From an uncultured cyanobacterium (GTDB lineage Bacteria > Cyanobacteriota > Cyanobacteriia > Cyanobacteriales > Microcystaceae), in the NCBI GenBank assembly GCA_903869185.1, contig CAIPYC010000025.1, forward strand, positions 1-50,662: 50,662 nucleotides of DNA, written 5' to 3'. The position numbers and the translations under genes were made by a program. Positions within the stretch are counted from its first letter, which is position 1. Each line of letters begins with the position of its first letter. Shown here piece after piece: positions 1 through 50,662 of this stretch. The notes under the pieces were generated by a model. The model made no database searches. It was not told the origin of the DNA and saw only the letters and a program-made list of their open reading frames with translations.

Positions 1-103
1 ATAAGGTCATATCATCGGCAGCATGCACAGCCTTGACAACTTCCCTGCCCATTTTGCCAGTAGCCCCATTGACCACTACTGGAATCTTTGCTGAATTTTC
101 CAT
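1..103 (-). CDS. dapB: 4-hydroxy-tetrahydrodipicolinate reductase, N-terminal fragment (runs off the window)
   Basis: Only the first 34 codons are present; the rest lies beyond the left edge. The reverse-strand translation begins MENSAKIPVVVNGATGKMGR, which is the N-terminal Rossmann strand and dinucleotide-binding loop (G-A-T-G-K-M-G-R) typical of DapB. This enzyme makes tetrahydrodipicolinate in lysine and peptidoglycan diaminopimelate synthesis. dapA and asd, which supply its substrate, lie near the other end of the window and not beside it. The ATG at 101-103 is 28 bp after the end of the upstream nnr gene, so the two are probably cotranscribed. Confidence 0.85.
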   Translation of the reverse strand, partial: MENSAKIPVVVNGATGKMGREVVKAVHAADDMTL

Positions 104-131
104 AAATGTTATTAGTGATTGTTTTTGATGA

Positions 132-1658
132 TTATATTACCAGAGGTGAAAGTACTTTAGTTAGATAACTAGAGAGAGTGAGCGGATCTACGCCTAGTTC
201 TGTTCTTTCCCGCTCAGCCAGCAGGGCTGCTTGTGCGTGCCACCAGGCTGCGGTAGCTACTACTGCGCTCAGGTCTCTCGAGAAAGACTGGACTACTAGA
301 GCGCCTATCAATCCAGCCAAAACATCTCCACTGCCACCTCTAGCTAGAGCTGGGGTGCTCTGGGCTACGCACCAGATTTGTCCATCAGGATTACTAACTA
401 GAGTTCTGGCACCTTTGAAGAGAATCATTGAACCTGAAAGTTGAGAGGCAAGACTGACAGATGTAAATCTATCTTGCTCGGGATCTTTGATTTGGGGAAA
501 GAGTCTTTTAAACTCTCCCAAATGGGGGGTTAAAATAGTTGGACAATTACGATAGGGCAGAGAAGGAATGAGATTGAGTAAAGCTAAAGAATTGAGTGCA
601 TCGGCATCTAAAATCACTGGCAAGCTGGATTCTAGTATTTTGGGAATCAGGTGATGTGCCTCTATGGTCAGCCCTGGCCCACAGACTATTGCATCATATT
701 GGCTAAGATCAATCCCTTCAATTTCGGCTATTGCACCGCTTGCGGTTTCGCTACAGCCTATCACCAAAGCTTCAGGTAATTGACCTATTAACAAAGACTT
801 GAGTGAAGATGGAACAGCAATAGAAAGCATTCCCACTCCGCCACCTCTAGCGCCTAATCCGCTCAAAATAGCACTGCCTCCATAGCGGCGCGATCCGCAG
901 ATCAAAAGGAGATGACCCTGTTGATATTTATGAGTGAGAAGAGGGCGTGGTAATGGGAGATATTTTTGAGCCAGGCAATAGCTCAATATTGTTCTGGTGG
1001 GTTGTTGTTGATTGTTTTCAAAAGTAATATCTGTAATACCAATGTCAATAAGCTCTATTTCCCCTAGGTTGACTATGGCTTGATCCTGAAAATGAGCCAA
1101 TTTCCACATTCCCAGGCAGAATGTTCTTTCAGCAGCAATGGCAATACCCATGATTGCTCCAGTATCTGAGTTGATCCCAGAGGGTATATCTATACTCAAT
1201 ACAGGTATGCCGGAAATATTCACCCGATTGATGAGTTCATGGGGTTCGCCGGAAATTTCTCGCGTGAGGCCGTAGCCGAAAATACCATCTATGATTAATT
1301 CTGCTTTAAGGATTTCCTCTATCGATTGACATATGGAAATAGTGAGATATTCCGCATATCGCAGATGTTGTTGAGTTAGTTCTTTGGCATTTTCTTTACT
1401 AAAGGAGTAGATTGATACTTGGTAAAATGCCAGATGAAGTTCCCTGGCAATGACCAGCGCATCACCTCCATTGTGTCCAGGTCCAACCAAAACAGATACT
1501 TTCTTGGGATTAGGATAGAGATCTTTAATGCGATTTGCGGTAAGGATAGCTGCTTTTTCCATCAAGGCCGCTACGGGCATCCCTGCGCAAAAGAGCTTCT
1601 TTTCCATATCATTAATCTGTTGGCTGCTGACAACAAAGTGCTTAAGTTCTTTTTTCAT
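132..1658 (-). CDS. nnr: Bifunctional NAD(P)H-hydrate epimerase / ADP-dependent NAD(P)H-hydrate dehydratase
   Basis: This is a metabolite-repair enzyme that restores hydrated NAD(P)H. The N-terminal YjeF epimerase half carries GPGHNGGD near residues 59-66. The C-terminal ribokinase-like dehydratase half carries CGPGL, VILDADALN, TILTPHLGEF and the ATP/ADP loop GGSGDVLAG. Two fused domains in about 508 residues is the usual bacterial architecture. An ATG eight codons further upstream (1680-1682) exists, but the family usually starts close to the VSSQQINDME segment, so I prefer the ATG at 1656-1658. The gene ends 28 bp before dapB on the same strand. A Ser replaces the common Thr in the GG(T/S)GD loop, a conservative change. 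Confidence 0.93.
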   Translation of the reverse strand: MKKELKHFVVSSQQINDMEKKLFCAGMPVAALMEKAAILTANRIKDLYPNPKKVSVLVGPGHNGGDALVIARELHLAFYQVSIYSFSKENAKELTQQHLRYAEYLTISICQSIEEILKAELIIDGIFGYGLTREISGEPHELINRVNISGIPVLSIDIPSGINSDTGAIMGIAIAAERTFCLGMWKLAHFQDQAIVNLGEIELIDIGITDITFENNQQQPTRTILSYCLAQKYLPLPRPLLTHKYQQGHLLLICGSRRYGGSAILSGLGARGGGVGMLSIAVPSSLKSLLIGQLPEALVIGCSETASGAIAEIEGIDLSQYDAIVCGPGLTIEAHHLIPKILESSLPVILDADALNSLALLNLIPSLPYRNCPTILTPHLGEFKRLFPQIKDPEQDRFTSVSLASQLSGSMILFKGARTLVSNPDGQIWCVAQSTPALARGGSGDVLAGLIGALVVQSFSRDLSAVVATAAWWHAQAALLAERERTELGVDPLTLSSYLTKVLSPLVI

Positions 1659-1702
1659 AAAATAATCTACAATTTCAATCAAGTTAATCAGGCTTTGTAG
1701 GG

Positions 1703-1708
1703 TATAAT
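1703..1708 (+). promoter_or_regulatory. Candidate -10 element of the tRNA-Leu promoter
   Basis: A perfect TATAAT lies 20 bp upstream of the tRNA-Leu 5' end, the right distance for a short leader. I see no convincing TTGACA-like -35 at 16-18 bp spacing. Confidence 0.45.
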
Positions 1709-1728
1709 GATTGGGATCTAAAAATTCT

Positions 1729-1811
1729 GGGGGAGTGGCGGAATGGTAGACGCGACAGACTTAAAATCTGTTGACTGCAAGGTCGTGAGGGTTCAAGTCC
1801 CTCTTTCCCCA
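1729..1811 (+). tRNA. trnL-UAA: tRNA-Leu (anticodon UAA), intronless
   Basis: The acceptor stem GGGGGAG pairs with CTTTCCCC (with G-U pairs). The anticodon stem ACAGA/TCTGT encloses the loop CTTAAAA, giving anticodon UAA. A long variable arm and the T-arm GGGTTCAAGTCCC follow. The CCA end is not encoded. There is no group I intron in the anticodon loop, although many cyanobacteria carry one in this gene. Discriminator A at 1811 fits leucine identity. Confidence 0.95.
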
Positions 1812-1890
1812 TATAAATCATTTTCATAAAACCCCATTCAAGATACCTATACTATTGTGATACGTTAATTAAGCTAAAAGAACATATTTA

Positions 1891-3165
1891 ATGGCTTTAC
1901 CTGAAAAATATTCTGACTGGGCTAAAGTTTTGGGCCAGTTTCTGTCGATTGAAATAATGGTACAAGGACTGAACGTCTTGACCGGAATTTGGCTAGTGCG
2001 TATCTTGAGCCAAAACGAATATGCATACTACACAATAGCTATGGGTATGCTCAGTACAATCAGTTTAATGTCTGATTCTGGAATTTCCTTTGGGATCACG
2101 GCCATAGGGGGAAAAGTATGGCGAGATCGCTTTCGTTTTGGTCAATTGATTAATACAGCACTGCGGATCCGCTATTTTTTGGCAGCAATTTCAATCACAC
2201 TTGTATCTCCTGTGCTTATATGGATGTTGGTCCATAATGGAGCCTCTTGGGGCTATACAATTCTCATTACATTGATTGTTTTAATTGGGGTTAATTTTCA
2301 ATTAACCAGTGCAGTTCTGATGATAGTACCAAGGCTGCATTCTCAGATTCGGATTATCCAAAACTTGGATCTCATATCGAGTCTATCCAAATTCTTTTTA
2401 TTGGTAATAGCTTACTTCACTATGCTCAATGCGGCGCTAGCTACGGCTACTTCTGTTGTCGCCTATGCAGTCTATCGTTTCGGATTAGGCAATTTGGTAA
2501 CTCAAAAAATCGATACAGAAGCCAGCCAAAATCCTGAAGATAGAAAAGAAATTATAAAAATCATAAAAAGAACCGCCCCCAATACGGTTTTCTATTGCTT
2601 TCAGAGTCAGATTACCCTTCTTTTGCTGAGTTTATTTGGTAGTGTTCAGAATATTGCTGAAATTGGAGCATTAGGCCGATTAACATTGGTTTTCTCAATT
2701 ACCAGCTCAGTGTTAGGTAATATTCTAGTTCCCAGTTTTGTTCGTTGCCAATCTTACCAGCTGCTTTTAAAGCGTTATTTTTTAATTGTTTTGGGAGCTT
2801 CTTTATTTTCTTTGCTTTTGCTTATTCTTGCAATTGTTTTTCCGCACCAAGTATTGTGGATTTTGGGTGGAAAATATCAACATCTAGATTCAGAACTAGC
2901 TCTAGTGATTTTAGCTGCCGGGCTCAACTTTATTTCTGGGGTAATGTGGTCTCTCAACTCTAGCAAGGCATGGCTAAATGGGGTAATGCTTCAGATACCA
3001 GGAACCCTATTAATACAAGTGATAGGGATCATGTTTTTAAACTTATCTACATTGCATGGAGTGATTCTTTTTAGCATGTGTCCTCTGGTTCAGTCCTTCA
3101 TTCTAAATTCCCATATGACCTACAGAGGTTTACAGGAAAAGGCACTTGAGGAGTATGGCAGTTAG
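1891..3165 (+). CDS. Wzx-like polysaccharide flippase / oligosaccharide transporter family membrane protein
   Basis: The protein has 424 residues and is hydrophobic throughout, with about twelve predicted membrane segments, and matches the shape of the polysaccharide-export (MOP superfamily) flippases. The N-terminal segment (LTGIWLVRILSQNEYAYYTI, then a glycine-rich SDSGISFGI stretch) is typical of Wzx proteins, where a conserved loop follows the first helix. These proteins move lipid-linked glycans across the inner membrane. It stands alone between a tRNA gene and a convergent acyltransferase. The pairing with a sugar-acylating enzyme suggests a cell-surface glycan role, but no glycosyltransferase cluster is adjacent. 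The substrate cannot be told from sequence. Confidence 0.7.
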   Translation: MALPEKYSDWAKVLGQFLSIEIMVQGLNVLTGIWLVRILSQNEYAYYTIAMGMLSTISLMSDSGISFGITAIGGKVWRDRFRFGQLINTALRIRYFLAAISITLVSPVLIWMLVHNGASWGYTILITLIVLIGVNFQLTSAVLMIVPRLHSQIRIIQNLDLISSLSKFFLLVIAYFTMLNAALATATSVVAYAVYRFGLGNLVTQKIDTEASQNPEDRKEIIKIIKRTAPNTVFYCFQSQITLLLLSLFGSVQNIAEIGALGRLTLVFSITSSVLGNILVPSFVRCQSYQLLLKRYFLIVLGASLFSLLLLILAIVFPHQVLWILGGKYQHLDSELALVILAAGLNFISGVMWSLNSSKAWLNGVMLQIPGTLLIQVIGIMFLNLSTLHGVILFSMCPLVQSFILNSHMTYRGLQEKALEEYGS

Positions 3166-3198
3166 GGCTGAATAATTCTTAATATAAATTGATATAAA

Positions 3199-4491
3199 TT
3201 AGACATTAAAATACTTTTTCAATTTTTTACTTATTATCGGCTGCAAACGACATTCCAAAAACCAGGATATTAATATAGAAAATAATAATGGAAAAATAAA
3301 AATAATAAAGGGTAAAAATAGTGGTCGAGTAAATAGGGAGTTAGTCAGAGATAAACGATTAAACCAGAAAACTATTGGATAATGAATAACATAAAGAGCG
3401 TAAGAAAAAGATCCGATATAGCTTATTTTCTTTAAGAAGTTAATGGGAACATTCTTGATTAAAAAAGATAAAGGTAATAATATTGCAATTCCAAGAACTG
3501 AGTATATTAAGAAACTGTTAGATTGGATATGAGAATGATCAATTATTAATCCATATAGTAGAAAACAAACTCTTACAATTATAATAAAAATCAAAGAGAC
3601 TATATAGAATGGGATTCTAGTTCTTGTTATTAAAGATCCAACAATCGATAAAGATAGTGATGAAAAAACAGTAAAAGCAAGAGCGGGAAAATGAAAATCA
3701 AAAGCTTTACTATAACTAAATATTGATTGGTGAGAATCGAGAATAATAAAATTAGCCATTATTCTTCTCAAGGTGTCCTGAAAGAACAACGCCGTCAATA
3801 CCATCAATATGATTGGAGTCCAGAAATCATAAGAAGAGTAGTCTCTGCTGACAAGATCGAATTCATCTAAATTCTGAGATAACCAATAACCGCTCAACCA
3901 AACAGTAAAATAACCCAGAATTGTAAATGGATGAAAAGACACAAAAATGGATATTATGGCACATATAAAACATATGACTATAGCTTTTTCTGTCTTTATA
4001 TTAAACTTCCATACAATCAGGAATAAGAGATAAAAAATAAACTCATAATGCAATGACCATAGGGATGGATTATCAAGATTGAGAGGGACTAACCATGTCT
4101 GTAAAAAAAATATATGTCCCAATATATCCCAGATTCCAGTTGATTGATGGTAAATATAAAAGGTAAGAAACAAAGCAATTAAATAAACAGGATATAATCT
4201 AATTAATCTTCTCCAAATATATTTTCTAGACTCATCTTTGGTGTAATTTTGTTGAGTAGTATAACCAATTACAAAACCAGAAAGTACGAAAAATAGCATA
4301 ACAGAAACAATTGCACCTACATTCATTATTTTTATATAAAAAGGCTCGGGATGACCTACAAGAGTTCCATAAAGATATGGCATCTCAATTGTATGAAAAA
4401 TAGCTACAACTAGAGCGCAAATTCCTCTTAAACCATCCAACTGTTCTAATCTTTTGTTTCCAAGCTGTTGATAAATTGATAGATTTTTCAT
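3199..4491 (-). CDS. Acyltransferase family 3 (OafA/YrhL-like) integral membrane protein
   Basis: The 430-residue multi-pass protein opens with LDGLRG at residues 18-23 and the candidate catalytic His in AIFH at about 33, followed by LFFVLSGFVIGY and SLHYEFIFYLLF. These are hallmarks of acyltransferase-3 proteins that O-acetylate or otherwise acylate surface glycans or lipids using cytoplasmic acyl-CoA. About ten membrane helices can be seen. The gene is clearly more A+T-rich than the housekeeping genes around it, which fits an acquired accessory gene. It converges on the flippase with a 33-bp gap. No SGNH domain is fused at the C-terminus. Confidence 0.85.
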   Translation of the reverse strand: MKNLSIYQQLGNKRLEQLDGLRGICALVVAIFHTIEMPYLYGTLVGHPEPFYIKIMNVGAIVSVMLFFVLSGFVIGYTTQQNYTKDESRKYIWRRLIRLYPVYLIALFLTFYIYHQSTGIWDILGHIFFLQTWLVPLNLDNPSLWSLHYEFIFYLLFLIVWKFNIKTEKAIVICFICAIISIFVSFHPFTILGYFTVWLSGYWLSQNLDEFDLVSRDYSSYDFWTPIILMVLTALFFQDTLRRIMANFIILDSHQSIFSYSKAFDFHFPALAFTVFSSLSLSIVGSLITRTRIPFYIVSLIFIIIVRVCFLLYGLIIDHSHIQSNSFLIYSVLGIAILLPLSFLIKNVPINFLKKISYIGSFSYALYVIHYPIVFWFNRLSLTNSLFTRPLFLPFIIFIFPLLFSILISWFLECRLQPIISKKLKKYFNV

Positions 4492-4847
4492 ATTAACTAG
4501 ACAGTGAAAAGTTTTTATACTAACTATAGACTATATAGACTCGTCAACCAATCTGTCAAAAAGAGCTCAGTAAGTTCTTGCAAAAGCAGCAATGGCTTTC
4601 TTTTTGTTCGGTAGGATAGTCGTGCTTAGCTAAAGACGAAACCAACAAGAAAACTGTTGCGGCTATACATGAGGATATCTTATAAATTTATTTTAGATCT
4701 TTAAGAATTGTATGCGACTGCCCTGGGAGTGTAGGATAATTCACTAGCTATTTTCGGACTCTAATGAGATAATGTGAAGATGCCGTAGATTCTTGGCACT
4801 TTTTTTATTTAGTATTAAAAAGCTTTAAATAATATATTTGGAGAATT
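4492..4847. other. 356-bp intergenic region between the acyltransferase and ftrV (divergent)
   Basis: I find no RNA gene, repeat, or open frame longer than about 15 codons here. It must hold the promoters of both flanking genes, which diverge. Immediately before ftrV the sequence is A+T-rich and has a GGAGAA ribosome-binding site ending 3 bp before the ATG at 4848. No promoter with both elements is clear enough to call. Confidence 0.5.
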
Positions 4848-5069
4848 ATGAAAGTTGGCGATCGAGTACGTGTCACTCACTCAGTTTTAGTTTATCACCA
4901 TCCTCAACATAAGAAGGAACCCCTCAATTTACAGGGACTAGAGGGCAGCATCGTGAATATTTTAAATGATTGGCAAGGTCGGGTAATCAGCCCAAATCTT
5001 CCTGTTGTAGTGGAGTTCGAACAAAAATTCAAAGTTCATCTGCGTGAAAACGAAATCGAGACGATCTAG
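4848..5069 (+). CDS. ftrV: Ferredoxin-thioredoxin reductase, variable (alpha) chain
   Basis: The 73-residue protein has the SH3-like barrel sequence of the FTR variable subunit: KVGDRVRVTHSVLVYHHP near the start, then LQGLEGSIV, WQGR, ISPNLPVVVEFEQKFKVHL. It forms a heterodimer with the catalytic Fe-S chain (FtrC, not in this window) and passes electrons from photosynthetically reduced ferredoxin to thioredoxins at the thylakoid/cytosol interface. The length is normal for cyanobacteria. A GGAG ribosome-binding site precedes the ATG. The last 41 bp overlap the 3' end of the convergent nucleosidase-like gene. Confidence 0.95.
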   Translation: MKVGDRVRVTHSVLVYHHPQHKKEPLNLQGLEGSIVNILNDWQGRVISPNLPVVVEFEQKFKVHLRENEIETI

Positions 5070-5697
5070 TTATTTCTCGTGCCAGTGATTCAAGTTTTTT
5101 AAGTGACTTGAGAGAGCTATTAATTAAATGCATAGAAGCTTGAGGCTCTCTCAACATGGCTAGAGCCAAGCTTAATTTTTTTATTTCTCCCTGGCTGTTG
5201 ATTGCAGAGTTTAGATTTGGTAAATTTTGTTGAATGTTGTCACTGATCACCCGGAGTATCGTTACTGATCTGTCTTGATAGAACTCAAGTAGGTGATAAC
5301 TTTCCATATCCACTACTTGGGCATATTGGGATAGTATCTTCTTTTGATCCCAGCTACATACTATAGTGTCAGTGGTTAATCCCTTTACTGGAGTTATTGT
5401 ATTAGAAAAACCAGAAGAGCACCCCAACTTCGGTGAGATATGTTCTTGTTCTCTCATCAATAAAACACAACTTTGATAGGACACCACATCACCAACTCGC
5501 AATTGTTCCGAAAGGCTTCCAGCTACTCCCATCAAAAGTATTGACTCTTGTGCAAGATTGAGATTTTCTAGGAAGTTTACGCAAGCTTTACCCATTGGAA
5601 TTGGGATCACTTGAATAGAACTTCCCCTGATTCCTTTTTTTACAGATTCATATTCTCTACCCTGAGGCACGAGAATTACTGAAAATTCTTGGGTCAT
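5029..5697 (-). CDS. Phosphorylase/nucleosidase-superfamily protein (MTA/SAH nucleosidase-like)
   Basis: The protein has 222 residues with features of the purine nucleoside phosphorylase/nucleosidase fold: an N-terminal ILVPQGREYESVKKG strand and loop, the GVAGSLSEQLRVGDVV glycine-rich segment, and VVDMESYHLLEF, which matches the substrate-binding Met-Glu motif of this superfamily, followed by LRVISDN. The usual Asp is present in ISDN. The protein probably cleaves or phosphorolyses a nucleoside or a related glycoside; the substrate cannot be assigned. Its 3' end is antisense to the last 41 bp of ftrV. It follows the DUF4079 gene by 40 bp on the same strand and may share its transcript. Confidence 0.7.
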   Translation of the reverse strand: MTQEFSVILVPQGREYESVKKGIRGSSIQVIPIPMGKACVNFLENLNLAQESILLMGVAGSLSEQLRVGDVVSYQSCVLLMREQEHISPKLGCSSGFSNTITPVKGLTTDTIVCSWDQKKILSQYAQVVDMESYHLLEFYQDRSVTILRVISDNIQQNLPNLNSAINSQGEIKKLSLALAMLREPQASMHLINSSLKSLKKLESLAREITRSSRFRFHADEL

Positions 5698-5737
5698 TTC
5701 ATTAACTCATAGATACTCAAGCAATTCAAGAGTTAAT

Positions 5738-6223
5738 TTATAAAGATAAACCCAACTTTATACCCAATACTATATGAACAACTAGTACTAATGCTATCAG
5801 ACTCCCTACATAAGCATGAGTAGTTCTTAAAAAACTTTTCAATCCAGAAGCAGCCAAGGCCGCATTAACTGACAGAAGAATAATAGCCAATGAGCCAGTC
5901 CAAAAATGAGGACTTTCTAAAATGGGCTGTTTTTGTATTACCAGAGACAGAACCCCGCCTGTATAACCCATAGCTATGAAAAGAAACATTAAGGGAGCAA
6001 CCTTGCGATGTTCACCAAAGCTTTGGAGAGATTCATCGCTCCCTGCAGGGCTAGTTCTGCCGCGCCACCCAGTGTAGACAACATAGCTTCCCATAAGCAG
6101 TACAACTATTCCCATCATAAGAGGATGGCCCCAACGTACAATCGGCTCTGGCGTGGACAAACTACGAAACCAGGCGGCAAGTGGTTCTAAACTGTAACTA
6201 AGTTGTTCACCCATTTTATTCAT
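5738..6223 (-). CDS. DUF4079 family membrane protein
   Basis: The 161-residue protein has four apparent membrane helices (around residues 30-50, 75-95, 105-125 and 138-158) and the pattern RWGHPLMMGIV near the first helix, as in the cyanobacterial and plastid DUF4079 family. Conserved His residues near the helix ends (H34 and the HAYVG segment) are reminiscent of cytochrome b561-like haem ligands, but that is inference. The family's function is unknown. The start is the first ATG of a short MNKMGEQ leader; the ATG at the fourth codon is also possible. Confidence 0.75.
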   Translation of the reverse strand: MNKMGEQLSYSLEPLAAWFRSLSTPEPIVRWGHPLMMGIVVLLMGSYVVYTGWRGRTSPAGSDESLQSFGEHRKVAPLMFLFIAMGYTGGVLSLVIQKQPILESPHFWTGSLAIILLSVNAALAASGLKSFLRTTHAYVGSLIALVLVVHIVLGIKLGLSL

Positions 6224-6282
6224 TCCGTATAAGTAACATAATTCATGTTACGTCAGAAACCAGAAGTTGTCGAGCAGGAACA

Positions 6283-6311
6283 TTGACATATCGAAAAATA
6301 TTCAATATAAT
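6283..6311 (+). promoter_or_regulatory. Consensus sigma-70 type promoter for tRNA-Gly
   Basis: TTGACA (6283-6288) and TATAAT (6306-6311) are both perfect and separated by exactly 17 bp. The tRNA begins 20 bp after the -10, so transcription should start about 14 bp upstream of the mature 5' end. A second TATAAT at 6315-6320 is out of register with this -35. Confidence 0.85.
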
Positions 6312-6331
6312 TGTTATAATAGAAGTTATGT

Positions 6332-6404
6332 GCGGACATAGCTCAGCTGGTAGAGCGTCACCTTGCCAAGGTGAATGTCGCGCGTTCGAATCGCGTTGTC
6401 CGCT
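6332..6404 (+). tRNA. trnG-GCC: tRNA-Gly (anticodon GCC)
   Basis: The cloverleaf is complete: acceptor GCGGACA/TGTCCGC, D-arm GCTC..GAGC, anticodon stem TCACC/GGTGA around loop TTGCCAA (anticodon GCC), and T-arm with GTTCGAATC. CCA is not encoded. A T-rich run follows directly and may end transcription. Confidence 0.97.
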
Positions 6405-6475
6405 TTTTCTGTAAAATCAATTTAGACATATCCCTGACAGATAAATGGCTATAGATAGTATATTTTTTTTACTAT

Positions 6476-7747
6476 ATGTCCGATAACATTAATGTAGATT
6501 TAATTCCATCTACGGTCAGAAGATCCTATAGCGCCTTTTTGGAGTTGAGCACTAAGCAGGGTAATGAAAGAAGCAGAGCTGTTGATCGCATGGCCAAAGC
6601 TCTAAAGAAAAATATTCAGTCCATTCTAGAGTGCAACACTCTGGATTTGGAAAGCGGCAGAGAAACGGCTGAGTCTGATTTGATCTTGGAATGGTTAAAA
6701 CTGACACCAGAAAGGATTGAATCTACAGTTGAAATCTTAGAAAGAATTGCAGAACTGCCTGATCCGCTTCAGCAGGTTATGGATGCCACCTATCAACTAA
6801 ATCCCTCACAGACTTACTGCCAAAGAATGCCCTTAGGAGTGATTGCTTTAGTCTATGAGTCATTTCCTGAATTGGCGGCTATTGCAGCAGGACTATGCCT
6901 TAAAAGTGGTAACAGTATAATTCTGCGAGGAAATTCCGCTTCACACCATTCCAATACTATAATCGCTCAAATTCTGCGTAGCGCCATTGAAGAATCAAAG
7001 CTTCCTATCCATTGCCTAGAACTTCTACCTACGGATAAAGGTCTTTCAATAAAAGAATTAGTTAGTCAGGATCAATATATCAATTTGGTTATTCCTTATG
7101 GACGACCTGGCTTGATTAATGATGTTGTACGGCAGGCAACAGCTCCAGTTCTCAAAACTGCAATGGGTAACTGCTATTTGTATTGGGCTGACAGTGGAGA
7201 TTTAAATCTAACTAGATCAATGATTTTGGATAGCCATGCTAGTGAACCAGATCCAGTAAATGCTATTGAAAAAGTTCTAATTAATCGTCGACATAACAAC
7301 CAAGAACTGGCTCATCTCTTTAGGAGCCTTATAGACAATGGGTTTGTTCTCTGTGGTGATTCTGAAATAGTGGATGAATTTTCTGATTATTCTATCTACC
7401 CTGTCGAGGAAAGTCATTGGCAAAGCTCCTATCTCTCTAGAACAGTTGCTTTCAAAATGGTTGATGATCTAAAGGAGGCAATAGATCAAATTAATAGGTA
7501 TAGTAGCGGACATGCAGACTGTCTTGTCACTGAATCTTATCAAGAAAGTCGACAATTTGCGATGGATGTAGACAGCGCCTTGGTTTATATAAATACTTCA
7601 CCGCGCTTCGTCCGCAATCCTCCACAAGGTGATTCGATATTTTTAGGTATTTCCAATCAAAAAGGCTATAGAAGAGGACTTATTGGGCTCGATACCCTGA
7701 CAACGGTCAAGCAAGTTGTTCAGGGTATGAATTGGGATTTAGGATAG
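6476..7747 (+). CDS. ProA-like protein (glutamate-5-semialdehyde dehydrogenase family) lacking the catalytic Cys
   Basis: The 423-residue protein is clearly in the gamma-glutamyl phosphate reductase branch of the aldehyde dehydrogenase fold: PLGVIALVYESFPELAA, AAGLCLKSGNSIILRGNS, MGNCYLYWADSGDLN, and the C-terminal IGLDTLTTVKQVVQG. In true ProA the active-site segment reads roughly C-N-A-M-E-T-L-L-V. Here the aligned segment is V-N-A-I-E-K-V-L-I, so the nucleophilic cysteine position is Val261 (codon GTA at 7256-7258). The usual FGLGAE loop before GIS is replaced by QGDSIFLGIS. It is therefore probably not a working proline-pathway reductase. Cyanobacteria often have two ProA-like genes; this looks like the divergent one. 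A true proA is not in the window. Confidence 0.8.
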   Translation: MSDNINVDLIPSTVRRSYSAFLELSTKQGNERSRAVDRMAKALKKNIQSILECNTLDLESGRETAESDLILEWLKLTPERIESTVEILERIAELPDPLQQVMDATYQLNPSQTYCQRMPLGVIALVYESFPELAAIAAGLCLKSGNSIILRGNSASHHSNTIIAQILRSAIEESKLPIHCLELLPTDKGLSIKELVSQDQYINLVIPYGRPGLINDVVRQATAPVLKTAMGNCYLYWADSGDLNLTRSMILDSHASEPDPVNAIEKVLINRRHNNQELAHLFRSLIDNGFVLCGDSEIVDEFSDYSIYPVEESHWQSSYLSRTVAFKMVDDLKEAIDQINRYSSGHADCLVTESYQESRQFAMDVDSALVYINTSPRFVRNPPQGDSIFLGISNQKGYRRGLIGLDTLTTVKQVVQGMNWDLG

Positions 7748-7835
7748 TTTTAACATACTTTTTTTGCGTATCATATTTGTAATATTATAAAAATAATGAT
7801 TCAAATAAATATAATAATCTAGCAGGAAAATAAAT

Positions 7836-8111
7836 ATGAACCCCAGTAACTCGAAAATTTCTGTTTCTATTTCAGAACGAGAGTTGGAAATCATCGAGTT
7901 GGTCGCCAATGGGCTCACTAATTCTGAAATAGCTGAAAATCTAGAAATTAGTAAGCGTACTGTTGATAATCATATTAGTAATATCCTAGTGAAAACCAAA
8001 ACTGTTAACAGAGTTACTTTAGTGCGTTGGGCGATCAGGTGGGGTAAAGTATGCTTCGATGAAATTAATTGTTGTATTTTGCCAACTGCTCAATCATCCG
8101 GTGAAATATAG
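7836..8111 (+). CDS. Small LuxR-type HTH transcription regulator, PedR-like
   Basis: The 91-residue protein is almost only a GerE/LuxR DNA-binding domain: SERELEIIELVANGLTNSEI, then LEISKRTVDNHISNIL. There is no receiver domain. This fits the cyanobacterial PedR type, a small regulator whose activity answers to photosynthetic electron flow through thioredoxin and a C-terminal cysteine. Here Cys73, Cys79 and Cys80 sit in the tail after WAIRWGK, consistent with a redox switch, though that is inference. AGGA at 7824-7827 is a good ribosome-binding site. A possible promoter is TTGCGT (7764-7769) with TATAAA (7786-7791). The 3' end overlaps the downstream lipoprotein gene by 11 bp. Confidence 0.75.
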   Translation: MNPSNSKISVSISERELEIIELVANGLTNSEIAENLEISKRTVDNHISNILVKTKTVNRVTLVRWAIRWGKVCFDEINCCILPTAQSSGEI

Positions 8112-8592
8112 AAATCTTTCTCTTTTTCTACTGATTTTGACCGGTTGTTCTCAGAATCATTCCCTTTTGATGCCAACTTTGCCATTTAATTCTTCTCTAA
8201 ATACCCCCAGCAATGAGGAGATGCCCAGGCTTTCATATGATGGACATTATTTGGTTTTTGCCTCAGATCGTCAGGGTAAGCGTGGGATTTGGCTTTATGA
8301 TCTCCAAGAGCGAAAGATGTTACCCCTTATCGGGTTGAATCAGCCCAACAGCCGGCAAGATGAGCCAGATGTCAGCTCAGATGGGCGTTATATTGTTTAC
8401 TTGTCTGAACAATTTGGCAAAACTGATATTGTATTGTATGACCGTGAGAATCATAAAATCGAAAACCTCACAGCCAACCTAGCTTTTCCCGTAAGTCACC
8501 CTACTATCAGTGGGAACGGCCGCTTTATCGTTTACCAGATTAATAGATCCGGACAATGGGATCTTGTTGTCTATGATCGCGGACAAGGCTAG
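8101..8592 (+). CDS. TolB-like beta-propeller lipoprotein
   Basis: Starting from GTG at 8101 the protein has 163 residues and a short lipoprotein signal, KYRNLSLFLLILTGC, whose lipobox L-T-G-C would be cleaved and lipidated at Cys16. The rest holds three TolB/WD40-like PD40 repeats (PRLSYDGHYLVFASDRQGKR, a copy with PDVSSDGRYIVYLS, and PTISGNGRFIVYQ). An ATG 14 codons upstream, inside the regulator gene, is possible but would spoil the signal peptide. The short propeller is likely an envelope protein of unknown role. Its stop overlaps the convergent SRPBCC gene by 4 bp, and its start overlaps the PedR-like gene, suggesting translational coupling. Confidence 0.75.
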   Translation: MKYRNLSLFLLILTGCSQNHSLLMPTLPFNSSLNTPSNEEMPRLSYDGHYLVFASDRQGKRGIWLYDLQERKMLPLIGLNQPNSRQDEPDVSSDGRYIVYLSEQFGKTDIVLYDRENHKIENLTANLAFPVSHPTISGNGRFIVYQINRSGQWDLVVYDRGQG

Positions 8593-9029
8593 ATTCTATG
8601 TTCTATTGCATATTGCCTGAATCTTTCAAGATCTGCCTGAAGAGTTGAATCAACTATCCGTCTCAAAAAAGGTCCATCCATGATGCTCTTCAAGATACCA
8701 GGAACGCAATAGGCTATCGTTAAGCGCACAATACAAGAACCATGCCGGTCGTAGAAACGGATAGCACCACGGTTGGGCAAACCATCAACTGATTCCCATT
8801 GAATAATCTGGTGTTTAATCAGCTTAACTATGCGAGAATTCCAACTAAACTGAAGACTATTGCTGGCAAGTTTCCAGCGGGATAAATTGGGATCTTCGGT
8901 ACTTAATTCTACTGATTCAATCCACTTCATCCAGCATGGCATTAGCTCAAGATCAGACCAGAGGTTCCATGCCAATTCTATAGGTGCTTCTACTTCTATC
9001 TCTACGCTATGCTCCAACCAGTCTGTCAT
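8589..9029 (-). CDS. SRPBCC (START/polyketide cyclase-like) family protein
   Basis: This 146-residue hydrophobic-pocket fold is recognised by the opening HSVEIEVEAPIELAWNLWSD, followed by a strand with MPCWMKWIESVE and a long C-terminal helix (RRIVDSTLQADLERFRQYA). The gene starts 7 bp after crtQ on the same strand. In other cyanobacteria a gene of this family likewise follows crtQ (Synechocystis slr0940/slr0941, from memory), so a role in carotenoid binding or chaperoning is a reasonable inference but not shown. No catalytic residues can be named. Confidence 0.8.
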   Translation of the reverse strand: MTDWLEHSVEIEVEAPIELAWNLWSDLELMPCWMKWIESVELSTEDPNLSRWKLASNSLQFSWNSRIVKLIKHQIIQWESVDGLPNRGAIRFYDRHGSCIVRLTIAYCVPGILKSIMDGPFLRRIVDSTLQADLERFRQYAIEHRI

Positions 9030-9036
9030 CGTTTTA

Positions 9037-10482
9037 TTAATTTTTCGCTACATGGTTCAAAATTTCTTGAGCGGCTTGTTTTCCTGAGAGAGTTGCTCCT
9101 TCCATACTATCAATATAGTCTTGCTGAGTGTAACTTCCAGCAAGAAAGAAGTTAGGAATGGGTGTCTTTTGGGCTGGACGATAAGAATCCATATTAGGCG
9201 CTTCTCTGTAAAGAGACTGGGCAAGTTTAACAACGCTAAACCAAGTCATATTTAATTCCCTAGAGGAAGGAAAAAGTTCATGTACCTGCTTGAGCACCTT
9301 CATGGCAATCTCTTCATTCTTAGCCTTAATATAAGGATCCCCCGGAGTAAGTACTAATTGCATGAGCGAGCCTTCATTAGTGCGATAGTAGTCCGAAGGA
9401 CTGGTTAAGGCCAAGTCAGCAAAACAAGAAAAGTCAGCATCTGCTGTATATAGAAGATTATCAATGCCTGAGGGACTGGCAAGTTGTTTCGCTCTTTTTG
9501 TATCCTGCATTTCTGTGACCCAACCGTCAAAGCGCAGTTGTACTGTAACTACAGGAACGGCATCTAATTTGTAGATATTTTCAAACTGTTGCCATTTTTT
9601 CCAATCCGCAGGCAATATTTTTTGCACACCTGGTACATCACAAGCACAGACGTAATTATCTGCTAAAACCATTCGCTCTTGATCACCTTGGCTAATGAGT
9701 AGTCCAGTAACTTTGGTAGTTGAATCTTCTCCTTCCTGATAACAGATCTCCTTAACTAAACTTCTGGTATGGATTTTAGCTCCCCTGTCTTCCAAATACT
9801 TCAAAATAGGCTGGTGTAGATACTCTTCGGGTGAGCCTTCTAACATTCTGAGAATTGAAGCTTCGGTTCGACTGGCAAAGAACTGAAATATTGTGAGCAT
9901 ACAGCGAGCCGACATATTTTCTGTATCAATAAAACCTAGAGCATAAGCAATGGGATTCCACATCTTTTGGAGACTTCCATCATTGCCACCATGTCTTCTG
10001 AACCATTGAGCAAAACTGATTTTATCAAGTGCGCGGATACTCTTCATCGCCCCTTCAAAATCAACTAAACCTCTAACTATTGGACTAGTACCTAGGGCAA
10101 GAGAATTGAATATTTTATCAAGAGTTGATAGTTGTGAGGTTGTAAAAAAGGCCTTAAGTCCATTTAATGGAGCACCTACAAAAAAACGGAAGTCCAACTT
10201 GCCAATTCTGCCACCTTTGTTGACAAAAGTGTGGGTATGTTCTTTAATTCTCAGGTTATCTATAGCTCCTACCTTTTTCATCAGGTCAAAAAGATTGTAG
10301 TAACATCCAAAAAAAACATGCAGACCCATTTCAATATGGTTTCCTTGGGCATCTATCCAGCTGCCAACTTTACCACCAACAAAATTTCTAGATTCGAATA
10401 TTTCAACATCACAGCCAGCTTCAACCAACTCTACGGCTGTTGTTAATCCAGCTAGCCCTGCTCCAATGATGGCAACCCTCAT
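9037..10482 (-). CDS. crtQ: 9,9'-di-cis-zeta-carotene desaturase
   Basis: The 481-residue protein begins [18 protein letters not shown] (FAD-binding GxGxxG) followed by an acidic strand end, and ends with [20 protein letters not shown], the second flavin motif of plant-type carotene desaturases. Length and motifs fit zeta-carotene desaturase (CrtQ/ZDS) better than phytoene desaturase (CrtP). It converts zeta-carotene to lycopene at the membrane, passing electrons to quinone. The downstream SRPBCC gene is probably cotranscribed. The ATG at 10480-10482 lies directly before the Rossmann strand. Confidence 0.93.
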
Positions 10483-10567
10483 TCGATTCTTCTCTCTTAA
10501 TATTTAAATACAAATTTTAACTTAATTTCGTTATTGCACAGAAGAAAAACCAGCGTAAGTATCTAGG

Positions 10568-11827
10568 TTAATTCTTCTTAGGTCCAACAATTGATAGATA
10601 AGGCTGAGTAATATATTTAATTGCCACATCTTGGATCATCGCTGGACTGACCTGCTTGACTAGTTCAGTAAATGTCGTATCAAAATTCACCCCAAGTCCC
10701 AGTGCTTCGTAGTAGCCGTTAATATGGGCAATTTCTGAATTAGTCTGTTTGCCAAGAGCATATTGTCCCAAGAGTTTATTTTTGGCACTCTGCAACTCTT
10801 CTATACTCAGCTGCTTTTCAATCAAACGCTCTGCTTCATGTCTAAGACCATCTTGGGCAACTTGACTATTTGCTGGAGCTGTACCAATGTAGAGTATCAA
10901 TTGAGAAAGATCTAATCGTGTGGGAAAGATAGCCGAAACATCGTAGGCTAGTCCACGTTTTTCTCGCAGTTCCACAAAGAGCCGACTTGAAAGTCCATTA
11001 CCCAAATAGGTATTGAGCAGTTTGAGAGGTACGTAGTCCTGGTTGAAGACTGAGGGCGCAAAATAACCAAGCATAATGATACTTTGCTGAGAATCCTGGA
11101 AGAGAAAATCCTCTTTAGGTTGATTGGGAACTTGAGGAAGGACCAATTGTTCCGGTTGTAATGGCGGATTCTTCCAATCTCCAAATACGTTTTCCAGCCT
11201 AGAGATCGCCTCTTGGAGATCTATATTGCCCGAAAGACTCACCACCAGATTATCCGGGCGAAAATGATCTTGATGGAGCGTTTGCAAATCAAAACTTGTA
11301 ACACTAGAGAGAGATTCTTCTATTCCAAGAACAGAAAGTGCGTAGGGATGTTGATCATACATATTCTCCCTAAGTTGGGCAAAGGCTAAATTAAAAGGCT
11401 GTTCCCGCTGAGAGAGGATTGATTGGAGGGTTAGTTTTTTTTCTAGATCTACTTGTTCGGCCGGAAATGTTGGATTACGTAAAATTTCAGCTGTCAATTC
11501 CAAAATCTCAGCAAAATCAGCAGTTACACATTTTAAACCCAGTAAAAAATAGTCATTGGTGATATCACTACTGAGAGCCGCGCCTAATGATTCAACATTT
11601 TCAGCTATTTGAGCTGCATTATAGCGCTCGGTGCCCTTGGTAATCACCCTGGATAAAAGATTAAAAACGCCTGCCTTTTCTCTAGGATCCCAGCGTGAAC
11701 CGCTATTTTTGAGAAAAATACGGCCAGCCACCAATCCTACGGTATGGTTTTCCTGGAGCAAAAGCCTGATGCCGTTACTGAGGGTATATTGATGTAAAGG
11801 ACGAACTCTGGTGGTACTCTGATTCAT
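10568..11827 (-). CDS. M16 peptidase-like protein, non-catalytic subunit (zinc motif lost)
   Basis: The 419-residue protein has the two-lobed M16 form: N-lobe LSNGIRLLLQENHTVGLVAG and C-lobe SSRLFVELREKRGLAYDVSA. Active M16 enzymes have H-x-x-E-H after a G-(L/V)-(A/F) turn. Here the aligned segment is GVFNLLSRVITKGT, so both His and the Glu are absent. The Arg and Tyr of the R/Y pair in the C-lobe, which bind substrate in non-catalytic partners, are present. It is likely the silent half of a heterodimeric processing-type protease. The active partner, often adjacent in cyanobacteria, is not in the window. The gene follows purN by 30 bp. Confidence 0.85.
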   Translation of the reverse strand: MNQSTTRVRPLHQYTLSNGIRLLLQENHTVGLVAGRIFLKNSGSRWDPREKAGVFNLLSRVITKGTERYNAAQIAENVESLGAALSSDITNDYFLLGLKCVTADFAEILELTAEILRNPTFPAEQVDLEKKLTLQSILSQREQPFNLAFAQLRENMYDQHPYALSVLGIEESLSSVTSFDLQTLHQDHFRPDNLVVSLSGNIDLQEAISRLENVFGDWKNPPLQPEQLVLPQVPNQPKEDFLFQDSQQSIIMLGYFAPSVFNQDYVPLKLLNTYLGNGLSSRLFVELREKRGLAYDVSAIFPTRLDLSQLILYIGTAPANSQVAQDGLRHEAERLIEKQLSIEELQSAKNKLLGQYALGKQTNSEIAHINGYYEALGLGVNFDTTFTELVKQVSPAMIQDVAIKYITQPYLSIVGPKKN

Positions 11828-11857
11828 ATTGGCAATACATTAGTCAATAATCTCATC

Positions 11858-12499
11858 CTAGACCAAATTTGCTGATTTACTAAAATACAGCACTGAAGCA
11901 AGAGCGATGGCTGCCGGTAATATTCTATGTTCTTGCTCTTGAATACGCGCATGTAGACTTTCCAAGGTATCTTCAGAGAGTATGGGTACGGCGGCCTGCA
12001 TGATAATTGGTCCACTATCAACCTCCAAGCTGGCTAAATGAACACTGCAGCCGGTGATTTTCACCCGAGCGGACAGGGCCTTATCGACAGCATGCAATCC
12101 CTTAAAACTTGGCAATAAGCTGGGATGAATATTGATTACCCTGTTTTTATAACCTGAAAGCAGGACTTCGGTAACAATACGCATCCAGCCGGCCATGATG
12201 ATCCAATCTACATGATTGTCGCGAAAAACATCAACGATGGACTGATCGAGGCTCTCTCTGCTGGAATAGTTGCGATGATCAAGCAAAAGTGAGGGGACAT
12301 TCCAGTTTTGTGCCCTATATTGCACCTTGGCTTCGGGATTGTTGTAGACCACCATTTTGATTTCAGCATTGAGCCTCTTATCGGCTATTGCCTGAGCAAT
12401 GGACTCGAAATTGCTTCCATTTCCCGATGCCATCACACCAAGCCTTAAATGCTCATGGACGACGATCTTATCAAAAGGAGGAGAAATCAGAAAAGACAT
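11858..12499 (-). CDS. purN: Phosphoribosylglycinamide formyltransferase (GAR transformylase 1)
   Basis: The protein has 213 residues. The start of the fold shows RLGVMASGNGSNFESIAQAI, and the catalytic Asn-His pair lies in VINIHPSLLPSFKG. The conserved Asp is in the GCSVHLASLEVDSGPII segment. It transfers a formyl group from 10-formyl-THF to GAR in the third step of purine synthesis. A short N-terminal extension (MSFLISPPFDKIVVHEH) precedes the core. It lies between a CDF transporter gene (15 bp upstream) and the M16-like gene on the same strand; no functional link is evident. Confidence 0.95.
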   Translation of the reverse strand: MSFLISPPFDKIVVHEHLRLGVMASGNGSNFESIAQAIADKRLNAEIKMVVYNNPEAKVQYRAQNWNVPSLLLDHRNYSSRESLDQSIVDVFRDNHVDWIIMAGWMRIVTEVLLSGYKNRVINIHPSLLPSFKGLHAVDKALSARVKITGCSVHLASLEVDSGPIIMQAAVPILSEDTLESLHARIQEQEHRILPAAIALASVLYFSKSANLV

Positions 12500-12514
12500 A
12501 ATTTACAAGAAAAA

Positions 12515-13456
12515 TTAATCGCTAAGTCCCTCATCATCCCAGGAAATGGGATCTTCTATGGGCTCGAGGTGAGTCATGACATGAGATCCCGGAAGGGCTG
12601 CGCTGATCTTGATTTCAATTTCTTCACAAAGATCATGGCCGCGCTGGACGCTCCATTGGCCTGGTACGAGAATATGGAAATATACAAAGCTACGCGAGCC
12701 AGCTACTCTAGTACGAAATGCATGGAATTTGAGCCCAAGATCTTCATAGGCAAAGAGAATATTTTTAATTTCCTGTTGTTGCTGGTAGGGAAGGGCGCGA
12801 TCTAGTAGCTCTGAACCAGTTTCTCTGAGCATTTTGATTCCAGTTCTAATGATCTGAAAGCCAATCAATAATCCCAAAATTGGATCTATAACCGACCAAC
12901 CTGTTAGCTTTACCAAAACGATACCAACTACTACCCCAAGTGATACCCAGGCATCTGAAAGCAGATGATAGGCATCGGCTTTTAAGGTTATTGAACGCAA
13001 TCTTTTTGCCGCATTAAAAAGTAACCAAGCAGTGGATAGATATATTACAGATGATGCAGCAGCTAGTATTATGCCTAAATCTACTTGTTCTAGATGGTGA
13101 GCAGTAAAGATTTTTTGTATCGCTTCTACAACGATAAGCAAGGCCGAAATTATAATGAGAATGCTTTCAATACCGCTAGAGAAATACTCAGCCTTAGAAT
13201 GTCCAAAAGGATGCTCTAGATCGGGCGGCTGAATAGCAAAAGATAATGCCCAAAAGCCAATACAGGCAGCAATCAGATTGACACTGGTCTCTAATGCATC
13301 CGAAAGTATAGCAATAGATCCTGTTTGGAAGTAGCCATAAAGTTCCAAGACAATTGTGGCAATAGCTGCAATCATCGATATCACTATATAAAAACGCGGA
13401 TCTTTTGTGCTTTTTCTTAGAGACAGTTTCTTTACCTCACCAAAAAGTAATAGCAC
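12515..13456 (-). CDS. Cation diffusion facilitator (CDF) family metal transporter
   Basis: The 313-residue inner-membrane protein has six helices and a C-terminal cytoplasmic domain. Metal-site motifs are visible in helix 2 (LSDALETSVNLIAA), in the loop PPDLEHPFGHSKAEYFSSG, and in helix 5 (KADAYHLLSDAWVS), where the usual HxxxD is intact. The helix 2 site is DxxxS-V-N, as in a large group of cyanobacterial and MMT1-like members. The family exports Zn, Fe, Mn or Co in exchange for protons; the metal cannot be assigned. It heads a three-gene minus-strand group with purN and the M16-like gene and diverges from the sugar-acid kinase. Confidence 0.9.
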   Translation of the reverse strand: MLLLFGEVKKLSLRKSTKDPRFYIVISMIAAIATIVLELYGYFQTGSIAILSDALETSVNLIAACIGFWALSFAIQPPDLEHPFGHSKAEYFSSGIESILIIISALLIVVEAIQKIFTAHHLEQVDLGIILAAASSVIYLSTAWLLFNAAKRLRSITLKADAYHLLSDAWVSLGVVVGIVLVKLTGWSVIDPILGLLIGFQIIRTGIKMLRETGSELLDRALPYQQQQEIKNILFAYEDLGLKFHAFRTRVAGSRSFVYFHILVPGQWSVQRGHDLCEEIEIKISAALPGSHVMTHLEPIEDPISWDDEGLSD

Positions 13457-13521
13457 CTATAAATATAGCCCATAGCTTGGGATAATCTTAGATAAAAATA
13501 TATTTACAAGGATATAGAAAA

Positions 13522-14817
13522 TTGAAGATAATTGTTTTGGATGATGATCCTACTGGCTCTCAAACGGTTCATTCTTGTCTGTTGTTGTTGCGCTGGGATG
13601 TGGAAACTCTCAAGATTGGCTTGCAAGATAGCTGCAATATTTTTTTTATTCTCACCAATACACGCGCTCTAGAGCCAAGTGAAGCAGCTCGGGTAGTGCA
13701 AGAGGTCTGTCATAATCTCAAGTTAGCTCTAAAAGATACTGAAGATTTTTTAATAGTAAGTCGCTCTGATTCTACTTTGCGTGGTCATTATCCTCTGGAA
13801 ACCGATGTTATTGCCAGAGAGTTCAATGGTTTTGATGCCCATTTTTTGATTCCTGCTTTTTTTGAAGGTGGAAGAATTACCAGAGATTCTATTCACTACC
13901 TGATAGTAGGCGGGAAAGAAATACCTCTCGAGCAGACCGAATTTGCCAAGGATTCTGTCTTTGGATATAGCCACAGTTATCTACCAGATTATGTTGAGGA
14001 GAAGACTAAAGGGGCAATCAAAGCCGATCAAGTGGTTCGTATTCTTTCACAGGAGATTGCAAAAGGCAGCTTGACTAGATTAATGCAACTCTCTGGCAAT
14101 GTGGCAGTGGCAGTAGATGGACAATCGCAAGCTGATTTTGATATCTTTGCGCAAGATTTAATCGCGGCGACCAATCAAGGCAAACGATTTCTCCTCAGAA
14201 GCGCTGCCAGTATTTTGACTTCTCTGGCTAATTTGGGACCACAGAGTATTGCCGGCGAAAATATGTCACAGTACAAAAGAACGCAACAGCCTGGTGTCGT
14301 TTTGGTAGGCTCCCATGTTCAAAAAACCACTCAACAGCTGGAGGTCCTTCTAAGAGAAAAAGATATCGCCCCTATAGAAGTTGAAGTTAGCCGGCTCAAA
14401 GACGAAGTAGAACACAAAAATGTCTTGCTGGCTGATATTTTACAAAAGGTTCACGATTCCCACCAAAGGGGACTCACCCCGGTAATCTATACCAGCAGAG
14501 GTGAGCTGAGCTTTAACGATAGTCAAACCCGCTTGGCTTTTGGTGTGATGGTTTCCAGTTTTCTGATGGATATTGTTCAAGGACTGCCCAAACAGATCAG
14601 CTACTTGATCTCCAAAGGGGGCATAACTTCCAATGATGTTCTCAGTATTGGTTTGAATTTGCGCATGGTTCGGCTATTGGGACAGATTCTGCCGGGCTGT
14701 TCTTTGGTTAAGACAGAAAGAGATCATCCTCTTTTTGCCAATCTGCCGGTGGTGCTTTTTCCTGGCAATGTAGGGGATCGCGATGGTTTATTGACGGTAT
14801 ATCACCGACTGAAGTGA
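13522..14817 (+). CDS. Four-carbon acid sugar kinase family protein (OtnK/DtnK-like)
   Basis: The 431-residue protein starts with KIIVLDDDPTGSQTVHSC, the D-D-x-T-G signature of the two-domain four-carbon acid sugar kinases, followed by NTRALEP and RSDSTLRGHYPLE. The C-terminal half has the ATP-site segments GSHVQKTTQQ, SKGGITSNDVLSIGL and PVVLFPGNVGDRDGL. Known members phosphorylate D-erythronate, D-threonate or related acids. Usual partner genes (a PdxA2-type dehydrogenase, aldolase or isomerase) are not next to it, so the substrate is open. Translation probably starts at TTG 13522, with AAGGA ending 9 bp upstream. No better ATG lies before the conserved LDDDPTG. Confidence 0.88.
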   Translation: MKIIVLDDDPTGSQTVHSCLLLLRWDVETLKIGLQDSCNIFFILTNTRALEPSEAARVVQEVCHNLKLALKDTEDFLIVSRSDSTLRGHYPLETDVIAREFNGFDAHFLIPAFFEGGRITRDSIHYLIVGGKEIPLEQTEFAKDSVFGYSHSYLPDYVEEKTKGAIKADQVVRILSQEIAKGSLTRLMQLSGNVAVAVDGQSQADFDIFAQDLIAATNQGKRFLLRSAASILTSLANLGPQSIAGENMSQYKRTQQPGVVLVGSHVQKTTQQLEVLLREKDIAPIEVEVSRLKDEVEHKNVLLADILQKVHDSHQRGLTPVIYTSRGELSFNDSQTRLAFGVMVSSFLMDIVQGLPKQISYLISKGGITSNDVLSIGLNLRMVRLLGQILPGCSLVKTERDHPLFANLPVVLFPGNVGDRDGLLTVYHRLK

Positions 14818-14841
14818 TTTAATTTTAATTAATCGCAAAAT

Positions 14842-16086
14842 ATGATCAAATCAATCAAGCGCTACTTTAACCAATTTCTCAATAAATCCAGAAAAATCAA
14901 TGAACAACCTTTAAATTTTGGCAGTTTATTAGTTATCATTCTGATTGACTTGTTTATTTTATTTAATGTCTTTGCTGGGCTCAATGATATCAGCCAAAGA
15001 TATATCAGCCCTGAGCAAAGTTATCCTTGTTATAGGCAGTGGCAAAGTTACTTTAATCAATCATCTCCTGATAAGAATTATGAGATAATTCGAGATATAG
15101 TACACTTTAGCTATAAACCCAAGCTAATTGACAATTACTATATAAAAAACAAATCATTAATAGGACAACAAAGCCAGATTTGCTCAACATATGTGCAGCT
15201 TCATGATCAAGCGCTCAATTCTAAAGCTCAAGATTCAATTAATAAGATCAATAAAATTGAACAGGATATCAAAGAATTAGAAAAATCAAATTATATTATT
15301 CGCTCTGAGTATAGTTCAAGTCTTTTAGAGAAAATTGCCGGTCAAAAGCCGGAAGATTCTATCAATCAAGTCAGCGCTGCCCAAGCCAAGCAACAATCAA
15401 TTAAAAACGAAAATCAAATTGTTCAGTTTAATCAAAAAATAAAGCAGATAAAAGAGGATCTTTTATCTAGACCAGAAAATACCAATTTCCTCAATTTTCT
15501 CAATCAGAAGAATACTTTTATAGCTCTTGAGCAAGACTATGAAAAATCAAGCTTTTGGTATCCCAGTATTCAATTGCTGTTGCAGGCTCTTTTTCTGGTG
15601 CCTTTAATCTTCATTGCCTTTTGGTTGAATAATTTTGCTCAGGCTAAAGGCTATGGTTTGGTCTCCCTGATTAGCTGGCATCTTCTCATTATTTTCCTTA
15701 TTCCTCTGTTGGTCAAAATTTTTCAATTTTTGCAGATTGGTTTGATTTTTCGATTGATTTTTGATTTTGTTCAAAAAATATTAGGTGGTTTATTATTTCT
15801 TGTCAATTACTTCTATATCCTGCTGATTCCTTTAGTTGGCTATTTAATCATCAAATTTTCCCAAAGGATTACCCGCAAACCTAAAAGCCTCAACCAAGGT
15901 GCTATCAATTTTCAAAACGGGCTTTGTACAGAATGCTCCAAAAAAATCCGACCGCAGGATTCATATTGTCCTCATTGTGGTTTTTATCAATATTGTCAAT
16001 GTTCTAATTGTCATAGCTTAACTTATAAGCATTTGCCTTACTGTAAGGAATGCGGCTTTTTAAATGATTCTAATTCTTTCAGGTGA
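14842..16086 (+). CDS. Unknown membrane protein with coiled coil and tandem C-terminal zinc ribbons
   Basis: I do not recognise this 414-residue protein as a named family. One membrane helix lies at about 28-47, then a soluble part with a Lys/Glu/Gln-rich coiled-coil region (about 130-215), then three to four hydrophobic helices (about 240-345). The tail has two zinc ribbons of identical spacing: Cys362/365 with Cys376/379, and Cys387/390 with Cys401/404. These may bind zinc and face the cytosol. The sequence is rich in Asn, Gln and Ile and A+T-biased. It starts 24 bp after the kinase gene and its last 8 bp overlap the convergent antiporter gene. Confidence 0.7.
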   Translation: MIKSIKRYFNQFLNKSRKINEQPLNFGSLLVIILIDLFILFNVFAGLNDISQRYISPEQSYPCYRQWQSYFNQSSPDKNYEIIRDIVHFSYKPKLIDNYYIKNKSLIGQQSQICSTYVQLHDQALNSKAQDSINKINKIEQDIKELEKSNYIIRSEYSSSLLEKIAGQKPEDSINQVSAAQAKQQSIKNENQIVQFNQKIKQIKEDLLSRPENTNFLNFLNQKNTFIALEQDYEKSSFWYPSIQLLLQALFLVPLIFIAFWLNNFAQAKGYGLVSLISWHLLIIFLIPLLVKIFQFLQIGLIFRLIFDFVQKILGGLLFLVNYFYILLIPLVGYLIIKFSQRITRKPKSLNQGAINFQNGLCTECSKKIRPQDSYCPHCGFYQYCQCSNCHSLTYKHLPYCKECGFLNDSNSFR

Positions 16087-17296
16087 AATATTTTAACGAG
16101 GATTTAAAAGTCAGACCCTGCACCAAGATTGAAAACAGTACCACAATATAGGTAATTGATAAAATAATAGATTTTTCTGAACCCGCCGGGAGAGATAGGG
16201 CCATGGCAATAGATAGTCCGCCTCTTAATCCACCCCAAGTTAAAAGACCCACCATTTGCCAATCAAAACCTAATAGAGCTCCAGGGATAGCGACACTAAA
16301 AAGCCTGCCCAACAAAACCGCAAAAATAGCGAAAACCCCGAGCATAATATGACGGCTAGAAAGGGAAACAATCAATATTTCCAGACCGATCATTATAAAA
16401 AGTACAGAATTAAGAATTTCATCCAACAAATCCCAGAATTGATCCAGATGTGATTTGGTTTTGGGTGACATCCGGTAATGTCGATTTTGATTACCTATCA
16501 CAAGTCCAGCTACAACCATACAGATAGGAGCTGAACAATCGAGTGATTCGGCCAGAACATAGCCGCCGCTGACCAATGACAAAGTCAGAAGAATTTCCAC
16601 TGTATAGGCATCGATTGAGCGCAGCAACAAGAAGGTGAGCCAGCCCAGGAAAATACCTAAAAGGGCTCCGCCTAAAGCTTCTTGAATCAGTAAGGCTCCA
16701 ATCATTCCAGGATGTATGGACTCTGTGCCATCGGCTAAATGTAGGATGGTAATAAAGGCTACAACACCAATCCCGTCATTGAATAAACTTTCAGCGCCGA
16801 TTTTTACATACAATTTGCGAGGAAGATCAGACTGTTTAAGAATCGAAAGAACCGCAATTGGATCAGTCGGCGAAATTAAAGCACCAAACAAAAGAGCATA
16901 CAGATAAGAAAAATTCAAATTAACTAGGGGAGCCGCTAGCCAAATCAAGCTTCCTGTAAGAAATGTGGCTATCACTACACCAAATACCGAAAGGATCGCC
17001 ACTTCCCATTTTATGCTTTTTAATTCTTCTAAATTGATCTGCAGAGCACCAGCAAAAAGCAAAAACGAAAGCATGCCATGTAGAAGAGTATTCGATAGAT
17101 CTATACTTTCAATGAATCTGATATAGCCTCTCAAATCAAAGTAACCCATCTTATTAAGGGCCATTGCCAGTAAGGAAATTGCAAAGGCAAAAGCCATTAA
17201 TCCAACAGTAGGCGGGAATTTGATGAGCTTATAGTTTAAATAGGAGCCTACAGCAGTCAATGTTAAAAGCACAGCAATGATTTCAAACGTAGTCAT
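16079..17296 (-). CDS. CPA1-type Na+/H+ antiporter
   Basis: The 405-residue protein has about twelve membrane helices. LLFGALISPTDPIAVLSIL carries the TDP motif, SLFNDGIGVVAF the conserved ND region, and TWGGLRGGLSIAMALSLP the charged helix near the C-terminus; all are diagnostic for NhaP/NHE-like cation:proton antiporters. It exchanges Na+ or K+ for H+ across the plasma or thylakoid membrane for pH and salt balance. The protein stops shortly after the last helix, so it lacks the long regulatory tail of some NhaP proteins. The 3' end overlaps the zinc-ribbon membrane gene by 8 bp. Confidence 0.9.
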   Translation of the reverse strand: MTTFEIIAVLLTLTAVGSYLNYKLIKFPPTVGLMAFAFAISLLAMALNKMGYFDLRGYIRFIESIDLSNTLLHGMLSFLLFAGALQINLEELKSIKWEVAILSVFGVVIATFLTGSLIWLAAPLVNLNFSYLYALLFGALISPTDPIAVLSILKQSDLPRKLYVKIGAESLFNDGIGVVAFITILHLADGTESIHPGMIGALLIQEALGGALLGIFLGWLTFLLLRSIDAYTVEILLTLSLVSGGYVLAESLDCSAPICMVVAGLVIGNQNRHYRMSPKTKSHLDQFWDLLDEILNSVLFIMIGLEILIVSLSSRHIMLGVFAIFAVLLGRLFSVAIPGALLGFDWQMVGLLTWGGLRGGLSIAMALSLPAGSEKSIILSITYIVVLFSILVQGLTFKSSLKYFT

Positions 17297-17341
17297 ACTT
17301 TAACAAAGGATATGAGGCTTATGAGAAACTAAATACAGGCT

Positions 17342-18334
17342 CTAGCGGAACATGATGCTGAGTGAAGTTTCCTGATGGATGCGCCATATAGCTTCTCCTA
17401 AAAGATTAGCAACAGAGAGTATGGTCAACTGCTCAAAGTGTCTATCTTGCTCTATTGGGATTGTATTGGTAACTATCACCTCTTCCAGCTCACCACTACT
17501 CAATCTTTCTATAGCTGGATCAGAGAAGACAGCATGAGTAGCACAGGCATAGACCTCTTTTGCTCCACTTTTTTTGAGTAAACTGGCACCAGCTACAATA
17601 GTACCTGCAGTATCGATCATGTCATCTACCAAAATAGCAGTCTTGCCTTTGACATCACCTATAACATTAACCACCTCTGCTACATTGTGACTTTGGCGAC
17701 GCTTATCAATGATTGCCAGAGGTGCATCATGCAGTTTTTTAGCAAAAGCTCTGGCCCTAGCTACTCCTCCCACATCGGGAGAGACAACCACCATATCTGA
17801 AAGATTCTTCTGAAGAATATAGTCTATAAGAACAGGAGATCCATAGACGTGATCCAAGGGAATATCAAAATAACCCTGGATCTGAGCCGAATGCAAATCC
17901 ATTGCCAAAATTCGATCTGCCCCAGCCTTGGTGAGTAGGTTGGCTGATAACTTGGCAGTAATTGATTCTCTACCGGCGGTCTTCCTGTCTGCTCTTGCAT
18001 AGCAGTAATAGGGAATCACGGCTGTGATCTGTCTAGCTGAAGCACGCCGACAGGCATCAATCATGATCAACAGTTCCATAAAACTGTCGTTGACCGGCTT
18101 ACTGCCAGGCTGAATCAAGTATATGTCAGAGCCGCGAATTGATTCTTGAATTTGTACATACTGCTCTCCATCGGCAAAACGCTTGCGAACCATTGGACCT
18201 AGATCTACGCCCAGATAGCGAGCTACTTCTCGAGACAAAGGGACATTGGCAGATCCAGAAAAAATGCGAAGACGATTGCTATCAGAAACAGACTGAAGCA
18301 TCGTATGAAGAGTTGTGGCAACAGTATTGTTCAC
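17342..18334 (-). CDS. prs: Ribose-phosphate pyrophosphokinase (PRPP synthetase)
   Basis: The 330-residue protein carries the class I PRPP synthetase motifs: RIFSGSANVPLSREVARYLG, the ATP-site segment ITAVIPYYCYARADRK, the metal-site DLHSAQIQGYFDIP, and the PRPP-binding loop AILVDDMIDTAGTI. It makes PRPP for nucleotide, His and Trp synthesis. The N-terminus carries about 16 residues ahead of the family's usual start; an internal ATG at codon 12 (18299-18301) could be the real one. It diverges from bioD across 131 bp. Confidence 0.96.
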   Translation of the reverse strand: MNNTVATTLHTMLQSVSDSNRLRIFSGSANVPLSREVARYLGVDLGPMVRKRFADGEQYVQIQESIRGSDIYLIQPGSKPVNDSFMELLIMIDACRRASARQITAVIPYYCYARADRKTAGRESITAKLSANLLTKAGADRILAMDLHSAQIQGYFDIPLDHVYGSPVLIDYILQKNLSDMVVVSPDVGGVARARAFAKKLHDAPLAIIDKRRQSHNVAEVVNVIGDVKGKTAILVDDMIDTAGTIVAGASLLKKSGAKEVYACATHAVFSDPAIERLSSGELEEVIVTNTIPIEQDRHFEQLTILSVANLLGEAIWRIHQETSLSIMFR

Positions 18335-18465
18335 AGGCAGGAGATTACCCTCAATTGTGGCATACCTTAATAATTTATATAAATTTTGCTAGATTGAACC
18401 ATTATAATCATAACTAAATGCCCATAAAATATTTATTCAGTTAGAAAAAATTTTACTTTATTTGC

Positions 18466-19137
18466 ATGAATCGGGTAATTCTCGTCAGTGGAATCAATAC
18501 CGAAGTTGGAAAAACCAAGATCATCACTGCCTTGACCGCATATTGGCTCAAGTATCGTGATCCAAACCAATTAGCACTAATTAAACTGGTTCAAACAGGG
18601 CATGGCGATCTAGAACATTATCAGGCTCTATTCAAGGATAAGCAATTTACCATTCTTTCTCCTTTGATCTTTGATGCGCCTATTGCTTCTCCATTAGCTG
18701 CTGCCATTGAGGGTAAAACCGTAGATATTGGATATCTTTGGCAGGTGTTGTCTGAGATCAGATCTGCTAAAGATTTCGTCTTAGCTGAAGGTAGTGGAGG
18801 ATTGGGCTCACCTGTGACCCAAGAGCTTGTTTTCGCCGATCTAGCAGCTAATTGGAACCTACCTACTATACTGGTGGCAGCTGTTCAGTTGGGGGTAATT
18901 GCCCAGATTGTCGCCAATATAGCTCTTGCTCGTCAAAAAGGGGTACGTATTTTGGGTATCATCTTAAATTGTCAATCTCCCTTAAGCCAACAGCAAATCG
19001 ACAAGTGGGCTCCCAGAGATCTCATTGCCAGTCTAACCGAGACTCCAATTATCGGCTATTTTCCCTATCTACAAGAAGACGATCTCGATATACTGGCTCA
19101 AGCAGCATCTGATCTTGAGTTAGAATATATACTCTAA
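18466..19137 (+). CDS. bioD: Dethiobiotin synthetase
   Basis: The 223-residue P-loop protein begins VILVSGINTEVGKTKI; the Walker A loop is a G-x-x-T-x-V-G-K-T variant of the family's usual GTDTxVGKT. AEGSGGLGSP is the conserved E-G-(A/S)-G-G segment, and GIILNC is present. It closes the ureido ring of biotin using ATP and CO2. No other bio gene is adjacent, as is common in cyanobacteria. The sequence LIKLVQTG retains the Lys of the family's PxxKPVQTG. The stop lies 18 bp before the 3' end of the oppositely oriented tRNA-Arg. Confidence 0.9.
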   Translation: MNRVILVSGINTEVGKTKIITALTAYWLKYRDPNQLALIKLVQTGHGDLEHYQALFKDKQFTILSPLIFDAPIASPLAAAIEGKTVDIGYLWQVLSEIRSAKDFVLAEGSGGLGSPVTQELVFADLAANWNLPTILVAAVQLGVIAQIVANIALARQKGVRILGIILNCQSPLSQQQIDKWAPRDLIASLTETPIIGYFPYLQEDDLDILAQAASDLELEYIL

Positions 19138-19154
19138 AATTATTCACTTGTTAA

Positions 19155-19227
19155 CGGGCTTGGAGGGATTCGAACCCCCGACCTCGTGGTCCGTAGCCAC
19201 GCACTCTATCCACTAAGCTACAAGCCC
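19155..19227 (-). tRNA. trnR-ACG: tRNA-Arg (anticodon ACG)
   Basis: Reading the minus strand, the acceptor GGGCTTG pairs with CAAGCCC and the anticodon stem CGTGG/CCACG holds loop CTACGGA, giving anticodon ACG (inosine after editing). The T-arm GGGGGTTCGAATCCCTC closes the cloverleaf; discriminator G is at 19155. CCA is not encoded. It lies between bioD and moaC in antisense orientation to both. Confidence 0.97.
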
Positions 19228-19269
19228 TTTATATTCAATCTAATTAATATAACACAATCACAATTTATC

Positions 19270-19755
19270 ATGCAAGAAAAAAAAGAACTCTCTCATCTCA
19301 ACTCCCAAGGTATTGCCAATATGGTTGATGTTTCAGCCAAGGAGGCAACTCTTAGAGAAGCTAGAGCTAGAGGATCTATTAAGATGAAGCGGGATACTTT
19401 TGAGGCAATTAAAGCTGGGAACTTACCTAAAGGCGACGTCTTGTGTACTGCGCGGCTAGCCGGTATTATGGCTGCCAAAAAGACAGCTCAATTGATTCCT
19501 CTTTGTCATCCTTTGCCTTTACACAAGATAGAAGTCAACATCATCCCAATTGCTAGATTGCCGGGTTACCAGATTGAAGCAACTGTCGTTACCAAAGCGG
19601 AAACTGGAGTAGAGATGGAGGCATTGACAGCGGTTTCAGTATGCGCATTGACTCTTTATGATATGGCCAAAGCTCTTGAGCATAGTATGGAGATTCAGTC
19701 TATCCATCTAGTCAGTAAAACGGGGGGCAAATCAGACTATTCTATACTCTCTTAA
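19270..19755 (+). CDS. moaC: Cyclic pyranopterin monophosphate synthase
   Basis: The 161-residue protein shows [36 protein letters not shown] and [24 protein letters not shown], all diagnostic of MoaC, which makes cPMP in molybdenum cofactor synthesis. The open frame reaches back to 19186, but that part lies inside the antisense tRNA-Arg gene and adds nothing recognisable, so the ATG at 19270 just before [10 protein letters not shown] is the start. No other moa or moe gene is adjacent. Confidence 0.95.
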
Positions 19756-19809
19756 GTACAAGAAAGAAGGAATCGTTGCCTTCATTGAGGTTCAAAACAT
19801 TTGCAGACA

Positions 19810-20805
19810 TCAAAACCCAATCAGTAATGATTGCACATCTTCTTTAGAAAGGCGCGGACCGAAATGGGTGACGATCCTGGCTGAAGCTTTAGAGGCCAGT
19901 TCGCCAGATCTTTGAGCGCCCATACCTTGGGTTAATCCGTAGAGAAAAGCACCAGCATACATATCCCCGGCTCCTACTGTATCGATTGCCTGCACTTGGA
20001 CAGGATTGATCTCAATTAGTTCACCATCATAATAGACTAGCGATCCTCTTGAGCCTAGGGTCAAGGCAAAACCACGACTGATATTCTGAAGATAGGCAAT
20101 AGATTCGGTAAGAGAATTAGTTTTTGCCAATTTGAAAGACTCTTCTTCGTTGGCAAAAATCAAATCTAATCCTCCTTCAATTACCTTTTGGATCGATTTA
20201 GAAAAATACTCAACCATATTGGGATCTGAAAGTGAGAAAGCCACTTTAACATTACCGGAATGGGCAATCTCTTTAGCTTTAAGTACAGTATCGAGTCCAG
20301 TCGCCGAAGCTGTCAGATAACCCTCTAGATATAGATATTGAGAACCCAAAATAGCTTCTGGCAATAGATCCGCTGGTACTATCTCGCTGGTAATACCCAA
20401 AAAGGTGTTCATGGTACGATCAGCATCGGGCGTGACAAATACCAGACATTTACCGGTGATTCCGTTATCTAGAGTGTCAGATTGAAGATTAGTATCCAAT
20501 CCACTTGTTTTGAGATCTTTTAAAAAAAAATGCCCCGATTCATCGTTGGCTACCTTGCAAGAGTAAAAACCCAATCCTCCAAACTGACTGAAGGCAACCA
20601 AGGTATTTGCCGCAGAACCACCACTGCTTTTTTTAGAAGGCAATTGAGAGAGTTTGGCTACAAGTTCTTGTTCTTGATCTTCATTGATCAAGGTCATAAC
20701 TCCCTTGTCAATCTTGAGATTTTCTAATAATTCAACTGGTACAGAAAACTCCATATCCAAAAGTGCATTACCTACGCCATAAACCTGATATTCAACCATA
20801 TTCAT
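19810..20805 (-). CDS. PfkB-family sugar/nucleoside kinase (adenosine kinase-like)
   Basis: The 331-residue ribokinase-fold protein has the N-terminal signature VYGVGNALLDMEF, the GGSAANTLVAFSQFGG pair-of-glycines motif, and the anion-hole/catalytic loop IDTVGAGDMYAGAFLYG. Sequence and length fit the cyanobacterial PfkB kinases annotated as adenosine kinase or fructokinase; the substrate is not decided by motifs. The ATG at 20803-20805 lies within the last codons of the upstream membrane-protein gene (14-bp overlap), and a second ATG at codon 3 is possible. Translational coupling to the upstream gene is likely. Confidence 0.88.
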   Translation of the reverse strand: MNMVEYQVYGVGNALLDMEFSVPVELLENLKIDKGVMTLINEDQEQELVAKLSQLPSKKSSGGSAANTLVAFSQFGGLGFYSCKVANDESGHFFLKDLKTSGLDTNLQSDTLDNGITGKCLVFVTPDADRTMNTFLGITSEIVPADLLPEAILGSQYLYLEGYLTASATGLDTVLKAKEIAHSGNVKVAFSLSDPNMVEYFSKSIQKVIEGGLDLIFANEEESFKLAKTNSLTESIAYLQNISRGFALTLGSRGSLVYYDGELIEINPVQVQAIDTVGAGDMYAGAFLYGLTQGMGAQRSGELASKASARIVTHFGPRLSKEDVQSLLIGF

Positions 20806-22297
20806 TTATTTTAGATTTCTTTTTGCTTACTATATCATTTTTTCTATGATTATTTTCTCTTTCTATTTCCTGTTGCAATCTATCGATATATTGTAATTTG
20901 ACTTCTTCTATGAATTCCTTACTTAAATGGGTTAACTCTGGCAGTTTCTCATAGTATTTTAAGGAAGCAATACTCATGAAAAGTCTTGTTTTAAATTGCT
21001 CAAAATATTGATCAAAGACTGGATCGTCTTCTAGCATTTTCACCAGCATTTTATCTGAAATATTAAATATACTATCAATAGTTTTTCCAATTAATTCTTT
21101 TTGTATTTCGAGAAAGTAGGGAACATATTTTAGAGAAGATTGTTCATTCAATGATTTTTTTATTGAATATTCTATAAGTTTTTGTAAATCAACTCTAATA
21201 TCAGGAACAACTTTTTGTGAAACAAATTGTAACAAAATACCCAAAATAGCTTTTAATTCATCTTTTTTATTTTGAGAATTTAAATATTGATTTTTTGGTG
21301 TTATTACAGTTAAAAAGTCACCGCTGTCTATGGATATTTCAATATTATTCAATATTCTGATAACTACAGCCTCAGTCATTTCTTTGGCAATGATGGAAAC
21401 AACTCCTCTGTTGATCTGTTTTTCAACACCTCTGGTTTTTAGCAATCCTGTTTGTTTAAGACGCATCACTACAGGAATCACCCGGAGTATTCGCCAAAAT
21501 GAGATGAACAAAAATACGTCATACCATCTCCATAATAAAGTATCCCGCCATCTAAATCCAGGATTGATTTTTGCCAAATATAAAGTGCGTCCCAGATAAT
21601 CAAAAAAGAAGAAAACTGTAAAGGGAAAATCAAGCAAGTATAAATAATCTACATATTTTCCATTTTCATCTAAATGTCTGTAATAATTACTGTAGATTAA
21701 TGGTTTGATTTTATTATTAAAAAAAGCAAGCTTACTGTTGGTATTGCTTTGCAAATATTCGGCAGACCAAAAGGTTTTAAGAGATTGAGTAGCTGAATTT
21801 TTAGGATTATGGATATATGTGCGCATCAGGTTCTTGATCCGCTCGAGACTTCCAGTTTTATTGGCAATCTGAAAAGGATTAGTCTCAATAATCTCCTGAC
21901 TATCTTCTTGCAATTTTGTCAAGAGCTGAGCTACCTGAGGCGAATTCAAATTGTTGATATTGGATTCTACTTGAGAAACCAAGTTCAAATATGACTGTGT
22001 TTGGCTATGTGGCTCAATTCCCTTGATAGGATCATAGTACTTGGTAACTAGATTGGTTACTGAATCAGGTAATACCTTTAGATTGATTCCCTCGGATTTC
22101 AGCCAACCCAGCCGAACTGCAAATATCCTTGAGTGTCCCAATAACCAAAAATCGCGCAATGGAACATAGCTTAGATCAAAGATGACCATCAATAGATTCA
22201 GCAAAGCTAGCAGTGCAACCGTGCGGGAAATCCAGATATTGCCGAACCAGAGTTTCAAGAGAAATTCAATTGTTCTTTTTGATTTCTTATCCCCCAT
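20792..22297 (-). CDS. Conserved cyanobacterial-type membrane protein, possibly related to ion transporters
   Basis: The 501-residue protein is not one I can name. It has a membrane helix at about 25-43, a soluble stretch with YYDPIKGIEPHSQTQSY, then two close helices (about 218-242 and 258-278). The second runs into RILRVIPVVMRLKQ (269-282), a row of spaced arginines that resembles the S4 voltage-sensor segment of ion channels. The long C-terminal part (about 300-501) is soluble and helical. No pore motif is visible. It overlaps txlA upstream by 11 bp and the PfkB kinase downstream by 14 bp, so the three genes form a tight operon. Confidence 0.65.
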   Translation of the reverse strand: MGDKKSKRTIEFLLKLWFGNIWISRTVALLALLNLLMVIFDLSYVPLRDFWLLGHSRIFAVRLGWLKSEGINLKVLPDSVTNLVTKYYDPIKGIEPHSQTQSYLNLVSQVESNINNLNSPQVAQLLTKLQEDSQEIIETNPFQIANKTGSLERIKNLMRTYIHNPKNSATQSLKTFWSAEYLQSNTNSKLAFFNNKIKPLIYSNYYRHLDENGKYVDYLYLLDFPFTVFFFFDYLGRTLYLAKINPGFRWRDTLLWRWYDVFLFISFWRILRVIPVVMRLKQTGLLKTRGVEKQINRGVVSIIAKEMTEAVVIRILNNIEISIDSGDFLTVITPKNQYLNSQNKKDELKAILGILLQFVSQKVVPDIRVDLQKLIEYSIKKSLNEQSSLKYVPYFLEIQKELIGKTIDSIFNISDKMLVKMLEDDPVFDQYFEQFKTRLFMSIASLKYYEKLPELTHLSKEFIEEVKLQYIDRLQQEIERENNHRKNDIVSKKKSKINEYG

Positions 22298-22823
22298 GGC
22301 TTCTAGGGTCGATCGCCTGGTTCGATTCTAGCTGTGGTTTGACTGGTGATACTGTACCGCTGGCGGTTGCATAGGGAAGTGAATCACCAATTGCCAAAGC
22401 AGTTAAATTGGCTTCTAAAACAGTAAGTGGCTGTTCTCCAATAGTCTGGGCTATGGTTTTGCCTTCTTTATCAAAAAACACAAAATGAGGAATACCATCT
22501 ACTCGGTAACGCAATACTTCAGGTAACCATTTATCATTGTCAATATTGAGCATGACAAAATTGACAGATTCCCCATATTTTTTCTTGACAATTGATAGAT
22601 CCTTGGCCATGGCTTGGCAACTAGTACACCAATCGGCATAGAATTCAGCTAATGTGGGTTTATTGTTAGTTAATGCTACATTAAGAGGGAGTGAGTTTTT
22701 AGCTTGCAAATCTAGAGAAGTCGAAGCAGATTGATTTTGGAAACTAAAATAAATAGAAACACTCAAAAAAACAGCAACTAGGGCAATCACTATATTTTTG
22801 AGGCGTTCTGGACTGTTAGACAT
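22287..22823 (-). CDS. txlA: Membrane-anchored thioredoxin-like protein, TxlA/HCF164 type
   Basis: The 178-residue protein has an N-terminal membrane anchor (about residues 9-27) and a thioredoxin domain with the redox motif FYADWCTSCQAM (Cys66, Cys69) and the cis-proline segment GIPHFVFF. It matches the cyanobacterial TxlA family, homologous to plastid HCF164, which reduces apocytochromes or other lumenal targets during cytochrome b6f assembly. The C-terminal tail is rich in Ser, Pro and Gln. It diverges from the ferredoxin/cobK pair across only 40 bp, so the promoters must overlap. Confidence 0.85.
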   Translation of the reverse strand: MSNSPERLKNIVIALVAVFLSVSIYFSFQNQSASTSLDLQAKNSLPLNVALTNNKPTLAEFYADWCTSCQAMAKDLSIVKKKYGESVNFVMLNIDNDKWLPEVLRYRVDGIPHFVFFDKEGKTIAQTIGEQPLTVLEANLTALAIGDSLPYATASGTVSPVKPQLESNQAIDPRSHGG

Positions 22824-22863
22824 AAATTAATGTTGTTAAAATATCGTAACTCATCCTCATTAT

Positions 22864-23268
22864 ATGAAAAAAAGAGTAACTCTAACTTTTCCCAAAAGAA
22901 TCATGCAGTTGCCAGTTACCTACAAATTGGCTAAAGACTTTAATGTTGCTGCTAATATATTAAGGGCTCAAATTGCTCCTAATCAGGTAGGAAAACTTGT
23001 CTTAGAGTTATCCGGCGATATAGATTCATTAGAGGCTTCTCTAGAGTGGCTCAGAGGCCAAGGCATTTCTATTTCCCTCTCGAACAAGGAAATTTTGATC
23101 AACGAGGAATCTTGTGTAGAATGTGGGCTCTGTACGGGAGTATGTCCCACAGAAGCACTCACACTTGAGAGCATAACTTTCCATTTAAAATTTCTGCGCT
23201 CTCGTTGTGTCGTTTGCGAACAGTGTATAGAAGCTTGTCCAGTGGGAGCAATCACTACTAATCTTTAA
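22864..23268 (+). CDS. NIL-domain protein with two [4Fe-4S] ferredoxin clusters
   Basis: The 134-residue protein has an N-terminal NIL domain (about 1-75), the small fold also found at the end of methionine ABC-transporter ATPases, and a bacterial 2x[4Fe-4S] ferredoxin domain with CVECGLCTGVCPTEAL and CVVCEQCIEACPVGAI. Such NIL-ferredoxins are common in cyanobacteria and methanogens and are thought to act in sulfur or methionine metabolism, by inference. The following cobK starts 2 bp after its stop, implying one transcript. Confidence 0.88.
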   Translation: MKKRVTLTFPKRIMQLPVTYKLAKDFNVAANILRAQIAPNQVGKLVLELSGDIDSLEASLEWLRGQGISISLSNKEILINEESCVECGLCTGVCPTEALTLESITFHLKFLRSRCVVCEQCIEACPVGAITTNL

Positions 23269-23270
23269 CA

Positions 23271-23996
23271 ATGCTTTGGCTAATTGGCGGCACCAGTGAG
23301 AGTCGAGAGATTGCTAAATTGCTTTTTCAAAATGACATAGATTTTCTGGTAACTGTAACCACTCAAGAAGCTCTCTCTCTCTATAAAGATTTACCAATCA
23401 AGGTGAATGTGGGCGCTCTTACTGTGGGCAAAATTCAAAATCTTATAGACGATTATGAAATCACGAAAATCGTAGATGCTTCCCATCCTCATGCTCAGAT
23501 CATCTCTCAACATGCCATCAATTTGAACTTGCCATACTTACGCTACGAAAGATCAGTTCTTATTCAGTCAACAGGTAAAAAAATAGAAAATATTGATGCT
23601 CTTTTTGCTGGCCAGTATCTCACTGGCAAAAGAGCTCTCCTGACTATAGGTTACAAAAACCTAGCCAGGTTTGAACCTTGGCAAAATAAATCAATTCTCT
23701 TTACCAGAATATTGCCTAGTCTTACTTCACTAAAAGCGGCAATAGATGCTGGCTTTACGAGCGATCGGATCGTTGCTCTACGTCCCCCAATTGGTCTGGA
23801 ATTAGAAAAATCGCTCTGGACAAGATGGAAGATTGAAGTTGTAGTAACTAAAGCCAATGGTTATGCCGGTGAAGAGAATATAAAGCAGCAACTCTCCCAA
23901 GAACTAAATATAGAATTGATAGTTCTAGATAGACCCAAAATAAACTACCCAAGACAATGTAATCAACTAGATGATGTGCTGAATTTTTGCGCGTAA
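23271..23996 (+). CDS. cobK: Precorrin-6A / cobalt-precorrin-6A reductase
   Basis: The 241-residue protein begins LWLIGGTSESREIAKLL, the NADPH-binding start of CobK/CbiJ, and has IVDASHPHAQIISQHAINL in the middle, the conserved D-A-(T/S)-H-P motif. Near the end VTKANGYAGEENIKQ matches the conserved V-T-K-x-(S/N)-G segment. It reduces the macrocycle in corrin ring synthesis, so the organism probably makes a cobamide. No other cob/cbi genes are adjacent, and it is paired only with a ferredoxin-like gene. The stop lies 7 bp from the end of convergent pilC. Confidence 0.9.
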   Translation: MLWLIGGTSESREIAKLLFQNDIDFLVTVTTQEALSLYKDLPIKVNVGALTVGKIQNLIDDYEITKIVDASHPHAQIISQHAINLNLPYLRYERSVLIQSTGKKIENIDALFAGQYLTGKRALLTIGYKNLARFEPWQNKSILFTRILPSLTSLKAAIDAGFTSDRIVALRPPIGLELEKSLWTRWKIEVVVTKANGYAGEENIKQQLSQELNIELIVLDRPKINYPRQCNQLDDVLNFCA

Positions 23997-24003
23997 GGGT
24001 TTA

Positions 24004-25230
24004 TTAGCCCATTTTGTCAAAGACAGAGAAAAGCGGCAAGTACATTGATAGTAAGATGGTACCTACAATGGTAGCCACAATCACTATCATTAGCGGCTCA
24101 ATTATACTGGTCAAGCCTTTAACTGCTTGGGCAACCTCATCTTCGTAAAAATCAGCTACCTTCATCAACATGGCATCGAGCTCACCGGTTTCTTCCCCGA
24201 TACTGATCATTTGTATAGACATTGGAGGAAACACCCTAGACTTTTGAAGCGCGAAGGAGATCTCTCCACCTTGTTGAATATCAGTTTTGGCATTTTGTAT
24301 AGCATCTGAAATAATACTATTACCAGTAGTTTTACACACAACATCCAAAGATTGGAGGATGGGAACTCCAGATTCAAGAAGCGTACCCAAAACCCTACTA
24401 AAAAGAGCAATGGCATTCTTCTCGTTCAGTTCTCCAAATAGCGGCATCCTTAGTTTGATCAGGTCAATCTGTCTTCGTCCGACAGGGGTTTTGTAATAAC
24501 TGCTAACTAAAAAAACGATTCCCGCAATAAAAGCAATGGGGATGGTAACCAGCCAGCTTCTCAAAACACCGCTTAGAAATAGCATAAATTGGGTCAGGGG
24601 CGGAAGTGTTGCATGGAGTTGCTCAAAGATCTTGGCAAAGATGGGAATTAGGAAAATTGTCATCCCAAAAAAAGCCAAAACAGCTATTAACAAAACTACC
24701 ATCGGGTAGGCTAATGCTGATATGATTTGGTTTCTCAATTTTGCCATTTTCTCATAAAGCTCAGACAGCCTATCCAGCACTTCATCGAGTACTCCACCGA
24801 TTTCACCGGCTTCAATCATCGATACATAAAGCTCATCAAAACATTGGGGATGTTTCTTCATTGAGTCTGCTAAATTATTCCCTTGCTGTACTTCTGCGCT
24901 CACTTCGGTGATAATCTTCTTGAGTCTGCTGTTGTTGCTTTGCTCCTGCAATATACTCAAACATCTCACGATGGCGACTCCTGCATTGATCATCACCGAA
25001 AACTGACGAGAGAAGAGTGCCTTATCTTTGATCGAGATCCTCTTACCAAAATTTCTCTCAAGAAAAGGCTGCAGATTAATATTGAAGTTAGAACCAGATT
25101 TTTGGATTTTCCCCACTCTAGGAAATTGTGCTCTAAAGAGGGCGGTGGCTTGTTGCTTAGAGGATGCATCCACGCTTTGTCTAGACACTCTGCCGGTACT
25201 ATCTTCAACTTGAGCTGTAAATTTGGGCAT
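24004..25230 (-). CDS. pilC: Type IV pilus inner-membrane platform protein PilC
   Basis: The 408-residue protein of the GspF/PilC family shows a soluble N-domain (MPKFTAQVEDSTGR), two T2SSF domains containing LFSRQFSVMINAGVAI and ALFSRVLGTLLESGVPI, each followed by GEIGG or GEETG and membrane helices. The open frame extends to 25332, but those codons overlap pilT and have no counterpart in the family, so I start at the ATG at 25228-25230. PilC anchors the pilus rod and couples to the PilB and PilT motors. It is the last gene of the pilB-pilT-pilC operon. Confidence 0.94.
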   Translation of the reverse strand: MPKFTAQVEDSTGRVSRQSVDASSKQQATALFRAQFPRVGKIQKSGSNFNINLQPFLERNFGKRISIKDKALFSRQFSVMINAGVAIVRCLSILQEQSNNSRLKKIITEVSAEVQQGNNLADSMKKHPQCFDELYVSMIEAGEIGGVLDEVLDRLSELYEKMAKLRNQIISALAYPMVVLLIAVLAFFGMTIFLIPIFAKIFEQLHATLPPLTQFMLFLSGVLRSWLVTIPIAFIAGIVFLVSSYYKTPVGRRQIDLIKLRMPLFGELNEKNAIALFSRVLGTLLESGVPILQSLDVVCKTTGNSIISDAIQNAKTDIQQGGEISFALQKSRVFPPMSIQMISIGEETGELDAMLMKVADFYEDEVAQAVKGLTSIIEPLMIVIVATIVGTILLSMYLPLFSVFDKMG

Positions 25231-25255
25231 AGAAGTCTCAAACAATAAATTAAAA

Positions 25256-26368
25256 CTAATTACGTGAGCCAGCTTTAGTATTGGCAAACCCAAGCCCTTG
25301 AAGTATTCTTTGTAGTTCTTCAGGCCGAGCACTTTTAGCCATGGATTCTTCGATTGAGATTACTCCGTTGGTCACCAAATTAGCTAGACTTTGCTCCATC
25401 GTGGTCATCCCAAGCTTGCTGCCTGTTTGAATGGCTGAATACATCTGCGCAGCTTTACCTTCTCTGATTAGATTAGCAATTGCTGGCGTGATCACCATGA
25501 TTTCTTGAACTAGGGCACGTCCTGATTCACCTTGCTTAAGCCCTCTTTTTTTGGCTAGGCATTGACTAAATACGGCCAACAAAGAGTTGGAGAGCATAGC
25601 TCTAATCTGTGATTGTTGCTCAGGAGGAAAAACATCGACAATTCTATCAATAGTACTAGCAGCGGAGTTGGTGTGCAGGGTAGCAAAGACAAGATGACCA
25701 GTTTCAGCAGCTGAGATAGCTAAAGAGATGGTTTCAAGATCGCGCATTTCCCCTACTAATATAACGTCAGGATCTTCACGGAGCGCTGATCTTAGGGCAT
25801 TACTAAAGTTCTTAGTATCTTCTCCTCTTTGACGTTGATGAAAAAGACTTTTGACGTTGGGAAATACATACTCGATCGGATCTTCAATGGTCAAAATATG
25901 CTCTGATCTAGTCCGATTAATCAGATCCAGCATGGCAGCCAAAGTAGTGGTCTTACCTGATCCAGTCGGTCCGGTAACCAAGACTAAGCCCTTGGGTCGG
26001 TTAGTGATCTCCCGGACAATTTCTGGCAGTCCCAATTGATCAAAACCGGGTATTTTACAGGAAAGAGCTCTAATACAGGCCGCATAACTGCCTCTTTCTT
26101 TGTAAACATTAACCCGAAAGCGAGCCAATCCCCTAACGCCATAAGAACAGTCCAATTCCCAAGTCTGTTCCAGTTCCTTGCGTTGATTATTGTTGAGCAT
26201 ACTAAAAATAAGCCGTTGACTTTCTTGCGGAGTAAGAGATCGATCATCGATGGGATTAAGCTTACCCCCAATCCGGAAATAGACTGGAGCTTCTGCCTGG
26301 ATATGCATATCAGAGCCACCCGTCTCAACCAATTGTTCCATTAAGTCTTCGATTACCAGTTCAGTCAT
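25256..26368 (-). CDS. pilT: Type IV pilus retraction ATPase PilT
   Basis: The protein has Walker A GPTGSGKTT, the Asp box DPIEYVF, Walker B DVILVGEMRD, the His box ATLHTNSAASTIDRI, and AIANLIREGK, the C-terminal motif needed for retraction in PilT. It is a hexameric cytosolic motor that depolymerises pili. I choose the ATG at 26366-26368 (MTELVIEDLMEQL) because PilT proteins usually start there. An ATG ten codons upstream overlaps pilB by 11 bp and could be used by translational coupling. The gene belongs to the pilB-pilT-pilC operon for motility and DNA uptake. Confidence 0.95.
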   Translation of the reverse strand: MTELVIEDLMEQLVETGGSDMHIQAEAPVYFRIGGKLNPIDDRSLTPQESQRLIFSMLNNNQRKELEQTWELDCSYGVRGLARFRVNVYKERGSYAACIRALSCKIPGFDQLGLPEIVREITNRPKGLVLVTGPTGSGKTTTLAAMLDLINRTRSEHILTIEDPIEYVFPNVKSLFHQRQRGEDTKNFSNALRSALREDPDVILVGEMRDLETISLAISAAETGHLVFATLHTNSAASTIDRIVDVFPPEQQSQIRAMLSNSLLAVFSQCLAKKRGLKQGESGRALVQEIMVITPAIANLIREGKAAQMYSAIQTGSKLGMTTMEQSLANLVTNGVISIEESMAKSARPEELQRILQGLGFANTKAGSRN

Positions 26369-26387
26369 AGTGATTATTGGCTTTTGG

Positions 26388-28424
26388 TTAAAGTTCATCG
26401 ATGAATCTTGCGGTTAGACAATAGGGGCAGTCCAACCATTCTGGATTAAGGTCTCCTTTGCAATTACGGCAGATCATGCTATTTTTTCGTCTGGATTTTA
26501 GCTCTGATTCTAATCCCGAATCGGTAAAGATCACACGCTCTACTTCTTCTAAAGTTGTATAACCTTGTTTTACCAAATTCAAGCTGTAAGTAAGCAAGGT
26601 AATCATACCCTCATCCACGGCAGATTCCTTGATTCTCTCCGCGCTCGCCCCTTGGTTAATTAATTTTTCTATTGTTTCTGTCATAAGCATAACCTCATAG
26701 ACGCCGATCCTACCCTTATAACCACTGCCATGACAACTTGGACAGAGGGTCTCTTTGCTCATAGCTATGGGTATCTGTTCTGCCGTTAGGGTATTTGCTC
26801 TATAGAAAAAGACATCTGCCCCTTCTTGGCTGACAACGATAAATCCATAATGGGCTAATTCTTCCTTGCTTGGACCATATGGAATTCGACAATCTACACA
26901 AATTTTTCTAACTAGTCTTTGTGCAAGAATCGCTGAGATAGAACCAGAAATCAGAAAAGTATCCAATCCCATTTCTTCTAAACGGGCAATTGCCCCTGCG
27001 GCATCATTGGTGTGTAGAGTTGTCAAAACCAAATGTCCTGTCAGCGAAGCCTCGAGAGCTGTTTTTGCTGTTTCCTTGTCCCTTGTTTCCCCCACTAGGA
27101 TAATATCTGGATCCTGTCGTAAAAATGAGCGCAAGACTGAAGCAAAATCCATTCCCTTTTCCCGAACAACCTGAACCTGGGTGATACCGGGCAAAGAATA
27201 TTCAATAGGATCTTCTACAGTACAAATATTGACGGACTGATCATTGCGCTCTGCCAAAATTGAATAAAGTGTAGTTGACTTTCCTGAGCCTGTCGGACCA
27301 GTTACCAAAATCAATCCATAGGGCCTTGAGGAAATTGAGCGCACATCTTCTAGGATTTTTGGATCAGTGATCAACTTGTCTAGCCCAAGCTGGGTAGAAT
27401 GATTATCTAAAATCCTCAAAACAATCTTTTCCCCATATCTACTAGGTAGAGTGCTGACCCTGAAGTCTATTTTGCGTCCTTGGAAAATTCGGCGGATCTT
27501 GCCATCTTGCGGCAACCGTTTTTCGGCAATATCGAGATCTGCCATAATTTTAAAACGGGCTACCAATGGTTGAGCAATTCTTTTAGGCAGTGGATTAATA
27601 CTTTGATGTAGTACTCCATCTTTGCGCAGACGGACTCTGACATAATCTTCCTGCGGCTCAAAATGTATATCAGATGCATCATCCTGTAAGGCTTTAGCCA
27701 GAATCTTGTTGACCAAATTGATAATTGGCGCATCAGCAGCCTGTTTTAATGCGAGATCATCGTCTTGTTCCTCTTGCTCTTGGGGAATCGAAATTTCTAA
27801 GTCGAGATATACATTGGTCAAATCTGCCAGGTTAGAGAGTTCCTGATCTTTTAAAGTCTTTTCAAAGGTGCTTTGAAGAAATAAGTCGGCTTCAAAATAT
27901 CGCTCCAGTAGTTTTTCATAATCCTCTCTTGTTATAACTACCCTCTGGAGTTGTATTTCCTTTGGTCTTAAAACCCGATTGAGATCATCTTGGGCTTCAA
28001 GATCATCAGGCGCTGTCATAGCCACTACAACTGTCTGTTGTTCACCTGGCAACATCTTAATGGGAAATAGCCTGTAACGACGGCAAATATCGATTGATAT
28101 CAGGTCACTAACCAAATGGGACATTTTGGTTTCATCTACCACATCGACATCTAGATCCAGAGGCTCGAGACCGTAAACAATCTTGAGCTCAAACAGTCTT
28201 GTTTTTTTATACTGTCTAAGTAGTTCTGGCGGTAAGCTCGATCCGGTGATCGAAGCAAGCACATCTGTGAGCAGTTGCCCTGAAGAATGAGATTCCTGCA
28301 AAGCCTGTTGCATTTGTTCGGCCGAGACATAGCCGGATTCGACCAACTTATTACCAAAGAGGGAAAACTGATTGCGCAGGGCGACAGCGCGAGAACGTCT
28401 GTTGGAAAAGATAGAATAGTTCAT
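26388..28424 (-). CDS. pilB: Type IV pilus extension ATPase PilB with C-terminal zinc ribbon
   Basis: The 678-residue GspE-type ATPase has an MshEN-like N-terminal half (about 20-175), then SDIHFEPQEDYVRVRLRKDG, Walker A GPTGSGKS at about 376-383, DPIEYSLPG, Walker B DPDIILVGETRD, TLHTNDAAGAI, and the internal tetracysteine domain (CVDC and CPSC). After the ATPase core an extra CxxC-x10-CxxC ribbon ends the protein (Cys652/655 and Cys666/669). It powers pilus assembly. It heads the pil operon and diverges from the chaperone operon over 193 bp. Confidence 0.95.
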   Translation of the reverse strand: MNYSIFSNRRSRAVALRNQFSLFGNKLVESGYVSAEQMQQALQESHSSGQLLTDVLASITGSSLPPELLRQYKKTRLFELKIVYGLEPLDLDVDVVDETKMSHLVSDLISIDICRRYRLFPIKMLPGEQQTVVVAMTAPDDLEAQDDLNRVLRPKEIQLQRVVITREDYEKLLERYFEADLFLQSTFEKTLKDQELSNLADLTNVYLDLEISIPQEQEEQDDDLALKQAADAPIINLVNKILAKALQDDASDIHFEPQEDYVRVRLRKDGVLHQSINPLPKRIAQPLVARFKIMADLDIAEKRLPQDGKIRRIFQGRKIDFRVSTLPSRYGEKIVLRILDNHSTQLGLDKLITDPKILEDVRSISSRPYGLILVTGPTGSGKSTTLYSILAERNDQSVNICTVEDPIEYSLPGITQVQVVREKGMDFASVLRSFLRQDPDIILVGETRDKETAKTALEASLTGHLVLTTLHTNDAAGAIARLEEMGLDTFLISGSISAILAQRLVRKICVDCRIPYGPSKEELAHYGFIVVSQEGADVFFYRANTLTAEQIPIAMSKETLCPSCHGSGYKGRIGVYEVMLMTETIEKLINQGASAERIKESAVDEGMITLLTYSLNLVKQGYTTLEEVERVIFTDSGLESELKSRRKNSMICRNCKGDLNPEWLDCPYCLTARFIDEL

Positions 28425-28617
28425 AAATACGTTGTAGGGTAGAAGCCGACGATTCTAAAATGTATAGCCAGTACTCCGAAAATATATCTCTTTTAAACCA
28501 AAACAGTTAAGAAGTACTGATTTCTTCAAATGATTACTGATGATGTTAAATTAAAAATACTAAAAAATCAACACAGATTCGCGACAAAACATTATTGTTC
28601 CATAATAAACGAACTCC

Positions 28618-29310
28618 ATGAATAACGAAAACAAAAACTCGGACAAAATTGAAACCAACTCGGCTATTGCTCAAGATGAAATTACTATAGAGCTAGAACC
28701 ATTTACAGAAGAGGCTCAGGATACTATGCAGGAAGCTCATGTCGAAGAAGTCACACCTCAAGAGGATGATATAAATGCCATTATTAGTGTTTTACAGGCT
28801 GAAATCAGCAACCTTAGAGGGCTACTGGAGGAACAAAGCCAAAAAGCAGAACAATACAAGAAGCAGTATTTAACCATTGCAGCTGATTTTGAGAATTTTC
28901 GCAAGAGAACAGAAAAAGAAAAAGAAGAGCAGGAGATAAAGGGAAAAAGACAGACTATAGTTGAGTTACTCTCTGTTGTTGACAATTTCGAAAGAGCAAG
29001 GGTTCAGATTAAACCAGATACTGACGGTGAAACTGCAATTCACAAGAGTTATCAAGGAGTCTACAAAAATCTGGTAGATGGGCTAAAAAAACTTGGAGTT
29101 TCAGCTATGCGGCCTGAGGGAGAAATCTTTAATCCTCAGTACCATGAGGCAATGCTCAGGGAATCTACTGATGAGCATCCTGAAGGTACGGTAATTGAGC
29201 AACTGGTGCGCGGCTATACCTTGAATGATCAGGTGCTACGTCATGCCATGGTCAAAGTGGCTGCACCACTGGAGATTCCCACTCATCCCCAAGAGGAAAA
29301 TCAAACCTAG
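28618..29310 (+). CDS. grpE: Nucleotide exchange factor GrpE
   Basis: The 230-residue protein has an acidic, probably disordered N-terminus (about 1-55), a long coiled coil (about 60-110) that includes [14 protein letters not shown], and a beta domain with the family signature [17 protein letters not shown] and later [19 protein letters not shown]. It releases ADP from DnaK. It leads a grpE-dnaK-dnaJ-tusA-rsgA group with an 18-bp gap to dnaK. I see no CIRCE inverted repeat in the 193-bp upstream region; a CATAAT at 28601-28606 is a weak -10 candidate. Confidence 0.97.
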
Positions 29311-29328
29311 TAAATTCAGCAAAAGTAT

Positions 29329-31311
29329 ATGGGTAAAGTTATTGGAATTGATCTGGGAACTACCAACAGTTGCGTATCTGTCTTGGAAGGAGGCAAGCCT
29401 GTCATTATTCCTAATAGCGAAGGGTCTAGGCTCACCCCCAGTATAGTGGGCTTCGACAAATCCAACCAGAGACTAGTTGGTGAACTGGCCAAGCGTCAGT
29501 CCGTTTCCAATGCTGAAAATACTATCTACAGTATTAAAAGATTTATCGGTAAACGCTGGGAAGATACTGTAGAAGATAGAAACCGTGTCCCCTACAAATG
29601 TGTCGCGGGGAGAAATCAGATGCTGGATGTACAAATCAGGGATAAGGTCTTCACTCCCCAAGAGATATCTGCTATTATCTTGCAGAAACTTAAACGAGAT
29701 GCAGAGATCTATCTCAACGATAAAATCACTAAAGCTGTCATAACTGTTCCAGCGTATTTTACCGACTCACAGAGACAGGCAACTAAGGACTCTGGCGCAA
29801 TCGCAGGACTGGATGTTTTGCGTATTATCAATGAACCAACTGCTGCTGCCCTAGCTTATGGCTTGGACAAGGGAGGTCAAGAGCATTTTGTATTAGTCTA
29901 CGACCTTGGCGGAGGTACTTTTGATGTATCGATTCTTCTTCTGGGTAATGGAGTTTTTGAAGTCAAAGCAACCTCTGGTAACAATCATCTTGGTGGAGAT
30001 GATATAGATGCCTTGATAGTAGATTGGCTGGTCGATGATTTTCTCACAAGCGAGGGGATCAATATTCGAGAAGATAAAATGGCTATGCAAAGGCTAAAAG
30101 AAGCTGCTGAAAAGGCCAAAATAGAACTTTCTACCCTGCGAAGTACCTCAATCAATTTACCATTTATTGCGGCCGATAATCTAGGACCTAAGCATCTCGA
30201 TGTCGAACTAGACAGAACCAAGTTTGAAGAGCTATGCCGGAGATTGATAGAATCAACTTTGATTCCTGTTAATCAGGCATTGAAGGATTCTAATCTGCAG
30301 CCTCAAGATATTCAGAAAGTTCTGTTGGTAGGAGGTGTTACCCGAATGCCGATAGTACAGAAAATTCTACAGAAAATTTTCCTTCCTAGTCAAATTGAGC
30401 GCACAGTAAATCCGGACGAAGCTGTTGCTTTGGGAGCGGCTATTCAAGCTGCGGTTATTGACGGGGAAGTTGAAGATGTTCTGTTACTCGATGTAACCCC
30501 ACTTTCATTGGGAATTGAAACCTTAGGCGAGGTATTTACTAAAATCATTGATAGAAATACTACCATTCCGACCAGTAAATCGCAGATTTTTTCTACCGCC
30601 GCTGATGGACAAACTTCGGTGGAGATCCATGTTCTTCAGGGCGAAAGAGCAATGTCCAAGGATAACTACAGCCTGGGCAGATTTGTCCTTACCGGAATAC
30701 CACCGACACCTCGCGGAGTTCCTGAAATTGAGGTCTTTTTTGATATAGATGTCAACGGTATCATCAAGGTGACTGCTATTGACAAGGGAACTGCCAAAGA
30801 GCAGAAAATCACAATCAAGAGTACTGGTGGATTACAAGGCAATGAGATTGAAAGAATGCGACATGAAGCAGACAAGTTTGCCGAGCAGGATCGCCAAGTA
30901 CTCAAATTTATTGAATTAAAAAATCAGGCTGATGGTCTTTTCCAAACCTACGAAACAACGATTAGAGAAAATGGGCATCTGATTTCTCAAGACGACAAAA
31001 TTGAAGCTGAAAATAGAAAAAATTCTTTGGCTGTGGCATTGGAGAAAGGTTCTTCTGAGACAATACAGCCTCTTCTGGATCAATTCAAAGAACATCTGAT
31101 GTATTTGGGAAATGCATTATATACAAATAGCAAGGTCTCTAAATATGATTCATCTGATGTAAATCTAGAGACCTCCAGTATAGTAACAAGCCTCAGCCAG
31201 TTGATTTCAGAAATTGACTATAATCCATTTCAAGTTGATGAACCACCAATGACCGGGTTCGATTTTGACTTGGATGAAACTATTGCAAATGACTACGAAA
31301 CTATAGACTGA
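29329..31311 (+). CDS. dnaK: Hsp70 chaperone DnaK
   Basis: The 660-residue protein has all three Hsp70 signatures: [14 protein letters not shown] at the start, [14 protein letters not shown] in the middle and [14 protein letters not shown] near residue 340; the linker [17 protein letters not shown] leads into the substrate domain. The tail ends acidic ([17 protein letters not shown]) and lacks the classic EEVD-like or Gly-rich bacterial end. Cyanobacteria have several DnaK paralogs, and the position after grpE suggests the DnaK1 type, an inference from synteny. It works with the adjacent GrpE and DnaJ. Confidence 0.97.
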
Positions 31312-31385
31312 GCAGAAAGTCCAAAAATTTGTTAGAGTTCAATTTAGACCTTTTTATATTTTCACATTTTTAGCCTCTTGATTCT

Positions 31386-32522
31386 ATGCCAGGTGACTAT
31401 TACCAAATTCTGAACGTACCGCGCGATGCCAGCAAGGAAGATGTCAAGCAAGCCTTTCGTCGTCTTGCTCGAAAGTACCATCCTGATGTCAATAAGGAAG
31501 AAGGAGCTGAAGACCGATTTAAAGAGATTAATCGTGCTTATGAAGTTCTCTCAGATCCTGAAACCAAAGCTCGATATGATCGTTTTGGCGAAGCTGGTGT
31601 ATCGTCTGGAGCGGGCGGACCTGGCTATGAGTATTCTGCCGACATGGGTGGGTTTGCGGATATTTTTGAAACTATTTTCAATGGATTTGGTGGAATGGGC
31701 ACAGCGCCCAGTGAAAGAAAACGCAGAGGTGGACCGGTTGCCGGTGACGATCTGCGGCTAGATCTCAAGCTCTCTTTTCGTGAGGCTATTTTTGGCGGGG
31801 AAAAGGAAGTCCGTATTCCCCATTTGGAATCTTGCCAAGTCTGTCGCGGTAGCGGAGCTAAAGTGGGAACAGGAGTTAAATCCTGCACTACCTGCAGTGG
31901 ATCTGGGCAGGTTAGGCGTACTACTCGCACTCCGTTTGGAAGTTTTGCCCAGGTAACAACCTGTCCCACCTGTAATGGTTCTGGGGAAATGATTGAAGAA
32001 AAATGTGTATCCTGTGGTGGAGCAGGTCGCAAGCAGGAAAACAAAAAACTCAAGATAACCATACCAGCCGGTGTAGACAGTGGTACTCGCTTGCGTGTGG
32101 CCAATGAAGGAGATGCTGGACTCAAAGGCGGTAACTCGGGAGATCTTTATGTGTATGTTTTTGTCGAGTCTGATCCCGAATTCAGGCGCAATGGACTCAA
32201 CATAGAATCAGAGACGACCATAAGCTACCTTCAAGCTATCTTGGGAGCACGGGTGATGGTTAATACTGTTGACGGAGAGGAGATTCTGACAATACCTCCT
32301 GGTACCCAGCCCAATACAACACTAATACTAGAGAACAAAGGTGTTCCAAAGTTAGGTAATGCAGTAGCCAGGGGAAATCATTTAATTACCGTTAAGATAT
32401 CTATACCTTCACGTCTCAATGCAGAAGAGCGTAAATTATTGGAAGAATTGGCAAAAATCAAAGGTGAACAGACCAGTAAGGGCGGACTAGAAGGTTTTCT
32501 GGGAGGATTTTTCCATAAATGA
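31386..32522 (+). CDS. dnaJ: Type I co-chaperone DnaJ
   Basis: The 378-residue protein has a J domain with HPD ([10 protein letters not shown]), a short Gly-rich linker, four CxxCxGxG-type zinc repeats ([24 protein letters not shown] and CVSCGGAG), and the C-terminal peptide-binding domains. This is the full Hsp40 type I layout. It stimulates DnaK's ATPase and delivers substrates. A 74-bp gap separates it from dnaK, so a separate promoter is possible. Its stop overlaps the tusA start as ATGA (32519-32522), implying coupled translation. Confidence 0.97.
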
Positions 32523-32749
32523 ACATTTCCCCACTGATCGATCTTAGGGGTACCCCCTGTCCTCTCAACTTTATCAGAACCAAGCTGAAATTAGAACAAA
32601 TGCAGCCGGGAACTGTTTTGGAAGTTTGGTTGGATTCAGGAGAGCCCATAGAACAGGTTCCCGATAGTTTGAAGATGGAAGGCTATGTGGTCAATGAAAT
32701 TGTACCAGAGCAGGAGTTTTTTAAACTAAAAGTTCTGCGTCCTGCGTGA
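32519..32749 (+). CDS. TusA/SirA-like sulfurtransferase-family protein
   Basis: The 76-residue protein of the TusA fold has [20 protein letters not shown], in which the usual C-P-x-P motif is C-P-L-N. The active-site Cys is kept, but the second proline is Asn, as in the cyanobacterial subgroup found in this operon. The function of that subgroup is unknown; TusA proteins carry persulfide sulfur for tRNA thiolation or cofactor synthesis. It overlaps dnaJ upstream (ATGA) and rsgA downstream (GTGA), each by 4 bp, so it sits in a translationally coupled chaperone/ribosome-assembly operon. Confidence 0.85.
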
Positions 32750-33774
32750 GTCAATATCAAGGTACTGTTATATCCGCTCTAGCCAATTTCTATTGGGTTT
32801 TTTTGGAGGAGTTAGATGGTTATTTTCTCTGCACCCGTCGTTCTCTTCTCAAAAAAATTGGCAAGTCTATCTTAGTTGGGGATCTGGTTATAGTTGAGGA
32901 GCTTGATTATAAGTCCCATAGCGCTGTTATAAGTCAGGTTTTTCCTCGATCATCTATCTTGAAAAGACCGCCAATGGCCAATGCCAGTCAAATCTTACTG
33001 TTTTTTGCTCTAGCGGATCCGCCTCTTGACCCCTGGCAATTGAGTCGTTTTTTAATTAAAACCGAATCTACCCACGTCCCGGTGTCTCTTTGTCTCAATA
33101 AAACAGATCTCGTAAGCCAAGAGCAAGCTTGGCAATGGCAGCAAAGACTTCAAGGTTGGGGTTATCAACCTCTGCTCGTCAGTCTTTCCCGCCAAGAGGG
33201 GATCGAACAGCTTGCCAGTTATTTACTCAACGAAATTACAATTCTCTCTGGTCCTTCTGGTGTAGGCAAGTCTAGTTTAATCAATGCCTTGGTCTTAGAT
33301 TCCAGTCAAAAGGTTGCCCATGTTTCCGGTAAATTACACAGAGGTCGCCATACTACTCGGCATGTTGAATTGTTTAAATTACCCAATGGCGGAATGTTGG
33401 CCGATTCGCCCGGTTTTAATCAAGCTGATCTAGAATGTAGCCCGGGTGATCTGGCTCAATTCTTTCCAGAGGTCAAACCACGGTTGGGTCAATGTCAATT
33501 CAGCAACTGTCTCCATCGCGAAGAGCCTAATTGTGCAATCAGAGGAAATTGGGAACGTTATGAGCACTATTTACAGTTTTTGAGTGAGGTTCTCACTGAA
33601 GGGATTCCAGAGAGTCGAGAGTCTACTTTCAAGGTTAAAATGGGATACCAGGGTATCAAACACTTTGAACCAAAGCTGGAGTTTAAAAAATATCGCCAAA
33701 ATTCCCGCAAGCAAAGACAACAAGATTTACAACATCTCTATCGACAAGATGAAGATTCCCAATTAGATTTTTAA
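32746..33774 (+). CDS. rsgA: Ribosome small subunit biogenesis GTPase RsgA (YjeQ)
   Basis: The 342-residue circularly permuted GTPase shows the motifs in the order G4 (SLCLNKTDLV), G1 (LSGPSGVGKSSLIN) and G3 (LADSPGFNQ), after an N-terminal OB domain. The C-terminal zinc site GQCQFSNCLHREEPNCAI is present (Cys, Cys, His, Cys). It acts late in 30S maturation. The start codon is GTG at 32746, overlapping the tusA stop as GTGA. The basic, Gln-rich tail (RKQRQQDLQHLYRQDE) is usual for cyanobacterial members. Confidence 0.96.
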   Translation: MSQYQGTVISALANFYWVFLEELDGYFLCTRRSLLKKIGKSILVGDLVIVEELDYKSHSAVISQVFPRSSILKRPPMANASQILLFFALADPPLDPWQLSRFLIKTESTHVPVSLCLNKTDLVSQEQAWQWQQRLQGWGYQPLLVSLSRQEGIEQLASYLLNEITILSGPSGVGKSSLINALVLDSSQKVAHVSGKLHRGRHTTRHVELFKLPNGGMLADSPGFNQADLECSPGDLAQFFPEVKPRLGQCQFSNCLHREEPNCAIRGNWERYEHYLQFLSEVLTEGIPESRESTFKVKMGYQGIKHFEPKLEFKKYRQNSRKQRQQDLQHLYRQDEDSQLDF

Positions 33775-33778
33775 TTTT

Positions 33779-34234
33779 ATGATACCAACATGGCTAGTAC
33801 TTGGAACTATCACTTTTTTGATGTCCTTTTTGATCAATCGACTCAATGCCAGTGAAGTCAGTTGGTTTAATCGACTGGTTCGTCCGCGTTGGTTAACCTT
33901 TGAAAGAATTATTCCTTTTATCTGGATTTTTATATTTACCACTTTAGTGGCATCGGCTACCCTGGTTTGGGATAATGGCTCCAAAAGCCTGCCATTGATG
34001 GGTCTTTATCTTCTTTTACAGTCGGTCACCCTCTCTTATACACCTGTAATTTGTAAATTACATAGCTTGAAGGCCGGGGTAATGATTGGACTGGTGGGTT
34101 TTATTCTTAGTCTGGCTATTGCCGTTCTAGTTTTTCCTATCAACAATGGCGCATTTTTGCTAATGCTACCCTATCTATTCTGGAGTCCTATCGGTACTGT
34201 GATAACCTGGCTAATGATTCCTCTCAATCGCTAG
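33779..34234 (+). CDS. TspO/MBR family membrane protein
   Basis: The 151-residue protein has five predicted helices and begins with a helix followed by VSWFNRLVRPRWLTFERIIPFIWIF, matching the TspO pattern in which the first loop reads W-Y-x-x-L-x-K-P-x-W and leads into P-x-x-x-x-W. TspO proteins bind tetrapyrroles and other hydrophobic ligands and act in stress signalling. The family match is to the cyanobacterial TspO-like subgroup, which is divergent, so ligand binding is uncertain. It starts 4 bp after rsgA and may be cotranscribed. Confidence 0.75.
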   Translation: MIPTWLVLGTITFLMSFLINRLNASEVSWFNRLVRPRWLTFERIIPFIWIFIFTTLVASATLVWDNGSKSLPLMGLYLLLQSVTLSYTPVICKLHSLKAGVMIGLVGFILSLAIAVLVFPINNGAFLLMLPYLFWSPIGTVITWLMIPLNR

Positions 34235-34314
34235 AAATTTCCGGAGATTGAAGTTAGTCCTGGCTGAATTATGATAATATCTTAATGAAAGTTTAAAAAA
34301 GTTATGAAAATTAA

Positions 34315-35295
34315 ATGAAATTACTTGTCGTTGGTGCTACAGGCACCCTTGGGAGGCAGGTAGCCCGATACGCCATAGACCAAGGGCATCAGGTATTTTG
34401 CCTAGTTAGGAATCTTAAAAAAGCGGCTTTTCTAAAGGAATGGGGCGCCCAGTTGATAGAGGGAGATTTCTGTAAACCGCAAACCTTACCGGCGGCCCTA
34501 GATGAGATTGAAGCGGTCATAGATGCTGCTACTTCCCGTCCGACCGACTCAATGAGTATTAAGAAAATTGACTGGGATGGCAAAGTAAACTTGATTCAGT
34601 CAGTCTCTAAGGCTGGAATTAAAAGATATATATTTTTTTCGATTTTGGGCGCGGAAAAATATCCCAATGTTCCTCTGATGGATATCAAGAACTGTACAGA
34701 AAAATTTTTAGCCCAAACCGATCTAGACTATACAATACTTAGTCCTTGTGGTTTTATGCAGGGTTTAATTGGTCAATATGCTATACCTATTATAGAAAAC
34801 CAAGGTATCTGGATTACAGGGGAAAGTTCAGCTATAGCCTATATGGATTCGCAAGATGTAGCAAAATTTGCCGTGCGCGCGCTAGATGTTCCAGCTACCA
34901 TTGGTAAAAGCTATCCAGTAGTAGGATCGAGAGCCTGGAAGCCAGAAGAGATAATCGCTCTATGCGAAAGACTTTCAGGACAAGATGCCAAAATATTTCG
35001 TGTGCCAAATGGTTTCTTGCGGGTTATGTACAGATTGGCCTACTCTTTTAAATGGACGTTAAATATTGCCGATCGTCTTGCCTTTGCTGAGGTATTGGCT
35101 AGTGGTGATGAGATCAATGCTCCTATGGCAAATGTATATGAAGTATTTGGACTAGATCCCAAAGAAAATACTACACTGGAGTCTTATTTCGGTGAGTACT
35201 TTGGTCGCATTTTGAAAAAGCTTAAGGAAATTGGCTACGAAAAAAACAAGAATAAAAAAAAGCAGAAAAAAAGTCCTTTCAAAAGTAAAGTTTAA
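34315..35295 (+). CDS. ycf39: Ycf39/HCF244-type NAD(P)-binding photosystem II assembly factor
   Basis: The 326-residue atypical short-chain dehydrogenase (NmrA-like) starts MKLLVVGATGTLGRQVARYA, the dinucleotide-binding loop, and continues CLVRNLKKAAFLKEWGA and later YTILSPCGFMQGLIGQYAIP, all matching the Ycf39 family. These proteins help make and insert D1 and chlorophyll during early PSII reaction-centre assembly. The catalytic YxxxK of true reductases is not apparent. The last 17 or so residues are a lysine-rich extension (KNKNKKKQKKSPFKSKV) that I do not recall from most homologs. Confidence 0.9.
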   Translation: MKLLVVGATGTLGRQVARYAIDQGHQVFCLVRNLKKAAFLKEWGAQLIEGDFCKPQTLPAALDEIEAVIDAATSRPTDSMSIKKIDWDGKVNLIQSVSKAGIKRYIFFSILGAEKYPNVPLMDIKNCTEKFLAQTDLDYTILSPCGFMQGLIGQYAIPIIENQGIWITGESSAIAYMDSQDVAKFAVRALDVPATIGKSYPVVGSRAWKPEEIIALCERLSGQDAKIFRVPNGFLRVMYRLAYSFKWTLNIADRLAFAEVLASGDEINAPMANVYEVFGLDPKENTTLESYFGEYFGRILKKLKEIGYEKNKNKKKQKKSPFKSKV

Positions 35296-35323
35296 AAATA
35301 AAGTTTAGGATAAATGTATTATT

Positions 35324-36229
35324 GTGGCAAAGGTCGGCATAATCTATAACGATATTAAACCGATCGCCTATAAGGTTGCTCAGCAATTACAACAAAAGCT
35401 ATTATCTCTTGGCGCCGAGGTTTTCTTGTCCACTGGCAGCGGTGGAATACTTGGCTATTCAGAGCCTGGCCGGCCCGTCTGCTATGTGCGCATTGAAGAT
35501 GTCATACCAGCTCACTTTGATGAGGATCTTGATTTTGCCATAGTCCTGGGAGGAGATGGGACGGTTCTCTCGGGATTGAGACAGCTGGCTCCCAAGGGAA
35601 TACCAGTTCTTACCGTCAATACTGGGCATATGGGTTTTCTAACCGAGGTATATTCTGATCAACTCCTTGTGATCATTGAAGATCTTCTCAATGGTCATTA
35701 TGAAATTGAAGAGAGATCAATGCTCACAGTCAAACTTCTTCGTGGTGAATCAGTACTATGGGAGGCTCTCTCGCTCAATGAGGTTGTCCTACACAGAGAA
35801 GCTCTCACCAGTATGTGTCATTTTGAGATTCAAATCGGCGACCACGCACCTGTAGATATTGCTGCCGATGGGGTAATCCTTGCCACTCCTACCGGTTCTA
35901 CTGCCTATTGCCTCAGTGCTGGTGGTCCAGTGGTCACCCCTGATGTTCCAGTATTGCAATTGGTGCCTATATGTCCTCATTCTTTAGCCTCACGGGCTCT
36001 TGTATTTTCTGATAAACAAAAGATTAAGATCTATCCAGCTACTCCCAATCGGATGATGGTGGTGGTTGATGGTAACGCAGGTTGTTATGTTTTGCCGGAA
36101 GATCACATAGAAGCCCAGCGTTCTCCCTACAGCGCCCGTTTTATTCGTCTTCAATCTCCAGAGTTTTTCCGAATTCTCAGGGAGAAATTAGGATGGGGCT
36201 TACCTCATATTGCCAAACCCAAGCTCTGA
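35324..36229 (+). CDS. nadK: NAD kinase
   Basis: The 301-residue protein carries the diagnostic [11 protein letters not shown] loop ([10 protein letters not shown]), [32 protein letters not shown] and [20 protein letters not shown]. It phosphorylates NAD to NADP with ATP. Start is GTG at 35324; the N-terminal [20 protein letters not shown] strand directly follows. Cyanobacteria commonly keep two NAD kinases, and the insert with [14 protein letters not shown] fits the group of about 305 residues. It follows ycf39 by 28 bp on the same strand. Confidence 0.96.
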
Positions 36230-36285
36230 CTTTATGCTCTTGGTGAACATTTCTATCAGGGGAATTGCCTATCCCGAGCTGACGG

Positions 36286-38679
36286 TTATTGAGGTTCTGT
36301 AAAACCAAACATACTAAAAAGCCAATGATACCATTCCTTATAATTTATAAATACCCTTAACGCTATCTGTAAATCAACATTTAAGTCTTTGTTCAAAATA
36401 TCAAGAATCATTTGATATACTAATTCAAGGAATATTCTATCTTGTTTGGTTAATAATAAATATTTTGCATTATTGGTATTATTTAATTTATTTATATTTT
36501 CTTTAGCAACTTTACCCTTGATTTCAACTAATCGTTGGTCTCGAAATAAACTAAAGCGGTCTTTTGGATGTAAACTAATGATTTCATTTAGATTATTTAG
36601 TCTACTCGTAAAAGAGCTAGTATTTGGTGCGATTTGAAGAAATGCTAAAACATAATTCTTTTCATTGGTTTCAACTACTATGTGCTCCGGTAAAACTCGC
36701 TTACCTAATCTATAATGAGTTAATTTTATAGGTTTAATGCGATTGAATGCTTCGCCAATAGTTTTTAATTTTCCAATATCATCAGCATCAGTGATAATAG
36801 GAACATTATTATATTGTTCCTCGAGATAAATTTTCTTTTGTATCAAATATTCAATAATATATTTATCAGAGAATACATCAGACGTTATTAAAGGAAGCTC
36901 AAACTGTTGCCTCAGGTCTGTCAAATTCACTGAAGTAGAATCTTGAAATATTTGTAATAAATTGGTGAATCCTTCGACTAATTTATTTTGTTGCTGTTGC
37001 AATTGAAGAATCTGTTGTTCTAGTTTTTCATAATTATTTAGTTTAAGTAAATTCTCCTTGATTATAGGTAAGGGAGTTTGACGAACTCTAAAATTAAAAT
37101 AATCAGCAGCACGGTTGATCAAGGCTCTGATGGATTTTTGACCTAATATATCCTCGAGATCCTCTTTTAAAAAAATTTGCTCCACTGAGATATTAGTTGA
37201 TTCAAGTTTAGTCCTTAGAACAACTTCGAGATCTGTTTCAGTAGGCTGACTAAGTTGTATTTTATATTGAGAAATCCGACCAATAAAGGAAATATCAAAG
37301 ATAGCCTTGAATTGCTCCCATCGATCTGGAAACATATTAAAAATGATCAAGCTATTAGGAACTTGTGTGAAAATTTCTTTAATTGCTTCACCAAAATTTA
37401 GTAATATTTCACGATTAATGGGTAATCCTAGACCTTCAAGTTGATCAAATACAATGATTAAAGGCTCATCTAAAATTGATAATTTTGCAAGAACTGAAAT
37501 AGCTTCTAGAGAAAAGGCTTCCAAGCTCAGTTGTTCTCCCCAATAATTTAGCAAACCAACACTTTCTACTTCATCTTCTGTTAGATTCAGTCCTGCCAAC
37601 CATCTAGTAGCTATATTTTTTTTATTTCTTTCAGTGTAGCTACAATATTTCACAATCCCTTTTAGTATAAATAAACTATATCTACCAGTAGAATAGTGTT
37701 TCACCCACCATGAACTGATAGTATTCTCAATGCGCTCCCAGTAAATGCGTTTACGTTCAGTTCCTTCAGAACCTAGAGCATCTAAATTGTTATTTTCCAG
37801 TGCATCAATAATCTCTTGATCTTTCTGCTTTAATTCTTTTTCACCAAGAATTTTTCGATAACTATTAATTAAAAGATAATCTAATTGTGTAGATGAACCA
37901 ACCTTCTCAACTAACGATTCTAAAATTCTGCTATAGATGTGATGGAGAACTGATTGTGAATTATTGGGTTGCCTAATAAAAAGTAATCTGTTTGAAGATA
38001 ACCTTGCTTTGGCTAATCTCATCATCAAGTGAGTTTTACCAGAGCCTGGCTCACCTATTACAACTGCTCCTTGGCTTTGGCGATTGATATCTAGCTTTAT
38101 TTCACCAAGAATAGATTCTAGAGTCAGAAACTCCTGATGATGAATATGAGCGTAATCTGGATGCTTTTGAAAGGGTGTATCAACCCGACTACTGTTAAAT
38201 GGATTAGGTACGTTTTTTAACTGTTCAATCATCAACTTGCAATAAAGCTTATAAGTAAATTTGGCATCATATCTGGCGACATGAGCTAAATTTTGCACAA
38301 AATAACTATCATTGACTCGTAAATTTAACTCTTTACTTAGATATTCTAGTGAATAGCTTTCTAATTTTGGCCAACTTTTTCTAGCTTCTACCCATGTACA
38401 AAGCATATCCATGTTTGGGCAGCTTAGTCGGGTTTTACTAAAACTATATTTGAGTATCTCTAGATCATGTTTAGCGTTGTGACATATTATTTTTTTTCCA
38501 TAAACAATATTCTGGAATTCAATCAAAATTGATCTAAGACTTTTTTGATTTGGTAAATTTGCATGGTTGCTGGGATGATCCTGAGATAAAGCTTCATAAA
38601 CAATCTTACCCTGACTATCCAGGATGGCTATTTCTCTTAGTTCTGGTTTCCCCTCAGTATCAAGAACAACAAAATCCAT
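36286..38679 (-). CDS. DEDDh 3'-5' exonuclease fused to a P-loop ATPase
   Basis: This 797-residue protein joins two enzymes. Residues 1-155 form a DnaQ-like exonuclease with every catalytic residue visible: Asp7 and Glu9 (LDTEG), Asp72 (HNAKHDLEIL), His133 and Asp138 (HVARYDAKFTYK). Residues about 180-540 form an AAA-like ATPase with Walker A GEPGSGKT (209-216) and Walker B LIIVFDQLEG (Asp412); RALINRAADYF may be a sensor-2-like helix. A Gln-rich coiled coil (545-580) leads into a C-terminal domain of about 200 residues that I do not recognise. The gene is more A+T-rich than its neighbours. It is transcribed away from a methyltransferase gene. A role in nucleic-acid processing or defence is inferred, not shown. 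Confidence 0.75.
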   Translation of the reverse strand: MDFVVLDTEGKPELREIAILDSQGKIVYEALSQDHPSNHANLPNQKSLRSILIEFQNIVYGKKIICHNAKHDLEILKYSFSKTRLSCPNMDMLCTWVEARKSWPKLESYSLEYLSKELNLRVNDSYFVQNLAHVARYDAKFTYKLYCKLMIEQLKNVPNPFNSSRVDTPFQKHPDYAHIHHQEFLTLESILGEIKLDINRQSQGAVVIGEPGSGKTHLMMRLAKARLSSNRLLFIRQPNNSQSVLHHIYSRILESLVEKVGSSTQLDYLLINSYRKILGEKELKQKDQEIIDALENNNLDALGSEGTERKRIYWERIENTISSWWVKHYSTGRYSLFILKGIVKYCSYTERNKKNIATRWLAGLNLTEDEVESVGLLNYWGEQLSLEAFSLEAISVLAKLSILDEPLIIVFDQLEGLGLPINREILLNFGEAIKEIFTQVPNSLIIFNMFPDRWEQFKAIFDISFIGRISQYKIQLSQPTETDLEVVLRTKLESTNISVEQIFLKEDLEDILGQKSIRALINRAADYFNFRVRQTPLPIIKENLLKLNNYEKLEQQILQLQQQQNKLVEGFTNLLQIFQDSTSVNLTDLRQQFELPLITSDVFSDKYIIEYLIQKKIYLEEQYNNVPIITDADDIGKLKTIGEAFNRIKPIKLTHYRLGKRVLPEHIVVETNEKNYVLAFLQIAPNTSSFTSRLNNLNEIISLHPKDRFSLFRDQRLVEIKGKVAKENINKLNNTNNAKYLLLTKQDRIFLELVYQMILDILNKDLNVDLQIALRVFINYKEWYHWLFSMFGFTEPQ

Positions 38680-38686
38680 AGTTTAT

Positions 38687-38752
38687 GCCTACACTTTGCT
38701 CACTAAAGAGTAAAAATCTGACCTCTAGATTAAGCGAGGTAGATAGAGAAAG
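38687..38752 (-). pseudogene. Fragment of a glycosyltransferase gene (repeat copy A)
   Basis: These 66 bp match 39841-39906, inside the GT-C glycosyltransferase gene, at 61 of 66 positions and in the same orientation. Read on the minus strand, the fragment keeps the reading frame of the parent (LSLSTSLNLEVRFLLFSEQS against LSLSISLNPQVRFLLFSEQS). It sits just 8 bp upstream of the exonuclease-ATPase start codon. It can be read as part of a 39-codon open frame (38660-38779), but that overlaps the exonuclease start and looks like debris of a rearrangement. Confidence 0.8.
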
Positions 38753-38825
38753 TTGATTTGTTTCGCTTAATTTTGCCATAATTAATTAATATTACCTTAG
38801 CAGCTGATTATCTGGTAAACCAAAG

Positions 38826-39617
38826 ATGACCCACGAAGATCTAAATAATTTTTTCGGATTTACTGCTCAAATGATGGCGGCAGCGAGAGCTATCGAGACA
38901 GAAAAAGCGTATCGCCTATTCAATGATCCTTTGGCTTCAAGGTTAGCAACAGGAACTGCATTTGCTTATGTCAAAGAAAAATTAACAGAACAAGATATTG
39001 CTTATATAGCAGTACGTACTCGTTTCTTTGATGATTTTCTCTTTTCTCCAGAAATTAAAGCTAAACAAGTGGTTATTTTAGCTTCTGGATTAGATACAAG
39101 AGCTTATCGTCTCCCTTGGTCGTCAGATATTACAATCTATGAATTAGACGAACCACAAGTTCTTAAAAGCAAAACAACTATTCTCAGAGAGTTTACGCCT
39201 AATTGTCAACATCACTTACTGGGGGTTGATTTGACGCAACCTTGGTCAGATCTATTGCTAGCTAAGGGATTTCAGCCTAATTTACCTTCAGTTTGGTTAT
39301 TAGAAGGACTTTTGATGTACCTAACACAGACAGAAGTCCTTCGGTTGCTTCAAACAATAGGCACTCTAACTGCTGCTGATAGTTATTTAGGCTTAGATTT
39401 AGTAAATGTAAAAAGCATAGAATACAAACCCTATAAAGGTTATTGGTACTCTGGCTTTGATTCTCCAGAAGAACTTCTAACACAATACGGCTGGAGGATC
39501 GCTCAAGTCCTTGAACCTGGACAAGAGGGAGCAAATTTTGGACGCTACAGTTGGGTATTACCACCTCGTGATGTTCCTGATGTAGAAAGGGTATTTCTAG
39601 TCCAAGCCAGAAAATAA
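38826..39617 (+). CDS. Class I SAM-dependent methyltransferase, LCMT/PPM1-type family
   Basis: The 263-residue protein has FGFTAQMMAAARAIET at the start, YIAVRTRFFDDFL, then the SAM-binding strand VVILASGLDTRAYRLPW and the acidic IYELDEPQVL, with VWLLEGLLMYLTQTEV later. This is the leucine carboxyl methyltransferase-like family, often noted as O-methyltransferases of secondary metabolism. It is not a DNA methylase: no (D/N)PP(Y/F) motif is present. The gene is divergent from the exonuclease-ATPase over 146 bp that include a glycosyltransferase gene fragment. The methyl acceptor is unknown. Confidence 0.85.
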   Translation: MTHEDLNNFFGFTAQMMAAARAIETEKAYRLFNDPLASRLATGTAFAYVKEKLTEQDIAYIAVRTRFFDDFLFSPEIKAKQVVILASGLDTRAYRLPWSSDITIYELDEPQVLKSKTTILREFTPNCQHHLLGVDLTQPWSDLLLAKGFQPNLPSVWLLEGLLMYLTQTEVLRLLQTIGTLTAADSYLGLDLVNVKSIEYKPYKGYWYSGFDSPEELLTQYGWRIAQVLEPGQEGANFGRYSWVLPPRDVPDVERVFLVQARK

Positions 39618-39678
39618 ATTTGTACTGTTCATATCTCAGCAACTGATTAACTGTTAAGGTAAGCTGGATATATTGACA

Positions 39679-41256
39679 TTAATTTAAGACTCGAAAGAAA
39701 TGCGGCTCAAGAAGATCTCCGCCTGGACCATAGGCATCTTTTAGCAAGACTGGTTCCAACTGATGATCCTTTTTGAGTCCTTTCAACATCACCTGAGATG
39801 GTCTATAGAGAAACACCTCAGACTCATTTGCCGGAACCCTGCCTACACTTTGCTCGCTAAAGAGTAAAAATCTGACCTGGGGATTAAGCGAGATAGATAG
39901 AGAAAGAGGACCTGGAAAATAATTATCACTTATTACTAGAGGATGCTTAGCTTTGTTGAGTACCTCATTGGCAAACTGCCTGTCAAGATTTGCCTGTGCC
40001 TTGTTCCACCAAAGTTCAGATTTGATCATAAACAGTGAGCTGGAAAACTCAATCAAGATAATCAAGCTCAATATAGTTGACCATAATAATTTGGGAAGTT
40101 GGGTTTGTTCACTTTGTTTGACCAGAAGATAGGCAACTATCAAGACAATGGACAACCAGCAGGGAATCAAATATCTCGGAGATGTCGATACTCCACCACC
40201 AGTAAGTAGATCCTTAAAAAATAAAGGAAAAAATGATACAAACAAAGTGCTCAGCAATAGTAACCGCGCGAGTGTCTTGTCAGTGCGAACCAGAAAGTAA
40301 ATAGCATAGGAAACCAACGCCAATATAGCCAGTAACACCATCGCGTAAAATATCTGCTGCATCTTTGAACTGGTTTCGCTCACATTAAAATCAGCAAAAA
40401 CCAGACCAAGACTACGTATCCAACGCATCATATATTGAACAGGAGCCTTGGGAATCGGAAGAAAACTTCCTTGATTTGCTTTATTGGTATTGGGTAAGAA
40501 GATCATTAACCAAGGTATAAAACCAATCAAGCCCATCAGGGCGCAAATTAGCCAAGCAATACCTCGTCTGGTCAATCTGAACTTTTCAAAGAGCAACACA
40601 TATAAGCCTTGGCCAAGCAAGATCAATAAAGAAAAAACATAGGTATAGAGATTCAATATAGTTGCCAAAACATAGAAAAGCCAATTGTTGGCTTTATTTT
40701 TGCGCATAGCCCTTAGAAGTGCTATTTGCGAAAGGACTATGGTAAGTGACCAAAGACTATAGGGGCGAGCCTCCTGGGAATACATTAGGAAAAAAGGTGA
40801 AATGGCAATTAGTATAACCGCAAGACAGGCTATCGACTGCGAGCTAAACAGCTCCATCGCCAGAAAATATATAGCCGGTAAGAGTAAAATCCCGGCTACA
40901 GCTGAAAAACTTCTAATAACAGCGACAGAATTGCCAAATAAAGCGATCCAGGCTTTCTCCAGGATGAAGTAGAGAGGTGCTAATTGTGGTTCCTTCTGGG
41001 CAATAAGAGATACGGTATCGCCCATAGTACTACGGGGATTGGGATAGAGATAATGTTGCACTTGCTCGGCATCAATGATTCTCTGCTCTATTTGTTGCTT
41101 GATTGAAGGGGCATTGTAGTCAAAGCCATATAGCTGAACGGAGGTGAAGGACTCATCATTCCAGTAGGGTTTGATGCCCAAATTGGCAAAGCGAAAGATA
41201 ATCCCCAAAATCAAAAAGGCGATTGCCAGAAATTTAAACCATTTTGAAGTCGACAT
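39679..41256 (-). CDS. GT-C type membrane glycosyltransferase (GT39/ArnT-like)
   Basis: The 525-residue protein has an N-terminal helix followed by NLGIKPYWNDESFTSVQLYG, whose D-E pair in the first loop is the catalytic signature of dolichyl/polyprenyl-phosphate-sugar dependent transferases. About eleven helices and a C-terminal soluble stretch follow; SQEARPYSLW is a further family motif. It probably transfers a sugar from a lipid carrier to a surface glycan or protein in the periplasm. A 66-bp piece of its coding sequence (39841-39906) is copied upstream of the exonuclease-ATPase. Confidence 0.85.
   Translation of the reverse strand: MSTSKWFKFLAIAFLILGIIFRFANLGIKPYWNDESFTSVQLYGFDYNAPSIKQQIEQRIIDAEQVQHYLYPNPRSTMGDTVSLIAQKEPQLAPLYFILEKAWIALFGNSVAVIRSFSAVAGILLLPAIYFLAMELFSSQSIACLAVILIAISPFFLMYSQEARPYSLWSLTIVLSQIALLRAMRKNKANNWLFYVLATILNLYTYVFSLLILLGQGLYVLLFEKFRLTRRGIAWLICALMGLIGFIPWLMIFLPNTNKANQGSFLPIPKAPVQYMMRWIRSLGLVFADFNVSETSSKMQQIFYAMVLLAILALVSYAIYFLVRTDKTLARLLLLSTLFVSFFPLFFKDLLTGGGVSTSPRYLIPCWLSIVLIVAYLLVKQSEQTQLPKLLWSTILSLIILIEFSSSLFMIKSELWWNKAQANLDRQFANEVLNKAKHPLVISDNYFPGPLSLSISLNPQVRFLLFSEQSVGRVPANESEVFLYRPSQVMLKGLKKDHQLEPVLLKDAYGPGGDLLEPHFFRVLN
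39841..39906. repeat. Direct repeat copy B (inside the glycosyltransferase gene)
   Basis: This is the parent copy of the 66-bp repeat whose other copy is at 38687-38752, 1154 bp upstream in the same orientation. The five differences fall as one I-to-T, one PQ-to-LE and one silent change when read in frame. The segment between the copies holds the methyltransferase gene and the last part of the glycosyltransferase gene. Confidence 0.85.
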
Positions 41257-41297
41257 ATTTTAATGTCTCAATCTTCTATTCATTGTAAGGGATATTG

Positions 41298-41885
41298 TTA
41301 GGGTGCAGGTACTACAGTATAATAAACCCCATTGGCTCCATAATATGGCTTGAACCAGGCAGTGCCACATTGATAATAAGGCATGCCTACAACTACAGAT
41401 GTACAAGAGACAGGAAGGGTAGGATAAACAGAACCCATTACGTATACTGGATGGGTAGCATTGTAGGTTGCTGCGACTGCGGCAGTAGTTACGGCAGCCC
41501 CTGCGACCACCGCAGCTCCTGTAGCCCAGCCACCACAGTTGTAGCATCCACTTCCATAATAATTAACAGCAGTAGGTGGATGATATCCATAATAGTACGA
41601 GCTACCATAATGAGCATTGCCATATGCTGTACCACCATAAGCTCCCGTCTTTGACCAGCCTCCTCCTGCATAGTGGGTTGCGCTCCCACCATAAACATTG
41701 TCATGAGTGGTTCCTTCTCCAGCATTGTGAGTGGTACTACCGCCCCAGGTATTTGTATGTGTGGTGGATCCAGGGCTATGATATGTACTTCCTCCATAGC
41801 TATTGCCGTGAAAATAAGAATGTGCCGGACTAGAACTAAATGCCGTGATTAGAATACATGTAAAACTTATAGCAGCGGTTTTCAT
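41298..41885 (-). CDS. Secreted Gly/Tyr/His/Thr-rich repeat protein
   Basis: The 195-residue protein has a signal peptide (MKTAAISFTCILITAFSSSPAHS) and then imperfect repeats of about 13 residues built on GGSTTHxxGxGTTH, followed by a Tyr-rich stretch, a short hydrophobic Ala/Val segment (about 120-140), and a C-terminal motif with CTSVVVGMPYYQCGTAWFKP. From memory, this last part recurs in proteobacterial proteins encoded beside DUF2092 genes, as here. Two Cys pairs could form disulfides. The function is unknown. The gene follows the DUF2092 gene by 34 bp. Confidence 0.8.
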   Translation of the reverse strand: MKTAAISFTCILITAFSSSPAHSYFHGNSYGGSTYHSPGSTTHTNTWGGSTTHNAGEGTTHDNVYGGSATHYAGGGWSKTGAYGGTAYGNAHYGSSYYYGYHPPTAVNYYGSGCYNCGGWATGAAVVAGAAVTTAAVAATYNATHPVYVMGSVYPTLPVSCTSVVVGMPYYQCGTAWFKPYYGANGVYYTVVPAP

Positions 41886-41919
41886 AATTTTATGTTCCTC
41901 AATGTTGGTCGATTATCAA

Positions 41920-42762
41920 TTATGGACTGGGCTTTGAAGGTGAGCTTGGATGCTTGAACTCGATGCGTGTTGCCTTGCTCATACCAGATGAAGTAAAGGT
42001 GCCAGCGGCAATAGGGACTCCTAATTGCCAGTTAGACAAAGACATCTGATGACGAAGCCTTAGTGGATCATCAGCAAATACTGCGCGAATCATACGAGGT
42101 AATTTATCATTTGCACCGATCCATATTTGGGCAAAAACCTTGTCATTGGAAATCACGATCATATCAGTAGTTATTCCATCAACAACTACTGATTTACCCA
42201 TATAGAAAGCTACATTGAGATCTTCAGTAATATCCTTGTAAGGATCGGAAACAATCAGATCGGTAAATGGAAAATAAATAGCAGCTCTATCATAGGCAAA
42301 CTTTAGCAATGCATCAATAGTAGTGGGGGCATCAGAGGTGGCGACAAGATTTTCACTTGGCGCGTATGCTGTAATTGTCTTGCCATTGTAATAAATCTCA
42401 GAAGCCGGACCATCTCCTGGGGTGATTATTTGCAACTTATCAGGTCTTTGCAATGTAACCTTGGAAATCGTTGTATAAGATAGAGCAGGACCAATTCTAC
42501 TAGGACTTTCATAGGTAACAACTGCGGTAAATGACATGGTATGAGCGCTAGAGAGTTTATCGCACATATCTTTAAGAATACTTAATGCCTTTGGTTCAAG
42601 CTCCGTTTTATTATCTTTGGTTAACCTGGCTTTTGGGATTTGCTGTAAATCATCTGCCTGCGCACTTTTGGTAAACAGTAGCTGAGTCAATGGGATTGAA
42701 CAGATAGGAAATGTCCACCCACTCGAGATCATCAGAGCTGCTGTTGCTAGGATTTTTTTCAT
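41920..42762 (-). CDS. DUF2092 family exported protein
   Basis: The 280-residue protein has a long signal peptide ending in a likely AQA cleavage site (about residue 36). The mature part begins with a helix (LEPKALSILKDMCDKLSSAH), then alternates strands: VVTYESPSR, KVTLQRPDKLQII, IYYNGKTITAYAPSENLVAT. This resembles the LolA-like fold of DUF2092 proteins, which are typical of proteobacteria. A lipoprotein- or lipid-handling role is an inference from fold. It lies 15 bp downstream of the nitroreductase gene and upstream of the repeat protein. Confidence 0.85.
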   Translation of the reverse strand: MKKILATAALMISSGWTFPICSIPLTQLLFTKSAQADDLQQIPKARLTKDNKTELEPKALSILKDMCDKLSSAHTMSFTAVVTYESPSRIGPALSYTTISKVTLQRPDKLQIITPGDGPASEIYYNGKTITAYAPSENLVATSDAPTTIDALLKFAYDRAAIYFPFTDLIVSDPYKDITEDLNVAFYMGKSVVVDGITTDMIVISNDKVFAQIWIGANDKLPRMIRAVFADDPLRLRHQMSLSNWQLGVPIAAGTFTSSGMSKATRIEFKHPSSPSKPSP

Positions 42763-42777
42763 ATATTTAAAATCTAT

Positions 42778-43428
42778 TTAGATATTCTCAATTATTTCCT
42801 CAAAAGGATAACGAACCTTAGACAAATAAGCATATTTATCTTCTTCGCTGCGGTAACCAGCAGGACATACTAAAACTGAGTGATAACCTTTCTGGGTTAG
42901 TCCCAGGATCTCATCGTATTTAACAGGATTAAAGCCTTCCATTGGACAGGTATCTATACCCAAAAGAGCAGCAGTTGTCATAAACTGTCCTAAAGCAATA
43001 TATACCTGTTTGCTGGCCCATTGCCTGCTATCTATATTGGGATTGTCCAGAAATCCCTTGATCGTTTTAGATAAACCATCGAGCCCCTCGGTGGAGATAC
43101 CACGTATTTGAGCCATAGATTTGATATAGCGATCTACTTCCGATTCATTTATCTCATTTTTGATAGTCATAACCAGAAGATGGGAAGCATCGATCACCTG
43201 CTTTTGCCCCCAGGAATGCTCCAGCAACTTCTCTCGTAATTGATTGTCATTGACTACAAAAAACTTCCAAGGCTGCATTCCAAAAGAAGAAGGAGTCAGT
43301 ACCAAAGACTCTAGCAAACAATGCCAAAGCACATTGGGAATTTTTTTGCTCGGATCAAATTTCTTGGTTGCATAACGCCAACGCAACTGTTGCAGAATTT
43401 GTTCGCTTGAAATAAAAATGTTAGTCAT
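42778..43428 (-). CDS. Nitroreductase family NAD(P)H-dependent flavoprotein
   Basis: The 216-residue protein matches the FMN-binding nitroreductase fold: QQLRWRYATKKFDPSKKI near the start (R-x-T/S-x-R/K FMN phosphate site), LTPSSFGMQPWKFFVV, and TAALLGIDTCPMEGF near residue 160. It resembles NfsB-type enzymes that reduce quinones, nitro groups or flavins. It appears to be the first gene of a three-gene minus-strand group with DUF2092 and the repeat protein; a link to those functions is unclear. Confidence 0.92.
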   Translation of the reverse strand: MTNIFISSEQILQQLRWRYATKKFDPSKKIPNVLWHCLLESLVLTPSSFGMQPWKFFVVNDNQLREKLLEHSWGQKQVIDASHLLVMTIKNEINESEVDRYIKSMAQIRGISTEGLDGLSKTIKGFLDNPNIDSRQWASKQVYIALGQFMTTAALLGIDTCPMEGFNPVKYDEILGLTQKGYHSVLVCPAGYRSEEDKYAYLSKVRYPFEEIIENI

Positions 43429-43596
43429 AATTTATTATTTATCAATTTTGGATTTTTCCTGATCAATACCAATCTTAAATGATTTCAAGGTTGCTGGAAG
43501 TAAATCTGGCGGATAACTCCACAGTAGGGGTAGGGTAGATCTCACTTTTGTTCTTGGGGAATTAGTGACAACATATAGTTATAAATGTTTAGATGA

Positions 43597-43893
43597 ATGT
43601 TGAAAACCATGAAATTCTTAATCCAGTACTTGTTTGGATGGTTTATGCGCAAATCCAGTAATCCTAAATATCGTTGGATGTTGATATTGGGCGGACTTTT
43701 TTATATGCTTAGTCCCATCGATCTTTCTCCAGATGTTTTGCCAGTAGTCGGCTGGCTAGATGATGCCATGATTATGGGGATGTTGGTTAATGAATTAACT
43801 GGTTTATTGACCCCAATTGACCGCAAAAGAGTTGACCATGTCGATATAGACCCATCTAATGTCACCATAGATGTTAAAGCCATCTCTCTCTAA
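43597..43893 (+). CDS. DUF1232 (YkvA-like) small membrane protein
   Basis: The 98-residue protein has the DUF1232 core YRWMLILGGLFYMLSPIDLS followed by PDVLPVVGWLDDAMIMG: a helix, then the family's S-P-(I/L)-D-L-(I/S)-P-D motif and a second hydrophobic helix. The function is unknown; these are small inner-membrane proteins. The ATG at 43597 is chosen; an in-frame ATG three codons later would also serve. The 168 bp upstream of it shows no feature beyond TATAGT and TATAAA stretches. Confidence 0.85.
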   Translation: MLKTMKFLIQYLFGWFMRKSSNPKYRWMLILGGLFYMLSPIDLSPDVLPVVGWLDDAMIMGMLVNELTGLLTPIDRKRVDHVDIDPSNVTIDVKAISL

Positions 43894-43907
43894 ACCAACT
43901 TTGATTG

Positions 43908-44129
43908 CTAGGTGAGTTTATCATGGAAACTCTTTTTGACTAAGCGTGGATAGAGAATCAAGAAATAGTACCACCACAGGAAAATTATCACAGACAAGGC
44001 TCCAGTAATCCAGCGATTATTAAAAAGCAACCAACTAAAAACTATAGCCATAATTCCAGTAGAAACTATAGACCAGGGTTGGCACCACCAGGGCTTGTAA
44101 GACCAGATTTTAAAGTCTTTTTGCTGCAT
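43908..44129 (-). CDS. Small two-helix cyanobacterial membrane protein
   Basis: The 73-residue protein opens IWSYKPWWCQPWSIVSTGI, a Trp-rich segment before two membrane helices, and ends with a basic tail (LYPRLVKKSFHDK). I believe this is a conserved small cyanobacterial family of unknown function (perhaps DUF6737), recognised by the KPWWCQPWS motif. It starts 3 bp after sufE on the same strand, so it is probably in that operon. It converges on the DUF1232 gene. Confidence 0.7.
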   Translation of the reverse strand: MQQKDFKIWSYKPWWCQPWSIVSTGIMAIVFSWLLFNNRWITGALSVIIFLWWYYFLILYPRLVKKSFHDKLT

Positions 44130-44132
44130 TTG

Positions 44133-44570
44133 CTAGAGCGTCAGTGCTTTTTTTTTCATCATTTGCAAAATATTATAGAATCCATTGGCTCTAGATGGAG
44201 TGAGGCTGACCCTGAGACCAGTCTCCTCAATAAAATCAGGTGTGATCTTTAGGATTTCCTGTGGGGTAAGTCCGTTTAGACCTTTGATCAGCAAAGCCAC
44301 AAGTCCCTTGACCAGTTGAGCGTCTGAATCCCCGCGATAATAGACAAGACCATCATCTTGCAAGATGGCCGTAATAAAAACTTGGGAAGTGCAGCCTTGA
44401 ACCTTGTTATCAGGTATTTTATCTTCCTGGGGAAATTCTTCCAACTGCTTTGCGTACCAAAGAAGCTGTTCATAACGTCTTTTGGGATCACTGTGACGCT
44501 TAAACTTCTCTACAATTTCTGCCAGATTTGCAGGCAAGCAATCAATAGAAGACGACATAACTTCACCCAC
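44133..44570 (-). CDS. sufE: Cysteine desulfuration protein SufE
   Basis: The 145-residue protein shows the SufE fold: LAEIVEKFKRHSDPKRRYEQLLWYAKQ, the sulfur-accepting Cys in DNKVQGCTSQVF, and the C-terminal SPSRANGFYNILQMMKKK-type helix. It takes persulfide sulfur from a cysteine desulfurase for iron-sulfur cluster assembly. The first ATG overlaps the upstream thioesterase gene by 8 bp. A second ATG at codon 5 (MSSSIDCL) falls after that overlap and may be the real start. Confidence 0.94.
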   Translation of the reverse strand: MGEVMSSSIDCLPANLAEIVEKFKRHSDPKRRYEQLLWYAKQLEEFPQEDKIPDNKVQGCTSQVFITAILQDDGLVYYRGDSDAQLVKGLVALLIKGLNGLTPQEILKITPDFIEETGLRVSLTPSRANGFYNILQMMKKKALTL

Positions 44571-45087
44571 TGACCAATTTTAATAAAATATCTTTTATGT
44601 TAGGAGGTATCTGACGCATTATCTTACCCCTTTGTCGGTCAATAGTAACTAAAGTAACCTTGCCAGAGAGATAAGTATAACACTGCGATCCCTCTGACTC
44701 AATCTTATAGTCCCAATGTATCTTAACGCCTTCGACGTTACTGACGCGAGCCCTCACCATAGCTATATCACCCAGCCTCAAGGACTTGTGATATCGAAGA
44801 GAAAGCTCAACCACTGGAAGGTCGCAGCCCAAATCAACCAGCTCAGCAAAATCAACTCCCATCGAGTTAAGATATTCTATACGAGCTTCTTCCATCCAGG
44901 CAAGATATTGACCATGCCAGACAGACCCACTATAGTCGGTATGATGAGGATAGACAACTATCGGGTAATCATACCATCTTTCACTGACTGCATCGAAGGT
45001 GCTCCCAGGAACTATTGAGTTGTTTGCTTTAGACTCATTGAACAAGTTTTTTACTCCAGTTGTAAGCCTTTGGCAATGATGCGCCAA
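44563..45087 (-). CDS. Hotdog-fold acyl-CoA thioesterase (YbgC/4HBT-like)
   Basis: The 174-residue protein has the 4HBT signature YPHHTDYSGSVWHGQYLAWMEEARIEYL, with the Asp of the H-x-T-D-(Y/x)-x-G motif as candidate catalytic residue, and two later strands (YHKSLRLGDIAMVRARV and IHWDYKIES). It hydrolyses an acyl- or aryl-CoA; the phylloquinone-pathway DHNA-CoA hydrolase is one possibility. The fold begins near residue 38, so the first 30 or so residues are an extension and a later non-ATG start is possible. It lies 21 bp after rpmF. Confidence 0.8.
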   Translation of the reverse strand: MAHHCQRLTTGVKNLFNESKANNSIVPGSTFDAVSERWYDYPIVVYPHHTDYSGSVWHGQYLAWMEEARIEYLNSMGVDFAELVDLGCDLPVVELSLRYHKSLRLGDIAMVRARVSNVEGVKIHWDYKIESEGSQCYTYLSGKVTLVTIDRQRGKIMRQIPPNIKDILLKLVSG

Positions 45088-45108
45088 AAGCTCAGATCTA
45101 GTTCACCC

Positions 45109-45276
45109 TTAAGTTTCTTGTTCCTCAGTAGGAAAAACAAAACTGTTGGATTTACCGGAAAGGATGGATTTGCCAAGCGATAGAGCCTTGGCAGCTTCTT
45201 TTTCTGCTTGTTTTCTCCAATGTGCTCTGCGGTGGTCACGTTTGGATTCAGATGTTTTCTTTTTCGGGCATGCCAT
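45109..45276 (-). CDS. rpmF: 50S ribosomal protein L32
   Basis: A short gene of 55 codons, easy to miss. On the minus strand it reads MACPKKKTSESKRDHRRAHW and continues with a Lys/Ala-rich helix, the LSLGKSILSGKSNSFVFPTE segment and the end TEEQET. This matches the cyanobacterial L32 form, which starts MAVPKKKTSKSKRD in most species; here the third residue is Cys. The zinc-binding CxxC motifs of some bacterial L32s are absent. A longer open frame on the same strand in a different phase (45051-45299) is a shadow. Confidence 0.95.
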   Translation of the reverse strand: MACPKKKTSESKRDHRRAHWRKQAEKEAAKALSLGKSILSGKSNSFVFPTEEQET

Positions 45277-45308
45277 AGTTTGAGGTATTTAAAAGACAAT
45301 ACTTAATT

Positions 45309-46043
45309 TTAGCCCATGTTAAAACTCGTTGGGAAGATACTATTACCAAATACCGAGAAACGTTGTTCGATCATTTCTCTAAAGATTGCCAGATCGAGAT
45401 CCCAATGTTCTATACATTTGTGTAGCTGAACCAGTTGCATACTTGGATCTTCTCTGAAGGAATTGTAGTTGAAATTACCCGAAAAAAGCACTCCAGGTAT
45501 TGGGGGTTGTTCGGGAATTTGGATATTGGCCTCATTGATTGATACATTCAACTGACAGCGATCTAGCTGATAAGACAAGTTTAAATTGGCTTGCATTGGA
45601 GCCTTACCAACATCCTGCCATGATCCAGGAGACAATAGTGTACGGGTTATATATCGTCTGGCCGCATCTGCCCCACCATCTCGCATAGGAATTACACTTT
45701 TGGGGTTGAAATTAAAAAACTGATAATCGGCATTAGGCAGTTTATCAATAAATTTCCTGGCCAGGTCTGCAACAAGAATATCCTTTACCTCCTCGGTGCC
45801 GAAATTTTCAATAAAGGTAACCGTATTCTGCTGTCCAATAATACTTATCCTATTTTGATAGACTAACTGTATACTGCCAGGATTTACAATTGGCTCCCTT
45901 ACCAATTGCCAATCTTGGGGTACTACGCCACTTATCTTAAAGTAATCTGAACTAAGAATAGTAGAGCCAAAGCTTGTGGCCGTAATACTGATACCAATCT
46001 CTTGAATTTCTTTGATTTCTGTAGGATTTTGTAGTGTTTCCAT
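45309..46043 (-). CDS. Conserved cyanobacterial protein of unknown function
   Basis: The 244-residue soluble protein has no motif I can attach to a known family. It has an N-terminal strand-rich part (ISITATSFGSTILS), a DWQLVREPIVNPGSIQLVYQN stretch, a middle containing VADLARKFIDKLPNADY, and a region with YITRTLLSPGSWQDVG. The C-terminus is a helix-rich EHWDLDLAIFREMIEQRF. No signal peptide or membrane helix is visible. It lies 41 bp after rnj on the same strand and 32 bp before rpmF. Its function is open. Confidence 0.6.
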   Translation of the reverse strand: METLQNPTEIKEIQEIGISITATSFGSTILSSDYFKISGVVPQDWQLVREPIVNPGSIQLVYQNRISIIGQQNTVTFIENFGTEEVKDILVADLARKFIDKLPNADYQFFNFNPKSVIPMRDGGADAARRYITRTLLSPGSWQDVGKAPMQANLNLSYQLDRCQLNVSINEANIQIPEQPPIPGVLFSGNFNYNSFREDPSMQLVQLHKCIEHWDLDLAIFREMIEQRFSVFGNSIFPTSFNMG

Positions 46044-46084
46044 AAGCTAATTTTTACCTCAATCAAAGCTACTTGGCAATTTCC

Positions 46085-47902
46085 CTAGAGTTTTTTAACT
46101 CCATCTAAAATGGCTGTTGGCCTGCGCCTTTTATAGGTTTTGTCGATTGGTATTGGCAAATGGCTAGAGGGAGATGATTGCGGCAATCTCCTAATTAATT
46201 GTTCTTCCTGTGGATGTTGTAGCATTAAGACTACCAATGGCTCACTCTGCAACTCTCTTTTAACCAGAAATCTGACGGCATCTTCAAGATCAGCTTCAAG
46301 CCTACTCCATTGAATGGAATTTTCACCATTTTCCCGCTGTCTGTAATTGTCCCATTTTTCAGTGATTATGCGATCAATAGCCCGACTGATAAGCTGCTGG
46401 AGAAGTGGTCTTTCTATTGTGGTCACCATGCCCCTGATATGAACATCCGTAGGCGCCAAGAGCTTTCCATCCCCATCAATGGCCGCTGCGACCGATAATA
46501 CGCCATCTTGAGCCAAATGTTGTCGTTCTTTCATCACACTTTCGCGAATGATTCCAGAATTATCTACCAATTCAATGCCTGAGGTAACTTGGTCTATAAC
46601 AGCGATTTTGTCCGGACTCAAGCTGACTACATCTCCATTTTTGACAATAACAATATTTTCTGTGGGTATCCCCATATTGTGAGCCATTTCTGCATGTTTG
46701 ACCAACATACGGTGTTCACCGTGAACTGGCATGAAAAACTTTGGTTTTGTCAGTGCCAGCATCAGCTTGTGTTCTTCTTGTGAACCATGGCCAGAAACAT
46801 GAATCCCCTTATCTTTGCCATAGACGACATGAGCTCCTAGCATCATAAGACGATCTATGGTATTGACCACCGCAATTGTATTACCTGGGATAGGGCTAGC
46901 TGAGAAGACTACGGTATCTCCATGGCGAACCTTAACCAATCCATGCTCACCTTTAGAAATTCTGGTCATTGCCGAGAGGGTTTCTCCTTGTGAGCCGGTA
47001 GTCAAGATAATAATTTTCTCATCAGGCAGATTACGAATGGACTTGATCGGGGTGAATAAATCATCCGGGCACTTGATATATCCTAAATTTCTGGCATGGG
47101 CTATCACATTGAGCATGCTCCGTCCAACTACTGCAACTTTTCTGCCATGTTTAATAGCCAGAGATAGCACAATATTCACCCGATGCACTGATGTGGCAAA
47201 GGTTGTCAACATTATGCGACCCTTAGCCTGAGAAAAAATACGATCGAGATTAGGATATACAGATGCTTCCGAGGGAGTATAGCCAGGCAGTTCAGCATTA
47301 GTTGAATCGCTCAGGAGGCAGAGCACACCCTTGGCGCCGTATTCAGCTATTCGGTGGAGATCAAAATATTCTTTATCTACCGGAGTATGATCTATCTTGA
47401 AATCTCCAGTCATGATTATCACGCCAATAGGGGTAGTTATAGCTATACTAAAACTGTCAGCTATAGAATGGGTATTGCGGATAAATTCAACAGCAAAAGA
47501 TCTACCCAGCCTAACTACATCACGAGGCTTAACATGTTTGATCGTGGTGCGTTTTAGCATCCCCGCCTCTTCCAATTTGTCATGAAGAAGAGTTAGAGCT
47601 AATTTTGGTCCATATATTACAGGAACGTCAAATTGCTTAAGATGATAGGCAATTCCGCCTATATGATCTTCATGACCATGAGTAACGATCATACCCTTAA
47701 TCTTGTGACGGTTATCTTTGAGATAAGTCATATCGGGTAATACGATGTTGACTCCATGCATGTCATCAGAAGGGAAGGCCAATCCTGCATCTACCAAAAT
47801 TATTTCATCGCCATATTCAAATACGCATGTATTTTTGCCAATCTCATGAAGTCCACCTAAGGGAATGATTTTCAGAGCTGCTGAATTGTTGTTTTCGGTC
47901 AT
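46085..47902 (-). CDS. rnj: Ribonuclease J
   Basis: The 605-residue metallo-beta-lactamase/beta-CASP RNase starts IIPLGGLHEIGKNTCVFEYG and has the zinc motif THGHEDHIGG at about 75-83, a later FKIDHTP, GSQGETLSAMTRIS, the beta-CASP His in HVSGHGSQEE, and PVHGEHRML. It has both endonuclease and 5'-3' exonuclease activity in known homologs and matures and decays RNA. The cyanobacterial C-terminal extension ends in a basic KTYKRRRPTAILDG segment. It is in the same orientation as dapA and asd, 96 bp downstream. Confidence 0.96.
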   Translation of the reverse strand: MTENNNSAALKIIPLGGLHEIGKNTCVFEYGDEIILVDAGLAFPSDDMHGVNIVLPDMTYLKDNRHKIKGMIVTHGHEDHIGGIAYHLKQFDVPVIYGPKLALTLLHDKLEEAGMLKRTTIKHVKPRDVVRLGRSFAVEFIRNTHSIADSFSIAITTPIGVIIMTGDFKIDHTPVDKEYFDLHRIAEYGAKGVLCLLSDSTNAELPGYTPSEASVYPNLDRIFSQAKGRIMLTTFATSVHRVNIVLSLAIKHGRKVAVVGRSMLNVIAHARNLGYIKCPDDLFTPIKSIRNLPDEKIIILTTGSQGETLSAMTRISKGEHGLVKVRHGDTVVFSASPIPGNTIAVVNTIDRLMMLGAHVVYGKDKGIHVSGHGSQEEHKLMLALTKPKFFMPVHGEHRMLVKHAEMAHNMGIPTENIVIVKNGDVVSLSPDKIAVIDQVTSGIELVDNSGIIRESVMKERQHLAQDGVLSVAAAIDGDGKLLAPTDVHIRGMVTTIERPLLQQLISRAIDRIITEKWDNYRQRENGENSIQWSRLEADLEDAVRFLVKRELQSEPLVVLMLQHPQEEQLIRRLPQSSPSSHLPIPIDKTYKRRRPTAILDGVKKL

Positions 47903-47998
47903 TTTTCTCCTAATGGAATCTTTTCTTAACTGGTTTTCGGTTTTTGTTTTTTTAAAAAAAACTATTCGGTTTTCTTAAAACTTTTGTGGATATTCGCC

Positions 47999-48883
47999 CT
48001 AGAGCATTTCCTGCAGTACTCTTTCCAAATTTCTCTGCAATGGCTGTGATAAGGCAATCAGAGGAAGTCTTACACCGCCAACATCCCAACCTTGTAAATT
48101 TAATGCCGCCTTAACAGGTATCGGATTGGTTGTGCAAAAAAGAATTTTGAAGAGCTGTAAATATCTGGCATTAATCGTTGCTGCTTCCTCAATGTTACCT
48201 GCTAAAAAACTGCAAATCATTTGCTTGATTTGGGTTCCGACTAGGTGGCTGGCTACACTCACTACACCCACCCCCCCAACAGATAGCATCGGCAAAGTGA
48301 GGGCATCATCGCCAGCATAGATGTCAAGCAAACCACCCGAGAGTCTGTAAATCTCCGCTGCCTGCTCTAAACTACCGCTGGCTTCTTTGATAGCAACTAT
48401 GTTCTCTATACTTGCCAATTTGGCAACGGTTTCCGGTAAAAGATTCTGACCGGTTCTACTAGGTATATTGTACAACATTATGGGCAGTTGTGGCACAGCC
48501 GAGGCTATAGAGTGAAAATGCGCATAGAGTCCATCTTGAGGTGGTCTGTTGTAATAGGGCACAACCTGTAATGAGCCATCTACTCCAAGAGCAGCAGCTT
48601 TTTCAGTAGCAAGTATGGCCTCTTTGGTTGAATTGGAACCTGTCCCGGCGATAACCTTGCCATGTGAACCCACCACATTTTTGACAACCTGAAAAAGCTG
48701 ATATTCCTCCTCCCAAGAGAGAGTAGGCGATTCCCCTGTTGTTCCGCATATTACTATGCTATCACTGCCATGTGAAATCAGATAATCTGCCAGGGATTCC
48801 GCTACGGCGTAGCTAACCTCTCCTCTGCTATCAAATGGCGTAACCATGGCAGTGATGACTTGTCCGAAGTGGGGGCTTTGCAT
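47999..48883 (-). CDS. dapA: 4-hydroxy-tetrahydrodipicolinate synthase
   Basis: The 294-residue TIM-barrel protein carries [14 protein letters not shown], the pyruvate-binding Thr pair, [26 protein letters not shown] with the catalytic Tyr, and the Schiff-base Lys in IVAIKEASG. It condenses pyruvate and aspartate semialdehyde for lysine and diaminopimelate. It starts 3 bp after the end of asd, the gene for the enzyme supplying its substrate, so the two form one operon. Confidence 0.97.
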
Positions 48884-48886
48884 ATC

Positions 48887-49960
48887 TTAAAAGGTTTTGG
48901 CAATCTGCGATTTGACGCAATTCTTGCTTATTAGTAATTCTGCAATTTGCACTGCATTAAGAGCAGCTCCTTTGCGTATTTGATCACCACAGAGCCATAA
49001 TTCTAGAGCCAATGGATGAGAAAGATCTTGGCGAATTCGACCAACTAGGACTTCGTCTTTGCCAGAAGCATCTATGGGCATAGGAAAATAATTTCTCTTC
49101 CAGTCTTGGACTACTTTAACGCCCGGAGCACTATTGAGTATTTCCGTAGCCTGCTCCACTGACATGGGAGCTTTAAATTCAATGTTAACTGATTCCGAGT
49201 GAGCTCTTAAAATAGGTACTCTCACGCAGGTAGCGCTGATTCTCAATGTAGGGTCATCAAATATTTTACGGGTTTCGTTGAGCATCTTCATTTCCTCCTC
49301 ACAGTAGCCTACTTCATTAAGTGAGGAATTATGGGTAAAGAGGTTGAAAGCCAGAGGATAGGGAAAAATTTCCGGAGACGGTGATCGACCAGCCAAAATC
49401 TCTATAGACTGAAGCTTGAGCTCTTCCATTGCCCTGGCACCGGCACCTGAAGCTGACTGATAGGTCGCAACTATCAATCTCTCTATTGGATTGATCCGAT
49501 GCAACGGATAGATGGCAAGTCCCATCAGTATGGTGGTGCAGTTGGGGTTGGCAATGATTCCACTGTGATTCAAAATGGCTTGAGGATTAATTTCAGGTAC
49601 AATCAATGGAACATTAGAATCCATTCGAAATGCGCTAGAGTTATCGATCAAGGTTGCGCCACTAGAAACTATAGTCGATGCCCACTGTCGTGATATGCCT
49701 CCTCCTGCCGAGGACAGGACTATGTCTATATTTTTGAAAGAATCTGGCTCAACCGCTTCGATCTCAATGGATTGTCCTTGAAATTGGATGACCTGTCCAG
49801 CAGAGCGAGGAGAAGCTAGTAATTTTAGATGGGATAGCGGAAATTGTCGAGATTCCAATAATTCCAAAAGTTCAGAGCCGACCGCTCCAGTAGCTCCAAG
49901 AATCGCAACACGTAAGCTCGAATCAGGCAAATTTCTGTTCTCCTTTTGAATTACTTCCAT
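48887..49960 (-). CDS. asd: Aspartate-semialdehyde dehydrogenase
   Basis: The 357-residue enzyme starts near LRVAILGATGAVGSELLELL (NADP loop) and has the active-site Cys in IANPNCTTILM, the ATYQSASGAGARAMEEL segment and the downstream RVPILRAHSESVNIEF with the catalytic His. It reduces aspartyl phosphate to the semialdehyde used by the neighbouring dapA. The open frame extends upstream to 50074, but the ATG at 49958-49960 (MEVIQKENRN) fits the family's length. It diverges from tig across 148 bp. Confidence 0.95.
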   Translation of the reverse strand: MEVIQKENRNLPDSSLRVAILGATGAVGSELLELLESRQFPLSHLKLLASPRSAGQVIQFQGQSIEIEAVEPDSFKNIDIVLSSAGGGISRQWASTIVSSGATLIDNSSAFRMDSNVPLIVPEINPQAILNHSGIIANPNCTTILMGLAIYPLHRINPIERLIVATYQSASGAGARAMEELKLQSIEILAGRSPSPEIFPYPLAFNLFTHNSSLNEVGYCEEEMKMLNETRKIFDDPTLRISATCVRVPILRAHSESVNIEFKAPMSVEQATEILNSAPGVKVVQDWKRNYFPMPIDASGKDEVLVGRIRQDLSHPLALELWLCGDQIRKGAALNAVQIAELLISKNCVKSQIAKTF

Positions 49961-50108
49961 TAATAATATTAGCTGAAAATTTCCGATATACAAGGCAACC
50001 TTTATAGGATTATAATGGAAGTCCACTCTGCTGCGAAAGAATTCTATTTTAAATCGCCTTAATCTTGATCGCACAGTCTGAAAGTCTTAATGTGAAACAA
50101 AGAGAGAA

Positions 50109-50662
50109 ATGAAAGTTACCCAGGAAAAATTACCATCTAGTCAGGTTGGCTTAAATATCGAGATCACTCCGGATCTCTCTAAAAAGACTTATGAAAAAGT
50201 CTTACAGAATCTGGCTCGTACAGCCAATATTCCTGGGTTTCGCAAGGGTAAGGTGCCCCGCCAAATCTTGATTCAGCGTCTAGGCACAGAAAGAATCAAG
50301 GCTACTGCCCTTGAAGAGATGCTTCAAACTTCGGTAGAAGCTGCTATTAAGCAGGAAAATGTCAATGCTCTCGGCAATTATCAAGTCGAACCAAGTTTTG
50401 AGGAATTGGTTAAGAATTTTCAAGTTGAGCAATCTTTTTCCTTCAAAGTTGCTGTTGATGTACCACCGACCATTGAACTGGCCGAGTATAAAAACTTGAA
50501 TATTAAGGCAAAAGAAGTCCTCTACGAAGAAACTCAGCTTGAAAAATACCTTACCGGGAAACGCTCTGAGCTAGCTACATTAATACCAGTAGAAGATCGT
50601 CCTGCTCAGGAAAATGATACGTTAATCGTGGATTACGAAGCATTTCAAGCTACTGAAGATGG
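50109..50662 (+). CDS. tig: Trigger factor, N-terminal part (runs off the window)
   Basis: The first 184 codons are present. The ribosome-binding domain is complete, with the signature GFRKGKVPRQILIQRLG, and the PPIase-like domain begins near the edge (LIPVEDRPAQENDTLIVDYE). Trigger factor binds near the ribosome exit tunnel and shields nascent chains. In cyanobacteria it usually precedes clpP and clpX, which would lie beyond the right edge. The ATG at 50109 follows the purine-rich AAAGAGAGAA. Confidence 0.95.
   Translation, partial: MKVTQEKLPSSQVGLNIEITPDLSKKTYEKVLQNLARTANIPGFRKGKVPRQILIQRLGTERIKATALEEMLQTSVEAAIKQENVNALGNYQVEPSFEELVKNFQVEQSFSFKVAVDVPPTIELAEYKNLNIKAKEVLYEETQLEKYLTGKRSELATLIPVEDRPAQENDTLIVDYEAFQATED

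Follow-up and report, generated by a model that had tools for sequence, protein, structure and literature searches.

A DEDDh exonuclease-ATPase fusion of cyanobacteria as a candidate one-protein counter-invader nuclease

A DEDDh exonuclease, an AAA ATPase and a C-terminal domain are fused into one chain of 797 residues encoded by an uncultured cyanobacterium of the Microcystaceae (gene at 36286-38679, minus strand, in a stretch of 50,662 nucleotides of contig CAIPYC010000025.1, hereafter the window). Among the explanations considered for this fusion, a single-protein ATP-gated nuclease acting against invading DNA appears the best, with about an even chance of being right; its role in defence may be that of a compact enzyme turned against viruses or plasmids. 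A literature search at the level of listings and selected passages found no published description of an exonuclease-ATPase fusion of this kind.

Architecture and conservation of the fusion protein

The reading frame begins with ATG and contains no internal stop, and the translated protein (P0001) carries in order the DEDDh exonuclease, the P-loop ATPase and about 200 further residues. The initial annotation had recognised this fusion in a single intact frame of 797 residues, and both the key residues and their positions proved correct: D7, E9, D72, H133 and D138 of the exonuclease, together with G209, K215, D412, Q413 and E415 of the ATPase, are invariant in all 38 full-length sequences, and position 216 is occupied by T in 37 of them and by S in one. 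The full-length set consists of the window copy and 37 others, some of them near-identical, and excludes the broken copies L020, L081 and L027/L086, the last two being apparently one plasmid seen twice. Loss of the catalytic residues across the family, which had been considered as a counter-argument, is seen in none of the 38.

The exonuclease domain (residues 1-160; 38200-38679, minus strand) displays the Asp, Glu, Asp, His, Asp set, with HxxxxD as the last motif, in 38/38 sequences and matches the DEDDh model of PADLOC with an E-value of 1.7e-11; residues ~40-180 of P0001 match DEDDh as well as PolC/DnaQ models. When a profile built from 33 members was compared with the PDB, the best matches were PolC (2.2e-9) and DnaQ, and all five catalytic residues are held in common with PolC/DnaQ (DNA polymerase III epsilon), from which the fusion differs in lacking a polymerase and in having its exonuclease joined to an ATPase. 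RNase T occurs among the weaker PDB matches (E about 0.02), and the Pfam family RNase_T is matched at E<=0.01 by 31 of the 33 members, P0001 itself lying outside those 31.

The AAA ATPase region with its lid (residues 165-545; 37045-38187, minus strand) is delineated by matches to AAA_16 and nSTAND_NTPase5, both found in 33/33 members at E<=0.01; in P0001 itself, AAA_16, AAA_22 and nSTAND are all matched below the Pfam cut-offs. Two DnaC-like models match weakly, in 27 and 33 of the 33 members. The Walker A motif GEPGSGKT (residues 209-216, including Lys215; 38032-38055, minus strand) is evident from the translation and the alignment, and the Walker B motif D412 Q413 L414 E415 (37435-37446, minus strand) has its D, Q and E conserved throughout the 38 sequences. 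A long insert separates the two motifs (residues ~245-400; 37480-37947, minus strand), in which W324, W325, G341, C346, Y348 and W360 are invariant among the 33 aligned sequences. None of the matches of P0001 in Pfam, PADLOC or NCBIfam extends over its full length.

Such matches raise the question of an RNA-directed effector, in which the DEDDh domain would trim RNA, as RNase T or oligoribonuclease does, once a STAND-like ATPase is triggered, and thereby halt the growth of the infected cell. The RNase T match and the occurrence of nSTAND_NTPase5 in every member of the profile agree with this proposal, which we consider very unlikely: the closest exonuclease models are those of DNA polymerases, some systems built around kindred ATPases carry DNA translocases and REase-like domains, and no repeat-type sensor is found among the 23 Pfam families matched at E<=0.01 by the 33 members. 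The same absence of a repeat sensor array distinguishes the fusion from the STAND/NACHT immune proteins (Avs-like), with which it shares weak nSTAND matches.

Downstream of the ATPase, the linker (residues 546-605; 36865-37044, minus strand), for which the initial annotation proposed a coiled coil, contains hardly any conserved column; residues ~546-605 form the most variable stretch of the alignment, and in 10 out of 12 pairs their dN/dS exceeds that of each of the other three parts. Over the whole gene, dN/dS ranges from 0.07 to 0.22 in the 12 pairs, and intact copies of the fusion gene are under purifying selection. The C-terminal domain (residues 606-797; 36289-36864, minus strand) was compared, profile against profile, with the C-terminal region of related ATPases, as given below. 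Among 26 aligned rows, residues 660-750 hold no conserved E-x-K-like set. AlphaFold2 models computed from the window protein and the pieces of L020 only were unusable, with a mean pLDDT of 41.0 for the full-length protein and 39.5 for residues 595-797.

The gene is A+T-richer than the surrounding DNA, as had been noted, with a G+C content of 31.8% versus 40.2% for the window, the second lowest value among 43 ORFs of at least 150 aa. Low G+C contents (29-33%) are also found in the window ORFs 3199-4491, 20792-22297 and 14842-16086, which are possible further acquired genes.

Distribution, descent and decay

Matches to the fusion occur in 31 of 386 cyanobacterial genomes, distributed among 21 of 143 genera, at E<=1e-20; one of the 31 (G167) holds an 84-residue fragment only, and another (G362) a gene split into two frames. 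A nearest-genome search covered 58 genomes, 35 of which represent the own genome, genus or family of the window, and a strong match was obtained in five of these 35, namely the window's own genome, a sister genome with a broken copy, G006, G009 and G011; the fusion gene was not found in G001, the other genome of the same genus. In another genus, the gene is carried by seven genomes out of 16, six with the whole fusion and one (G417) with an exonuclease-only remnant of 152 residues. This remnant (G417:C1:1751338-1751793) lies in a frame of 163 aa and is 51% identical to residues 2-153. An exact 8-mer scan of contigs returned the sister MAG only, exact matching being such that diverged copies elsewhere would be missed.

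Among plasmid records, 9 out of 72,556 match, all of them cyanobacterial, and seven of the nine matches cover at least 80% of the protein. With the distant member L079 as tblastn query and E-values up to 1e-3, 18 plasmid records were retrieved, nine of which, from non-cyanobacterial plasmids, match the exonuclease part only, over 11-17% of the query. A phage origin was also considered and is ruled against by the phage records, none of which match (0/50,697), together with a pattern scan of IMG/VR that gave no match.

A profile of the ATPase region recovered 30 genomes at E<=7e-85, all bearing the fusion (G362, split by its frameshift, being counted among them), and the next best match was at 4.6e-15; no close relative of the ATPase devoid of the exonuclease appeared in this survey of genomes. 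Taking into account this large gap in E-values and the lack of any exonuclease-free close relative in the survey, the fusion is stable.

Decay of the gene takes several forms. The copy of the sister MAG (L020, 8001-10389) combines a nonsense codon, TGA at codon 275, with a frameshift near residue 745, unless these are errors of the MAG, and intact copies exist elsewhere. A frameshift interrupts the G362 gene, the copy on pNLP1 is reduced to a fragment of 92 aa followed by a transposase gene, and the G417 remnant retains the exonuclease only.

With respect to descent, a tree of 39 rows was obtained by a quick search under a one-matrix model, with SH-aLRT as sole support measure and with long-branch warnings. 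The window and sister copies fall inside a clade of 17 rows (SH-aLRT 100) along with four copies from Nostocales plasmids and the copies of family f25, and a topology uniting the five copies of the window's own family in a single clade is rejected (p-AU 3.5e-67). The window copy accordingly groups with the copies of Nostocales plasmids and not with the others of its own family. Owing to this tree, to the patchy presence, to the broken copies and to the lack of a conserved neighbour, the fusion gene is to be regarded as accessory, horizontally moved and dispensable, and it is selected where intact. In this respect, the fixed and syntenic housekeeping gene that had been envisaged as the contrary outcome was not found.

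Copies of family f25 located at different loci display 83-95% DNA identity and share between a few and ~96 bp upstream, the similarity stopping within ~15 bp past the stop codon; copies of family f2 share 360-490 bp upstream. At L057, L058, L061, L062, L064 and L065, these limits look as if promoter and ORF had moved alone. Transposition of the single gene was weighed and is not claimed, because the housekeeping genes around the f25 copies are also shuffled between those genomes and because neither a tRNA nor convincing terminal repeats were found near or bounding the window copy. General gene shuffling may explain the limits of similarity in f25.

Genomic surroundings

The initial annotation placed the gene at a rearranged locus, a claim which stands in part. 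The copy of the sister MAG (G002) lies on a different contig, C21, between murF-like and trpS-like genes, and nadK is on C47; the block running from the dnaK-like gene to nadK is kept in this MAG, where an ndhD-like gene then follows nadK. Gene names around both copies are a reading of their translations.

No neighbour family occurs at more than six of 41 loci. A dnaN-like (sliding clamp) gene is present in the fetched stretch of six of them (L072, L058, L059, L060, L073 and L081), and at L072 it lies directly downstream of the fusion gene (10555-11736); these co-occurrences amount by translation reading to three independent sites and, by rough estimate, are probably due to chance. Another neighbour is a SAM methyltransferase-like gene of the window (38826-39617, plus strand), divergent from the fusion gene, whose product is 45% identical to its homolog at L027. 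Two Nostocales plasmids carry a homolog of this methyltransferase gene (L024, 6582-7433; L027, 5725-6576), likewise divergent and close to the fusion gene or to its fragment, with a NucS-like gene in between.

Among the flanks listed, and by translation reading, chromosomal copies are mostly flanked by housekeeping genes, the exceptions being a TIR-like gene beside L057 and type I methyltransferase-like or restriction-type genes beside L077. Some plasmid copies have DISARM-like genes nearby (L022) or methyltransferase, GIY-YIG and HEPN genes (L026). At L021, genes for DUF87 (HerA-like) and NurA proteins lie just upstream (6062-9424), and at L025, on a plasmid of S. elongatus PCC 11801, TIR-domain and macro-domain genes of a Thoeris-like kind lie directly downstream (22541-23955). 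The neighbour set submitted to PADLOC consisted of 140 proteins, taken as two genes on each side of 35 of the 41 loci, with L027 and L086 (one fragment seen twice) and the near-duplicates L058, L060, L063 and L069 set aside, and the control of 126 proteins from 20 random regions. DrmC, ThsA, ThsB and methyltransferase models are matched in the neighbour set, among the best 25 of 158 models and without the members being named; compared over the best 25 of 158 and 195 models, respectively, the neighbours are not visibly richer than the control. As only these best 25 were compared and cas-type models were matched in the random regions as well, no enrichment can be claimed. Enrichment of the gene in defence islands, a check named in the initial annotation, is not borne out, the neighbour scan remaining not visibly above a crude control and the chromosomal flanks being mostly of the housekeeping type.

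The housekeeping-like surroundings of the chromosomal copies, the strong purifying selection, the proximity of the exonuclease to PolC/DnaQ proofreading domains and the weak matches to helicase loaders (the DnaC-like models noted above and, with the profile of the relatives, DnaI-like structures) would all suit an accessory enzyme of DNA repair or recombination, in which the ATPase would bring the exonuclease to chromosomal DNA ends that are broken or stalled and whose spread would reflect its usefulness and not defence against invaders. Such an enzyme is a less likely but serious candidate, to which we would give about one chance in four: a gene matched in only 31 of 386 genomes, absent from nine of the 16 genomes of one genus, found on plasmids and represented by decaying copies does not fit it well, and some of the kindred ATPases adjoin genes for translocases or restriction-type nucleases.

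On two plasmids of S. elongatus, the fusion gene lies directly beside parA. This position, the nine plasmid records with matches and the kinship of the window copy with plasmid copies point to a factor of plasmid stability or competition, which would attack rival incoming plasmids or help its own, the chromosomal copies being captured descendants. We consider this distinctly unlikely, in view of the many chromosomal copies, including one chromosomal position shared by four out of five compared genomes of one genus, and of the lack of a conserved neighbour.

Relatives of the ATPase half and proposed function

Weak matches of P0001 in relatives led to ATPases of ~610-715 aa, which were examined at eight loci (L098-L105). 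Depending on the locus, distinct partners accompany the ATPase. At three of the eight (L099, L100 and L101), a protein of ~270 aa, the ATPase and a DNA_pol_A_exo1-PDDEXK_1-FtsK_alpha-FtsK/SpoIIIE protein are encoded in a row, the gene of the last immediately following an ATPase gene; the ~270 aa protein of L100 matches two winged-helix models below their cut-offs and that of L099 matches none. The same gene order occurs at L098, on a plasmid of Pseudanabaena PCC 7367, with a PDDEXK-FtsK gene devoid of the exonuclease. At L102 and L103, the ATPase is encoded together with a protein of 226-227 aa and with a DUF1802 protein in which Pfam weakly matches Mrr_cat, an arrangement that L105 resembles by eye, and no such partner gene was seen at the L104 locus. 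At L100, the stretch 3827-14915 contains three genes for capture-type ATPases, two for similar proteins of 270-330 aa and one exonuclease-PDDEXK-FtsK gene.

Aligned by hhalign with 11 of these relatives, the family profile matches over residues 154-766 and 511 columns with a probability of 99.86% (E 4.4e-31). The C-terminal parts alone give E-values of 1.5e-5 and 3.2e-5 (probabilities 79.5% and 72.7%), and the match fades once the relatives are split into subtypes: the probability falls to 11% and 3% against each subtype alone, and is 0.3% between the subtypes themselves. In P0001 the aligned part stops at position 766 out of 797, in L098 at 558 out of 694, and on this basis the longer C-terminal tail of the relatives has no counterpart in the fusion. 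The relatives match AAA_16 and KAP_NTPase, and two of them BrxC_BrxD, one above the cut-off; in the PDB, their profile matches a KAP NTPase (9e-5), a helicase loader (6e-4) and Cdc6 (0.02). Cdc6 thus comes behind the other two, and the link to Orc/Cdc6 proteins is indirect.

In section 22 of PMC10853773, an Orc/CDC6-ATPase class of "HerA-FtsK capture" systems is predicted to counter invaders and selfish elements; it comprises an Orc/CDC6 ATPase, an active REase, HerA/FtsK and a wHTH, with an inactive REase between the AAA core and the wHTH, and some of its systems have a 3'-5' exonuclease fused to HerA/FtsK. Judging from their domain order, the relative ATPases would be members of this class. 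The initial annotation's idea of an undescribed system claims too much for the ATPase part, whose relatives match, in domain order, a class already predicted there. With the capture ATPases the fusion has in common the AAA core with Walker A and B motifs, an NPF motif near the N-terminus and a further domain behind the AAA core, and its own C-terminal domain (606-797) is possibly the counterpart of that domain and of the "inactive REase". It differs from them in carrying a DEDDh exonuclease on the ATPase itself, whereas that of the described systems is fused to HerA/FtsK, in having no gene for HerA/FtsK, an REase or a wHTH protein as a regular companion, and, by alignment, in having no C-terminal wHTH. 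Since the C-terminal wHTH and the operon partners are two defining features of that class as described there, the fusion may work like a capture ATPase and is not to be taken as a full member.

Other known proteins resemble the fusion in one respect or another. The exonuclease-PDDEXK-FtsK proteins of L099, L100 and L101 bring an exonuclease beside the same ATPase family, with the difference that this exonuclease is of the DNA_pol_A_exo1 type, has a YxxxD motif (DEDDy by eye) and belongs to a separate translocase protein, where the fusion has HxxxxD. BrxC/BrxD of BREX and the DUF6079/DUF499 ORC/Cdc6 ATPases, treated in PMC12839542, whose main text never uses the word exonuclease, belong broadly to the same group of ATPases. 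Six of the 33 members match DUF6079 at E<=0.01; BrxC_BrxD is matched neither by P0001 nor by the 33 members, among the 23 Pfam families found; and, unlike BREX, the fusion gene has no conserved neighbour family and hence no PglZ/BREX gene set. DinG with an N-terminal exonuclease, as reported in PMC12345164, similarly places a 3'-5' exonuclease in front of an ATP-driven enzyme, which is an SF2 helicase in DinG and an AAA ATPase in the fusion.

Because the gene is solitary, mobile and catalytically conserved, and because the kin of its ATPase occur partly in predicted anti-invader operons, the nuclease directed against invading DNA remains our preferred explanation. The protein would be a self-contained nuclease machine residing on cyanobacterial plasmids and, patchily, on chromosomes. 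Its AAA ATPase, which resembles ORC/Cdc6, KAP and STAND proteins, would most likely form an assembly on foreign or abnormal DNA or be activated by it. The C-terminal domain and the long insert could help to recognise such DNA, and the binding or hydrolysis of ATP would then allow 3' ends to be degraded by the DEDDh exonuclease at the N-terminus. A single protein would in this way replace the ATPase, the wHTH-like protein and the exonuclease-PDDEXK-FtsK translocase of the related operons. Oligomerisation, the nature of the trigger, a DNA and not an RNA substrate, gating by ATP and the action against phages or plasmids are what we infer from sequence comparison. Besides the mostly housekeeping flanks of chromosomal copies, the neighbour scan not visibly above its control, the indirect link to Orc/Cdc6 and the fading of the C-terminal match, two observations weigh against this explanation: purifying selection as strong and even as that found here is less typical of a sensor facing phages, and no homolog exists in the 50,697 phage records.

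What appears new, as read from the sequences, is that the ATPase together with the C-terminal part appears homologous to ATPases some of which are encoded beside an exonuclease-PDDEXK-FtsK protein, and that a DEDDh exonuclease is fused to the ATPase itself. Tentatively, and with somewhat less than even confidence, the fusion can be viewed as a translocase-free counter-invader system made of one protein. In this view, an ORC/Cdc6-type ATPase, whose kin work with HerA/FtsK, would have acquired a DEDDh exonuclease of its own, in an event separate from the one that brought a DEDDy exonuclease into the FtsK systems, to yield a portable ATP-gated immune nuclease moving on plasmids among cyanobacteria. 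The HerA-FtsK capture systems are presented in PMC10853773 as predictions and have several parts. The fusion reduces the core proposed for them, in which an ATPase of Orc/CDC6 type is paired with an exonuclease, to a single protein that can be expressed, mutated at D7/E9 or K215, and challenged with phages or plasmids. That two different DEDD exonucleases were recruited by the same family of ATPases would also speak for a functional pairing.
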